Below, piece after piece: positions 1-64,000 of a stretch of DNA of 64,000 nucleotides (its first letter is position 1; each line of letters begins with the position of its first letter). Below the pieces are notes generated by a model. That model did no database searches, had not been told where the DNA came from, and saw only the letters and a program-made list of their open reading frames with translations. Origin of the DNA: Cenococcum geophilum 1.58 (Eukaryota; Ascomycota; Dothideomycetes; Gloniales; Gloniaceae); contig KV748234.1 of assembly GCA_001692895.1 (NCBI GenBank), positions 434,001 through 498,000 on the forward strand, in the 5' to 3' direction. The translations under genes were made by a program, and so were the position numbers.

Positions 1-1666
1 CGTTTTGTAACCGAATATCTTTTAGGTCTGAAGTGTGACTCCTACCAACAAAATTAAGGCTGTGCAGGCAAAATTACTCCGAATCAGCGTATTCTAAACT
101 GAATCTGAGGCCTTTAGATTGGAACCGAAGGACCCCTAATTTATGATCTTTTTCACAATATATCAGCACTGGTTACATGAAATAAGCGCAGCTGGAACAT
201 ACGGCTGCACACTGATGAGCCGTGCGCTCGCTCACAAGGAACTTCTGCTGAAGCACTCGTATTCTCGGACATACAAGACATACAACCTCGGTGACGGCGC
301 GAGAGTTGAGAAGAGGCTCAGAAATACTAAAGAATGACCTCGACAGCCAGTCAAAAAGATTCAGGACTAAATGGTTGCTCCGCGTACTGTACATGTACAT
401 CACTACGCCATACTCTAGATGGATCGCTGGGTAAATTCTTCAGACTGCAGAACACAGCCGGAATCTCAAGCCCGAAATGACTTCTCATGTTCCGAATCGC
501 ATAAATAGTGTTAGAGATGCACTTGAAACATGGTAAATTATGTAAGTCTCGATGGCTTCAAGGCTTAATTTTGCTATGATTACTAAAAGCTGTGACAAAA
601 GGAGCATTAGAGGAGCCGCATGCCAGCACGCCAGCATAGCTTCCATATGGCCGCTTGCAAAGGCCCTATTGTAGGCTCTTCTAATATCATATAGTTAGCG
701 TCAGCTAATGTGCAGCTAGACCAGGGTGAAATACGGTCGCAGATCCACAGTTGATTGGATCAAAACGTTCCGAAGTCACGAAGAGGAGATTTGTTACACG
801 GAAAGGCCTCCTGCAGACTAGCCATATGATGTGGGGAGAGTCTGTACGAGATGAAACTCGCTACAGCTAGGCTAGTGAGCATAAAATAACTAAATCCGTA
901 TGGTCTACTTAATGACAACTTCCCAAGTCTTTCAGCCCACCAAAGGACTTGAACTTGTCACCTCACCTCGACTGCAGAGTGTATCTCAAACGATTATTAG
1001 CCTTAGGAAAGTCCGAAAACTTAAACTTGTAAGCAAACCCACTTCTTACTAGACCAGTCCCTTCACGGCATGACTTGTCTTCTGCGCATGAGTTATATAG
1101 TCAGCAATTTACTTGATGGCTTGTCTGTAGTACTACCGCTGCATCCCAATCTGCTAGAAGGTAAAATTTAACGGTCGTACAGTCTGTCTAAGCACAAGAG
1201 ACGACATATACATTTCGGCATCCGAATTCTGAGTAATGCGTTACATAAAATCCCACATCCAATGGATCTATCGCAGAGACCAACCCATGGAACCCCTCGC
1301 ACTAACTGCTCGACTACTGGTCCGTCAAAGCCATGCTCGCCGGCTACATGCAAGGTATCGTGTAACAGTGAGAGAATTAGACATCAAATGGGGGTACACC
1401 AGTAACGCATATAGGGATAAACGTTAACAAGAAAGAAGATATAAGTCGGAAAGGAATGATAAGAAGAATGAACCCAGAGTCTAATTGGCGCAAACCAAAC
1501 CAAAAAAAAAATTTCGGCAACTAGAAGAAACCGAATCGGAAATAATCCGGCACAAGTCTAGTAAAATCGGGATATATGTGGCCGTTCCGCGTGCGCAGGT
1601 ACAGGCGTCAAATACTCCCCCCGCCTGCAACAACTTCCATGCTTATAACCTCAATGCTTTGCTCGT
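1..1666. other. No supported gene
   Basis: This stretch holds only short open frames on both strands with no recognisable protein, no convincing splice structure and no obvious repeat. Composition is ordinary, unlike the RIP-affected right side of the window. It lies beyond the 3' end of the GH76 gene, so it may include that gene's terminator. I see nothing else in it. Confidence 0.5.
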
Positions 1667-2734
1667 TCACGATACTGCGGCGGCGGCGACAAGGCAGTCA
1701 ATCGCGGAACTCTGGCTCGGCGCCGTTGCTGTCGCAAACGGACCTTGCCAATGTGGCCCGATAAAACCGGTTTGCGCATCGCGGTCGCTTTTCCAAATCG
1801 AGTCCGCGTTCTTGGTCAGGAAAGTTACGAAAGCTTCATTCGGAGCCACCTTTTGTAATGCGGCTAGGTTGCGGGTAAAAATGCCTTTGAATTGTGCAAG
1901 GTTGTTGTCTTCATCTATTCCGCCACTCTCTGTCAAAATGCCATTTGAGTCTGTGAGGGCTTTAAGAGCAGCATTAGCGATAGTGGTTGCCTCGGTAAGA
2001 TAAGAGGAGTCGCCGGTTGCAGCGCTGAGTTCAACAAGTCCACCGAGAACAACGCCTTGGTTGTAGGTGAAGACGGTGCCACCATTGTTAGCACAAGTTA
2101 TCTTGTTGATGCCATCGTTAATAGTGTTAGCGGAGTTAATCACGCCAGAGTGTGAGAACCAGTCCCATTCGGCCTGTGCCCAAGAGATACGGTTGGCTTT
2201 TTGGTCTGGGACGCGATTCGCAAGATGGGCGGCTACAGAGAGGAAGAGCTCGTTCGAGATAGCGGAGATGTAGCCTTTGGATTTGTCCCACCAAATACCG
2301 CCCTTGCAAGGCGTACTCCAACCAGTGGTCATGTCGTCAAAGATTGTGACGGCCGTATCAAGGTAGTCTTGGTTACCTGTGAGATCATATGCTGCAATCC
2401 AGCCTAGGGCCCACCAGCCCTCATCATCATAGTAGTCATTGATGTAGCCCCCGTCGTTTGTACCCCCTCTACCAGGCGCTTTTGAATATGTCGTGGAAAT
2501 AATTTGTTCTGCAGTACTCTTGAATGAATCGTCAATCAAGCCAAGATCCGCAATGGCTGTCATAACGTTGGCGCTGTTCCACCACAGACCGTCCCAGAGG
2601 CCAGTACTTGCGTTGTACCATTTGTCATTCAAAACAGTGATCGCGCTCTCAGCATTTGCCGCATAGTCTGCTGCGGAAATGGAGGATATATAATGGAAAG
2701 TGAGGATAGGGAAGAATGATGTGAAGTATTTCAT
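1667..2734 (-). CDS. Secreted GH76 alpha-1,6-mannanase-like protein
   Basis: Single-exon gene, 355 aa, stop TGA at 1667-1669. The open frame extends upstream to 2992, but I choose the ATG at 2734 because a typical signal peptide follows directly (MKYFTSFFPILTF.., cleavage likely near SISAADY). The body matches glycoside hydrolase family 76 (endo-alpha-1,6-mannanase; Dcw1/Dfg5 relatives). Visible are an early WDGLWWNSAN stretch, the paired acidic residues in NDYYDDEGWWALGW (Asp103-Asp104, which align with the catalytic pair of the family), GGIWWD, NELFLSVAAHLA, the Tyr-Asn-Gln-Gly motif of the second half, and a late GPHWQGP. Family members cleave or transfer alpha-1,6-mannan and some link GPI proteins into the wall. 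This one ends at an alanine-rich tail without a clear serine-rich stalk or GPI signal, so a soluble secreted enzyme is more likely. Its upstream region contains an inverted-repeat element (3006-3299). The family call is firm; the substrate is inferred. Confidence 0.88.
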   Translation of the reverse strand: MKYFTSFFPILTFHYISSISAADYAANAESAITVLNDKWYNASTGLWDGLWWNSANVMTAIADLGLIDDSFKSTAEQIISTTYSKAPGRGGTNDGGYINDYYDDEGWWALGWIAAYDLTGNQDYLDTAVTIFDDMTTGWSTPCKGGIWWDKSKGYISAISNELFLSVAAHLANRVPDQKANRISWAQAEWDWFSHSGVINSANTINDGINKITCANNGGTVFTYNQGVVLGGLVELSAATGDSSYLTEATTIANAALKALTDSNGILTESGGIDEDNNLAQFKGIFTRNLAALQKVAPNEAFVTFLTKNADSIWKSDRDAQTGFIGPHWQGPFATATAPSQSSAIDCLVAAAAVS

Positions 2735-3005
2735 GACAGCTTCAAGAAGTAACGACAAGACAAGTAATTGATTTCGGGTGTCTTGGGTAGTTCGGATTTT
2801 CTCAATGCGATTTTGCGAAAAATTAATGAAGAATAGTATGAAGGCTAGGCGAACTAGTAGTAAAAGTAGGAAATTCACCGCTCTTATTGTTTTTGAACAT
2901 GACAGCAAATGCACAGCCAGTATCAGGCGTCGACAAGCTTCTTGGCCTAGAGGAACAGGCTCTGCCAGCATGGCTGGCTGTGTATCCAGCACAGCCTCCA
3001 GGGAA

Positions 3006-3299
3006 GTATCCCTTAACCCGCCGGAAAGCGTCCTACCGTTATCGATAAGGACTAGCCAATCAGATCAACCAAATCGAATCGTCGTAGGAGTAAAATCGGG
3101 CAGCGGCCATGGCTTCGGTGGCGGCTTTTCAGCATATCGATTTGGCTGAACGTTATACTGAGTCGGTTGGACAAGGCCTATATCATTGGAAGTATGATTG
3201 GAAGGCATTTTTAATAGTAATTAGCTATACATGTTATTTTCATTCTGGTGTTCAAGCACGGACCAGCTTCCGGTAGGACGCCGGCGGGTTAAGGGATAC
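3006..3299. repeat. Putative MITE with inverted ends
   Basis: The left end (3006-3038) reads GTATCCCTTAACCCGCCGG then (AAA)GCGTCCTACCG. The right end (3271-3299) is its reverse complement apart from a 4-bp gap. The enclosed 290 bp has no coding potential. No clear target-site duplication is visible, so this could also be a stem-forming host sequence. It sits about 270 bp upstream of the GH76 start codon and so inside its probable promoter. Confidence 0.45.
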
Positions 3300-6200
3300 G
3301 TACAAACCTGCTTAGGAAAAGGACGGGGTGATTCTAATTGTTGTTCTGGACTATGAGAGGTCGTAGAGGCCCATGACGTGTGGATCCATGTCCGGAGACC
3401 CGTGGCGCTGCCAGCATACATTCTCATATGAGATGGATTGAGAGGCACAGTAAGACTAGGCAGTCTCCGGTCGCCCCGATGAATGTTTTAGCCCTGCAGC
3501 GAATCTATCGTACATATCGTACGATAGAAGCTTTGAGGTTGAATCCAGTGAAGGACCGTCTCTTTTACCCCATGGACGATACAATACCGAGAGAGATGGG
3601 GCCATAGCGACGCATTGAGAGCATGAAAACTCTCTCTACGACAAGCATGATTATCCCAGGTTCCTGAAACACAGACATGTCGTGGAGGCAGGATTCTCCA
3701 GTCTTTGTCGTGGATTTTGGCCCGTGAGCGTGAGCCGGAATATAATAGGCCCTGCCCCGAGAGCCCTATGAAGAAGCTTATGTCGTGTGACGTGGTGACA
3801 ACGGACAAATCCCATCCCTTAACCTGCTGAGGTGCAATGCCAAGCTGCACCGTGCACCAACACCGAGAACAAGATGGGGCTGTTCTGTGTGTAGGATTCC
3901 GTTTTGCACAATAGGGCCCTGTTGGAACACCTGGCAAAGCTCAACTCTAAGGACTAGCTTACAAATATATATATACATAGAAATCACGGATTTGAATAAC
4001 CTCACGTCGCTGCAGTTTTTATCACAGTGACCAAGAATTAGGTCAAACGAGAGCCTCTAATTGGCTAATCCCTATCGATAACCGAGAGCCAGAGTCAGCG
4101 GGAAGGGATAGCCTTTGAGCACGGATTAAGCCCTTTTTAAACCCCCCATCTCGCTGCGCCCTGAGTACAGATAAGCTTTTAATAGTGCTGTTCGAACGAC
4201 TTTGCCTTGTGCGGCATAGTATGAGCCTTGCGTAGAATCCTACGGGCCTGACTTTCTTCTGACTGTCTATTCAGTCATTGTCCGGTTGATTTTCTTTCCA
4301 AGTTCTCACGCTCGGTATCACCGCGCCACAGTCTGTTGCTAAACTTGTACAACTTGCGGGGGAAATATTTCTGCTATGCTCGCCTTCGAGCTAGAGAGCT
4401 CCTAGCAAAGATGATCGCTCCCACTTCGATAGGTAAAACCCTGCAAAATTCTACCTGCGTGATAACCGTGCGTGCTTTCTTTCACATGGCGAAGCCGACG
4501 GACCGTTCGCCACGGTTTCACGGTGCTTATGGTGATTATTTCCGGAGGCCGTGAGTGGGTACGAAGTCCGTTGGAAAGTAGTGAAGTAGGTATCTTATAT
4601 CTTTGGGTTTCTTATGCCAATCCTAGAAAGCATCTTCTTGAAGCATCTCTCTTCACTACTATTTCTTAAAGCCTTTTTCTAAAGACTCACTCTGGGAGCT
4701 GAGCTCCAGCTGGTCCAATCGTTCCACAACATGCAGCGATTTTTTGGCAACGGCCCAACCTATATCCGTCTTGCTCGGGAGTCCAGAAGGGCAAAGCTAC
4801 GCGCACGAATCCAAACACGACGAGAAAGAATGCGAGCAACAATCACAAAGAACTTCACTTTCTTTGCTCCAGAGGGCATGATTAACCAGTGGAGGATAGC
4901 CTTTGGTGGAATGTACTGAATCCGTTCGGTTATTATTCAACATAAATTTAATAAGGTTGCATGCACAATTGATTGCGCTTGTTCGGAGGCTATTACTTTC
5001 TAAATTTCAAGCTACTTCGTCGTTGATCAGATATTCCCAACCCCAACTTTCTCGCATCTCTTGAGTTCAACACTTTACACGAAAGCCCTTAGGCTTCACT
5101 GGCTTAGTCGTAGAGAGCAAGTTCAGCAATCTCGGCTGATGAGCATCTCCCTGCACGCCCCAAGTACGGCATCATCATTGCGTCTGATGTGACACGTCTT
5201 GGAATTTCCCAAGTCCACTCGTTTGACTCTTCCTTACAATCACGCTTTTTAGCCATCCTCCGGCTTGGTTTCGCCTCTGTATCTTTGGAGTTTATGGGCT
5301 GGTTTAGGTTCTAGGTCGTCTTTGCACACACCATTGGTGAGTGAACTGTTCCTCCATCAATATTCCGATAGAGTATGTGGACTAAAATTTTTGCTAGAAG
5401 ACCCCTTCGGAGCTACCAGCGTACCAAGTGAACTGTTTCGTTTGTTCTATCAACTGTCTGTATTTGCACTATCATTACCACGGTCTGTCGGGCCACCTGA
5501 CTTCCTAACGACACTCTCATTTCTCGATACACACAGTAATCATCTCCAACACCTGGTCAACGAAATGCCACTTGCATACCAAGCGCTGATTGAGGTTGGG
5601 AGGCTCCTATAATGCACATGAGCAATTCCCCGGCAGTGGCCGGGATTTATCGCCTGGTTCAGATATCTGCGCACACTTTGAACAATCGATTGTGTCAAGG
5701 TTGAGGTGTAGAGTGTAGTGGCTTGCAAGAAGCGCCTTGAGGTCAAGCGCACAGAAGCCTACATCCAGTATAGGGAAGTCTAGGACATGGAAAATATCAA
5801 GCCATATGTATACGGAAGGTTCTGCAACGATTTCAAAGAGGTGTCGGAGGCAATCAGCAGACGCTGGAAGAGTCGCAAATATCCCAAGCCCGAAACAACG
5901 TCAGATTCCCGAAAATCGGCTTCTGCTCTCCTGGTTTGAACCTTATTGTAAATTATAGTACTATCCCACCGTAACGCTGCGACACATTCTATCAAGTCAG
6001 CGTTTGGGAGAAATCTTACATGTCTAACACTAACACCGCCTGATAGGGTCGTTTTTTAATTACTAGTGTCTTCCATAAAGAGCATACTCTTTTGTTGCTA
6101 GCTTGATAGTTCGGAAGGATTAGCATGTATATTTTGTTTTCTGTAATCCAAGAAATCTAAAGTTGGAGAAAAGACGGCTTGCTGTTTCAGCTGGATTTGT

Positions 6201-6852
6201 TGAGATGGGCACCTGTTCAGTCGTTGTCTCTACAATTTTGCCACTTGGTTTCTCGGTTTTCAAGAGCTTCCCTGTGTAAAACGGTTGTCTTGGTTGCTTC
6301 GAGTTTCCTTGGTCGCTGTTCATCCCATTGGACCTTCTGCTTCTGACGTAGTTCAACAGTTCTGTGAGTGACGTCGATGCAAACTCTGCTCTCATCTGGC
6401 ACATGTGAAATGAGCCTGAAATAGTCATGTGGGTATAAGGGCTAGATAACAATGACGTACTTCTTACTTTTGCAATGATGATGGTGGGAAACTGATCAAG
6501 TGCATGGCATTTGTGTTCCCGCATCCTCCTCCCAATCATCATCTGCATCAAGGTAAAGCCCACTATTGTGAGCGAATCAGCAAGCAAGGAGGCAAAAGGC
6601 AATGGTGCCCCAAGGCGCTAGCAGTGGGGTTCGTAAACAGCAGCCACGATTCACGATGCAATCCAAGAATGACGTTCGCTAGCGTCCCTTTCGTTTGTAC
6701 GTGCCTACAAAAGAGCTCCGGGTTGCCTACCTCTGCACATATTTCAACCACTACATACCAACACAATCCCCAACCGAATTCAGCCCAGCTCAACTTCAAA
6801 CTCAAGCAATTTTCCAACATCAGTTAAACAACCTACAATCACCCAATTTATT
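3300..6852. other. Long intergenic stretch, no supported gene
   Basis: About 3.5 kb with scattered open frames of 60-160 codons. None has a recognisable domain, and the longest (minus 6602-6120, plus 5265-5612) begin at non-ATG codons. A splice candidate at 6416-6467 does not keep frame across the junction. The last 200 bp (6640-6852) is the promoter and 5' UTR of the HSP12-family gene. Short decayed elements may be present but I cannot name any. Confidence 0.4.
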
Positions 6853-7267
6853 ATGTCTGACCTCGGGTAAGTAGTTCTTTAGTCTTTGCTGATAGAACCC
6901 AACACTAATGTCACCTCAGACGCAAAGGACTCGGTGAGCAGGCCCAAGAGAAAATTACTCCTGACTCCCAGAAGTCTACTCTTGAACAAGCCAAGGAGGG
7001 TGTGACTAGTCTCGGTGATCGTGCTGCCGGTGCTATTCAACCAGGTTTGTCTCCACAGTCTCCAGCTTTTACTTCTCTTTTTGAAGCCTCTCCCCACTAA
7101 CTTCATTCTCAGAGGGTAACAAGTCTACCACACAGAAGCTCGGTGATGCAACTCGCTTTGGCGGCGATGATGCATCGAACCAAGGCCAGGGCATTCTTGC
7201 GTCCTCACAAGAGACCGTCGGCAATGCCGCTCAGTCCATCACCGACACCTTCCAGGGCAAGAAGTAG
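6853..7267 (+). CDS. HSP12/HSP9-family stress protein (three exons)
   Basis: Too fragmented to appear as one open frame. Exons are 6853-6866, 6920-7044 and 7113-7267, with introns 6867-6919 (GTAAGT..CAG, branch CACTAATG) and 7045-7112 (GTTTGT..CAG, branch CACTAAC). The spliced product is 97 aa, starts MSDLGRKGLGEQAQEKITPD and ends DTFQGKK. The MSD(x)GRK start, the KITPDSQKS block, the SLGDR/AGAIQPEGNKS segment and the closing SITDTFQGKK are those of the Hsp12/Hsp9/Awh11 family. These are small, charged, largely unfolded proteins that bind membranes under heat, osmotic and stationary-phase stress. Family members are usually about 80-110 aa, so this looks complete. The second donor (GTTTGT) is weak but the alternative acceptor two bases further on would hit a stop at once. 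I saw no clean STRE (AGGGG) in the 200 bp upstream. Confidence 0.9.
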
Positions 7268-8103
7268 ACTTTTCTTCGAAATGCCTACAAACGATATTTC
7301 TCGATTGCCATGGATTGATGGAAACTTGTTTTGGCAAAAGTGACTCTTCATTGATTGCTCCTAGGGAAAACACACGGGCGGTGACTTAGCTTTGTATTAT
7401 ATCCTACATACTTCATGAATATCATCATGAAAGTCTGGAAAGGTACGGCTCATTGTTGTGACTGCTCATGAAATTTGTGGTTTGTTGCGATTGCCTCGGG
7501 ACGTTCGAGACATGAATATGGCATGCTATGCAAAAATAGCCTATGAAAAATTTTCTATGTCTGAATTTGGAGTGACTTCACTTAAACTTTCACTCGAAGG
7601 CGTTGATATGTCCAAGATGCTTGCCTATGCTGGCAGGAGAGTATACAAATAATCATGTGAGGCCTGACGCATTCGGTGTCTATCAGCTTTCGCGAAACAG
7701 TAGCTTCGTTGCCTGTGTCCCTAGACGAACGTTTTCATTAGCTCAAGACTCTATATGATATATTTCATGCGCTGTTGATAAAGGCGTCCACACAAGGGGC
7801 TATTGGTTTGGCATTCGCTATTCTATATGGAATTTAATGAGCCCCTGAAATACTTTAGAACCACGGATAAATTTGTATGGTATCTAAAGCGACGAACGAG
7901 GTATAGGTAGGGTACCAAAAATTGTGTCGACGCCTAGGCCACGTAAGAGATAGTCGCAGTCATATTACATGAATTCTACTACAGATATCAGTACGAACTT
8001 GTACCAGAAGGCGAGAAAGCCTTCCAAAAGCTCGAAAATTATTAAGTATCCTATAATGTCTAGGAGGGTTAGAATGTAGAGCACTTTAGTGAATGCTTAC
8101 AGT
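7268..8103. other. Intergenic, no supported gene
   Basis: 3' flank of the HSP12-family gene and of the WBP11-like gene, which converge here. A 64-codon frame at 7458-7652 has no recognisable features. Nothing else stands out. Confidence 0.4.
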
Positions 8104-9171
8104 CTACAAGTCTTCATCCTCAACCTCCTCAATTTCTACCCTTCTCAGCTCCGTTTCAGCTCTATCCTCCTGACTCTTCGGGTCTGTAATCTGCCCCTTC
8201 ACCTCCGCAGCCATCATATTAAATTCGGCTTCCTGCGCGGCCGCTTCAGCCGATTCCTCAGCATCCGTGTTCTCTTCCTGTATCTCTTCCATCTCCATCT
8301 TCCTTAATTCTTCCTCGAACCTCTCCTCCTCAGCATCTAGATCCACTTCCGCACCGTCGGCCTGCCCAGTCATCATGCCGTACTCAGCCTCCTGTGCCGC
8401 TGCCTCAGCCGCCTCCTTGGCATCTTTATATCCTTCCTTCTCCAGCCGCTCTAGTTCCTCGGGCTCTAACAACCTGCCCTGAGTCTGCCCTTTAACTAAC
8501 CTGAGCTTACTCTGAACAGCTGTAGGTACGAAGCGACTCGTTGCCTCCTTCCGAAGATCCCGCACTATTGGGGCAGCCTCATACACGGTCTGAGCGATTG
8601 GTTTGGGGGGTAATGCGTGCGGTACGCGGGGTTCCCCCAGTGGGGTTTCGTTGGGATTTTTGGGGCGAGATTGGCGCCGGCGGTCCTGGCGGGGGAGTGG
8701 CGGAGGTGTATCTTTAGGCATAGGAATATTGCGAGCGTCTTCATCTGTTTCACTACTGGACTCCGCGTCACTTTGTTGACCGGCCCCATTATCTCTCCGC
8801 CGTTTGCCTAAGATGCCACCGCTCCTGACGTCACTCTTCTGATCTCTATTCCTTCTCTCGTTACTGTTTCTCTGTTCTCGCTCTCCACCTCCAAATTTTG
8901 GGGCCCTATCCCCCAACGCATCCCTAGCCTTTCTGATTGCAGTGATGTCTTTCTCAAGTTGAGCGAGCTGTTGTTGATCTCGTGTTTTCAAGCCCTCGGC
9001 CTGTTCAAGCGTTTTCAAGTCATCAATCTGGCGTTGCAAGCGATCAGGGTTACGTCGGGCGAGTTTCTCGATGCGTTGAGTTTGGAGCTGAGCTTTGGAT
9101 TTCTTAACGGCCCGCGCCTTTTCGGCTTTCCGGGCCGCTTGGGCCGGGTTGATTGATTTTTCTTTCCCCAT
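8104..9171 (-). CDS. WBP11-like (WW-domain-binding protein 11) splicing factor
   Basis: Single exon, 355 aa, ATG at 9171, stop at 8104. The N-terminus (MGKEKSINPAQAARKAEKAR, then KLARRNPDRLQRQIDDLK) is the conserved WBP11 domain: a lysine/arginine-rich helix that ends in NPDR(L/I)Q. A basic stretch LGKRRRDN (121-128) is a likely nuclear signal. A proline motif TPPPLPRQ (155-162) is the kind bound by WW and GYF domains of spliceosomal partners. RFVPTAV and GRLLEPEELERLEKEGY (from residue 233) match the conserved C-terminal block of fungal members. Odd feature: the acidic tail holds a tandem duplication, residues 255-300 and 308-354, each with AEAAAQEAE(Y/F)xMM followed by an EEELRKMEMEE-like end. 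It probably acts in nuclear pre-mRNA splicing. It is divergent from the La-related gene with only 228 bp between start codons. Confidence 0.85.
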   Translation of the reverse strand: MGKEKSINPAQAARKAEKARAVKKSKAQLQTQRIEKLARRNPDRLQRQIDDLKTLEQAEGLKTRDQQQLAQLEKDITAIRKARDALGDRAPKFGGGEREQRNSNERRNRDQKSDVRSGGILGKRRRDNGAGQQSDAESSSETDEDARNIPMPKDTPPPLPRQDRRRQSRPKNPNETPLGEPRVPHALPPKPIAQTVYEAAPIVRDLRKEATSRFVPTAVQSKLRLVKGQTQGRLLEPEELERLEKEGYKDAKEAAEAAAQEAEYGMMTGQADGAEVDLDAEEERFEEELRKMEMEEIQEENTDAEESAEAAAQEAEFNMMAAEVKGQITDPKSQEDRAETELRRVEIEEVEDEDL

Positions 9172-9399
9172 ACCAGGGGGCTGAAATGATAGGATATGAG
9201 GATCGAAGGGATGCTGGCGAGGTGGCGCGAGGTAGATGGATTTGATTCAGGAGGGGGTGCTGCAGCAGTGAATGTCTCCAGGAACTCGTAGAAAATATGA
9301 TGCGGCCAGGAATTCCTGCATGCAACAATGTGGTCTGTGCTCATGCTCTCCAAGTCGCACACAGTTTGAGCCTAGCACCCGATATGACCAGCATAGGCA
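9172..9399. promoter_or_regulatory. Shared divergent promoter
   Basis: The 228 bp between the ATG of the WBP11-like gene (9171, minus) and the ATG of the La-related gene (9400, plus) must hold both 5' UTRs and both core promoters. No TATA box is visible on either strand, which fits housekeeping RNA-processing genes. The extent is inferred from the gene starts only. Confidence 0.5.
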
Positions 9400-11089
9400 A
9401 TGTTTCTTCCCCGTGTGCTTCAGAAAAAGCGGAACCTGCCTTCAAAGACAAGTCTCAAACTTTCAAAACGTCCTGAAGTCGCTACAGATCAATATCCTCT
9501 AGCTAATCCTGCATCAATAACGCGTGAGAGTGAACCACCTACGAAGAGACCCCGGATCCAATCGCTGGATATCGATGATGAGTATCTTGAACAGTTGGTC
9601 TGTGGGATTGAACTTGTTTTCACGGACTATGCACATCAGGACGATGAGGGTAGAGCCTGGTTGAAGAAATATGGAAGGATACTACATGGAGACAGTGGAT
9701 GTGAGTATTCTCTGCCTTATTGGTCACAAATGAATCTCTTGATGTGAATTTTTGTGTCTCGAGTTCGTTATATCTATGTGCACAACATGTCCAATTGGTC
9801 TAACTGACATCCCAGAGCAAAGTACTGACTTTGCTTTTGAAACATAGACATCCACCTTTCTGTACTCCTCGGCCACTCTAGCCTCGCTGGCCTCAAGCCC
9901 ATTCCGACACAGCATCTTATCCGTCGAGCTCTGCAATCATTCTCATCTCCCGACCTTGAAATAGCAGGAGAGGGTTATTTTGTCCGTCGTCGAGCTTCAA
10001 CATACCCTTTGCCATTTATTCCAAAAGATGCAAGTAGCAAAGTCAATGATGATGGCTTGAGCTTCTGGGACGAACGAACACTATATGTAGAACCGCATCT
10101 ATCAACGATGTGCAATAGGCCAGCAACTGTGGCATGGTGGTTGAAGAAGCATGGAGAGTTGAGAAGAAAATGGCTTCCAATACAGGCTATTAAAACAATA
10201 GCGCCTAGCTGCGCGTTTGTGGTGCTTAGCGGGGCCAATGCCAAATTAGGTTCTAGCTGGGAAAGGTGGGCTGGCAAGAGATTGCCCCAAAACTGGATTA
10301 CCATGACGAAGTAAGCTGATCTTTTCTTCTCAAATTGTTTAGAGACGTAGGCGGGGCTATAGTGAGTGGCTTGGAAGGCTTAGCTAATATCTTCTTTCGT
10401 GCCGTAGGGCGGAACACAACCGTCGTACAAAGGAGTATTTATTAGTTCTGGATAACAAGGAATCCGGATCACTAGCACAGAGCGTGGTTCGGAGGCCACG
10501 CAATACGGCTAGGAAGGACATCGGCCTCTTTCCTTCCCTTGTCGAAGACATTTCTACAAATGCTTTTCCGGCGCACGAGCACCCACCAAACACAGCCAAG
10601 CAAACTACTAACAAATCTTCTTGGGCGTCGGGTTTTTCAAGCTCCTCGTCATCTGATGGTCCTATAAGCCCTCAGGACCGGCATAAGTCTCTGGTTCAGC
10701 TGGCCAACCTACCGTCGGACAGTTCCGAGACTGCAATTAAGGCCTTCGTCATAGGTATCTCGCGGCGACCCTCAACCGTTCAAAGCATATACTACAAGCC
10801 TGGCGATACGACGGCTATTATTCACTTTACAGATGTCGAAGATGCAGAGCTTGCAGCACAGGCTCTCAGTGGAAGGGGCTTCAAGAATGCCTCAGTAAAC
10901 TCTAAAGTGGAAGCTAGGTTGATGACCTCATTTAGTCATGTAGATCATGCAGGCTTGGTTGACCAGAGTAAAGACGGTGATAAAGGTCCTTTAGAAGCCG
11001 TAATGGCTATCTCCAACGCTCGCGGTGGCACTACCAAGAAACGTAGGCGTAAGCGCAAGAGGCCAAAAGGGTGCGCAATAGACACCTAA
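9400..11089 (+). CDS. La-related RNA-binding protein (La motif + two RRM-like folds)
   Basis: Three exons, 481 aa: 9400-9700, 9848-10310, 10408-11089. Introns are 9701-9847 (GTGAGT..TAG) and 10311-10407 (GTAAGC..TAG), and both keep frame. Exon 1 gives a low-complexity start, then a degenerate La-motif winged helix (about residues 62-150) ending GYIHLSVLLGHSSLAGL.. and LEIAGEGYFVRRR, which matches the end of HTH-La domains. RRM1 would be LSFWDERTLYVEPHL onward. A second RRM-like fold begins KSLVQLANLPSDSSETAIKAF and has the IIHFTDVEDAELAAQAL helix. The C-terminus is a basic nuclear signal, KKRRRKRKRPKG. La motif, RRM1, C-terminal RRM is the layout of genuine La and of LARP7/Pof8. The degenerate La motif favours a LARP7-like telomerase or U6-associated protein, but that is inference. 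The start codon is uncertain: another ATG at 9384 opens a frame that soon stops. Confidence 0.62.
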
Positions 11090-11924
11090 ACGCGATTTCT
11101 GGCTCGGTGAGCGCCATCTTATTAAAAAAAGTTAATTTAGTTCTGGCTGTTTCGGGAATGAGCTTAGCCACGTCTTCTAATCAATTTGGAAGGCCATTGT
11201 ATGATGAAAGGTTGACTGGAAGTGCAATGGTGTTCGGCGGGGAGTCGGTAAGTAGCTGATACCCCGAGGAAGACTTAGCTTGATGTAGGCATAATTAATC
11301 CAAAAAATTACTGAGAATGCTTCGAATTGGTTCTCAAAGATATATGCCCTTTGGTAAATGCAGTGGCACTACCCTTGCTAATAAAGGATTTCCATCTCCA
11401 AGCTTTGAGCTGCCCAAATCACTGGCCGTGTCTGCTTGTCGACTCGGATATTTCTATAAAGACCAACACACTAAGCCCGAAAATCAAGGGATAACCATAC
11501 TTGATGCGGGGTCATAACAGCCAAGGCACTACCACTCGATTGCTTAAATCTTTCCTTTAGGCACCGCGGCACAGGTACCTGGTATTGCCTTCTCCTCACC
11601 CTCGGGCATAGAACCGACTATATTAGTTTAAAATTAGTGCTCTTATAGCACTTTTTAAGCAGAAAGTACTATTATTATAGCTGTTTTTACAAGAGCGAGA
11701 TTGACTTTCTATACTTGATCTAGCTGTAAGTATTATCCCTTCCCCTAGTATATCCTACAGAAGTTAGACCTTGCGTTGGCGTTTCCCACCCGCCGACGAT
11801 CTCCTTGCGCTGGTGCGTTGTAGCTATACATATGTGGGGGCGCAGCCTTTGGTGGCATTTCCTTCGTCCGTGTCGCCACAGATAAATTTATTTGGTAGTC
11901 TCCTGGGTGGTGAAGCCTAACAAG
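11090..11924. other. Intergenic, no supported gene
   Basis: Two short open frames (11071-11259 and 11317-11517) have no recognisable content. From about 11600 the sequence becomes AT-rich with short TA-rich runs, which could be a small decayed element. The region separates the 3' ends of the La-related gene and the ABC pseudogene. Confidence 0.35.
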
Positions 11925-14265
11925 TCACTCCACCGTTTCTTGACCAAACAGCCTCGCATAAAGCCCCCCTTCCCTCAGCAGTACATCGTGCGTCCCACTC
12001 GCCATTACCATTCCCTTATCAAGCACGAAAATGGCATCAGCGGCCCTTACCGCACCCAACCGGTGCGCGACACTCACCATAATCTTCCCGCGCATAAGCC
12101 CCTTAATACCCGCAAGAGCTTGAGCCTCGGTCTTTGCATCTAATGCGCTCGTAGCCTCATCTAGCAGCAGCAGTCTCGGCTTCCTCGCAAGAGCGCGCGC
12201 AATGGTGGTGCGCTGCCTTTGTCCTCCTGATAGCGAGCAACCACGGCTGCCGATTGGCGTGTTGATAGCTTCCAGCAGCGAGCGGTTTCTTCGATCAATG
12301 CGTTCCTTGCTGTTGCGCGCCCCCCTAGTCCAAGCAGAATGTTCGAAGCGATCGTGCCGGGGTAGAGGACGGGCTTTTGGGAAAACATAGCCAACGGACT
12401 GGCGGTAATCTGCCAAGCGGAAGCCTTTCTGGTCTATCCCGTCAATGAGGATTTGACCGCTGTTTGGGTGGAAGAACTGCTCGAGAAGGGTGAGTACGGA
12501 GCTCTTTCCACTGCCGGACGGGCCGACTAAGGCAACGTGTTGGCTAGGCTGGATGGTCAAATTGAGGTATTGCACGATAGAGATTAGCGGTGCGGAAGGG
12601 TAGCTGAAAGAGACATGATGGAACTCGATGAGGCTAGATTCTATACCGCCCGCCTTTCCGATATTTGACCATGGATCCGGGTGCGGTTTACGGTGGTGCA
12701 AAGTCATGATCGCTGTTGCAGCTTCTTTGACGGTGGCAAAGTCGCATAAAGGAGGGATTCCCCGGCTTCTTGGGCGCCGAAGGTGATGGCGATGAAGCAG
12801 GCTAAGAGGTCATACGCATCGATGTGGCCTTTGCGGATAAGAGTGGCGCCATACCATGTTGACGAAGTAAGTGAGAGACCGAGAGAAAGTATAGAGCCCC
12901 GCTGTACTCAAGACTGAGGCTGAGACTTTGCGCGAAATTGTGGAGAGTATTTCGTGGTAATTTTGCAGAATATAACTTTCCATGTTAAGAGAGCATGCCG
13001 CCCGGATCGAAGAGAAGGCCTCGTTAGTAAGTCGAGTAGAATGCAGGTATTCGTGCTGCATCTTGGCTTGAAAGTCTCCAAGCACCTCCGACCGCAGATA
13101 ACCTGATCCAAGGAGAGCGGGGATTGCACAGACAAATTGCCAGGATTACAGCAAATAGAATGTTGACCACTGCGCCCGTCCCAACTTTACCGAATAGAAG
13201 TTCCTTATGTCCTTGCCAGAAAGCTAGTGCATATGCGGAGAAAAGAATGATGGGTATGAGAGCCAACACGATTGCTGTCCAGAAGGTAGAATAATACCCA
13301 GGACTGCGCGTGCCGTCAACTTTTTCTCATACATTTCGACGAGGCTATCAACTGGACCGAAGCTTTGCGCGATCCTTGGGAAAGACAGAATGCCTGTGGT
13401 AAGGCCCTTGGCTGTAGAACCGTTGTCTAAAAGCTCCTTCATGTGACAGTCGATAATTCAAGAGGTCAGGCTGGTGAAGATGACGATGGCGGGCAGAATG
13501 GTATAGACGACCAGTGCAAGCCTCCAGTCCTTGACAAAAGCGATGATAATGGCGGTAATGAGTGTGGATAGCGAAGACAAGACAACGCCGACCTGCTTGG
13601 AAATGCCCTCTTGGATGACTTTCATATCGAATGAGAGGCGCGCTTCGATTGTTCCTGGTGCTGTTGTATCAAAAAGCCCATGTTTTGGGACAGTATGGCT
13701 CGCATGTAGGTTTCTCGTACCCTGCATGTAGTGTTCTCTCTAGATACAATCCAACAAAAGGTAGAGACGTATGAGGACACGGTAAATCCGATACCTAGGT
13801 AGATCAGATTGACACGGCGCTGGAACAGGGAATCAACCTGTCCGCTGGCCAAATTGGTGAAGGTCGTGGTCAATGATCCGAGCACAACTGCCATGAGCGG
13901 CTGCATCGAATTAGCAAGGGTTATGGTGAGCTATGCGTGGAGGATAAATGCTTCTTACCAGCGCGATTCCGGAAGCTATAACACGAACACGCCGCAACCT
14001 TGCAGTATCATAGAATGCCAATGTACGACATCGAGTGTTTGCTTCCCTCCACTTTCTGCCTCGCTTGCGGAGTAGCGCCGGTGGGAAAGAGGTTCTCGTG
14101 TACATGTTTGTCTGGACTTTGAGCAAGTCTATATAGCTTGAGCGACTCTTCGGACTGGGCGGCACTGACGACGGATTTCCTAGACACCGATGACCTCTGA
14201 GATCTATGGAAAGCGCGTCCAGCGACTTTGACAATGCTCCGCATCTTGAAACGAGCTTCTACCAT
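11925..14265 (-). pseudogene. ABCB-type (MDR) transporter pseudogene with TMD1-TMD2 junction
   Basis: Pieces of an ABCB multidrug transporter lie in changing frames from 14265 to 11925. The best start is ATG 14265 (MVEARFKMRSIV..). A real intron is visible at 13901-13958 (GTAAGA..CAG) between ASGIAL and PLMAVVLGSLTTTF, the usual entry to TMD1. TMD1 follows (GIEARLSF, VIQEGISKQVG, YALAFWQGHKELLFGK), with frame breaks near 13680, 13300, 13150, 12850, 12750, 12370 and 12280. Near 13140 TMD1 passes directly into the intracellular loop of TMD2 (AIPALLGSGYLRSEVLGDFQ), so NBD1 and most of TMD2 are missing. A single NBD ends the gene: Walker A GPSGSGKS (about 12505-12528), LSGGQRQR (about 12216-12235), Walker B LLLLDEATSALD (about 12140-12172), H-loop VSVAHRL, stop at 11925. 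A full ABCB transporter is about 1300 aa; this locus would give about 700. It is likely dead; the indels could partly be sequencing errors, but neighbouring genes are clean. Confidence 0.82.
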
Positions 14266-15204
14266 AGAATACCGTGCCTTCACAACCGGCGGCAAGTGTT
14301 TCAAGATCTAAGTTCGTGGCGTCTACGCCTCGTGTCTGGGCTGGAGAGGCGCTCCACCGAGCCGCCCTAGCCTCGTGCGACGTCTAACGCCATGCCATAC
14401 CCGCTCTTCGGGCTGGAGCTTGCCGCTGTAGGGGGGGTGGTAGGGTGGCTCTGAATGTCTCAAGAGGCCCGCATCGAAGGGTTGGTAGTCTAACTTATCT
14501 CAGGTGCCTCAGCCGCTTCTTTGAGGAATTTGTGGCGTTGCATGGCGCGCACTAACTCCTGAGCCAATAGAACGCCGCGCTACTCCCTACCACCCCTGCT
14601 ACCCCTAAAATTCCTCTGCGAAGCGTCTGAGAGATTATAGGCGCGCGTTTAGTATAAACTGGGTCCTTTTTCCAACATATGTTAATTTTAAATAACTGTC
14701 GGTATACTCGCTTTATCAACGTGCACGAATATCACTCGTAGTGGTACGTATGCGGTGTTGAAGTTGGTAGTTGTTAAAATGTCTAGAAATAGGGGTTTGC
14801 TCCAAGGTCAGATTAGCTAGTCTCACTTCATGGTCTTGTGACCACGTCACATGACTAACATTCCGACAATAACTCTAGCAGCGTGAATATACTAGCTATA
14901 GTCTTAGTTCGCGATGCATTTAAATTATAATCTCTTCTTTTATTTAATTATAATAATTATAACTAGCTAACTACTGTATTAGGGGGCGAGATATATCCTT
15001 AAAGTTTAAAGATATATTTTTAAAACTAGTCCCTTTCCGCTAGCCGCATCGACACAATAGCCGTACTCTACCACCACTACTCTATTTCCTTCCAAATTTA
15101 CAAAGGTGCCTCTTATACCTTATTACAAACAGCTCACCTAATTATACTATACCTATACTAGTAGGTATGGATTTGCTTTGCAGTAGGGGGGAAGCTTTAG
15201 GCAG
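14266..15204. other. Intergenic: GC-rich block then AT-rich block
   Basis: From 14330 to 14640 the DNA is GC-rich. It has short facing motifs GGGGTGGTAGGG (near 14440) and CCCTACCACCCC (near 14585) that could be the ends of a small decayed inverted-repeat element. From about 14640 to 15020 it is AT-rich with no coding potential and resembles a RIP-affected relic. I see no gene. Confidence 0.35.
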
Positions 15205-15358
15205 AGGCTTGTGCAGAGCTTTAGTAGAGCTTCGTGCAGAGCTTCGTGCAGAGCTTCGTGCAGAGCTTCGTGCAGAGCTTCGTGCAGAGCTTCGTGCAGA
15301 GCTTCGTGCAGAGCTTCGTGCAGAGCTTCGTGCAGAGCCTTGTGCAGAGCCATGTGCA
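15205..15358 (+). repeat. 12-bp minisatellite array (GCAGAGCTTCGT)
   Basis: About eleven near-identical tandem copies of GCAGAGCTTCGT, flanked by variant copies. Because 12 is a multiple of three, open frames occur on both strands here and are artefacts. The same unit forms a much larger array inside the TIR element at 26370-28763 (28021-28545). Confidence 0.95.
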
Positions 15359-15539
15359 GGCGTGCAGACGTGTAAATTGCAGACGTGCAGACGTGCAGAC
15401 ATTCGTACGGGCGTTCGTGTGGGTGACTAATTGATTAATTAGTTGTATATAGACGTTTATAGAGCCGTTCATGTAGACGATTATAGAGTCTTCCAAGTAT
15501 ATCAGTACTGCGTATTAGGAGAGATTTGGAGCTCCGTAT

Positions 15540-16045
15540 TAAGCTTCGAGTAGAGCTTCAAGCAGAGCCTCGCATAGAGCTTTTAAGCAGAGCTTTTGAG
15601 CAGAGCTCCGTGCAGAGCCTTGAGTAGAGCTTCGAGCAGAGCGTCGTGCAGAGCTTCGAGCAGAGCTTTGATAGAGCTTTAAGTAGAGCCTCGTGCGGAG
15701 CTTTGAGCAGAGCTTCGATAGAGCTTCGAGCAGAGCCTTGTGTAGAGCCTTGAGTAGAGCTTCGAGCAGAGCGTCGTGCAGAGCTTCGAGCAGAGCTTTA
15801 ATAGAGCTTCAAGTGGAGCTTTGATAGAGCTTTAAGTAGAGCGTCGTGCAGAGCTTCAAGCAGAGCTTCAAGCAGAGCTTCAAGCAGAGCTTCGAGCAGA
15901 GCAGAGCTTTGAGCAGAGAGCTTCTCTATATAGGCCTTGTATTTAGGCTTGTTTTTGAAGGCCTTGTAAACGGCTTTGTATAGAGCTTTGAGCAGAGCTT
16001 TGTATAGGCGTTCGTGCAGGCGTTCGTGCAGGCGTTCGTATAGAC
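15540..16045 (+). repeat. Degenerate continuation of the GAGCTTCGNGCA minisatellite
   Basis: Roughly forty diverged copies of GAGCTTCGAGCA, GAGCTTTGATA and related units, ending in a few GGCGTTCGTGCA copies at about 16005-16040. Variation is much higher than in the array at 15205, so this part is older or less homogenised. The combined field is bracketed by direct repeats TATTAGGGGGCGA at 14977 and 16150. Confidence 0.85.
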
Positions 16046-16241
16046 GTTTGTAGAGATATTAGGGGCACAATCAGGCTCCATTGCGGATGGATTCTATAGA
16101 GCGAGAGGAGGGCTTTTGAATGGAGGTATCGGCGAGTTAAGCGGTGGTATATTAGGGGGCGATATACCGCGTTAAAGGCGATGCAACCGTTGTCTATGAG
16201 GCAGGCTGGCCTACCTTTACAAATCGCGCCCATAATCTCTC

Positions 16242-16449
16242 ACCCTCGGAGAGGAATCCACCTCGGCGCTCTGTAATTGGCTGCTAAAGCTAGCGCAAGC
16301 ACTAACGCCTGCGGCGTACGTTAGGCTGCGGCGCCAGTCGCTAATTGGCTTAGGAGTTTACAGGAGTCACAGGGGTTATAGAGGTGTGGCGGTGCCAGCC
16401 GCTGATTGGCTCAGGAGTTTGCAGGAGGTGGATTTTCTTCTCCGAGGGT
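16242..16449. repeat. Putative MITE, 208 bp
   Basis: The ends form a near-perfect inverted repeat: ACCCTCGGAGA..ATCCACCTC at 16242-16264 and its reverse complement at 16425-16449. Inside are two direct copies of CTRATTGGCTYAGGAGTTTRC (near 16341 and 16402). No coding potential. No certain target-site duplication, so the family is unassigned. Confidence 0.6.
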
Positions 16450-17192
16450 CTGAGTCAACTGAGATAAAGTCTAACTGGCTTTGTTAAAACTCACACTCGA
16501 ATGGAGATAAACAGCCACAACTCCCAGCGGATGATGAGCTCTTGCGTGACCTTGGGAGATATTTTGTATTAATGTCTGTTCCGGACATGGTACTAAATAA
16601 AAATGGGAATGGCAATGGTCCATGAAATTTATGATTGACCCTGGATATTCCGAGTGCACTAAGGTGGAGTATTCGTGCCACCGGCGGTGCATACGTTAAC
16701 CATGGGATAGATGTGGAAATGAAAAGCCACGAGATCACAAGTACAGTACTGGTCGGGAGCCTTTTTACACCAAAACTCACCTAAAACACTTCTAGATTTT
16801 ATATCCACCACGATATTTTATTAAGCTGAAATTAAAGCTATTAGTAGATTTTTACTTTAACTAAAACTCTCCGTTAGTAGTATTTTATAATAATAACGTA
16901 GAGAATTATTATAAAGTTATAAAGTTAGGTAAATGTTAAATATAAACTTTAGAGTATATTTGACCAATGACTGTACTCCTCGAAGGTATATAAGAGCCAG
17001 AACCACCTGCTGCAGAAGGATATCAGACATCAACACCGAAGCGCATCATATCATTTTAGCAATCCCCGTCAGCCCTGATCTTCTCGCCAAAACAACGATT
17101 TCCATATTTCTCCATCTCTCACACGTCTGGTGGTATCCGCACGAGATAATCGATCCTTTTCATTTGCCTAACACCCCAAGTCAAACAACATC
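16450..17192. promoter_or_regulatory. Upstream region of the fusion enzyme gene
   Basis: About 740 bp without a supported gene. The stretch 16790-16950 is AT-rich. A core promoter with TATA box is visible near 16987. From there to the ATG at 17193 is a pyrimidine-rich leader typical of a fungal 5' UTR. No operator can be named. Confidence 0.4.
16987..16994 (+). promoter_or_regulatory. TATA box (TATATAAG)
   Basis: A consensus TATATAAG lies 199 bp upstream of the ATG of the fusion enzyme gene, followed by C/A-rich sequence suited to transcription initiation. A strong TATA box suggests regulated rather than constitutive expression; this is inference from sequence alone. Confidence 0.55.
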
Positions 17193-20100
17193 ATGCCGCT
17201 CATCGAGGACGGAAACTTTGTGGCTTCGGCGATGGAGACAGGAACCGTGAACATGCACAGTTATTCTGCCCAGAATGATGTGGTGCTTCCAAGTTACCCC
17301 TTGCCATCTGTGGCATCCATCCGTGAAGAGATCGACCGGATTATTACTACCATGCTGGATGAAAAGACACGCAACAAATTCAAGAAATCACTAAACGTTC
17401 TGGACCTTTGCCTGATGCCAGCATTCCACGCCGTAACCCAAGGCTTGGAAGCCGAAACAATAGCGACCGGACGCAATTGGGCAACGACTCGATTCAAGGC
17501 GCTTTTGTTGGCGCTGCGTGGCCCCCTTTCCAACACCAGCCTGACCTTTGCGCTCAAGAATCCGGCGGAGACTCAAGCCAAATCAGCAGCTACTCTTTTG
17601 CACGGGCTTGCTGAAGTTTACATCTCCAAATCGACACTGGACATCATCGGCAAAAATGGAGCGGGTAAGCGCTTCGAAACCAAGCAGCTAGCAGAATTGT
17701 TTGCAACAACCCGTAGGCCAGGTATCGAGAGCGACGAAATGAAATCATTCCCCCTCTCACGGCATGTCATTGTCTGGAGACATGGTCGTGCCTTCTCCAT
17801 TGACATCCTGGATGCGAAGATGCAGCCCATGAGTGTTGCGAAGCTGTCCGCTCAGATTCAGCGCTTGGTCAACCACAGCGAGGCGTCGGACTCGTTCCAG
17901 AGCGTCGCTGGCATGTCTACGTTTCTTGACAGGCCGCAATGGGCTGCGATTTACGCCGAGATGAAGGCAAAGAACCCGGAGTCGATTGAGGTGATAGAGT
18001 CTGCCATTACAACTGTGGCGCTCCACGAATCAGTCGCACGCAGTCAGCAACGACGACTGGAAGTGGCTCGAGCTGACTCGCAAGACGTATATTCAGACAA
18101 GACGCTCGGCTTCTCCGTCTTCCCGGACGGCACCCTTGGAGGAAGGATCGACCATACGGTGGCTGATGGAGGGGTGATCGTTCGATTTCTCCGGGTGCTC
18201 CATGCCGCCATGAGCAAATGCTCAGCAGACGTGGATACAGTAGCTGAAGGGTTTCCGCCTCCAGAACTTCCCCTTCACAGCATCCCGAGTGCCGTTGTGC
18301 CTCCCACTAGCCAACTAGAGAAGGACCGTAAGACTTTCGATATCGCTCAGCCGCCGGATGTTCTAGACCTTCTTAAGTCGGCCTCGCTCCTCAATGTCAC
18401 AATCCAGTTTGCTTTCCAGGCTGCTGTCTTTGGTGCGACTGGCAGTACCGGAGGCCTTATGGTCGAGCCGATGTCAGTCCGGGTATTTAAGGACGGCCGT
18501 TGCGACCCTAATTACATCGTTACAGACGAGTCTGTGACCCTCTTCCGGGCGATGGCTGCTGGTGAACCGGACGAGACGTTGGCTCAGGCATTTGCCGCCA
18601 GCATGCTCGCCTATAAAAAGCAGGTCCGGCGGACCAGAGATGGTGCCGCGATCGGACCAGGCATCATGATCCTGCGAAAGGTCGTCGAGAGTTTACCCGA
18701 GTCGGAAGACAGGAATATCGTCCTGCAAGTGCTCCAGCTCTTCCGGCGCCCATCAGCCTACTTCACCGGCGTGCCATACGCAGACTTCGTCGAGGCGGTG
18801 GAAGCCAACGTTTTCGCTCCCGATCAGCTCGCCATAACGTACATTGGTAAAACAGACAGGATCACGGCGTGTCTGGCTGGTACTGGCAAGTTCGCTGGCC
18901 AACTGGACGCCATTCGCCACCTCTTCCTGAAGTATCTCCAGTCGCTAGGTGTGGTCGCCACAGCCATTGCGAGCGTAGAGCAGATGTATCCGGGTAACGG
19001 TTTGGCGGTGCTTGCGGGGTTCGCCAAGGACAAGGGCATGGTCGGGGAAGTTGGCTCGGTCGCAATTCACGCTGGAGCGGGAGAGGAGTTTGGGCTCCAA
19101 GCGCACGAGAAAAAGCTCGTGGAGTTCTTGCTTGCGGTTGTCGTATTTGTTGCGCGGCAGGACATTGCTGCGAAGCGTTCGGCGGTCGAGGTTGCTCAGA
19201 AGGCGGTAGTGGCGCTGGAGAACTGCATCTTCTTCAACGCGGGCAAGGGCGCTGTGCTCAACGCAATTGGCGAGCACGAGCTGGAGGCGTGCATCGTCGA
19301 CGGCGCTACGGGTGCGGCTGGCGCAGTTGCATGNGCGAAGACGCTGCGCAATCCAATCGTGGCGGCGCGGCTAGTGATGGACACAACGGAGCACTCGCTG
19401 CTGGCTGGAGACGCCGCGGACCAGTTCGGCGCCGAGCACGGCCTTCAGCTGGTGCCCAACGTGCACTTTAGCTCGCACGCGCGCAAGCAGCAGCGCCAGC
19501 GTCAGCACGAGGCAAAAACAACCGCTAACCACCCGCAGACTGTGGGCGCTGTCGTTCTCGATACCTTTGGCAGCCTCGCCGTCGCAACATCCACTGGTGG
19601 TGTCGTGAACAAGAAGCCTGGCCGCATCGGGGACACGGCCATCGTTGGCGCTGGGGTCTTCGCCGACCACCGCATCGCCGTCGCCTGCTCCGGCCAGGGT
19701 GATGCCTTCCTTCGCAAAAGCATTGCAAGCCAGATTGCCTACGGCCCCTCAGCCATGCAGACCGTCTTGGACGAGCTCCACAAGAAGGCGAGTGTCAACG
19801 GCGCTGTTCTAACCGTGGACAGCTCCGGCAGGGTACGCATCGCCCAGACGTCGGGCTCCTTTTTGGTAGCATCCAGCGAGAAAGGTCAGCCTATCTGGTC
19901 CAAGGTCGTTGTAAAGGACCGCACGCCTAGGGAGCTGCCTCCCTTCTTCGAGGACTCCAATGTCAAGGCAATCGTCTCTCCCAGACCAACCACGCCGGGT
20001 GACACTCTTGTACGCATCAAAGCCGGTCCGCTTAGGGCCTTATCCAGGACGTATTTCGCAGATACCCTCATTTCCATTAAGCAGGTTGCTACCGTCCTCA

Positions 20101-21907
20101 AGGCAAGCACGGATGTCCAGCGGATTGGCCTTGTGACCACGTCCAACGACGAAGTCCGCCTTATCCCGCTCCATGGTCTTTCAGCCGAGTGGAAGCCAGC
20201 TTTCAACCCAGAGGAGGAGTACCACACCTCTTTTCCCGGCTACATCTCTTCCAAAAATGGCCCGGAATCGTCAAGTGAGACCCTTACCAAGGTCCAGAAG
20301 GATATCACTAGGGACTGCGCTCCGGCAATGGACCTCACTTTCGTTGGAGAAAAGGGTAAAGATAATCTCTTTGCCAAGATCATCCGCGGTAAACTAGAGC
20401 AGTGGAGAGTCTGGGAATCTAAGACCCATGTCGCCTTTTTGACTCCCTTTGGGAATACTCCAGGCTTCACTGTACTGGTCCCTAGGAAGCATCTTAGTAG
20501 TGATATTCTGTCCATTGCTGACACCGATCTCTATGATCTGGCTGGCGCAATATACGATGTATCCAAGCTGATCGAGCAATCGGCCTTGGGCGTAACGCGA
20601 GTTGGTCTGATCTTCGAGGGCATGGAGATCAATTATGCCCATGCTAAGCTAATCCCAATCCTCGGCGATGAGCCGTGCGCACACGTAGAAGAAGCCTTCA
20701 AGGAGGTCTACTCTGGTTACCTGTCTTCCAAGCCTGGTCCTATTGCGCCATATGAATTTTTGGAGCCGTTACAACTAAAGTTGATGTCAACTACTAACAC
20801 TATGAGGACCATAGTTCCAACGAAGACTTGGCAGGAGTCGGCGAGCCACTACCTGCAAGCGCTGAAGTCGCCCTGGTACCGGGGAATCTTCCAGCTCCTG
20901 GACAGTCTCTTCCACGGAACAGCTGAGTACTTCAACAAGCAGCTGGCTTATAAATACGCCATCACACCTCTAACAACTGGTGAGTGAAATCATGAACGCG
21001 AAAAGGCTAGGTTTGTTGTACTTACATCTCGATAGACTGTATCTCCTCACCTATGGGTCTTGGCTCAGACAGCATGCCTGTTCCCATTGATCTCTTTGGC
21101 CAACAGACCTACCTTGCTGATAGTATGCAATTCACTCTTGAGTATCTCCTACGATTTGACAGCAAAGCCTCAGGTATGTACTACATCTCGCCATCCTTCC
21201 GAGGCGAAGATCCCGATTCAACCCATCTCAACCAATTCTTCCACGTCGAATGTGAACTCCAAGGGAACATAGATGATGCTATCGCCACCGCAGAGGGCTA
21301 CGTGGTTTCCCTCACGAAGACCATGTACGAGCATCACAAGGATCTCATTCAGCGATTTGCGGGAACAACCGACCATGTCACTTCCCTCCTGTCAACCTAT
21401 GATGCTAGTAAGGGCTTTCCAAGGGTTCCCCTCGACGCCGCTATCGACATGATGCCCGATGCCAAGTGGTGGGAGTACGCTGTTGCGGGCGAGCCTCGCC
21501 ACGGCCGCAAGCTCACTCGGCGTGGCGAGCGCTTCCTTATCCAGAAGTACGGCGGCTTCGTTTGGCTCACCGAGATGGACCACCTGTCGGTGCCCTTCTA
21601 TCAGGCGTACGTCGTGGGCTCCAACATGACCAAGGCTAAGGCCGGCGATCTGCTTATGGGCTTAGGGGAGACCTTGGGTATGGGTGAGCGCCACCTTACT
21701 GCCAAGCAAGCCACGGACGCCCTCAATCACCACGAAATCCCTCTGGAATCATACGCTTGGTACCTGGGTATCAGAGAGGCGCACACCATGCAGACAAGTG
21801 GATGGGGTATGGGTAGTGAACGATACCTGTGCTGGTTGCTGCAGCACGATGATGTTCGGGACTTTGCTCTTATTCCTAGGCTGAAAGGAGAGAAGTTCCT
21901 GCCGTGA
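17193..21907 (+). CDS. Fusion enzyme: carnitine acyltransferase / isoaspartyl peptidase / HIT-HIT / AsnRS-like core
   Basis: Two exons, 17193-20979 and 21036-21907 (intron GTGAGT..TAG keeps frame), 1552 aa, one N at 19334. Domain 1 (about 20-610) is a choline/carnitine O-acyltransferase: RIDHTVADGG carries the expected catalytic His (His321), and MVEPMSVRVFKDGR (from 424) matches the family's substrate-binding block. Domain 2 (about 620-895) is an isoaspartyl peptidase/L-asparaginase Ntn hydrolase: SVAIHAGAG, FNAGKGAVLN, nucleophile Thr783 in PQTVGAVVLD, STGG and PGRIGDTAIVGAG. About 935-1030 is a HIT-like remnant without the triad, and 1056-1170 a fuller HIT domain with YAHAKLIP (His1150 kept; first and third triad positions are Tyr and Lys). 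The last part (about 1180-1552) is a class II synthetase core like AsnRS: motif 2 SFRGE (Arg1318, Glu1320) and motif 3 GMGSERYL (Glu1524, Arg1525). No OB anticodon-binding domain precedes it. It is probably cytosolic; substrate unknown. Confidence 0.85.
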
Positions 21908-22158
21908 GCCAGACACTTTCGGGTTCCTCAAGACGGTAATGATATTATTGCATTTGCTTAGATATGTTAATCCTCTTTGTAGAGTCCCAATTTCCCTTTA
22001 GAGGACCGGGTACTTAATATATTCTATACATCTACCGGTGTTGTAGTGGCCGACTGACCTAGTGCCGCGCTAGTGTGGGATAGACCTTAAGGTATTTCCT
22101 TATTATTAACTTCTATTTACTAAACACTATTTAATTCTAACTTGTTTAGGTTTATGGT
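21908..22158. other. Convergent intergenic region
   Basis: The 251 bp between the stop of the fusion enzyme (plus) and the stop of the STAND-like gene (minus) must contain both terminators. It is AT-rich towards the right and shows no recognisable element. Confidence 0.45.
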
Positions 22159-24475
22159 CTACGTATAATTCTCTGGCGAGTCGTCATCGTCACTCATATC
22201 CCACCTATCTCGAGCTGTTGAGTACAGGGCTTCCTCAAATCGAAATTGCCGTGTTGCTTCTGCCATCATTCTTTCAGAAATGTTGCCACCATCGAAGACT
22301 TCTGGTTGAAGGAAGACACATTGCTTGCTAGATATGCTCAAGCTCTGCCCAGTGTATCTGTTTTGATATGAACTTGCCATAAGGAGCTTAAAGACGGCTT
22401 GGAGCTTTTGATCTTTTACTAGTTTTTCTAGTTCGTGGACAACAAACTCAAGGTCAGCCCTCCATTCAAATTCTTCATACCAGTCAATACCATCAATGAT
22501 ACAGTATACTGGAATGTCTAGACGGAGCTGGCCAACCAGCATTCTAAAGACATAGCATAGGTCCCTCAGATTCCTCTGTTGGATCGCGTCTCGAAGTGAG
22601 CGTGTATTGATAAACTCGAGACTGAGAATTCCCCGCGTAGCTAGCTCCATGAGCATTTGCCATACAAGACTTCTAATCACTCCATTGGGGCCTCTTAGTT
22701 CGTCGCCCATCTGAGTATGCAGGCCGCAGAAGAAGTAGAGGGTTATTGCATCCTCCTGCACTTGCCCAAGGCTGGCCACAAGTGATGCACACAAGAATGA
22801 CATGGCAGATAGTCTCTCAGATCCAGACGATTCTATGTTGCCATTGACAATTAGAAGTCCTGGATGCTGTGGTTGAGACCAATGCCGGAATTGGTCTGTA
22901 CGCAGAAGGCTGTGCGCTTGGGCCATAGACATAGCACTGAAATCTTTGGCTTGTCGTAGGACATACTCGAAATCCAATGCTGGCTGCTGAGGAGGCACTC
23001 CGAGAAACTTAGTGAAGAGATCCTTGGATATCATGGCTTGGGACCTTGATTCCAGTGTCCGCGATCGACCCACTATAATTTATCAGCATACTTATAAAAC
23101 ATTTAAATAACGGGAACGTAAAACCTTCGAATCCTTGTCGAAAACCTTCTTCTTGTGCTTGACGGAAACGATCTTCTAGGAAAGGGATGAAAGCATTCAT
23201 AACGCTTCGCCCCTCGGCATGGGCTGCCCCTCTTGCGGCATTTTGCCTTGCGCGATTATCTTCTGCCTGTTTCTCAATGAAAGATTTCAGCTTGCTCTCC
23301 AAACCTTTCACTTCCCCGTATGTTTCCTCAACCGTAATGCCTGTTTTCTCCGTTCTCTGGTCAATGTTGTTCATTGTCTGTTGCACTCCTGCAACTTGGA
23401 CACTAGTTTTCAATGCAGCCTTGTGGCCCCCCGCTGCTTCATCCTTAATCTCTTCGCTCCGACTTTGGTTTACCAGTGCCAACTTGTGGGTAGCATCTGT
23501 AATGCCTTGTATCTTGTCTACCCTTTTTTGGGTGTACTCGGCCTTCTCTTTAAGTCCTAGAAACAATCCTTCCCAAATAGTCTCAGTGAGTCTTCGGAGC
23601 TCGTTGGCTTCTCCCTTCACCTGTGCTAAAGTTTCATCAATTTGTGCCGTCGAGGCCCTTTTGTTAGAGAAGAACGGTATTTTCCTCGCTGAGAAGGTAT
23701 TAACTGAATTGCCTCAAGACTTACACCTAATCGGTGGGTTGGGGGTACGTCTAACTCACACTCCTTCTCAGGAAGCAAGAAACCTATCAGGTCGGCAATT
23801 GCTCCCAAGAGAGTTTCATATAACTTAATGCAGCGAGTTTTCAGATGGCCTTCTTCCGGAAAACGTTTCCTCATCAACTGAGCTCTGATGATTATAAACG
23901 GAATTTCTTCAAACGCGCTGAAAATCTTCTCCTCCTTCTCGGCGGATTTCTTTGCAAGCTGGCCGTCCACTGTCAGATCATATCACTGAGAGCCCACTAG
24001 ATGTAAAACAAGTGTATCTTACTAAAAGGCAGACGGCTAAGCCGGCCTTAAGAGTACTCAGATAAGAATCGCTCGGAATCAATTCAAGCCATGNCATGGC
24101 ATCGTCAGCTGTTTTCCCCATCTTTCTCCAAAAGTTGATGAGATAACCCTTCAGACCCTCTGCTCGCTCTTTATGCTTGACATTTGCCTCATTCATCTGA
24201 TCAAATAACTTCTTCCAAGAACAGTTTTTAACATCGATGTCGAGGCGCGGACTGAGGTCTAAACCTTTGTATTGCAGCAAGGCTTGCTTCAGGTCTTCAT
24301 CACCCTGAAGAGGTTCCTCGTCGGGGTATTCTTCGGGAGAACTAGGCTCGAACTCGTCAGTTTTGTTATCATAGTTGGCCGGGACCGCTGGGATGTCGCC
24401 CTTGGCAGCCTTTTGCTTGATGAATTTTACAACAAATTGTCGCGTTTCCTCTTCTTCTCCTTTAATGGACGACAT
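22159..24475 (-). CDS. DUF7708/STAND-like NTPase (fungal NLR-type), four exons
   Basis: Minus strand, ATG 24475. Exons are 24475-24023, 23958-23760, 23688-23125 and 23072-22159; all three introns (64, 71 and 52 bp) begin GT, end AG and keep frame, giving 709 aa. Residues about 40-215 (WLELIPSDSYLSTLKAGLAV, EEKIFSAFEEIPF, KLYETLLGAIADLIGF) resemble the DUF7708 N-terminal domain common in fungal STAND/NLR proteins. A long helical, coiled-coil-like segment follows (about 225-405). The NTPase part has LLIVNGNIESSGSERLS (about 478-494) in the Walker A position, with Ser-Glu-Arg where Gly-Lys-Ser/Thr would be expected, and VYCIIDGIDWYE (about 594-605) as Walker B. The protein stops soon after, without ankyrin, WD40 or TPR repeats. 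One N lies at 24094. Such proteins are thought to act in self/non-self recognition; here nucleotide hydrolysis is doubtful. The transposon nest begins 150 bp upstream of its ATG. Confidence 0.72.
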
Positions 24476-24625
24476 CGGCTTTGGTTTTGGACTCGTGGAT
24501 TGTTATGACAATATTTCCGACTGTGCCAGGCTGGCTGCCAAGTTAAGACCTGCTGTAGATATGGGATGCCGCTGAGCGCACGGGCCGCCTTACCTCAGAA
24601 GCTCAGACCAAGAAATCGATTGCGG

Positions 24626-24932
24626 ATAACGTCTTAGCCACCCAGTCGAGCCAGCCACCCGGTCGAGCCACCCCAAAACACACCAAAATCTACCAACTTT
24701 AGCCTTTTATAACCCTACCCCTATTAAAGATTTTTAAATAAAAATTTAAATATAGCTACTTATATATNAAAGGGTTTTATTTATCTTTTTTTTTTAAAAA
24801 AATTATATATATTTAAGCTAATATAATAATTCCTAGAAAAAAGTTTAATTTTAAATAGTTATTAATAAAATATTATATTAGCTTAAATATATATATTTAA
24901 AAAACATTATAAATAAAATACTTTTATATATA
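24626..24932. mobile_element. Foldback/MITE-like element, left arm
   Basis: The sequence ATAACGTCTTAGCCACCC.. through ..ATAGCTACTTATATAT (24626-24767) returns as its reverse complement at about 54508-54646, with only scattered transitions. The inner 160 bp up to 24932 is nearly pure A/T. The two arms and the AT core would make an element of about 450 bp, split by the Copia element at 24933. The termini contain a repeated AGTCGAGCCAGCCACCC motif. It is the oldest layer of the nest. No clear target-site duplication is visible at its outer ends. One N at 24768. Confidence 0.65.
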
Positions 24933-25150
24933 TATAATTACAGCACCTGTTGTACCAAACGCGTACTTATGCGTTTAGTACACTAACCACTTGCTTATAA
25001 CTAATTAGGGGGGAGGGCGCGTCAGTATATAGACTACGTAGTCTACCTCAATAGAATTAACAGTCACTACCATCTAAAAGAGTATACGATACTATATGTA
25101 TTTCATACCCCTAGATATAACTTACCTATATTATTAAATTAATACAAATA
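24933..25150 (+). repeat. Copia-1 left LTR
   Basis: 218 bp, same length as the right LTR at 54287-54504. Marker segments shared by both: ACCAAACGCGTACTTA, AACTAATTAGGGGGGAG and CACCATCTAAAAGAG (or close variants). The internal region follows at 25151. Confidence 0.9.
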
Positions 25151-26814
25151 TTAATCAGTAAGCGCGCATAGATTAGCAATCACTTAATACCTCCCCTAAG
25201 CAATATACACGACAGCGACCACCCGTTTATATCCTAGTACGACCTACTAGAAGGTTAGAAGTTAGGGGATTACAGACTATCACCAACTCTATATACTTAT
25301 TTAAGTCTTAGTACGGTTTACTAGAAGTTTATAAACGTAAATACAGACCCTTACAAAACCCCCTATTCTTAACCCCCTTAAACCTTAAACCCTTTCGGAC
25401 CTTTTACGGAAACCCTTTACCCTCCTACAAACTATTACGGACCCGTTAATCGCCTTTACAGACCACTATAAGACCTCTTAAACTATTACAGACCCGCTAA
25501 TTAATTTTACGGACCGTTATAAGACCTCCTCCACCCGCTACAAGCTACTACTACCCACTACAGCTTATATAGATATACTACGCTATATAATATAGCAGAT
25601 ATAACTAAGCAAATTAGTAAAGGTTAAAAGAAGTAAAGTTAGGGAGTTAACCTTACGTCTACGGACGGCGTTAACGACTATATTAATTTTAAAATCCTTA
25701 AATACGGACACTATAAGCTTCTAAACAACAACCTATAGGAGCAATATAAGAAAGACTTTGCGGACTTTACGGAAGCTATTCTTAAGGCTTATAACCCTAC
25801 TGCTGTCTATAACCTACGAACCCTTTTACGTCACTAAGGTATATAGGTTAAAAAGGATAAACAAGTCACTGTTATATAGTCCTTATACAATACAATATAG
25901 GAGGAGGACCAAATGGAATAGACTAAAAAGGAAATCCTAGACTAGGTTAAAGCCACTAATAAACTCTTTACTTCTTCCAAACTTAATAGTATTGCTAGCC
26001 TTATACCTAACCTACTTAACTAAATTTGTCCTATAAACCTAAGCAATTTTAGAATTAATCTTATGGGCCAAAGTATACCCAGTACTTAAGTTACGGACTG
26101 TAATACCCCTAAAAACCAAAATACGGACTAAAACCCTTCTGTCGCCTAAGCTATAGATCTATAACCTGCCTAAGTTATAGATCCGCAACCCACTTAAGTA
26201 AAGACCTACAGTAAGGAGCTAGCTAACTTAGCTAAGCTCTATACTAACAAATCCAAGTATAGCGGTAAAAACGATAACTTTAACTTTAAACTTACTATCT
26301 TTACGGACCTCTATCGGAAGGCTGATATTCCTAAATAGGAATTCAGCTAAGCTTATTCCACTATACCATCAGGAAATTTTTTTTTTGGCTCGTTGTTGCG
26401 GTTTGCAGCAATTTGCGGCAATTTGCTGCAAACTGTACGGTTGCGGTGGTCGTATATGGTCCTGTGCGGTTTGCGGCGGTTTGCAGCAACCCGCGCGAAG
26501 CCTATATTTTTTACGGCAGTTTGCAGCAACCTGCGCGAAGCCTATATTTTTTGCGGCAATCCGCGCGAAGCCTGTACGTAGCCCTTGCATTTCGCACATT
26601 TCGCATATTTCGTACGTTTTGTACGTTTTGCACGTTTCGTACGTTTTATACGTTTCATACGTTTCGTACGTTTTGCACGTTTCGTACGTTTTGCACGTTT
26701 TATACGTTTTATATATTTTGCACGTTTTCTATAGATTGCTATAATATACTTTTAAATATATTTATATTATAACTATATAAAATACTTAGAGCCTCTAAAT
26801 CGTTAATTGGCCTA

Positions 26815-27045
26815 GTGCCTACCTGCCTGCCTATCTGCCTACCTACCTACCTGCCTACCTGCCTATCTATCTATCTGTCTGTCTGTTTATACCCACCTAC
26901 CTATACCTACCTATCTATGCCTACTGTCTATACCTACCTGTCTATACCTACTGTCTGTACCTACCTATCTATGCCTACTGTCTATGCCTACCTGTCTATG
27001 CCTACCGTCTATACCTATCTATCTATACTACCTCTAAACGGTAGT
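26815..27045 (+). repeat. CTACCTG-type short tandem repeat
   Basis: Imperfect tandem CTACCTGC/CTATCTAT/TACCTACTGT units inside Sat-TIR-1. The reverse-complement counterpart (GACAGGTAG) occupies the colinear position in Sat-TIR-2 at about 57176-57385. Confidence 0.85.
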
Positions 27046-27159
27046 CGTCTGGGGTGCCTCCATAGGAGGGCTTAATTTGATTTAATTCGGTAATAGACTA
27101 ATAATAATGCTCTGGTTTGATTCGACCGATCGAATCGTTTAGTGTTTGCTGGCTGGGTC

Positions 27160-27900
27160 GTTTAAACGGTTGGCGGTTGTCTAGCTCTAGCGACGGTCGT
27201 CTGGCTCTGGCGACGATCGTCTAGCTCTGATAATGGTCGTCTGGCTCTGGCGACGGTCGTCTAGCTCTGGCGACGGTCGTCTAGCTCTGGCGACGGTCGT
27301 CTAGCTCTGGCGACGGTTGTCTAGCTCTGGCGATGGTCGTCTAGCTCTGGCAATGGTCGTCTAGCTCTGACGATAGTCGTCTGGCTCTGGCGACGATTGT
27401 CTAGCTCTGGCGACGGTCGTCTAGCTTTTGCGACGATCGTCTAGCTCTGGTGACGGTCGTCTGGATAACGACGGTCGTCTAGCTCTAACGACGGTCGTCT
27501 AGCTCTAACGACGGTCGTCTAGCTCTGACAACGGTTGTCTAGCTCTGGCGACGGTTGTCTAGCTCTAACGACGGTTGTCTAGCTCTGACGACGGTTGTCT
27601 GGCTCTGGCGACGGTCGTTTGGCTCTGATGACAGTCGTCTAGCTCTAGCGACGATTGTCTAGCTCTGGCGACGGTTGTCTGGCTCTTGCGACGATCGTCT
27701 AGCTTTGGTGACGGTCGTCTGGATGACGACGGTTGTCTAGCTCTGGCGACGGTTGTCTGGCTCTTGCGATGGTCGTCTAGCTCTGGCGACGGTTGTCTGG
27801 CTCTTGCGACGGTCGTCTAGCTCTGGCGACGGTCGTCTGGCTCTAGGGACGGTTGTCTGGTTCTGGTGACGGTTATCTGGTTCTGGCGACGGTTGTTTGC
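27160..27900 (+). repeat. 20-bp minisatellite CGACGGTCGTCTAGCTCTGG
   Basis: About 36 tandem copies with transitions mainly at CpG-like positions (GGT/GAT, CGT/TGT). Shorter interrupted copies occur near 27460 and 27720. Five or so copies of the same unit in reverse complement lie in Sat-TIR-2 (about 56833-56925). Confidence 0.92.
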
Positions 27901-28020
27901 TAGCTGCAGTTCTGGTGCCTCTTTAGGTAGGGAGGATGTAAGGAAGGAAGGGTAAAAAATAAGGTGGCTACCTATGTGTAGAGGCTATCGGGAATATAGC
28001 GGGGACCCGAAGTAATGTGT

Positions 28021-28545
28021 GTCATGCGGAGCTTTGTATAGAGCCTCTGTACGCAGAGCTTCGCGTAGAGCCTCGTGCAGAGCCTCTATACGTAGAGCTT
28101 TGTATAGAGCTTTGTATAGAGCTTTGCGCAGAGTTTCGTGTAGAGCTTTATGTAGAGCTTTGTGTAGAGCTTCGTGCAGAGCTTCGTGCAGAGTCTTAGT
28201 AGAGCTTTGTGTAGAGCTTCGTGCAGAGCTTCGTGTAGAGCTTCGTGTAGGACTTCGTGTAGAGCTTCGTGTAGAGCTTCGTGCAGAGCCTCTGTACGCA
28301 GAGCTTCGTGCAGAGCTTCGTGTAGAACTTCGTGCAGAGCTTCGTGTAGAGCTTCGTGTAGAGCTTCGTGCAGAGCCTCGTGCAGAGCTTCGTGCAGAGC
28401 CTCTGTACGCAGAGCTTCGTATAGAGCTTCGTGCAGAACTTCGTGCAGAACCTCGTGTAGAGCTTCGTGTAGAGCTTCGTGCAGAGCCTCGTGCAGAGCT
28501 TCGTGTAGAGCTTCGTGCGGAGCTTCGTGCGGAGCTTCGTGCAGA
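28021..28545 (+). repeat. 12-bp minisatellite GAGCTTCGTGCA
   Basis: About 43 copies of GAGCTTCGTGCA/GAGCTTCGTGTA with a higher-order insert GCCTCTGTACGCAGAGC recurring near 28040, 28288 and 28400. All long open frames here are products of the 12-bp period. The unit is identical to the host array at 15205-15358. Confidence 0.93.
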
Positions 28546-30306
28546 GCTGGCTCAAGTCGCGATTTTAGCAATTTGCGGTAATTTGCAGCAATTCGCATAG
28601 GCTACTTATAAGTAGCTGCGTATTTNTAGCAATTTGCATAGGCTACTTATAAGTAGCTGCGTGTTTGTAGCAAATTGCTGCGAATTGCCGCAAATCGCGA
28701 CTTACGCAGGTTTTGCAGACCCGATTTTCGCTTGCAACAACGTACCTAAAAAAAAATTTCCTGATGACTGCGCGGCCTAGCCCTTAACTACTACTACACC
28801 AACCTTAAGAGTAACCCCCTTAGTGTTTCCTTTAATAAGCTATATAAAGCTATACGTAACTACTTTAAAGGACCGGAATATAAGCGTGACATCCTTACCT
28901 AATAAAATGTGACTAAGCTATAGACCGTAATTAATAAGAATACCAAAAAATTGACTATAGAGTGCCTGTAAATCCTTATTAAAGACCTTCGGCACCTATA
29001 GCATGGCCTTAATATTAAGCTTTAAACAGACAACTTTCTATATAACAAACTTATTACGGCTTACTAGGAAGTAAAGCCCTATAAATATACCTATTATAAG
29101 CCTACAGATACCTTAACTGGCCTTATTAACAATTTACGGTCCTCTATTATAACGTATAAAGTCTTAAACCCGCTAGGCAGTACTTAAGCCTTTATTACGG
29201 ACCTGCAAAACCCATAAACTAACTTAGACGCCTACTTTACGGACCGCCGCTACCGCTAGCAGTACCCATACCGACTAAGTCCTACCCGCAACCCCCACGG
29301 CAACTCCCGTATAAAAGTATACCCCTATAAACAAACCAGCCAAAAGTGTTTTATATATAGTAAGGAATGATATTGGTTTATAAGGCATACCTAGAAAGAA
29401 CGCAATAAGTCTAAGAAGAGATTTAATAATTAGATTAACTAGTTTATCTTAAACTATAAAGGAAAGGAAGCGAAGGAGTCTCTTAACAAGTTAATAGAAG
29501 CCCTTATAATTAACTTTAACTTAGATACTTAAGAATAGAAGACCTTAGAGACGTTCCTAACTACTTTTAGACCTTTTACGGACAACTAAGCCTTTAATAT
29601 TATGACCGTATTAGCCAACCACTCCTTTATATACTTAATCGCACCTGAAAACCAGCCTATAAGCATACCTATTAGACCTATTACAAATATTATAGACCGC
29701 GAAAAGGACCTATTTGCATATATTACCACAGAACGCTATACCCCTAAAGAATTCTATAGCGTTATAATTAATATAGGTGCCTCTAAGAAGTCTACTATAG
29801 GGTATGGACAATACCTTATATATAAGACCACTATAAATAATAATATGGATATTAATACTATATAAACTAGGGCCGTAAATATCTAATTCGGCATTGGCTT
29901 AACCGCATTAATTAAATTAGTTAAAGTTAAAACTCCAATTAGCCTAGTTAACTTCCATATAGTAAAAGCGGACACCCCCTTCCTACTTTACCTTACGGAC
30001 ATAAATAGGCTATAGGTTTACTACAATAATATTATAGACACCTTAATTAGCCCTATAACTACCCTAGGAAGCAAACACATTACCCTACTAATTATATAAC
30101 GATTCGGACACCTATTCCTTATATAGGGAGAGACTTTATAGACCTACTGTTCGGATCACGGTAGGGGGGGGTTTTTAGTCTTAATTGATTTCTTCCTTTT
30201 CTTCCCTCCTTCTATAGGTGGAATTTGATGGATCTCCTAAGCTTACTTAGCTTACGTGGTTAACCCAATTGGTTACAAGTAACCATGTCTACTATATTAC
30301 AGAACC

Positions 30307-33300
30307 GACGTACGACCGGAGCTCAATTATCTATATTATACACCCCCCCCCCTAACACGCAGTATTTAAGTTAAGAGAGGGAAGATGGAGACGACAGAGG
30401 GGGAAGGAGGCTTGTCGCGTTAATCGCGTTGGGAACGCGTTAAGATAGCCAAGGCCTTTAAACACGATAGTTACGAGAGCGATATAGAAGATACGGTTTA
30501 TGTGGCAGCAGTGGCCCCTAGGGTACCACGATTAAAGTGTATAGGGAAAAAACTACGTCCTAAGAATTAGATAGGGTTAATAAGAAACCGCGTAATAGCC
30601 GAAAAGAGAGTAGAGTAATCGGCAATAATAGCTACTATAGTAAACCAAGTAATAACTAAGAAGATAAATATAATAAGCATGCAGATTAAGGTGCTAACTA
30701 ACCTAGTTATATTACTACTAGGGGTAATAGAGGAATAGAAAGAGGTACAAGCGAACTAAATTAAAGCCCTTACCAAAATATTTATAGAGCAGATTAACGC
30801 GCTTAGAGTAGAGGTTATAAAAAGATGGAGGTAATCTAGACCCAATTATCTAATATTTAAACACTACTAAGCGCGGATCCGTCGTATGCGGAGGTTGCCT
30901 ATACGCCGCTAAATAGTTAACTAAGTAACCTAATGTCCTTCCCGTTAAGGAATACTATGCTATTAACTATTACCGATACGCTATACTATATAGTTAATAT
31001 ATTTAGAGTTAAAGAAGAAAATAAGAATAAAGCATAACTAGGGGTAATTAGGCAAGTAATTAAAAGTAGTATACGTATAACGGAAGGCCACAAGAGCTGG
31101 CGCTATATAGCAGTAATTAAAGACCCTAGGAACCCCGCACGCATTAGGATAACTTATAGGAATAAAGTTAAGCTCTAATATATAAAAGAAGCGGCCTAAA
31201 AAACCTTAGTACCTAGTGTTTAGGTGCTACGAGACTAGCTCTACCTAGTAAAAATTAACAACGCTAACCGAATAGTAGTTCTTAACTAGGAAGGAAAGAT
31301 TTAAGATAAAGCAGTAGAGGTGCTAGGAAAAGAGAACAATGTATATATAGCCTAGATAGGATAGCTTAGTAAAAAAGACACAAGAAAGGCATATGGATTA
31401 ATGGTTGTGTATATTACTAAAAGTAGTAAGGTAGTACGGTTACTACAGGATTAATACTTTTATATTGCAGGGGAATTAGCCTATATTAGAACCTATAAAC
31501 CTAAAAGCGGTCTAACGTAATGCTACCGGTGTTAGACACTAGGATATAAAGCATTTGTATATATAAGACCGCAAGTATGTACTAAATGCGCTTAAGAAGG
31601 ATATTATTATAATAACTGCTAAGGATAGATTCCAAAGTGTATACCTTACGGAGGACCATATAAATCGTTTAGTAAAAATTATTAAGTGCTTTATCCTACC
31701 CGCTATGCATAAGACACTTTAGGTACTTTAACTAAATATTTAAAAGTAGAGTATAGTATAGCAAAGCCTAATAAACGATAAATAACTAAAAGACTTTAGA
31801 GTGTTAGCAATATTAGAGCCATACACATAGAAAACGGATAATATAGTTGTAACAGTCCCTATAGGACACCTAAATTGGACTAAGGTAATACCTACGGCCT
31901 AGCGTAAAGAGAGGTGGGCGGTATAGAGTATGCTATGGATTCGAAAAGATATTAAGGCCGTATAGGTGCTAGTATAATCGGTAGACCTTACTGCGGCGAT
32001 ACTGCGCCTTCCCAATAGATTAGTACTGGTGGTATTAGTATATATTAAGGGAAAGAATATAGAAGCACTATAAGATATAACTAGTAAACTACGCTAACTA
32101 ATCTAAGAAATATAGAATAAGATAGGTATACGAACTAATATAATACTTATAGGAGACTTTAATTGGCACAATCAGCTATAGGGAGGAAATAATATCTCGC
32201 TAGCGAGATAGGGAGAAGCCGACCCGATTATTAATCTTATAGGAGATTACTTTCTATGTAGCTTACTGCCTAGGGGTATAAAAATATAGCAAAATGGTAA
32301 CTATAAGATAACGATTAACCTAATTCTAGTATTAGATGAGCTAGCATCTATAATAGTAAAGTGTACTATATATGAGATAGAACACGGATTTGATTATAGG
32401 GTAATTAAGATAATATTTAATATTGTGGTCCCTAAACGCGCTATAGAATAGAGAATGCTTTTTAAGAACGTATTATGGAATAAAATTAGGAATAGGATTA
32501 CTACCGCCCTCCGTATTATTCTAGTAGGCGGTAGAGTATAGTAGTAAACAGACCGGCTTATAGAGGTAGTGCTAGAGGTAGTCTACGCATTAACTCCAAA
32601 ATCTAGACCGTTACTATATATAAAAAGGTGGTAGATAACAGACCTTATAAAGCTCCGCTAGGTATATACTTACTAAAGGAACTAGGTAAAGAACTAACGC
32701 TAAGTAGGCTAGATAGTACTAGAACTAAAGTAATAAGTAAAGGAGGCCTTAAAGGAATACTATAATGTAATACGGAAATAGAAAAGGATATATTGGAACG
32801 ACTTCCTAGCTGATAATATAAATATTTGGTAAGTAGTAAAATACCTTAACCTAAGCGGCAACTTAGCGTTTGATAAGATACCACCGTTAGTAAGAATAGA
32901 TAGATTTACTATAGAAGGTAAAGATAAGTAAGCAGCGGAGCTATTAACTATATTCTTTCCCCCACTGCTAGTAGGAATAGAGGATAAGGGTCCGCGGCCT
33001 TAATAAACGCTAATACTAATACCGCGTCTTATAATGGAAGAGGTGGAACGGAAGATGTTTGCGGTAAAGCCTTAGAAAGCGCTAGGGGATGACGGCCTAT
33101 TAGTAATGGTGTGGAGGCAGATATAGCCGGTAATAAAAGATAGGGTCCTGCTCCTCTTTTAGACCTCACTAGATAAGGGTAACCTTCCTAACTAATAGAG
33201 AAATGCTAAGATTATACCGCTTAAGAAGCCGAATAAAGGAGACTATATAAAGGTAAGGGCATGGAGGCCTATCTCTCTACTATCTACGTTAGGCAAGGTG

Positions 33301-35802
33301 CTAGAGTCTATAGTCGCTAAGAGAATATCGCATATAGTAGAGATCTTTAGACTACTGCCTATAAATTACTTTAGGGTAAGGAAGGGGCGCTCTACTAAAT
33401 AGGCGCTGCTACTATTATAAGAATATATCTATAACGCGTGGAGGTCTAAGAAGGTGCTTAGCCTTATTAGCTTTAATATAAAGGGTGTATATAACGGAGT
33501 ATATAAAGAGAGGCTACTATAGAGGCTTATAACAAGAGGTATACCACTAGTGCTAGTGCGGTGGATTAATGTATTCTACTCTAATTATATAGCAACTATT
33601 TTGGTTAACGGCTATACCTCTAACTAGTAATAGTTACTATAAGCAGGACTACTATAAGGATTGCCGCTCTCGCTAATACTGTTCCTCTTTTTTAACGCCG
33701 ATTTAGTCTAGTACTGGCTTAATATAAATGGAGGCTTAATGGCGTTTATAGATAACTATAATGTATAGGTTATAGGACTATTAGTAGCAGCAAACTGTGA
33801 AGACATTTAGGCTATTATTAATAGAGTAATAAACTAGGAGAAATAAAGCGGCGTAACGTTTAAAGGTGAAAAGACTATACTAGTGCACTTTATAAGAAAT
33901 ATGGACCGGACTAATACTACCCCGTTTATAATTAAAGGAAAAACAGTTATACTAGGGCATATAGCTAAGATCCTAGGGGTAGTTATAGATGCGGAGCTTT
34001 GGTATAAGTAATATATTATAAAAGTAGCCACTAAGGGCCTTATCGCAGCTATAGCACTAAAGAGACTCTAGATAGTATCCCCTTTAACTATAAAACAACT
34101 ATTTAGGGTAACGGTAGCGCTGGCGGTGGACTACGCCTTAAATATCTAGATATACGCCTACGGGGGTTCTGCTATAGCCGTAATAAATAGGGTATAAAAA
34201 ATTAGAGCGTAGGCAATTATAGGAACTTTCCGTATAGTAGCTACGGTTATTGGGAAGGCCGAAGTAAGTATATAGTTAGTACACAAGCGGTATTTAGAGA
34301 GGGCTACTAAGTTATAGGTTAACCTTAATACGCTGTATAAGACGAACCCGCTCTTAAGGCTCCGTATAAAGGTGCTCTAGAGGTTTACGTCCCTACTATA
34401 GAAGATAGCCTATATATATTGATATATACTAATAGATAAGATAGAGGTTATTTAGCCCTATATAGTACCACTATAGGAGGACCAACTGCCTGTAAGCATT
34501 AACCTAGATAAAGATAGGGTAACTAAAGCCGCTAACTCTACCTAAGGTATATAGATTGTAACAAGCTCGTCCGGGAGAAGAGGTATAGTAAGGATAGGAG
34601 ATGTCGTCTATAACACCCTTAGCAATACGCTAAATAGGGAAGCTATTATATACTTAATTATACTAGGATTAAGAGCAGAATAGAACCTATATATAGCTGA
34701 ACTAGCAGCAATATTAATAGCGATAAGGTGCTTACTGCTAGATCTATAGGAGAGACAGATTACTATATTTACTAGTAATTAGGTAGTACTACTGGCGATT
34801 AGCCAACCTAAGTAATAATTTAGCTAAATAAGTATTGTATAGATCTATAATATAGCCCGCATATTAAGGTAAAGAAGTAACTGTTTTCTTATTATATGGG
34901 TCCCTTAAGGGGAGTTCGAACTAGGTAAGAAGGTAAAAGTAGTAATACGGCGAGCCACTATATAAGGACGCCTACCGTGAGGATAATAATACTAGGCTAA
35001 GGCTATAATAATAAACACCGTAAGAATAAAATAGTGGGGTAGGAAAACACTACCGGAAGAAGTAGGAAGGTATTTAAGAAAAATGGATATAGCACTATTA
35101 GGTAAATATACCCGTAGGCTATATAACTCCCTTAAGTAAAAAGAGGTAAATGTGTTAGCCTAGTTACGGATAGAAATGATATAACTTAATAGGTATCTAT
35201 ACCACATTAAAGCGGCAGAATTAAATTAATATAATTATAGATAGGCAAGAGAAACAGTTAAATACTTTCTCTTTAGGTATATAAAATAGATATTATATTA
35301 AGAGTAAATGCTGCAGTAAACAGATATAAGAAGAGGCAGCTTATTCTTCTATCTTAGGGGGAAGGCGTTAAGTGACTCTAAACAGTAGACACTAAACGTG
35401 GACGCGGTCTAAGTAACAGTAAAATACGCAATAGCTACTAGACGACTTAAGGTAGAATTAAATTAATAACCCGTCCACTATAGTTAGAAACTCCCCCCCC
35501 TCCTTTATGCTTTAACTAACCCATACTATATACCCTTATGCTACTAGTAGATCTCGCTTTAATCGCCGAAAATAGGACACTAAATACTTAGAGAAATAGC
35601 CCCCTAAGACCACCTGCTACTAACTACCTATAAGATCTTATAGAATAAGGTATAAGTAACACTAGGGAATACTAAATAAGGTATATATATGGGCTTATAT
35701 AAGAATATAGCGAGACTAAAAGAAGTGTAATTATGTAATATAGTACTAGTGCCCTTTAGGCTTAGTGCCTCTAGGTGGAATAAACTTCATTATTATTATT
35801 AT
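30307..35802 (+). mobile_element. Tad/I-like LINE (non-LTR retrotransposon)
   Basis: About 5.5 kb inserted 11 bp before the end of the left LTR of LTR-N, with the 6-bp duplication AGAACC (30301-30306 and 35803-35808) and a 3' tail of TTA repeats (35789-35802). On the plus strand are an ORF1 with a cysteine-rich zinc-knuckle-like stretch (about 31585-31630), then ORF2 with an AP-type endonuclease (GDFNWHNQ-like at about 32150-32175), reverse transcriptase (KPNKGDY..WRPISLLS-like at about 33225-33285, palm region 33.4-33.8 kb) and RNase H (YIAELAA-like near 34690). Layout with RNase H and TSD fits the Tad1/I group known in ascomycetes. Stops (mostly TAG/TAA from CAG/CAA/TGG-type sites) occur every few dozen codons throughout, the pattern of RIP. 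It looks full length. Confidence 0.82.
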
Positions 35803-36558
35803 AGAACCTTATTTAGACACTAGTAATAACTAGGAAATAAGAGAGAGAATAAAATAATACTAGTAAATAAGTCTGTAGTCTCTATCCCTCTCCCTTTACA
35901 AACTTGGTCTAAAACGCCTCCGCCTTAGGGTCGCCGTGATAGCTAGGGCAGGGTTCTATATTAAGGTAGAAGTTAAAAGCTCTAAACCTCGCTATAAAGG
36001 TATCCCCTTAGTCATCGTTGTTGTCGTTATTAGTATCGCCGTTGCTACCCTTAAAATCGGAGATATATTAACGTATTCTTTGGTTCCTTTCTTCCTTTAT
36101 ATAGTTTATAGACTAATATCTAGATTTACTGTATATAAAGCACTTTTTGCCCTTATTGCGGTATTAACGATTAGGGGGATAATGTCGTTAGTTAAAGGAG
36201 TGGTATCGTTAGTTAGAGGAGTAGTATTGTCGGTCGGTATAGAATAATTTAATCTCTAGTTCTTATTTACCATATATCGCGATTAAGGATTTAATGTTGC
36301 TTATAAGGCCGGTAAAGGTAGTAGCGGGTTAAAAGCAGGCTGGTTTATAAGCCGGTATATCTTAACACGCAGTAAGGAGCTTATTATAGAATATCGTGTT
36401 ATTTTAAAGGTCCTTTGCTAACCCACGTTGTAGTTACTATATCTCATCAATTAATATCTAAAATGCTTAGCCTGTATCAAGTCCTTTTTAAGCAGTAACT
36501 TATTTAAGCGTAATTGCATTCCATTTTAATAGAATGTCGCGTTTATATTCGTCACCTT

Positions 36559-36984
36559 TGTTATAAACGCTTTAAGTACAATGTTATAACTACTGGGAGA
36601 AGAGTTGGAAGAAGCTAGTTAGTTAATATAAGCACGGTCTAGGATAGAACCCGTGGAACCATGTGACGAGAAATAGTAGCCAAGGTTATATAACGTGCTA
36701 TATATTAAACGTAAGGAATAAAAGGAACTTACGTACCTTATATATAATACGTATATTACGTATAAGAAGGATTTCATAGGAGTATGGTTATATATTTAAG
36801 GACCCTCGGTCCCTACCTAGATAGTTTCTTCCTTATAGTAATTCTCAGAATACAATTAGAGTTAATCTATTGGGCAACCACTCTACTAGTTATTATTACG
36901 TTGTTAACTACTATCTTTATATTTCCTATATACCTAGCCCATTAACAGAACCTATTATAGTTCCTATTATAAGGTTCCGTTATA
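36559..36984 (+). repeat. Gypsy-A left LTR
   Basis: 426 bp; the third family copy is the 5' LTR of Gypsy-B at 59665-60091. The primer-binding region follows at 36985 (TAATTACTACC). Confidence 0.9.
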
Positions 36985-39900
36985 TAATTACTACCACGGT
37001 TACGGTATTAAATACAGGAAGTTAAACAATATGCCACCAAAAGCAGCTACTATGACGCCATTAACGGCGGCAACTACTTTAAGGTCAGGGGGTAACACTA
37101 GTATAGCGGACACTAACTCGCAACAACCTATAACGGTAGGATAATTATAAGAAATAGTTAACTAGTTAATAGAAAATAATATAGCACTTAAAAATAAGAT
37201 TAACGGGATAGGCGCAGCAAAGGTTAAGTTACTATTAATTAAAAGATTCTTAGGAGAGAGATTAAAGCTTAAAGGATTCCTTATATAAATGCACTTTAAG
37301 GTAGCACAGGAGGGAGTAAAGCTGGCAACACCTATAGATCGAATAGCGTATATAGGACTGTTCTTAACAGGAAGGGCACTTAAATAGTTTAAGCCTTACC
37401 TTATAGAGATATAGGTAAGTGGAATAACAACTATAAACTAAGAAGTACGGTTTATGTTTTTAAGCTAGGACGGATTTATAGAATAACTTACATAAATATT
37501 CAGAGACCCAGAGGCAACGACCACGGCGGAAAAAAAACTCTAAGACATTATATAGTGAACCTTAGCAATTAAGTATATAATATAGTTTTAAACATTAGTA
37601 ATATAAGTTAAGTGGAATAATAGGGCGCTTATAGCATAATATAAACAGAAACTTAAGGCTAAAGTCTAGGACGCAATTATTCTAATAGAAGATACAGATA
37701 CCCTAAGGGAATTAATAGATTAAGCGATAAAGATTAACAATAGGATCTACTAAAGGGAACAGACTAAGAGAGGTTAGGATAGAGTTCTACAGTTATATAA
37801 GACGTAGAGTACGCAATAACTAAAGCTAAGTTAGAAACTATAGTATAGCGCAGAGCTAATGGACCTAAGTGGTACTAAAGAAACCTATAAGAGATAGAGT
37901 AAAAAACTATAGAAACCTAGAGGTTAAGGATTAAGTAATTATAGGACTAAGGAGCATAGGCTAAACTAAGGATCTTAATAGCAGAAGACGTTTAAGCGGA
38001 CTCTATAGTAAAAGTAATGGTTTAAAGATGGAGCTTATATAAATTGCGGAAAATAGGGTTATTTCGCTAAAGACTATAGAAGTGGTTAGAGTTACTACGC
38101 AGTAAAGGGAACTAGACTAATAGTATATAACACACACGTATAGAGGGATAATAGTGCACTATAAGGAACAAAAGAATGTTTAATCTAAAGTTTTACGTTT
38201 TATTATAATAACGCATACTAAGTTTATAAAGACGCTAAATACGGCGTAAGCTATTAGCCACAAGAGCCAGAGTTAAAAGGACTTAAAGGAACTATAGAGT
38301 TGGATAAAGAATAGGATCGACTCTATAAGCTAAATTAAGATATTACAGCAATATACGGATAAAGATCAGCAACAATAATAATAGAGTTAGAGTACTTATT
38401 AATTAACAGCGATAAGGTAAAAGAAGAAACTAACTGGGGGTATCTAAACCTTAATAATGCAACAGAGGTAGAGACTAAGACCGCCACAGAGCAAGGTTTA
38501 GTAACGGGTATTATAACACCGTTAGATACGGCATCTATTACTTTATAAGACGGAAGGAGTAATATCTAGAGACAATTAAGCAAGTAGACAACTGCTAGTG
38601 CTAGCTCACCACTTAATAAAGGCAAAAGGCCACAGGCTTAAGATTCTTAAGACAAAATAAGAAACAACTAAGATTCTTAAGATGAGATAAGGTACGCTTA
38701 AGGACCTATAACGGACGAAAACCGATGGGATAGAGCAACGGCTTAGTTCAGCAATATACAAATAAGCTTAGGACGAAGTTTCCTAAAGACATAAGACTCT
38801 TAAGATAAGATAAGTAAGATTTAAGACTCTTAAGATGAGATAAAAACACTAATAAAGTCTAATTGGACTAAGACTAAAGCTAAGCTTAAGTTAAAAGCAA
38901 GCTTAGGGTTAAAGAATCCAAGGGATTAAGAATTCAGAGTATAAATTAGGACACCTATAAGCAAGAGGCAAGGAGCTTCTTTATAGACTAGAGAATTTGT
39001 AGTATAAACAGCAATTAGACTAGGAGATAGATATATAGACCTAGAAGACTTACTAGGTAAACACAGTATTTAACCTAAAGATTAAAAAGTTAATACGGCG
39101 ATTAAGAAGTAAGAAGACTTTAAGGATCTACTTATAAGACGCGAAAAGAAAGAAACTATAGAGGAATTTAGAGTAAGAATTACCTTATGGTAAGAAAAGA
39201 AACTAGATATAAGATCTAGCACACTAGGTCGTATAAGGGATAGAGTACCTATATAAAGAATTACTAATAGGCTAAGAACGGGCACACTAAGAGCTAAGTA
39301 GCTTACCGAACTAAAAAAATAAAGAGGATTTAGGGATTCTAACTAGGTTCGAAGATTAATATATAAAGGGCTGTTATAATATAGTAATAAGAAAATACTT
39401 TCTTACGGACAAACCATATATACTTAAGGAGTTGTACTAAAGGTGGTATAGACAACGATATAATAATAAGTAGGAAGATTTTTATATATAGTTAGATAAA
39501 TAAGTTATTTAAAACCACCCGATTATAGAAAAGGCTATAACTTATATTAAAGGGGCCTTAATTATAACATTAAAGGATCTAGAGGAGTAATTAGAGGACT
39601 AGAGAAGCAAGAGGCGAATCTTAGTACCTACAAATAAAGTCGTAACGCTTAAATCAATATAAGAAAGGTTTAAACTTAAGGATAAAAACAAGCTAAGAGT
39701 TAACCTAAAACACCAGGCGTATTACACGTTGGTATAGATTGTATATATAGATAATACGTGTAATATACATAGAGCACCAAAAGATAAGAACTAAAAGTAC
39801 CCAGTAAGGATATATTGGGCACTAAATAAGGTAAAGTATAGAAACGCTAAGTATATATATAGTTGGCACCCTATAAAAGTTCAAGAATAAGGGAACTTAA

Positions 39901-42900
39901 TACTTTAACTAGGAAGATTCCTTACGGAAGAATGCCTAGATAGACAACAATGGTGGAAATATCTAAAAAATACCTATCTATAGTATATTAAAGAAAAGAA
40001 ACAAACTAAGTATTAGCCTAAGTCGGACTAAGTACAAACAGGATCTAGCAGCCATTAGTTAGGAAAAGTAGAGGCCTACGGGACCAAAGGGAGCTAGTGG
40101 TAGAGCCTTAGACCCTTAAAGGAATTCAAGGACAATACCTAAATTTATAAGTTAAATGGCAAGATTAGTAGTTTAAAGCATTAGTAGATAATAGAGTAAT
40201 ATGGAACCATATCTTACTAGCAGCAGTTAAAAGGATAGGACTACCACACAAACAGAAAGAGCACCCGTATTTATTAGTTATAATTTTAGGAGATCCAATA
40301 GCCTATAGAGGGGGTATTATTAATCTTAAAATAGGACCTATTTAGATAACCATTAAGGGAAGATAAGTTAAGATGTCTTTTAATATATTACTATTAGGGA
40401 ATAATAAGGCAGTATTAGGAATGCCTTAGTTACAGGAATATAATCTAAAGATCGATTAGGTTATAGGTTAGGTTAATATTAGAGATACTTAATGACGTAA
40501 GATATAATAATAAACCAAGTTGGTATGGTACTAAGTTGGAGTGATATATAAGGAGACCAATTAAGGATTAAGTTATATACTAAAGAGATACCACAAGTAC
40601 GGCAAGAAACTATAGTCACTAGAAAGTGAGAAGCTATTAGAGTATATAGCATAGGACTATAAGATAGAGTTAGAACTAGGAATAAGTTTAAGATTCTTTC
40701 TAACCTATAAGCTTACTGAAGAAGAGGGTAAAGTATTAAAAGAGTTTATTTAAAAGAACTTACGAAAGGGATATATTAAACCATTGCAGTTATTAGCAGG
40801 TTATCCAGTACTATTCGTACTAAAGAAGAATAGAAAACTTAGGTTATATATTAACTATAAACAGTTAAACAGCATTACTTAAAAGAATAGGTATCCTTTA
40901 CCCTTAATTAGCGAAATCTAAGATAGGATAGGTAATGCGCAAATCTTTACAAAGATAGATCTAAGATAGGCGTACTATTAGATTAGAATTAAAGAAGGCG
41001 ATAAATAAAAGGCAGCCTTTAGGTTAAAGAAAGGACTATACGAACTACTAGTTATACAATTTGGGCTTATAAACGCACCAGTAATATTTTAAAAGCGTAT
41101 TAATAATGTGTTAAGAGAATACTTAGATAAATTTATTATAGTATACCTCGACGATATTATTATCTACTTAATGAGTAAGGAAAAACATAGAGAACACGTT
41201 AAATAGGTCTTAAAAAGACTATAAGAAGAATAGATGCTAGTAGCAATTAAGAAATGCGAATTCTTTACTAGGAAGACCGATTTCGTTAGATTTATTATTA
41301 AACTAGGCCAACTTAGTATAGATCTAAAGAAGATCAAGGCTATAGTGAATTAGTAAGAACTAGAAAATGTAATATAGTTAAGGTCATTTTTAGGGTTCTG
41401 TAATTACTATAGAAGGTTTATAGCTTAATAGTTAAAGGATATTAAGCCACTTATAAGATTAATAAAGAAAGAAGAACTATGGGTATAGGGAGAGGAATAA
41501 AAGGAACTNTTTAANAANNTTAANNAGTTATTTACCTAGGAGCCAGTTCTTAAAATCTATTAGCTATAGTTAGAGATAGTAGTTAAGATGGATGCATTAG
41601 ACTATATACTAGGAGCGTGCTTCCTATAGAAATATTAAGATAAATAGCACCTAGTAGCATATTATAGTTAAAAGATAACACTACCGGAACTAAACTATAA
41701 CATCTATAATAAGGAGTTATTAGGTATAGTTGCAGTATTAAGGGAATAGAGATTATTCTTATAAGGTATAGAGAAACTATTTATAGTTAAGACGGATTAT
41801 AAGAACCTAACGGGGTTCCTAATAATAAAAGAACTTAATTATAGACAGGTTAGATAGGCGGAGATGCTTATAGAATACTATTTTAAGATTTAATATACCA
41901 AGGGTACAGAGAACGCACAAGCAGATGCTTTAAGTAGAAAGGCTAAACTATAAAGTAATAAAAAGCCATTAGGGGCTTTACTGCGAAAGGATATAAACGG
42001 ATTAATTAGGTATAATTATCCGAAGATTATAGCAATATAAGAAGAGAAGATCCACAAATTACTAAAAAGTAATTAGATATAAAAGATCCTAAACGCATAA
42101 ATAGAGGATCTAGACTTAGAGTAGTATAAAAATCGAGAAGTAATATACGTGCCTAGGAGTATTGCAAAGGAGTTTATTAAGTTATTTTATAAAGGACTAA
42201 CTTAAGAACATAATAGAGCTATAGGCTTAGTGTTAAGACTTTAAGAGGAGTATATTATTAATAAAATCTAGGGACTAGCCAGGTAAGTTATAAAAGAATA
42301 TTTAAATTATTAAAGGAATAAACCGATAAGGCATAAGCTATATAAAGGGCTATAACCTATTAAAATACCAGAGAGACTATAGGAGGTTATATTATGGGAC
42401 TTTATTATTAAGTTACTAAAGTTAAGAGATCCTATTACTAAATAAGATTATAACGCAATCTTAGTGATAGTAGACAAGCTTATAAAGTGGGGATACTTTA
42501 TAGCATACACAAAAGAAATATTAGCAGAAGATATCGCTAGAATCTATATTAAAGAAGTGTTTATAAAATATAAAGCACTAAGCAAGATTATATTAGATAA
42601 AGATCTAAGATTTATAGTAGTATTCTAGGAAGTATTCTTAGCAGAGTAAGGAGTTTAAGTAGTAACTTCTACCGCATATTATTCGCAGACAGACGGTTAA
42701 ACGGAAAGATTAAATTAGATACTAGAGCAGTATCTAAGACACTATATTAATTACGCATAGAATAATTGGGTATTATTATTACTAGTTATACAGTTTGTAT
42801 ATAATACGACACCTTAAAAAGGAATAGGAATGTTACTATTTAAGGCGAATTATGGATATAAGCTAAGAACCTTATTATCGCCACATTAAGTAAAGAAGAT

Positions 42901-44157
42901 AAGTAGTATAGCTAAGTAAAGAATAAAGAGTTTAATAAATCTTTATATAGACCTTACGGAAACAGCTAAGGTGGTATAGCAAAGAATGAAAAGGTACTAT
43001 GATACTAAGAGATCTAAGGGACTAGATCTTAAGGAGGGAGATAAAGTATAGCTACTACACAAAAATTTTAAGAGTTAATGACTAAGTAAGAAGTTAGACC
43101 ACGTTAGACTAGGACCCTTTAAAATTAAGCAGAAAATTTTATTAGTTATATTTAAGTTAAACCTACTAGCTAAAATAAAGATCTACCCTATATAGCACAT
43201 TATAATGCTAGAGCCAGTATACGGGAATATTAAGCCACTAGTTTATAAAGCAGATACGTATAGAGGATAAAAAGAAGATAAATAGTAAGTTTTAAAGATT
43301 ATTAATTATAAGGACATAGACGATAAAATATAGTATAAAGTAAAGTAGATAGGCTATAATAAGACTACCTAGGAGCCACTAGAAAACCTAAAGAACGCTA
43401 TAGGAAAGGTATAGGAGTATTAGAAGAGAAAAGGTTAGGTAATATTAATAAAGGGGAATCGCCAAAGAACGAGTCACTTAAGGGGGACCTAGGAAGAGCG
43501 ACTGCCGAATTACTTAGAGTTGTTTCCTTCTCTGTTAGAAGAGAACCCATTCTTTTATTACTAAGTTCCTATAGACCTTATTCAATAAGTTTCTACTCCT
43601 TAAAACGGACCTTTTTGCGAACTTTCTTAAGACAAAGTAAATGGGTAGATACTATAATATAAGCATCTAAGGCCTTCTATTCCGCATCCTAAGAACGCTT
43701 AAGCTTCGCAAAGGCCTACGCTAGGTTACTATTAAGCTTTATAGTAGCAAATTAAACACGAGACCTTATAATAAATTACTTAGGAAACTTAGAGACTATT
43801 AAGAGTTATAGGACGCGTATACTTAGCGTTAGAAGTAGAGCGAATATTATAAGACGATTAAATGTTTACCTTAGTGCACTCTAAACAAGAGGACGGTTGC
43901 CGGAAAGAAGGACTTGCCAACGTAATATAAACTAACCCCTCTTTTAAACAACAAGAACATGGAAATAGTATTATTTTACTAAGCAATAATATTGCAGCAA
44001 TAGTGCGGGCACAACGTTACGCGTATAAAGAAGAAGAGGCTTTAGGTATTATAAGTAACAATATTAATTAAATTAATTAGACGGACATTACACCTCTAGT
44101 AAACGACTTAGAGATATTAGGTATTTTTAAGGACAAAGATAGAAAGGAGGGAGATAG

Positions 44158-44583
44158 TATTACGAACGCTTTAAGTATAATATTATAACTACTAGGAGAA
44201 GAGTTAGAAGAAGCTAGTTAGTTAATATAAGTATAGTCTAAAATAGAACCCGTGGAACTATATAACAAGAAATAGTAGCTAAGGTTATATAACGTACTAT
44301 ATATTAAACGCGAGAAATAAGAGGAACTTACGTACCTTATATATAACACGTACATTACGTATAAGAATGATTTTATAGGAGTATAGTTGTGTATTTAAGG
44401 GCCCTTAGTCCCTACCTAGATAGTTCCTTCCTTATAGTAATTCTTAGAATATAATTAGAGTTAATCTATTAGGCAACTACTCTACTAGTTATTATTACGT
44501 TGTTAACTACTATCTTTGCATTTCCTATACACCTAGCCCATTAATAGAACCTATTGTAGTTCCTGCTATAAGATTCCGTTACA
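44158..44583 (+). repeat. Gypsy-A right LTR
   Basis: 426 bp, same length as the left LTR, with differences that are mainly transitions. Confidence 0.9.
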
Positions 44584-44949
44584 GCCTTTAAAGTATAATT
44601 TAAGGCCTATGCATACATTCTCAAGAAGGTTAAGATCTTTAAGGTGGGTAAAGTAGTATTTAAGAGCAAGGCCGCGGAGTATAGTAGGAATAGCAATGAT
44701 ATAGGCCTGCTTAGGGACGCCGGCTTGGAGGCAGTAGTTTTAGAAGATCTTAAACTTAAAATCAAAGTTATCTTATTTACTAGAGTATTTAACTTCGTCC
44801 GTATAGAGCTTAGCTAAGTTAGTGATCTCTCTTTTAAAGCTTCCTTGTAGGGCAAGCTGGTCTATAGCTTAGGTAATTTGTGCTAAAGTTAGGGGGGTAG
44901 TTGCTGGGGTTGGCTAAATAATTTAAACGGGGGCAGTTGATAGTGATGG

Positions 44950-45075
44950 TAGAGCTGGGGTAGGGTCGTCGGTAGGGCCGTCGGTAGGGTCGTCGGTAGG
45001 GCCGTCAGTAGGGTTATTGGTAGGGTCGTCGGTAGGGCCGTCGGTAGGGCCGTTAGTAGGGTCGTCGGTAGGCTA
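44950..45075 (-). repeat. 15-bp tandem repeat in LTR-N gag
   Basis: About eight copies of GGGCCGTCGGTAGGG/GTCGTCGGTAGG units. On the minus strand they encode an acidic Pro-Thr-Asp-Asp/Gly repeat between the N-terminal and main parts of gag. Confidence 0.8.
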
Positions 45076-45659
45076 TTTTGAGGGAGTTAGTTCGTGAATA
45101 GTTCCTAAGAGGCCGTCTGCAATTGACTTCCTTGCCTCCTTCCGTACGTATACTCTATTTTCACGGAGGTAATCCCTAATCTTCTTTAATCGATCCTTGC
45201 TAAGGTTATCTAGTATATCCTTTGTAAAGGACTTGAAGTTGTTAATAAAGCTCTCCTATAAGTCGAATCCCTTCCATCCACTCTCCTTGTATATTAATAA
45301 ACGCTAATTAACGAATGCTTTGACTTCCTTAATGTTGGTTGCGGTCGCGTTGATTCTAGTCTCCTATTTTTCTATATTTGTCGCGGAGGTAGCTATCGCG
45401 TCAGTATTTGTTGCGGAGGTAGCCATCTTTTGGTTCCGCAGTTAATTTAATTCAATAGTTAGACTAGAAGCGTGGAAACACCCACAAACTAATCGTTCTA
45501 AAGGCGTAATGGACGTAGGTTAAAAGCGCAAGTAACCTCATAAACTGGCCTTTGGGCTTAGCAAGCAATACCTTAATTCTTAGCCTTCGACAAGAGGTCT
45601 AGAGAATTAGACAGTGCCTCTCTTCGTTATACCTTGCTGATCTATACGGCACTAATCAG

Positions 45660-45829
45660 TGTTCGGATTACGGTAGGGGGGGGTTTTTGGTCTTAATTAA
45701 TTTCTTCCTTTTCTTCCCTCCTTCTATAGGTGGAATTTGATGGATCTCCTGAGCTCGCTTAGCTTACGTGGTTAACCCAATTGGTTACAAGCAACCGTGT
45801 CTACTATATTACAGAACCTTATTTAGACA
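45660..45829 (-). repeat. LTR-N right LTR (5' LTR in element orientation)
   Basis: 170 bp starting TGTTCGGATTACGG and ending TTATTTAGACA, followed by target duplicate CCTAC. It shows what the split left LTR (30148-30306 plus 35809-35819) looked like before the LINE arrived. Confidence 0.9.
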
Positions 45830-48231
45830 CCTACATTTAGGAATCTTTTAACTATAACCCGTGCTACCTTACTAGTACTAAGATCTACCGCCTATACCGC
45901 CGTTTCGGCCACCCGTTAGCCAAAAAGCTATATAGAGTCCTTAAACGCTCTAGACATAACAATATTAATAGGAAGGCAATTAACCACCTAACTAAATACT
46001 GCTCCTTCTGCTAGAAATACAAACGTTCCCTAGGCTAATTTAAGTTTACTCTCCATAAAGACCTTAATTTTAATTACTTAGTATATATAGACATTATATA
46101 TATTAACGGCAGCCTAGTATTATATATAATTAACAAGGCAACCCGCTACTAAGCCGCCTATTAGTTATAAAATATATCTACAAAATATACTTAAGACATT
46201 TTACGGACCTACTGGATTAACACATACGTTAAACCCCCTAAGTATATCACCTATAACGCCAGTAGGAACTTTATTAGTAAGGAATTCTAATAGTACGCTA
46301 TAGCTATAGCTATTTTAACAAAAGCCGTTCTAGTTAAGGCGCACTAATCTATTAGGCTTATTAAGCGAGCTTACCTAGCTCTATAAAGAGCTTACTAGAT
46401 TATTACGGACAAATATAAGGATATTTAAAAGGAACTAGCTTTATAGATAGCCATAAAAGCTATTAATAACACCGCTAGCCCTAACGGACTAGTACCCACC
46501 CTCTTAGTTTATAGAGCTTACCTAAGGATAAGCAACCTAGGCTCTCCTACCCCGTCTATTACAAAACGAGCAGCTGTAATACAGAAGGCAATAGCCGAAA
46601 TAGTTAAATTACGGGCTAAATAAACTGTTAATAGCGCCCTATATTACCGCAACGGACCTAATACAACCTTAGTTTATAACCTCCCGCTTAATTCTAAAGT
46701 CCTTATATAGCATAAGAGCGGCAATTAGACTAGACCTTACCGCTTACTAGCTATAAAAGACGAAACATATTATATATAACTTCCTAGCGGACCGACCAGC
46801 TTTAAAAGCACGTCCGTAAAACCCTATTTTTGGTCTAAAAATACCTATGCCGTTAAACTAGATAAACTAGAAGCACCTATTAAACTAAACAAACTAGAAG
46901 CACCTCTACCTACTCTAGAAGTCCCCCACAAACTTACTAAACCCACTAAACCTGCTATAAAGCGTAGTTAAGGACGCCCCTAAAAGCACCCTATAACGGA
47001 GAATCACCTAACCTCCACAAGCACATCTATAAGGTAACCTCCGCCTACGGATATATTAGTTCTAGTATAGGAAACCCCTTTTATGGACTTAAGACGTAAA
47101 GAGATTAACGGACTACTTAAAAAGGGCATCTTTGCGGTTATAACAAAGAGAGACGTCCTGTAAAGCGTCTATATATTTAACTTACGCTTTATTAACAAGA
47201 TTAAGCACCCTAGTACTAATAAAGCCTTTAAGAAATTAAGGCTCGTCGTACAAGCTTATAACGACTAGGGAAAGGACTTAGTCCTTACGCAATTGCCTAT
47301 AATTTAACGAGTTAGTTAACGAATTATACTTGTATTTATGCCTAGACTATAGCAAACTAAACCTATAACCCTCTACTTACGGGATATCTCGCAAGCCTAT
47401 ATACAGTCTAATACCTACCTAAGTAGAGATATCTTTATACAACTACCCCTTAAGCTTAATCTGCAACTAGGAATAATTTTATAGGTTATAAAACCCCTTT
47501 ATAAAGTACCAAAAGCTAGAAACTACTAGTTTAAAACATACCACTAGCATTACGTTAGTAAACTTAAAATAGAATAGTTAACCTATAACCCCTACCTCCT
47601 ATACACCCTATTAAACGGCCTTAGTATTATCGGACTCTAAACAGATAATACCCTCTTCTTAGCGGACCGGACTTTTGCGGACGCTAAAGAGACTAAACTA
47701 TAAAAGGCAAAGTTTTTAGTGAAGCCGCGAAAGTAGTTAACTAAGTAAACTCTAATTAAGTTTAATAGAGGCTTAATTATATAAAAGGGCAACCTAATCT
47801 AGCTGACTTAGGAACGCTAAGCTTAAAACCTAAAGCTTATTATAGTAAAGCCTATAGACCTTACTAGTTCCTATAGAGAGACCTATAAAACCATAAATAT
47901 AAAGGACTAATATATTACACAGCATATAAGAGGCGCCTATATTGCTATAGTCTATTAACCCAAATCTGCCTACGATTTATCCTTTACGGCCTAGGTAATA
48001 GATCCGTAAAAGGAAAATATTAAGCAGCTAAATAAGTATATTTAGTAGCAAATTAACAATTTAATAAGAGGACTTACTTTTATACCACTAGACCTAAATT
48101 CCCTTAACATACTAGTATTTACGGACGCCTCCTTCGCCAATAATAGGGACCTGTTATTATAAATTAGCTTTATAATTGTACTTATAGACCGTAATTAAGA
48201 CGTAAATATACTATACTAGTTTTTAATTAAA

Positions 48232-48473
48232 TGTTAGCTAGGTAGGTATTACAAATGATATAAGCTAGCTAGTAGGTAGAGACACAGAATTATATAAGTA
48301 ATCTGTTTTATTTAAGGTGGCTCTAAGAGCCCTAATATATATAAGAGAATTGACCCCCTATAGGGGTCCCTAGAGGGTGGTGTAATAAGACAATATTAGG
48401 CTAATACTAATGTCTAACAGCCGTCGTTATAGGTCAATATTACCTATAGGTAAAGCTACCTCCGTAGCCAATA
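48232..48473 (-). repeat. Copia-2 LTR (left)
   Basis: 242 bp; contains GACCCCCTATAGGGGTCCC, a perfect GGGGTC palindrome-like stem, present also in the right copy at 53440-53681. Confidence 0.9.
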
Positions 48474-51400
48474 TACCCCCTTAGATCTGGCGTAGAGCGG
48501 CAGAGCTAGATTACCAGATTAGGTAGTTATAATAGACGAGCTAGTGGTAAGCTTAATAATTCGATTTTTAGTTTATTAGATATCTGATATCTTAAAGCCC
48601 TACTACTTTGACGAATTTTTGATGATTTTGCTTTAAGAGAGCTTTAGTTAGTCTATCTGCAACTATCTCGCTTATTGGTACCCACTGTACAACAAAGCTT
48701 CCGTTTTGTACCTCTTAGCGAAGCTAAAATTAATAGATATCTATATGTTGGAGTTTTGTAGATACCGTAGGAGTCTCTTTTATCACAATCCGTACTAACT
48801 GCTAATTGTTACAATTAATAATAACGTTCTGTTCTGGATCGAATCTAATAGCTTTAAATATCCGCACTATATACTTGACCTCCCTACTAATATATAAGAG
48901 AGCTAGGAGTTCTGCCTTTATAGTAAACTTTGTGACTACCTTTTATCTAGTTGCCTACTATGCTATAGGCCCATTAAATAAGCTTATTAAGAAGCCCTAT
49001 AAGCTCCGATATATTAGAGCATCGTTAGCAAAGCTAGTATTAGAAGCAGCTTTTAGAACCTAGTTTATTTTATACAGCGTAATAGTAGAGAACTTAAGAG
49101 CGAGGTATCTAGTATTATAGAGATAGGTAAGCAATCTGTTGATCTCCGCAAGATAAGCTAGCGACGGATTTTATAGGAACTCAGCTAGCCTACTGATAGA
49201 AAAGGCGACGTCTGGTTATATAGTAGATGCCGGATATATTGCAGAACCTATACGGCGTTAATATCCTTTTATCTAATTTGGCGTAGCTTCTCCCTTATAT
49301 GGTGTTAATTCCTGGCCCGATAGTAGTATAGCTAATGGCTTTAGATATTCTAGATGGTATATTAAGACTAGCTTCTTAAGATATTAATCTAGACAGAGCT
49401 AGAGCTTTCCCTTTTATCGATCTCGCACGACACGAGTATTTAGGAATGACGTAAACTGAGGTATTTGGCGGATTTCGAATCAATCTTATAGCTGCTTTAG
49501 GATGTCCCCTATCTACTATCGACAGCTTAGGTGTCCTATAATTAGGATATCGTCAACATAAAAGAATATAAAAATAGGTTTGGTAGGGTGTATATAGAGA
49601 TACGGCTCGTCTAATACAGCTTTTAAACCCATGCTTCGCAGAGCAGCAGACATTTCTAAAAACTACAATTTTAGAGATTTCCGTAGTCTGTATATTGCCT
49701 TTCTTAGACAGAGAGAGAATCCAGGTGGTAGGTCTATACCCTTAGGGGGAATAAGATAGACCTTATCGTTAACTAAGGCATTTACAAATGCATTAACGGC
49801 GTTAACTTATATGACGTCGAGGTTGAAGCCAGCGATAAGAGCGTAAAGTAGATAGAAGGTTCGATAGGCTGCTGTTATAGCTTTAACCTCCTCTTATAAG
49901 ACTGCTTAAAGGTCTCCGCGGATAACTAGATAAGCTTTAAATCTTATAATAAAGCTATCTAAATCTTCCTTATACGTAAAGACCTATATAGTAGGAAGTT
50001 GATGGACCTTCTTAATTAGTTATACCTCGTCCTAGGTCTACTTTCCTATTAAGGCCTTTATCTCGGTATAAGCAGCTACTTTAAACTCTATAGCGTACTT
50101 ATGATTAAGCATCTCTTTTTATAACTTTGGTGGTGGTGGAAAATTGTCTTAATGTCTATACGTCTTTGTAATAGCAGTATAGAAAGCGTAAGCCAATGGT
50201 GTTGTATCTGGATTGATGATATCATTACCGTCATTAATTTGAACCGCAAAGGCTCGTTGTCGTAGATCCTGATTTGGCATATATTTCTTCTTTGCTGTAG
50301 GCCGCTTTTTACGGCTAGAACGTCTCTTACCCCCTGATGATGAGCCTGCTGTCGTCTAAGGTTCGGAATAAGGTGTAGGATCTACGAATGGTGGTTTAGT
50401 AACTTTAGAAGATAACTAAGTAGTAGATAATATCTATAGCGTAGATGCCGTAGTAGATGGTAATTACTAAGGCGTTAAAGACGCTAATAGTATAGACGGT
50501 TCTAGAGTTAGCTCTGGGGTAGGTAGCTAACGGAGTTCTTCTATTGAGATCTGAATGCTTTTTAACGTAGGAGTAATATTAATATTTGCTAAATGTAATA
50601 GTCTTATATCTAGTTCTTTATTAAAGTTCTTTATTTAGTCCTTAAAGATTATCTAGTAGGTCCTAAACTTGCTAAAAACGATCCTTTTAAGCCTATGAGA
50701 TAATGAGATATTCTAGTGTTTTAGGAGATTGATATCTCTTTAACTTATTAATTCATATATTACGAGATCGGATAATACGGTTAGTAGTTAGTATCTATAT
50801 CCTATAAATATTTAATGCTTCTATACCGATAAGATAACCTATTTAGGCTTATGGCTTAAACTTTGCTTTTTTAGGAATGCTGTATTTAATAAGTATATAG
50901 GTTAAAGATCTAGCTATATAAAGTCCTGCTAGCTATAGCTTCTATTTATATAGTATCTTAAATAGGGTCTTCTAGTTAATAGACTTAATAAAAGTTTGAT
51001 TAAGTAGGAATACTGCTAGAAGCACGAACTTGGGCTATAGATCTATAGGTAACTTTGCTTTAATAACTATAGTCCTTACTTATTTAGAAATAGCTCTCCC
51101 TAACCTCTCCGTAGGTCTATTTTAAGCTAGCGTATATAGCGTTAATTGCTTAATAATACCTCTGTTAAGCTAGATAAGGTTCTTTACCCTAGCGCCTATA
51201 CCTTACTCCTTATCTATATACTAAATGCGGATACCTTAAGTATTAAATTTCTTCATAAATGCTATTATTAATTTAAAGAGTGGGAGCAGTATCTCTTACT
51301 CATAGTTCTTAATAGGAAAAGCATAATGGTACTTTGTATAGTTATACCAAAAGTAAGCTACATATATGTCTTTATTAAACCTATCCTCTTCTATAATAAT

Positions 51401-53681
51401 ATTAAAGTGTATACGTTTAAAAGGGTAAGTTCCCTTTACTAATAATCTGCAAGATATCTGCTAGGTTATCTTTCTAAGAATATATAGTTTATAAAGTTGT
51501 ACACCATATAAAGTTCTTCCTCTGTCCGTCTTAACCACTTTAACCCTATCTGCCGCAGTTAGCAGATAATCCACTAACTCCATATTATAGTGTAGTAAGC
51601 GTTAATGCCATACTTTGTTATATACTAAGGTCTTAAAGAATCTAGTAGAGGTAGCGTAGGCGGTAGGAGTAGGTGGTAAGGTAATAATGGTATTAATAAG
51701 GTAGAGACCTCTGTATTCTATAAGGTTACTAAATAGGCTTCCGTTATCTTTATAGCGCAGATAGTTTATAAATTAGTTAATAATTACTTTGACCCTACGG
51801 AGCTTTGCTATAGATATTAGATTAGTATAAAAATAGGGAGCGTATACTATATTCCTTAATATTAGATATTAAGTTAGGCGTTATTTACCCACCTTAATTG
51901 CTAAGTTAATATCACCGTATCTATGGATTTCTGCCCTAGAATCTCTAGCTGTTACTGTAGATATACTTAGCTTAAAGTCACGGAAGTATTTAATATCGTT
52001 ATAGAAGTAGGTGTCTGCCATAGTGTCATACCCCTAGGCATTAATTAAAGACAGATCCGGATAATCCTACAATAATATTGATAATGAAAAGGATGTTGTT
52101 ACAGCTGCCGCTGTAGCTCGGGGCCTGTCTAGATCCTTGACCTTTTTAGTAGTAGACGAAGCTAATATAGACGTCCTTGACCTAGAACCTTCCTTCTTAA
52201 TCTGCTTAAGTCTTTTATTATAGTACTGCTTATTTATTGGGACCTTAAGCTATTCTTAACACTTCCTTAAACACTTGTTATTTAGTACAAAGTGCGGACC
52301 TTAAAGAGACTAAAATAGTTGCTTGCAATTCCTTAACTTATAGGGTAAACCACAAGTAAAGCACTTTGTCTTAGGCGTTTAAGAGGGTACTAGGGTAATA
52401 GACGTCGTAGGATCTGCAGCTAGTTGCCCTAAGAGTGTAGCATAGGCGTTACGTCTAGTATTCGGATGCTTATAGAGGAGGTTAAATTTCTTAATTATTG
52501 TCGCTATTTCGAGCTTCTCTAACCTCTTTACTACCTTTTAAATGAAGGTATGATATAGAGCTAGATAGATCTCCTTATAGTCCTAAATAAAGGCTCATAT
52601 AACGCTGCTCTCTGTTACCTCTATTAACCCTTCCTCTAGCTCTTTACTGTTCTATATAATAGTGATATAAAGCTAAAGCTATAACTCCAGTGTCTGGCAT
52701 TTAGGCCCTTGTTTCCATTTCTTGAGATTATCCAATACCATTTGCTGCAACGTAGCTTAAGATGGCTTTGCTACCTTCTTTAGCTATCTTAAAACCGAAT
52801 GTAGTATAGTAAGATTCTTAAGATACCTAGAGAAGTTAGTGCCTACGGTGGTATACAAGAGTGCTGTAAACGTGTAGAGCTTCTCTTCCCGTTTTAGGTA
52901 ATCTTGTTGTTAGAGCTTATAGAGCTTAAAGAGTATTCTCTATATCTCTAAAGATTGCTGAGTTTGTTGTCCTTATTAACTTAATAACCTAGGTATAGCT
53001 GTTCTAGTAAATGCTAGAGTTGCTGTTAGATCTGCAGAAGCTATAGGATCTACTGCTAGTATTACAGAAGCTGCTGCTGCTGCTATAGGTGCTATAGGAG
53101 CTGCTGCTATCGAAGGTATGGCTGGCTCATTATTTTCTTTAATTTCGTTCTCTGTTTTATCTAGGTTAATATAGTCCTAGATCTTCGCAAAACTTACTTT
53201 TTGGCGGATAAATTGAAACTATATAGGCTAGTCTTTTTGGGTTAGCAAAAGAGTATTGGTAGAGTCCGTTATTATAGGTGCCATAGTGGCTTTTGTTGTT
53301 TTCTTAAGGTTGCGTAAAGAGACGCGCTTACGCGTAAAGCACGCGATATTTCGTGATGAACTATGCTTAAAGAGGCTTAGTGGTAGTCGTCTGGCTACTA
53401 AGATCTCCTTAGTACTTAGAAGGTTACCGGGCTTATAACTGTTAGCTAAGTAGGTATTACGAATAATATAAGCTAGCTAGTAGGTAGAGACACAGAATTA
53501 TACGAGTGATCTATTTTATTTAAGGTGGCTCTAAGAGCCCTAATATATATAAGAGAATTGACCCCCTATAGGGGTCCCTAGAGGGTGGTGTAATAAGACG
53601 ATATTAGGCTAATACTAATATCTAACAGCCGTCGTTACAGGTCAATATTACCCATAGGTAAAGCTACCTCTGTGGCTAACA
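48232..53681 (-). mobile_element. Ty1/Copia LTR retrotransposon (Copia-2)
   Basis: 5,450 bp with 242-bp LTRs at 48232-48473 and 53440-53681, ending TGTTAGC../..GCTAACA, and a perfect 5-bp duplication TTAAA (48227-48231 and 53682-53686). Reading on the minus strand from 53.4 kb down: gag with a CCHC-type knuckle near 52350, protease near 52.0 kb, GAG-pre-integrase and integrase (about 51.6-51.0 kb), reverse transcriptase (about 50.0-49.4 kb, with the YVDD box region near 49550) and RNase H (about 49.0-48.6 kb). A different family from Copia-1, inserted into its RT/RNase H region. Full length but broken. It carries fewer RIP changes than Copia-1 by eye, so it is probably younger. Confidence 0.88.
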
Positions 53682-54286
53682 TTAAATATAAACGAGTAAC
53701 CCATAGCATACTGGCTTCTAAACTATACGCACTAGCCTATGGCTTTAATATAGGAGCTGTAATTAAGTTAACAATCCAGAAGATCCTATAATTAGAGCAA
53801 TTACCCCTAGTTCTATGCACCAATTTAAAGTCCCTTTACGACTATATAGTTAAACTAGGTACGATATAAGATAAGAGGCTTATAATCGACCTAATGTGCT
53901 TATATTAGGCCTATAAACGACGTAAAATTATAAAGGTCAAATAAATTAGCAGCGGAGATAACCTAGTGGATGCTATAACTAAGGCAAAGCCGTGCCAAGC
54001 TCTTAAAACCCTAATTAATATAAATAAGCTCAATCTAAAGGTTATAGAATGGGTGGAACGAGACTAACGGAGCACTTACGGTTCATTTACGGCCTGTTAG
54101 AAGGCTGTACGGTTCATCTTATGGGCTATAAGCAGGACTTATGGCCAGCTTAAAGCACCGTTTAGAAAGCAGCCTAGAAGGCACCTTAGGAGGTATTTCC
54201 TACGTATTTCTTTTATGTTTTACGGTTCTATTAAAAGCAATTACGGAGGTTATATATAAGTAAGTCATCTTTAAGTACCGCCAGTA

Positions 54287-54504
54287 TATAATTATAGCAC
54301 CTGTTATACCAAACGCGTACTTACGCGTTTAGTACACCAACCACTTGCTTATAACTAATTAGGGGGGAGAGCGCGTCAGTATATAGACCACATAGTCTAC
54401 CTTAATAGAATCGACAGTCACCACCATCTAAAAGAGCATACGATACTATACGTATTTCGTGCCCCTAGATATAACTTACCTATATTATTAAATTAATACA
54501 AACA
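54287..54504 (+). repeat. Copia-1 right LTR
   Basis: 218 bp, directly followed by target duplicate ATATA at 54505-54509. See the left LTR at 24933. Confidence 0.9.
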
Positions 54505-54646
54505 ATATATAAGTGGCTATATTTAAATTTTCATCTAAATATCTTTAATAGGGGTAGAGTTATAAAAGGCTAAAGTTAGTAGATTTTGGTGTGTTTTGGG
54601 GTGGCTCGACTAGGTGGCTGGCTCGACTGGGTGGCTAAGACGTTAT
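54505..54646. mobile_element. Foldback/MITE-like element, right arm
   Basis: Inverted copy of 24626-24767: ..GTAGATTTTGGTGTGTTTTG.. to ..GGTGGCTAAGACGTTAT. Together with the left arm it brackets the Copia-1 nest. Beyond it, 54647-54669 is a 23-bp piece of older DNA before the Fot1-like transposon. Confidence 0.65.
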
Positions 54647-56260
54647 TAGAATATCCGCACCGTCCGCTAGAAGGTCTCCCGCCAGCGTGCACGTCCCTAC
54701 GGCTTGCACTACATTTTTTTAAACAACGCATTACTCTAATTAATTAATAACAATTTAACCACTGCATTAAATAGGCTTAAATTTTAAAGTTATAACTAGG
54801 AATACTATATAAAACTTCTATCCAACTATATAGTCGGTTAGGTAAGTAGGCGTATTTTTCTGCCGCCAAAGCTACAGGCTTCGGATTTTTACTACCTCTT
54901 TATTATTACTAGACTTCACTATTATTATTACCCGTTTCTTTAATGGTAAGCCTCTAGACTGCTTTATAGGGCTCTAAACTTATTATTATAAGTCTCTTTT
55001 AAGCTGTAATAAGGCTAAACGTTAAGCAGTTTCATCGTCTTTTACCTACTTCTTTTGCTGTGCTAACTTCTCCTAATCTTAACGCCTTTGTTTTACTACT
55101 TTCTTATTATTTTTCTTCTCTTTTTATTTCTAAATTTTTGCCTAGGCTTTCTCTAGCGCTATTTATTATTTTATAGCCTCCTTGTCCCTAATAGCCTGCT
55201 TTATAGTCTTAAGTTTAGTTAGCGATTAGAAGGTAGCTTTACCTTTATTTATTATACAAATATTCTTAATATATAGCTTCCCTCTCTTTCGCCTTTTCTT
55301 CTCAATAATAATAGTATTCTTAAGCCCCTTAATTCGGGCTTATAAAATGCTATTCTTAACTACTATTTTCTCTACTAAGTTACCTAGTTTAGCCGTATTA
55401 CGTAATAGCTTAGTACTACTAATATGCTTTATAAGTCTTTGTACCTAACAGATATTTAATACTAAGTATATAGTTAACGTAGATAACGCAGATCTACTTA
55501 TACTGGGCCGCTTAGGGGCCGCCGGCTTAACCTAGTTAAGTATTAGGTCTAAATCTAGGGGCTATAAGCTGGTTTTACGCCAGCCGCTAAGAATATTAGT
55601 TTCCGTAAAAGCACATCGCTAGGCGGCTCGAAATAAGCCATAAAACTCTCTCTTTATAATACGGTAAAGCCCTACCATATTATAGATCCATTTATTAAGC
55701 TCCTAGGAGTAGTAGTTTACTAAAGGGTTAAAAAGGCTAATGTCTAGAGGCTAGAGTTAATAAGTTAAATAGGGGGGGTATACTGCCACTAGGATCCTAT
55801 ACTTAAGGCACCAGTCTAAAAATAGTATATTAACGTAGCTGCTATGCCTATTAATAAAGAGAAGCCGCCAGTTACACCCGTGCCTAGCTTTTGCTTTAGT
55901 GTAGTAATTAAAAATAGTAATTAACCACGCTATCCCTAGCTCGTTATTCGTCCACCCTAAAGGTAAACTTACGAAATAGGCCGCATCTAGCTCGGTAGGC
56001 TTAAAATCGTTAAGCCAGGTATCTTAGATATTACCCGTTATAGCCTAGTAGATAAGGGAGGGTGGAATATATATCCCGTCCATGCAGATTATTGCCATGC
56101 ACGTAATTTATTTACGATTGCCATCCTAGCTAGTACTAATTAATTTACCCCTCTTTTCTAAATTCTTATTAAATATCCTCTTTACTTTCTAAAGGATACT
56201 AATTAGGAAGCCTTTTTTATCTATATTATATGTGTTTTGCGGAAGGACGTTATATTACGT

Positions 56261-57770
56261 CAGGAAAACGGGAAGTGGCGCAGGAAATTTGGTTTCGCTA
56301 AAAGTGTTTTTAGGGCCCGGGGCTAGCTTTCCGCCATATTAGCCAACCCCCCCTAGCCCGGGGCCAGCTTTTAGCCCATATTAGCTGACCCCCCCTAGCC
56401 TAGGGCTAGCTTTTAGCTATATTAGCTAACCCCCCCCTAAGCCTAGGGCTCTAGCTTTTAGCCATATTAGCTAAGCCTTAGAGCTATACGCTAGCACTAT
56501 ACTAGCTTATATCATATAAAATAAATATTATTACTATTATTGTATTTATTGCTATTAGGGTATAAAATCCTAAAGGCCTCCGGGCAGGCTCCTAGCAGGC
56601 TTCCTAGCAGGCCTCCTAGCAGGCTTCCTAGCAGGCTCCTAGCAGGACTTTGATTTCCCTTATCTAAATCGTCCGAAGTACCACATCGGGTCCCCGCGTA
56701 TATTCCCAACAGCCTCTACACGTGCCTTTACATACCCCCTTATACACCTAAATGCCACCTTTACCCTTCCTTCCTTACATCCTCCCTACTTAGGGAGGTA
56801 CCAGAACGGTAGCTAGAGGACTGTGACCAGAACCAGACGTCGCCAGAACCAGACGACCCGTCGCCAGAACCAGACGACCGTCGCCAGAACCAGACGACCC
56901 GCCGCCAGAGCCAGACGATAATCGTTTTAAACGACCAGCCAGCAAACACCACGATCAATTCAATCGATCGATCGAATCGAACTAGAGCCTCGATATCATC
57001 CCATTACCAAATCAAATCGAATCAAGGCCTCTTAGGGAGGCACCCCAGACGACCACCGTTCAAAACGTACAGCCAGCGAACGCCCAGAGAGAACGATTTG
57101 AATCAAATATATTAATCGCAATCAAATCAAGCAGAGCCTTCGATCGGCCGATCTCTCCCCCCGAATTACAGATACAGACAGGTAGGCATAGACAAGTAGG
57201 CACGACCGGCAGGCACAGACAGGTAGGCACGAACAAGTAGGACGGTCAGACGTAGACAGGTAGGACAGGTAGGACAGGTAGGACAGGTAGGACAGGTAGG
57301 ACAGGTAGGACAGGTAGGACAGGTAGGACAGGTAGGACAGGTAGGACAGGTAGGACAGGTAGAACAGGCAGGACAGGTAGGACAGGCACTAGGCCTAGTT
57401 AGGAAATCAGTACATAGCCGGCGGATCATCGGGAACGCCGCCAATTAACGATTTAGAGACTCTGCGAGAGATATCCCTTATAGCTACTATTAATTTTAAA
57501 TTTTGAATTTTTGAATTTTAAATTTTGAATTTTATTATAATTATACATATTGCAGCTATAGGAAATATTATATAAAATATATAAAACGTATAAAATATAT
57601 AAAACGTACAAAACGTATAAAATGTGCTAATGTTGCTAATATGGCCCCGGGCTAGCCCCGGGCTAGCGTAAATAAGTGTACATAAGCAGATCAGCGGATC
57701 CAGCTGAAATGACCCCGGGCCAGCCCCGGGCTAGCCCCTGGCTAGCCCCTACCACCCTCCCGTTTTCCTG
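56261..57770 (-). mobile_element. Satellite-bearing TIR element, copy 2 (Sat-TIR-2)
   Basis: Inverted termini CAGGAAAACGGGA.. at 56261 and 57770 (about 18 bp with GTGG beyond), flanked by a perfect 4-bp duplication ACGT (56257-56260 and 57771-57774). It is inverted relative to Sat-TIR-1 but colinear with it. From 57770 down: GCTAGC/CCCGGG subterminal palindromes (57640-57755), TACG-type decamers (57575-57625), GACAGGTAG array (57176-57385), the spacer with GATCGATCGAATCGA (near 56970), the 20-bp satellite (56833-56925), the spacer with CCTTCCTTACATCCTCCCTA (near 56770), CCTAGCAGGCTT repeats (56578-56650), and again CCCGGG/GCTAGC motifs (56310-56470). No transposase. GC content and CpG are preserved inside a fully RIP-affected host. 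Confidence 0.77.
57176..57385 (-). repeat. GACAGGTAG 9-bp tandem repeat
   Basis: Sixteen or more near-perfect copies at 57250-57360, with diverged copies on both sides. Part of Sat-TIR-2. Confidence 0.92.
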
Positions 57771-58340
57771 ACGTTACTTAATTTTGGCCCAAACCTTTAA
57801 AATATTAGTACAAATACTAGTATTTAGGAGGCTACAAACTAGCTTAAAATAAAGAGTATATTAATATGCATTATCCGCCTTTTTACGGCTTAAATCTGCC
57901 GCCGCTAGGAAGCCAGATTTTAAGACCTTTTAATGCTGCTTAATAAACTTATACGCCCAATTTTTTCTAGGGCGTTTTTTAACTATATCCTTAGCAAAGT
58001 TTCGGACTATTGCATAAGTAGGAGGTAGCCCTTAATCAGTTAATCGATTAATCTTATTTACTAGGGTGAGCTACTATTGTGCCGATAGTAATAAGACATT
58101 GTCCCGGTAAATATACCATAGGTTAATTTTACCTTATGCACGCCTTGCGAGTGTCGTATAATGGGGCTATTATACTAGCGTTGTAGGAGCTGAAAGAGGC
58201 ACGTTTTATAAAGATAATGAATTCATTTTTATGTGATTTGGTAAAGAATTGATAGAGATAATTAATTTTGAAGTTTTCTATCTTGTGGGTAAATGCACGT
58301 GCACGCTGCAGGGACGTGCACGCTGGCGGGAGACCTTCTA

Positions 58341-59664
58341 CTGTGTCTGCCGAAATATCGTGAACTCGCGCTGGAGTAAAGCCGGTCATCGCGCACCACC
58401 CAATTTTACATAGAAATCGATGTAATTAATTATTTTTGCTTGCCCACGCCTTCCACCCTAAACAATTACGGCGTAAAATCATACTTTGGCCTAGCTGCAT
58501 TAAGCCATTATATAGAATTACTAGTGTTAACCATAGAGCCGCCTATATGTGTATCTGGTCGCGCCAATAAGGGCCAAAATCGCAAGCGTATATTGTCTAC
58601 TACCTCGCCTACGCAGGCTTCTAAAAGAACTCTAAAGCGTCCTTTAAAGCAAGCTTTAAAGAAGGCTCTAAATTGCTAAGTAAGGCGTCCTACGGAACCA
58701 CCGCAGCAACTACCGTTACCAATATTTGTAGAGTCTTCGCCACCGTGGTCAGAGCAGCTAGAGGAGTAGAAGGAAGAGGAGGAGGAGCCGGAGGAGGAGC
58801 TAGAGGAGGAGCTAGAGGAGGAGGAAGAGGATCTAGAGGAGCAGCCGGAGGAGGAGCTAGAGGACGAGCTAGAGGATGAGCTAGAGGACGAGCCAGAGGA
58901 TGAGCCGGAGGAGGAAGAGGAGGAGCTTCCTATTAACTTTATAAGTCAGTGGAAGGCAGTATATAGAAGAGAGGCCTTACCTAGTGCGGTATCTTTAAAA
59001 TATAACACCACCAACCTCTTCTACTACCTAATTAAGCGCTAGCGAGACAGTATTATTGCTAAGTGCCTACCGCGAATCTTAACCGTTAATCGCCTTAAAG
59101 CTGCTGCCTCCTATAAGAAGCAGTTAAAGACTAATTACTTCCGCTATAAGATTGGTAAGCGTTATAATCTATATAAGGTAACTAAGCTACTTAAGGATCT
59201 TTATAAGCAGAATCCTACTAAGTTATTATACTTAGATCTTACCTTATATATAATTAAGGAGAAGCCCCAAGAGATACCAGCACCGTTATTAACACCTTCC
59301 TCTAGCCAAGTAGTAAGATCTAGTAGAAGAACTGCCACCCAAATCTAAGAAGCTAATCTCCCTAATATTATTGCCATAAAGGAAGCTGCTAGTAATAGAA
59401 TTCCGGCTCTAGCAAGTAGGTAGCCTTATATTAATAGCTACTGTTCTAATAAAGGAGCTACCTACTAGTAAAATAGACGTGGAAATAAAGCTAATTAAGT
59501 TAAGCACCACTATCCTGTTAATACTTATATCCTTTAGAGGTGGAGTAGAAAGATCTAATTAGATGCATTAACGGTTAAGGAGCCATCGTAAAATATAGTC
59601 TATTAGCTGTCAGCTTAGAAGATAAGATAGTAGCTACTAAAGAGTTAAGAGCTAGCAGTAGTAG
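58341..59664 (+). other. Unrecognised decayed coding region with acidic tract
   Basis: Reading the plus strand from about 58440, a long frame with few interruptions starts KPTPSTLNNYGVKSYFGLAA.., continues through a basic stretch (KRTLKRPLKQALKKAL), then a Glu-rich tract (about 58765-58930) and PINFISQWKAVYREALPSAV (about 58930-58990), a basic Lys/Tyr-rich part, and ends unresolved where Gypsy-B enters at 59665. Stops are far rarer than in the surrounding retroelements but fall at TAG sites typical of RIP. It is probably the N-terminal half of a transposon or accessory gene protein. I do not recognise the family. The Fot1-like element inserted at the TA just upstream (58339), about 100 bp before the frame. 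The GA-rich microsatellite at 58750-58925 makes an artefactual Gly/Arg frame. Confidence 0.4.
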
Positions 59665-60091
59665 TGTTACGGACGCTTTAAGTACGATATTATAACTACT
59701 TAAAGAAGAGTTGGAAGAAGCTAGTTGGTTAATATAGGCACGGACTAGGATAAAACCCGTGGAACTATATAACGAAGAATAGTAAGCAAGTCACATAATG
59801 GTTGAACGTGTTGGCTATATTAAACGTAAGGGACGTCACGTTTAATACAGATAAGACGTACATTACGTATAAGAAGGATTTTATAGGAGTATAGTTGTGT
59901 ATTTAAGGACCCTCAGTCCCTACCTAGATAGTTCCTTCCTTATAGTAATTCTTAGAATATAATTAAAGTTAATCTGTTAGGCAACCACTCCACCAGTTAT
60001 TATTACGTTGTTAACTACTGTCTTTATATTTCCTATACACCTAGCCCATTAATAGAACCTATTATAGTTCCTACTATAAGGTTCCGTTACA
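59665..60091 (+). repeat. Gypsy-B 5' LTR
   Basis: 427 bp, homologous to both Gypsy-A LTRs. A stretch near 59785-59860 differs from them more than the rest. The primer-binding region TAATTACTACC follows at 60092. Confidence 0.88.
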
Positions 60092-63000
60092 TAATTACTA
60101 CCTAGTTACGGTATTAAATATAGAAAGTTAAACAACATGCCACCAAAAGCAGCCACCATAACGCCATTAACGGCGGCAACTACTTTAAGGTTAGGGGGTA
60201 ACACTAGTATAGCGGATACTAACTCGTAACAACCTGTGATAGTAGGATAATTATAAGAAATAGTGGATTAATTAATAGAAAATAATACGGTACTTAAAAA
60301 TAGACTTAATAGAATTGGAGCAGCAAGGGTTAAGTTACTATTAATTAAACAATTCTTAAAAGAAAGATTAAAGCTTAAAGAATTTCTAACGTAAATACAT
60401 TTTAAAGTTATGTAAGAAGGGGCTAAGTTAGCTATAATAATGGACTAGATAGCCTACGTAGGACTATTCCTAACGGGTTAGGCACTTAAATGGTTTAAAC
60501 CCTATTTAACAGAAATATAGACTAACGGAATAACTACTATAAATTAAAAAGTACGATTTATGTTTTCTAGCTAGGTAGAATTCGCGGAATAATTAATATA
60601 GATATTTAAAGACCCGGAAGCAATAACTATAGTAAAGAAAAAGCTTTAGGACCTAATACAGCAAACTTTAGCAATTAAGTACATAATACAGTTTTAAACA
60701 TTTATAATATAGGTTAAATAGAACGATAAGGCGCTTATAGCATAGTATAAATAAGGACTTAAGGCTAAAGTCCAGAACGTAATTATTCTAATAGAAGATG
60801 CGAATACCCTAAAGGAATTAATAGATTAAGCAATTAAGATTAATAGTAGGATCTTCTAAAGGGAATAGGCTAAGAGAGGCTAGGATAGAGTTCTATAGTT
60901 ATATAAGACGCAAAGTACGCAACAACTAAAGCTAAATTAGAAACTATGGTATGGCGTAGAGCTAATAGACCTAAGTAGTACTAAAGAAGCCTATAAGAGA
61001 TAGAGTAAGAAACTATAAAAACCTAAAGGTTAAAGATTTAGTAATTATAGGACTAAGGAGCAAAGGCTAAATTAGGGATCTTAACAGCAAAAGACGTTTA
61101 GGCGGACTCTATAATAAAGTTAATGGTTTAAAAATAGAGCTTATATAAATTGCGGAAAACAGGGTTACTTTATAAGGGATTATAAAGATAGTTAGAGTTA
61201 CTATGTAATAAAGGGAACTAGACTAATAGTATGTAATATATATATATAGAGGGATAATAGTATACTACAAGGAACAAAAGAGTATTTAATTAAAAGTTTT
61301 GCGTTTTGTTATAACAACGTATACTAAATTTATAAAAACGCTAAGTATGGTATAAGTTATTAGCTATAAGAGCTAGAGTTAAAAGGACTTAAAGAAACTA
61401 AAGAGTTAGATAAAGAATAAGATCGACTTTATAAGCTAGATTAAGATATTACAGCAATATACGGATAATAATTAGTAATAATAATAATGGAGTTAGAGTA
61501 CTTATTAATTAATAGCAATAAGGACAGTAAAGGAACTAACTAGGGGTATTTAAACCTTAATAATATAATAAAAGCAGAGACTAAGACCGCTATAAAGCAA
61601 GATTTAGTAACGGGTATTATAACACCGTTAAACACGGCGTCCATTACTTTACAAAACTAAAGGAGTAATATCTAAGGATAATTAAGCAAGCAGATGACTG
61701 CTAGTGCTAGCTTACTACTTAATAAAGGCAAAAGGCCAAAGGCTTAAGATTTTTATAATAAGATAAAAGACGACCAAGATTCTTAAGACGAGATGAGGTA
61801 AGCTTAAAGACCTACAACAAACAGAAACCGATAGAGCAGAGCAGTAGCTTAGTTTAAAGATATATAAATAAGCTTGGGATAAGAATTCCTAACGGTATAA
61901 GACTTTTAAGAAGAAATAAGTAAAATCTAGGACTTTTAAGATAAGACGAGGACACTAGTAAAGCCTAGTTAGACTAAGGCTAGAGCTAAGCTTAAGCTAA
62001 AAGCAAGCTCAGGATTAAAGAATCTAAGGGGTTAAGAATTTAGAGTATAAATTAAAACACCTATAAGTAAGAGGTAAGGAGCTTTCTTACAAATTAGGGA
62101 ATCTGTAGCGCAAATAGCAATTAGACTAGGAGACAGATATATAGACCTAAAAGACTTACTAGGGGAATATAGTATTCGGCCTAAAGATCAAAAAGTTAAT
62201 ACTAAGATTAAAAAGCATAAAGACTTTAAGGATCTACTTATAAAACGCGATATAAAGGAAACTATAGAGGAATTCAGAACAAGAATTACCTTATAGCAAG
62301 AATAGAAACTAGATAAGAGATCTAGTATATTAGGACGTATAAGGGATAGAGCGCTAGTATAAAGGATTACTAATAAACCTAGAATAGGCACACTAAGAGC
62401 TAAGTAGCTTACTAAACTAGAACAAGAAGAGAATCTAGGGATTCCTACTAGGTTCAAAGAACGATATACTAAAGGCTATTATAACGCAGTAATAAAGAGA
62501 TATTTTCTTATAAATAAGCCGTATATACTTAAGCAGCTATACTAAAAGTGGTATAGGCAATAATATAATAATAAGTAGGAGGATTTCTACATATAGCTAG
62601 ATAAAAAAGTTGTCTAAAACTACCTAATTATAAAGAAGGCTATAACTTATATTAAGGGAGCCTTAATTATAATATTAAAAGATCTAGAGGAGTAATTAGA
62701 GGACTAGAGAAGTGAAAGGCAAATCTTAGTATCCGTAAATAAAGTTGCAACGCTTAAATTAATATAAAAAAGGTTTAAACTCCAAAATAAAGACGAACTA
62801 AGAGTTAACCTAAGACATTAAGTATATTATACACTATCGTAGATAGTATACGTGGATAATACGTGTAATATATATAGAGCACTAAAGAATAAAAATTAAA
62901 AGTATCTAATAAGGATGTATTGGATAACGGATAAGGTAAAGTATTAAAACGCTAAGTATATGCACGGTTGGCATTTAGTAGAAGTTTAAGAACAAGGGGA

Positions 63001-64000
63001 CTTAATACTTTAACCAGGAAAATTCCTTATAGAAGAATACCTAGATAGACGATAATGGTGGGAATGTTTAAAGAACACCTATCTATAGTATATTAAAGAT
63101 AAAAAACAAATTAAGTATTAGCCTAAGTTAGACTAAGTACAAACAGGATCTAGTAGCCAGTAGTTAGGAAAAGTAGAGGCCTACGGGACTAGAGGGAGCC
63201 AGTAGTAAAGCCTTAGACCCTTAAAGGAATTTAAGGATAACACCTAAATTTATAAGTTAAATGGCAAGATTAACAGTTTAAGGCATTAATAGATAGTGGA
63301 GCAATAAGGAACTATATCTCGCTAGCAGCAGTTAAAAAAATAGGGTTACTACATAAATAGAAGGAATGTTTTTACCTATTAGTAACAATTTTAGGAGATC
63401 CGATAGCCTATAGAGGAGGCATTATTAATCTTAAAATAGGACCTATTTAGCTAACTATTAAAGGAAGATAAGTTAAAGTATCTTTTAATATATTACCATT
63501 AGGGAATAATAAGGCAGTATTAGGAATGCCTTAGTTACAGAAATATAATCTAAAGATTAATTAGGTTATAGGTTAGGTTAATATTAAAGATATATAATAA
63601 TGTAAGATATAATAATAAACTAAGTTAGTATAGTACTAAGTAGGAGCGACCTATAAAGAAACGGAAAAAGGGCTAAGCTATATACCAAAAAAATACTATA
63701 AATATGGTAAGAAACTATGGTTACCTAAGAGTAAAAAGCTGTTAGAGTATATAGCGTGGGACTATAAAATAGAATTAGAACTAGGAATAAGTCTAAGGTT
63801 CTTTTTAATCTATAAGCTTACTAAAGAAGAAGGTAGAGTATTAAAAGAGTTTATCTAAGAAAACTTATAAAAGGGATATATTAGACCATTATAGTTATTA
63901 GCGGGTTATCTAGTACTGTTTGTATTAAAAAAAATAGTAAATTAAGGCTATATATTAACTACAGATAGTTAAATAGCATTACTAGAAAGGATAGGTATTC
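59665..64000 (+). mobile_element. Ty3/Gypsy element (Gypsy-B), same family as Gypsy-A, cut by window end
   Basis: 5' LTR 59665-60091 (427 bp, TGTTACGG..CCGTTACA). The internal region is colinear with Gypsy-A: gag from 60137, CCHC region near 61155, protease near 63280-63480, start of reverse transcriptase from 63.8 kb. The window ends inside RT, so the 3' part and the second LTR are not visible. Broken, with RIP-type decay comparable to Gypsy-A. It split the unrecognised coding region at 58341-59664. Confidence 0.87.

Follow-up and report, generated by a model that had tools for sequence, protein, structure and literature searches.

The window analysed here, a stretch of 64,000 nucleotides of the Cenococcum geophilum 1.58 genome, carries at positions 17193 to 21907 what looks like a single gene for several enzymes at once, which raises the question of whether these enzymes truly belong to one protein and, if so, what such a protein might do. 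All features described lie on the forward strand. Exon 1 (17193..20979) is an open frame that encodes residues 1-1262 and supplies the first base of codon 1263, while exon 2 (21036..21907) provides the remainder of this codon, the residues up to 1552 and the stop. Translation of the joined frames gave a spliced open reading frame of 4659 nt and 1552 amino acids with its sole stop at the end, in which an N at 19334 turns residue 714 into an X. With no internal stop left after splicing of the two exons, the proposal of one 1552-residue chain with one intron was borne out. A single GT..AG intron is indeed present, but its exact bounds are 20980..21035 (56 nt, GTGAGT..AG) and not the previously given 20979-21036. 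Homology supports the reading of this segment as an intron: homologues run on through the joint, and TTDCISSPMGLGSDS, which spans it, is uninterrupted in the homologues P0002, P0004 and P0014 of a 72-row alignment. This alignment comprises 70 of 75 matches (P0002-P0073, at least 850 amino acids), the window protein and L009, a bacterially filed sequence considered below; P0001, P0069, P0072, P0074 and P0075 were omitted.

Homologue searches, in each of which about 8000 candidates were scored, provided two sets of matches, the best 120 of 2278 and the best 120 of 208. Among the matches listed, the identical domain order was found in Talaromyces, the basidiomycete Amylocystis, Lingula, a scorpion and many ray-finned fishes. 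Alignments with the full-length homologues extend over 97-99% of the exon 1 product, with identities of 32-52%, and among the best 120 of 208 the scorpion protein compared with that of Lingula reached 45% over the full length. It is hardly conceivable that an artefact of the gene model or the assembly has joined separate genes here. The one N within the coding sequence speaks for such an artefact, but exon 1 consists of 1262 codons in a single open frame, and the recurrence of the same order in unrelated eukaryotes rules out an accident of gene prediction. The description of a single odd protein is therefore correct as regards the unusual fusion, but the same-order homologues make it one member of a widespread eukaryotic family. 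Its order, acyltransferase-Ntn-HIT-HIT-core, is that of the family of saiyan (si:ch211-256m1.8), whose full-length members in ray-finned fishes align with about 98% of the exon 1 product at 32-36% identity. The primary saiyan paper is reportedly that of Salis et al. According to the portion of the published account available to us, fish mutants indicate that the gene is required for normal iridophores, the silvery pigment cells (PMC12919797). The published passages also describe saiyan as an iridophore marker and as expressed in white skin; they treat it solely as a pigment-cell gene and give no enzymology. No activity, substrate or product of any family member was found in the literature searched.

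Along the chain, a CoA-acyltransferase, an Ntn isoaspartyl peptidase, two HIT repeats (HIT1 and HIT2) and an AsnRS-like core follow one another, and the catalytic residues of the four enzyme centres are near-invariant in the 72-row alignment. Pfam profiles, searched with the two exon products separately, returned PF00755, PF01112 and PF00152 as foreseen in the initial annotation, but the HIT region fell below the Pfam cut-off, although solved HIT proteins match it. His321, Thr783 with STGG and GRIGD, and the class II motifs 2 and 3 are all located where they had been claimed, and they too vary little among the 72 aligned members.

The acyltransferase domain (17253..19007, residues ~21-605) has the carnitine/choline acyltransferase fold. 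It matches PF00755 with an E-value of 7e-49 (167 bits versus a cut-off of 22.3), and its AF2 model (mean pLDDT 84.3) superposes on human CrAT (1nm8) with a TM-score of 0.77. The window protein resembles carnitine/choline acyltransferases in its complete two-lobed fold and its H-x3-D-G motif, formed by H321 (18153-18155) and D325-G326; H321 and D325 are present in 61 of the 61 rows that have a letter there. It differs from them in that the ESAS of CrAT reads EPMS. Moreover, in the alignment to 1nm8 the Thr of the CrAT GRTD motif, which we take to be a carnitine-binding residue, is Cys or Ser (GRCD/GRSD) in 61 of 62 rows and Thr in one. Because of this replacement carnitine is an unlikely substrate, and a true carnitine acyltransferase was rejected; membership of the family is no sign that carnitine is used. 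The whole domain is absent from 6 of the 72 aligned rows.

The Ntn isoaspartyl peptidase/asparaginase domain (19050..19892, residues ~620-900) matches PF01112 (E 5e-63, 213 bits versus a cut-off of 27) and the solved E. coli-type enzyme 2zak (E 8e-45). Thr783 (19539-19541) aligns with residue 1 of the beta subunits in solved enzymes, at a T-V-G cut site, and an R-x-G-D motif is present. The likeness to the plant-type asparaginases and isoaspartyl peptidases EcAIII and ASRGL1 extends to T783, T801, R811 and D814, each found in 72 of 72 rows, and to FNAGKG. Unlike these enzymes, the domain has Ser at position 833 in 68 of 72 rows, against Thr in the solved E. coli-type enzyme, and it sits inside a chain of some 1550 residues.

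Two HIT repeats follow. HIT2 (20346..20792, residues ~1052-1200) looks intact. In the window protein the HIT region scores 14.6 bits against Pfam, below the cut-off of 21.5 (E 0.051), yet a comparison with solved HIT proteins matched residues 1041-1206 (3lb5, E 7e-7), and many animal members among the matches listed carry a precomputed PF01230 annotation. Where HIT proteins have HxHxH, the triad here reads YxHxK. HIT1 (19926..20327, residues ~912-1045) is related to HIT2 with an hhalign probability of 99.9 (E 1e-33, one-to-one comparison), and in the AF2 model of L009 its strands and helices follow one another as they do in HIT2; the repeat claim is based on these two comparisons, the fold-search lists having been filled by the synthetase core. 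The catalytic histidine of HIT1 is missing here: the nucleophile position is Glu in the window protein and His in 7 of 71 rows, and H-x-K is retained in 3 of 71 (P0014, P0020, P0023). HIT1 probably completes the HIT pair.

The active site of HIT2 bears on the substrate. As described in the portion of the literature available to us, MccH-type HIT hydrolases cleave aspartamide-adenylate and are marked by a Glu five residues ahead of the triad and a Lys in place of the third His, and early-branching MccH homologues may act on other substrates (PMC7157772). When compared with this published motif rather than by alignment to MccH itself, HIT2 keeps E-x5-[Y/H]-x-H-x-K, with E1142 (20616-20618; 71 of 71 rows), Y1148, H1150 (20640-20642; 72 of 72) and K1152 (20646-20648; 71 of 71). 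As in MccH, the N-terminal catalytic His position lacks His: position 1092, equivalent to MccH Phe44, is F in 17, L in 32, Y in 11 and another residue in 10 of 70 rows, and never His. In contrast to MccH, HIT2 has Tyr instead of the first triad His in 68 of 72 rows (H in 3, W in 1), the Phe of MccH occurs in just those 17 rows, and the domain stands in tandem with a mostly dead HIT repeat inside a fusion. The suggested action of the HIT domain on adenylates can thus be narrowed: with its MccH-like active site, HIT2 seems directed at aspart(am)yl-adenylates more than at editing in general.

The AsnRS-like core (20808..21907 with the intron inside, residues ~1206-1552) matches PF00152 (E 3e-24) and has the motif 2 Arg (R1318, 21200-21202), the motif 3 Arg (R1525, 21821-21823) and the core fold of the class II DNK synthetase superfamily, as do asparagine synthetase A and AsnRS. 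It is the most conserved part of the protein, with exon 2 identities of 61-67% to four members (an environmental relative, a brachiopod, a basidiomycete and a fish). The flipping-loop residue is Leu in 65 of 65 rows, as in the AsnRS of the same genome, the AspRS of which has Lys. The top NCBIfam matches are 'asparagine synthetase A' models (NF005053, 191 versus 322 bits; NF005055, 166 versus 389). Against the AsnRS model TIGR00457 (cut-off 342.6) the fusion scores 108 bits and the AsnRS frame of the same genome 379. Besides these scores below the curated cut-offs, the fusion to further enzymes and the family's own motifs SSPMGLGSDSxPV and FRGEDxD/HLNQF set the core apart from asparagine synthetase A and AsnRS cores. 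When the two exon products were searched with Pfam at E-values up to 1, no anticodon-binding domain was found, a feature shared with archaeal asparagine synthetase A (PRK06462; PDB 3p8t/3reu) and in agreement with the suggested AsnRS paralogue. Separate AsnRS and AspRS genes elsewhere in the genome rule out a housekeeping AsnRS and support the suggested role outside routine translation.

Separate bacterial relatives of the core offer a second view of its partners. We found 123 of them and kept 80 loci. One, L009, on a contig filed under Candidatus Parabeggiatoa, contains the whole fusion without introns, groups with animal rows in a quick FastTree, and has a GC content of 48-57% in the coding part versus 39-43% downstream. 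Because of this grouping and GC contrast L009 was not taken as bacterial evidence, contamination or transfer being the probable explanation. The other cores are 40-53% identical to that of the fusion. With L009 set aside, HIT genes occur in 4 of 79 loci (L011, L029, L037, L055), an Ntn gene in one (L049) and an acyltransferase of the fusion type in none. These came from searches in which HIT2 found L009 and L011, the L011 HIT also L029 and L037, and the L037 HIT also L055, while the acyltransferase found only L009 and the Ntn domain L009 and L049. The bacterial loci resemble the fusion in the HIT genes near the core in those four; they differ in that the genes are separate and the peptidase belongs to another family, S66. 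An S66 peptidase is present in 60 of the 80 loci (a raw count); of the 20 without a match, L009, L011 and L049 were inspected individually. Two S66 proteins checked have an MccF-like protein as best structural match; for two S66 proteins the best NCBIfam name is muramoyltetrapeptide carboxypeptidase, at 132 and 115 bits far below the cut-off of 378. Other neighbours in the loci inspected are methyltransferase, LuxC, LuxE, P-loop and APH proteins; 'unk432' and 'P450' were dropped, most such matches being frames of GC-rich genes, either antisense or overlapping. The HIT of L011 has the full E-x5-HxHxK, and in L029 a tandem HIT gene overlaps that of the core, but the HIT genes of L029 and L037 read HxHxQ, so that the MccH trait is not common to all HIT-core pairs. 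The additional pairs thus speak for the pairing, and the HxHxQ triads against a constant MccH type.

In the Cenococcum window itself, none of 10 frames tested gave a pathway clue (those that could be named are Wbp11, an ABC ATPase, GH76, a weak RRM and a NACHT-like frame), and a pathway cluster in the window was rejected. PADLOC returned no match for the two exon products or for two proteins of locus L052, and a PADLOC defence-system protein was likewise rejected.

On the sequence evidence, the best reading is that the protein performs chemistry on aspartyl/asparaginyl nucleotides, either to assemble a small molecule or to render such nucleotides harmless; the bacterial HIT-core gene pairs, which mirror the fusion, count for it. 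We tentatively favour a multifunctional enzyme of this kind, retained as a single chain by fungi and animals alike, which would synthesise or trim an acylated metabolite derived from Asp or Asn in specialised cells such as fish iridophores. The core would bind ATP and Asn, Asp or a close relative to form an aminoacyl-adenylate and, having no recognised anticodon module, would hand the aminoacyl group on to a small molecule; alternatively, it might hold an aspart(am)yl-AMP produced elsewhere. HIT2 would split AMP from the aspart(am)yl group, with HIT1 as its probable partner. The Ntn domain would cleave itself ahead of Thr783 and hydrolyse or transfer a beta-aspartyl (isoaspartyl) bond, and the acyltransferase would take an acyl group from CoA and transfer it, probably to an acceptor other than carnitine. 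The initial annotation was right about one polypeptide with four enzyme classes and intact catalytic residues, but one linear pathway and free Asp or Asn as substrate were not established, and a strict four-step pathway is doubtful because 6 of the 72 rows have no acyltransferase.

The other readings differ in what the core is for. If the protein were a built-in detoxifier of microcin C-like aspartyl-nucleotide inhibitors of AspRS or AsnRS, HIT2 would cut the phosphoramide as MccH does, the Ntn domain the isoaspartyl amide (compare MccF/MccG), the acyltransferase would cap the amine (compare MccE) and the core would capture the inhibitor. These classes parallel the acetyltransferase, carboxamide peptidase and phosphoramidase of microcin C immunity, as described in the portions of the literature available to us (PMC7157772, PMC9239234), and HIT2 has the MccH active-site residues. 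We nevertheless consider this unlikely: homology to the microcin C enzymes appears confined to the HIT domain, while the remaining domains correspond by reaction type; a core that is the best conserved part and keeps its catalytic motifs exceeds the needs of a decoy; and the expression and requirement in fish pigment cells, as far as the available account goes, suggest an endogenous job. The 'asparagine synthetase A' matches and the asparaginase-like Ntn domain would also suit a tRNA-independent asparagine synthetase joined to an asparaginase as an Asn/Asp control unit, which we regard as improbable. Fungal AspRS fusions carry out tRNA-dependent aminoacyl transfer, as in ergosteryl-aspartate synthase, and the DNK core has motifs 2 and 3 intact, so it might still charge tRNA for the modification of a lipid, protein or small molecule; with no anticodon-binding domain detected and scant space for one between the end of HIT2 (~1200) and the start of the core (~1206), this likewise appears improbable.

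Returning to nucleotide chemistry, a more specific formulation is possible yet doubtful: a one-chain machine of fungi and animals in which the synthetase core would make an aspartyl- or isoaspartyl-nucleotide, the acyltransferase cap it, the Ntn domain trim it and the MccH-type HIT release AMP from it, or which would neutralise such nucleotides, by a microcin C-like chemistry that fish iridophores would require. Since the HIT2 motif and the AsnRS-like pocket suggest specific substrates, a large, widespread and uncharacterised family with a reported zebrafish mutant phenotype now becomes testable. The fusion connects fungal metabolism, the colour cells of fishes and enzymes acting on peptide-nucleotide antibiotics; it also draws attention to clusters of bacterial genes with a possible role in handling molecules of this type.

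Removal of a 56-nt intron with GT..AG borders (20980-21035, + strand) joins 17193-20979 in frame with 21036-21907, and conceptual translation of the spliced CDS of 4659 nt yields 1552 aa with a single, terminal stop. The single protein across one clean intron proposed by the initial annotation is therefore upheld, and all residues that it named were found in the product. Residue 714 is an X, arising from an N at 19334 (the source assembly comprises 177 Mb in 162 contigs). As for the four domain families proposed, Pfam recovered the acyltransferase (Carn_acyltransf, 7e-49), the Ntn-hydrolase (Asparaginase_2, 5e-63) and the synthetase core (tRNA-synt_2, 3e-24), but the HIT part stayed under the Pfam cut-off and is supported instead by solved HIT relatives (3lb5, 3p0t and others). 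Immediately downstream of the fusion gene lies an NPHP3_N/NACHT-like frame (22159-23073, - strand); the upstream Wbp11, ABC ATPase and GH76 frames (8104-9171, 11925-12707 and 1667-2992 (-)) are ordinary neighbours. Six Ns occur within the 17 bases of 41509-41525.

Protein homology searches retrieved proteins with the same domains from Talaromyces (the nearest named relative), environmental records, the basidiomycete Amylocystis, the brachiopod Lingula and many teleosts, and the Lingula query added scorpion and gar members. The exon 1 product is covered for 97-99% at 32-52% identity in the full-length homologue rows, and the identity of exon 2, which encodes most of the core, is far higher (61-67% to four relatives, including brachiopod, basidiomycete and fish). 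With the acyltransferase counted as two halves, the fusion divides into six segments, the others being Ntn, HIT1, HIT2 and core; 38 of the 72 aligned rows have the full set, and 6 rows have everything except the acyltransferase. The remaining 28 rows lack one or more segments; some of these are perhaps short gene models. An intron-less copy of the whole fusion, open at its 5' end, occupies positions 1-4500 of a contig filed under Candidatus Parabeggiatoa (L009). This copy groups with the animal rows and is therefore contamination or transfer. Family members are present in public databases as uncharacterised proteins, and we filed the fusion as an aaRS-paralogue fusion enzyme; a literature search with most subscription journals outside its scope found no description of the chemistry of the fused enzyme.

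The catalytic centres are well preserved in the 72-row alignment. H321 and D325 of the acyltransferase are conserved in all 61 rows with a letter there, the Ntn residues T783, T801, R811 and D814 each in 72/72 rows, and the core arginines R1318 (motif 2) and R1525 (motif 3) in 65/65 and 62/63 rows. At Ntn position 833, 68/72 rows have Ser in place of the Thr found in the solved E. coli-type enzyme. The modelled acyltransferase fold resembles human carnitine acetyltransferase (TM 0.77), but the GRTD threonine of the latter, a carnitine-binding residue, is replaced by Cys or Ser in 61/62 family rows, so that the acyl acceptor is probably not carnitine.

The two HIT repeats match each other closely (residues 905-1050 versus 1050-1205 in a one-to-one profile comparison: probability 99.9, E 1e-33), and both show a strand-strand-strand-helix-strand-strand order when the L009 relative is modelled with AF2 (mean pLDDT 79.7). 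In the window protein, the nucleophile position of HIT1 is occupied by Glu; His occurs there in 7/71 rows and H-x-K in 3/71. HIT2 carries the motif E1142-x5-Y1148-x-H1150-x-K1152, with H1150 in 72/72 rows and both E1142 and K1152 in 71/71. Passages of PMC7157772 describe the MccH clade as phosphoramidases that cleave toxic aspartamide-adenylate, marked by ExxxxxHxHxKxx with an essential lysine. HIT2 shares with this clade the Glu five residues ahead of the triad and the Lys, but mostly lacks the first triad His (of 72 rows, 68 have Tyr, 3 His and 1 Trp) and a Phe at the place of MccH Phe44 (Phe in 17/70 rows, His in none). Because the motif Glu and Lys are retained throughout, HIT2 most likely works like MccH, albeit with two clade features missing.

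Among 80 loci fetched out of 123 bacterial relatives of the core, only L009 carries the fusion. An S66 peptidase occurs somewhere in 60 of these loci and methyltransferases of types A and B in 43 and 21; within 1.5 kb on the + strand the numbers are 22, 28 and 13, all of them raw counts. For both S66 proteins tested (L052 and L012), the closest structures are Lmo1638 and MccF-type, with murein tetrapeptide carboxypeptidases and LD-carboxypeptidase A ranking lower; NCBIfam instead names the L052 and L033 proteins muramoyltetrapeptide carboxypeptidase at only 132 and 115 of 378 bits. The row core - methyltransferase - S66 recurs in different bacteria (L052 9677-12680, L033 9725-12776, L083 9809-12738). 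Streptomyces loci and a Poribacteria MAG share a gene set with methyltransferase and S66 (downstream of the core in L047, L038, L044 and L071; also L072), whose families, named from the L072 proteins, include an APH-like kinase, a Mrp/NUBPL P-loop protein and a PLP decarboxylase.

HIT genes lie near the core in four loci. The L011 gene (7811-8251) has the full MccH-type motif E-x5-HxHxK, and the readable triads of L029 and L037 are HxHxQ. Pfam recognises two HIT stretches in the L029 gene (7615-8550), and the core frame, which starts at 8504, overlaps with it; tandem HIT and core thus follow the same order as inside the fusion, but as separate genes. L037 has a HIT gene at 12324-12827 and, shortly ahead of its core frame (9761), a second, weaker match (9107-9574), and the L055 gene (8411-9640), recognised by similarity only, ends 4 bases before its core frame. 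The HIT and core regions of L029 (7615-9553), L037 (9107-12827) and L055 (8411-10831) are all proteobacterial. Near the core, L011 (168-8251) also encodes LuxE, two further proteins of class II synthetase type (tRNA-synt_2b) and a methyltransferase; in L012 (6156-17834) the core is accompanied by LuxC, S66, a methyltransferase and an acyl transferase. Such loci look like natural-product or nucleotide-handling clusters.

The fish member of the family is si:ch211-256m1.8, named saiyan. Passages of PMC12918100 report its expression in white, not orange, clownfish skin, state that no function was previously associated with it, and give no biochemical function.

The main new idea is the correspondence between the fusion and the microcin C enzymes. 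According to passages of PMC7157772 and PMC9239234, the payload left after processing of microcin C is an aspartyl/isoaspartyl-nucleotide, which bacteria disarm by MccE acetylation, MccF carboxamide cleavage, MccG cleavage or MccH phosphoramide cleavage. The fusion combines an acyltransferase, an isoaspartyl peptidase and an MccH-like HIT with an AsnRS-like core; only the HIT is a homologue of its microcin C counterpart, whereas the other parts match by reaction type. The protein may either make or clear aspartyl/isoaspartyl-nucleotide-type compounds. We prefer synthesis and trimming, since no other part is as strongly conserved as the core, whose catalytic residues are intact, and since a specialised type of fish cell reportedly depends on the gene.
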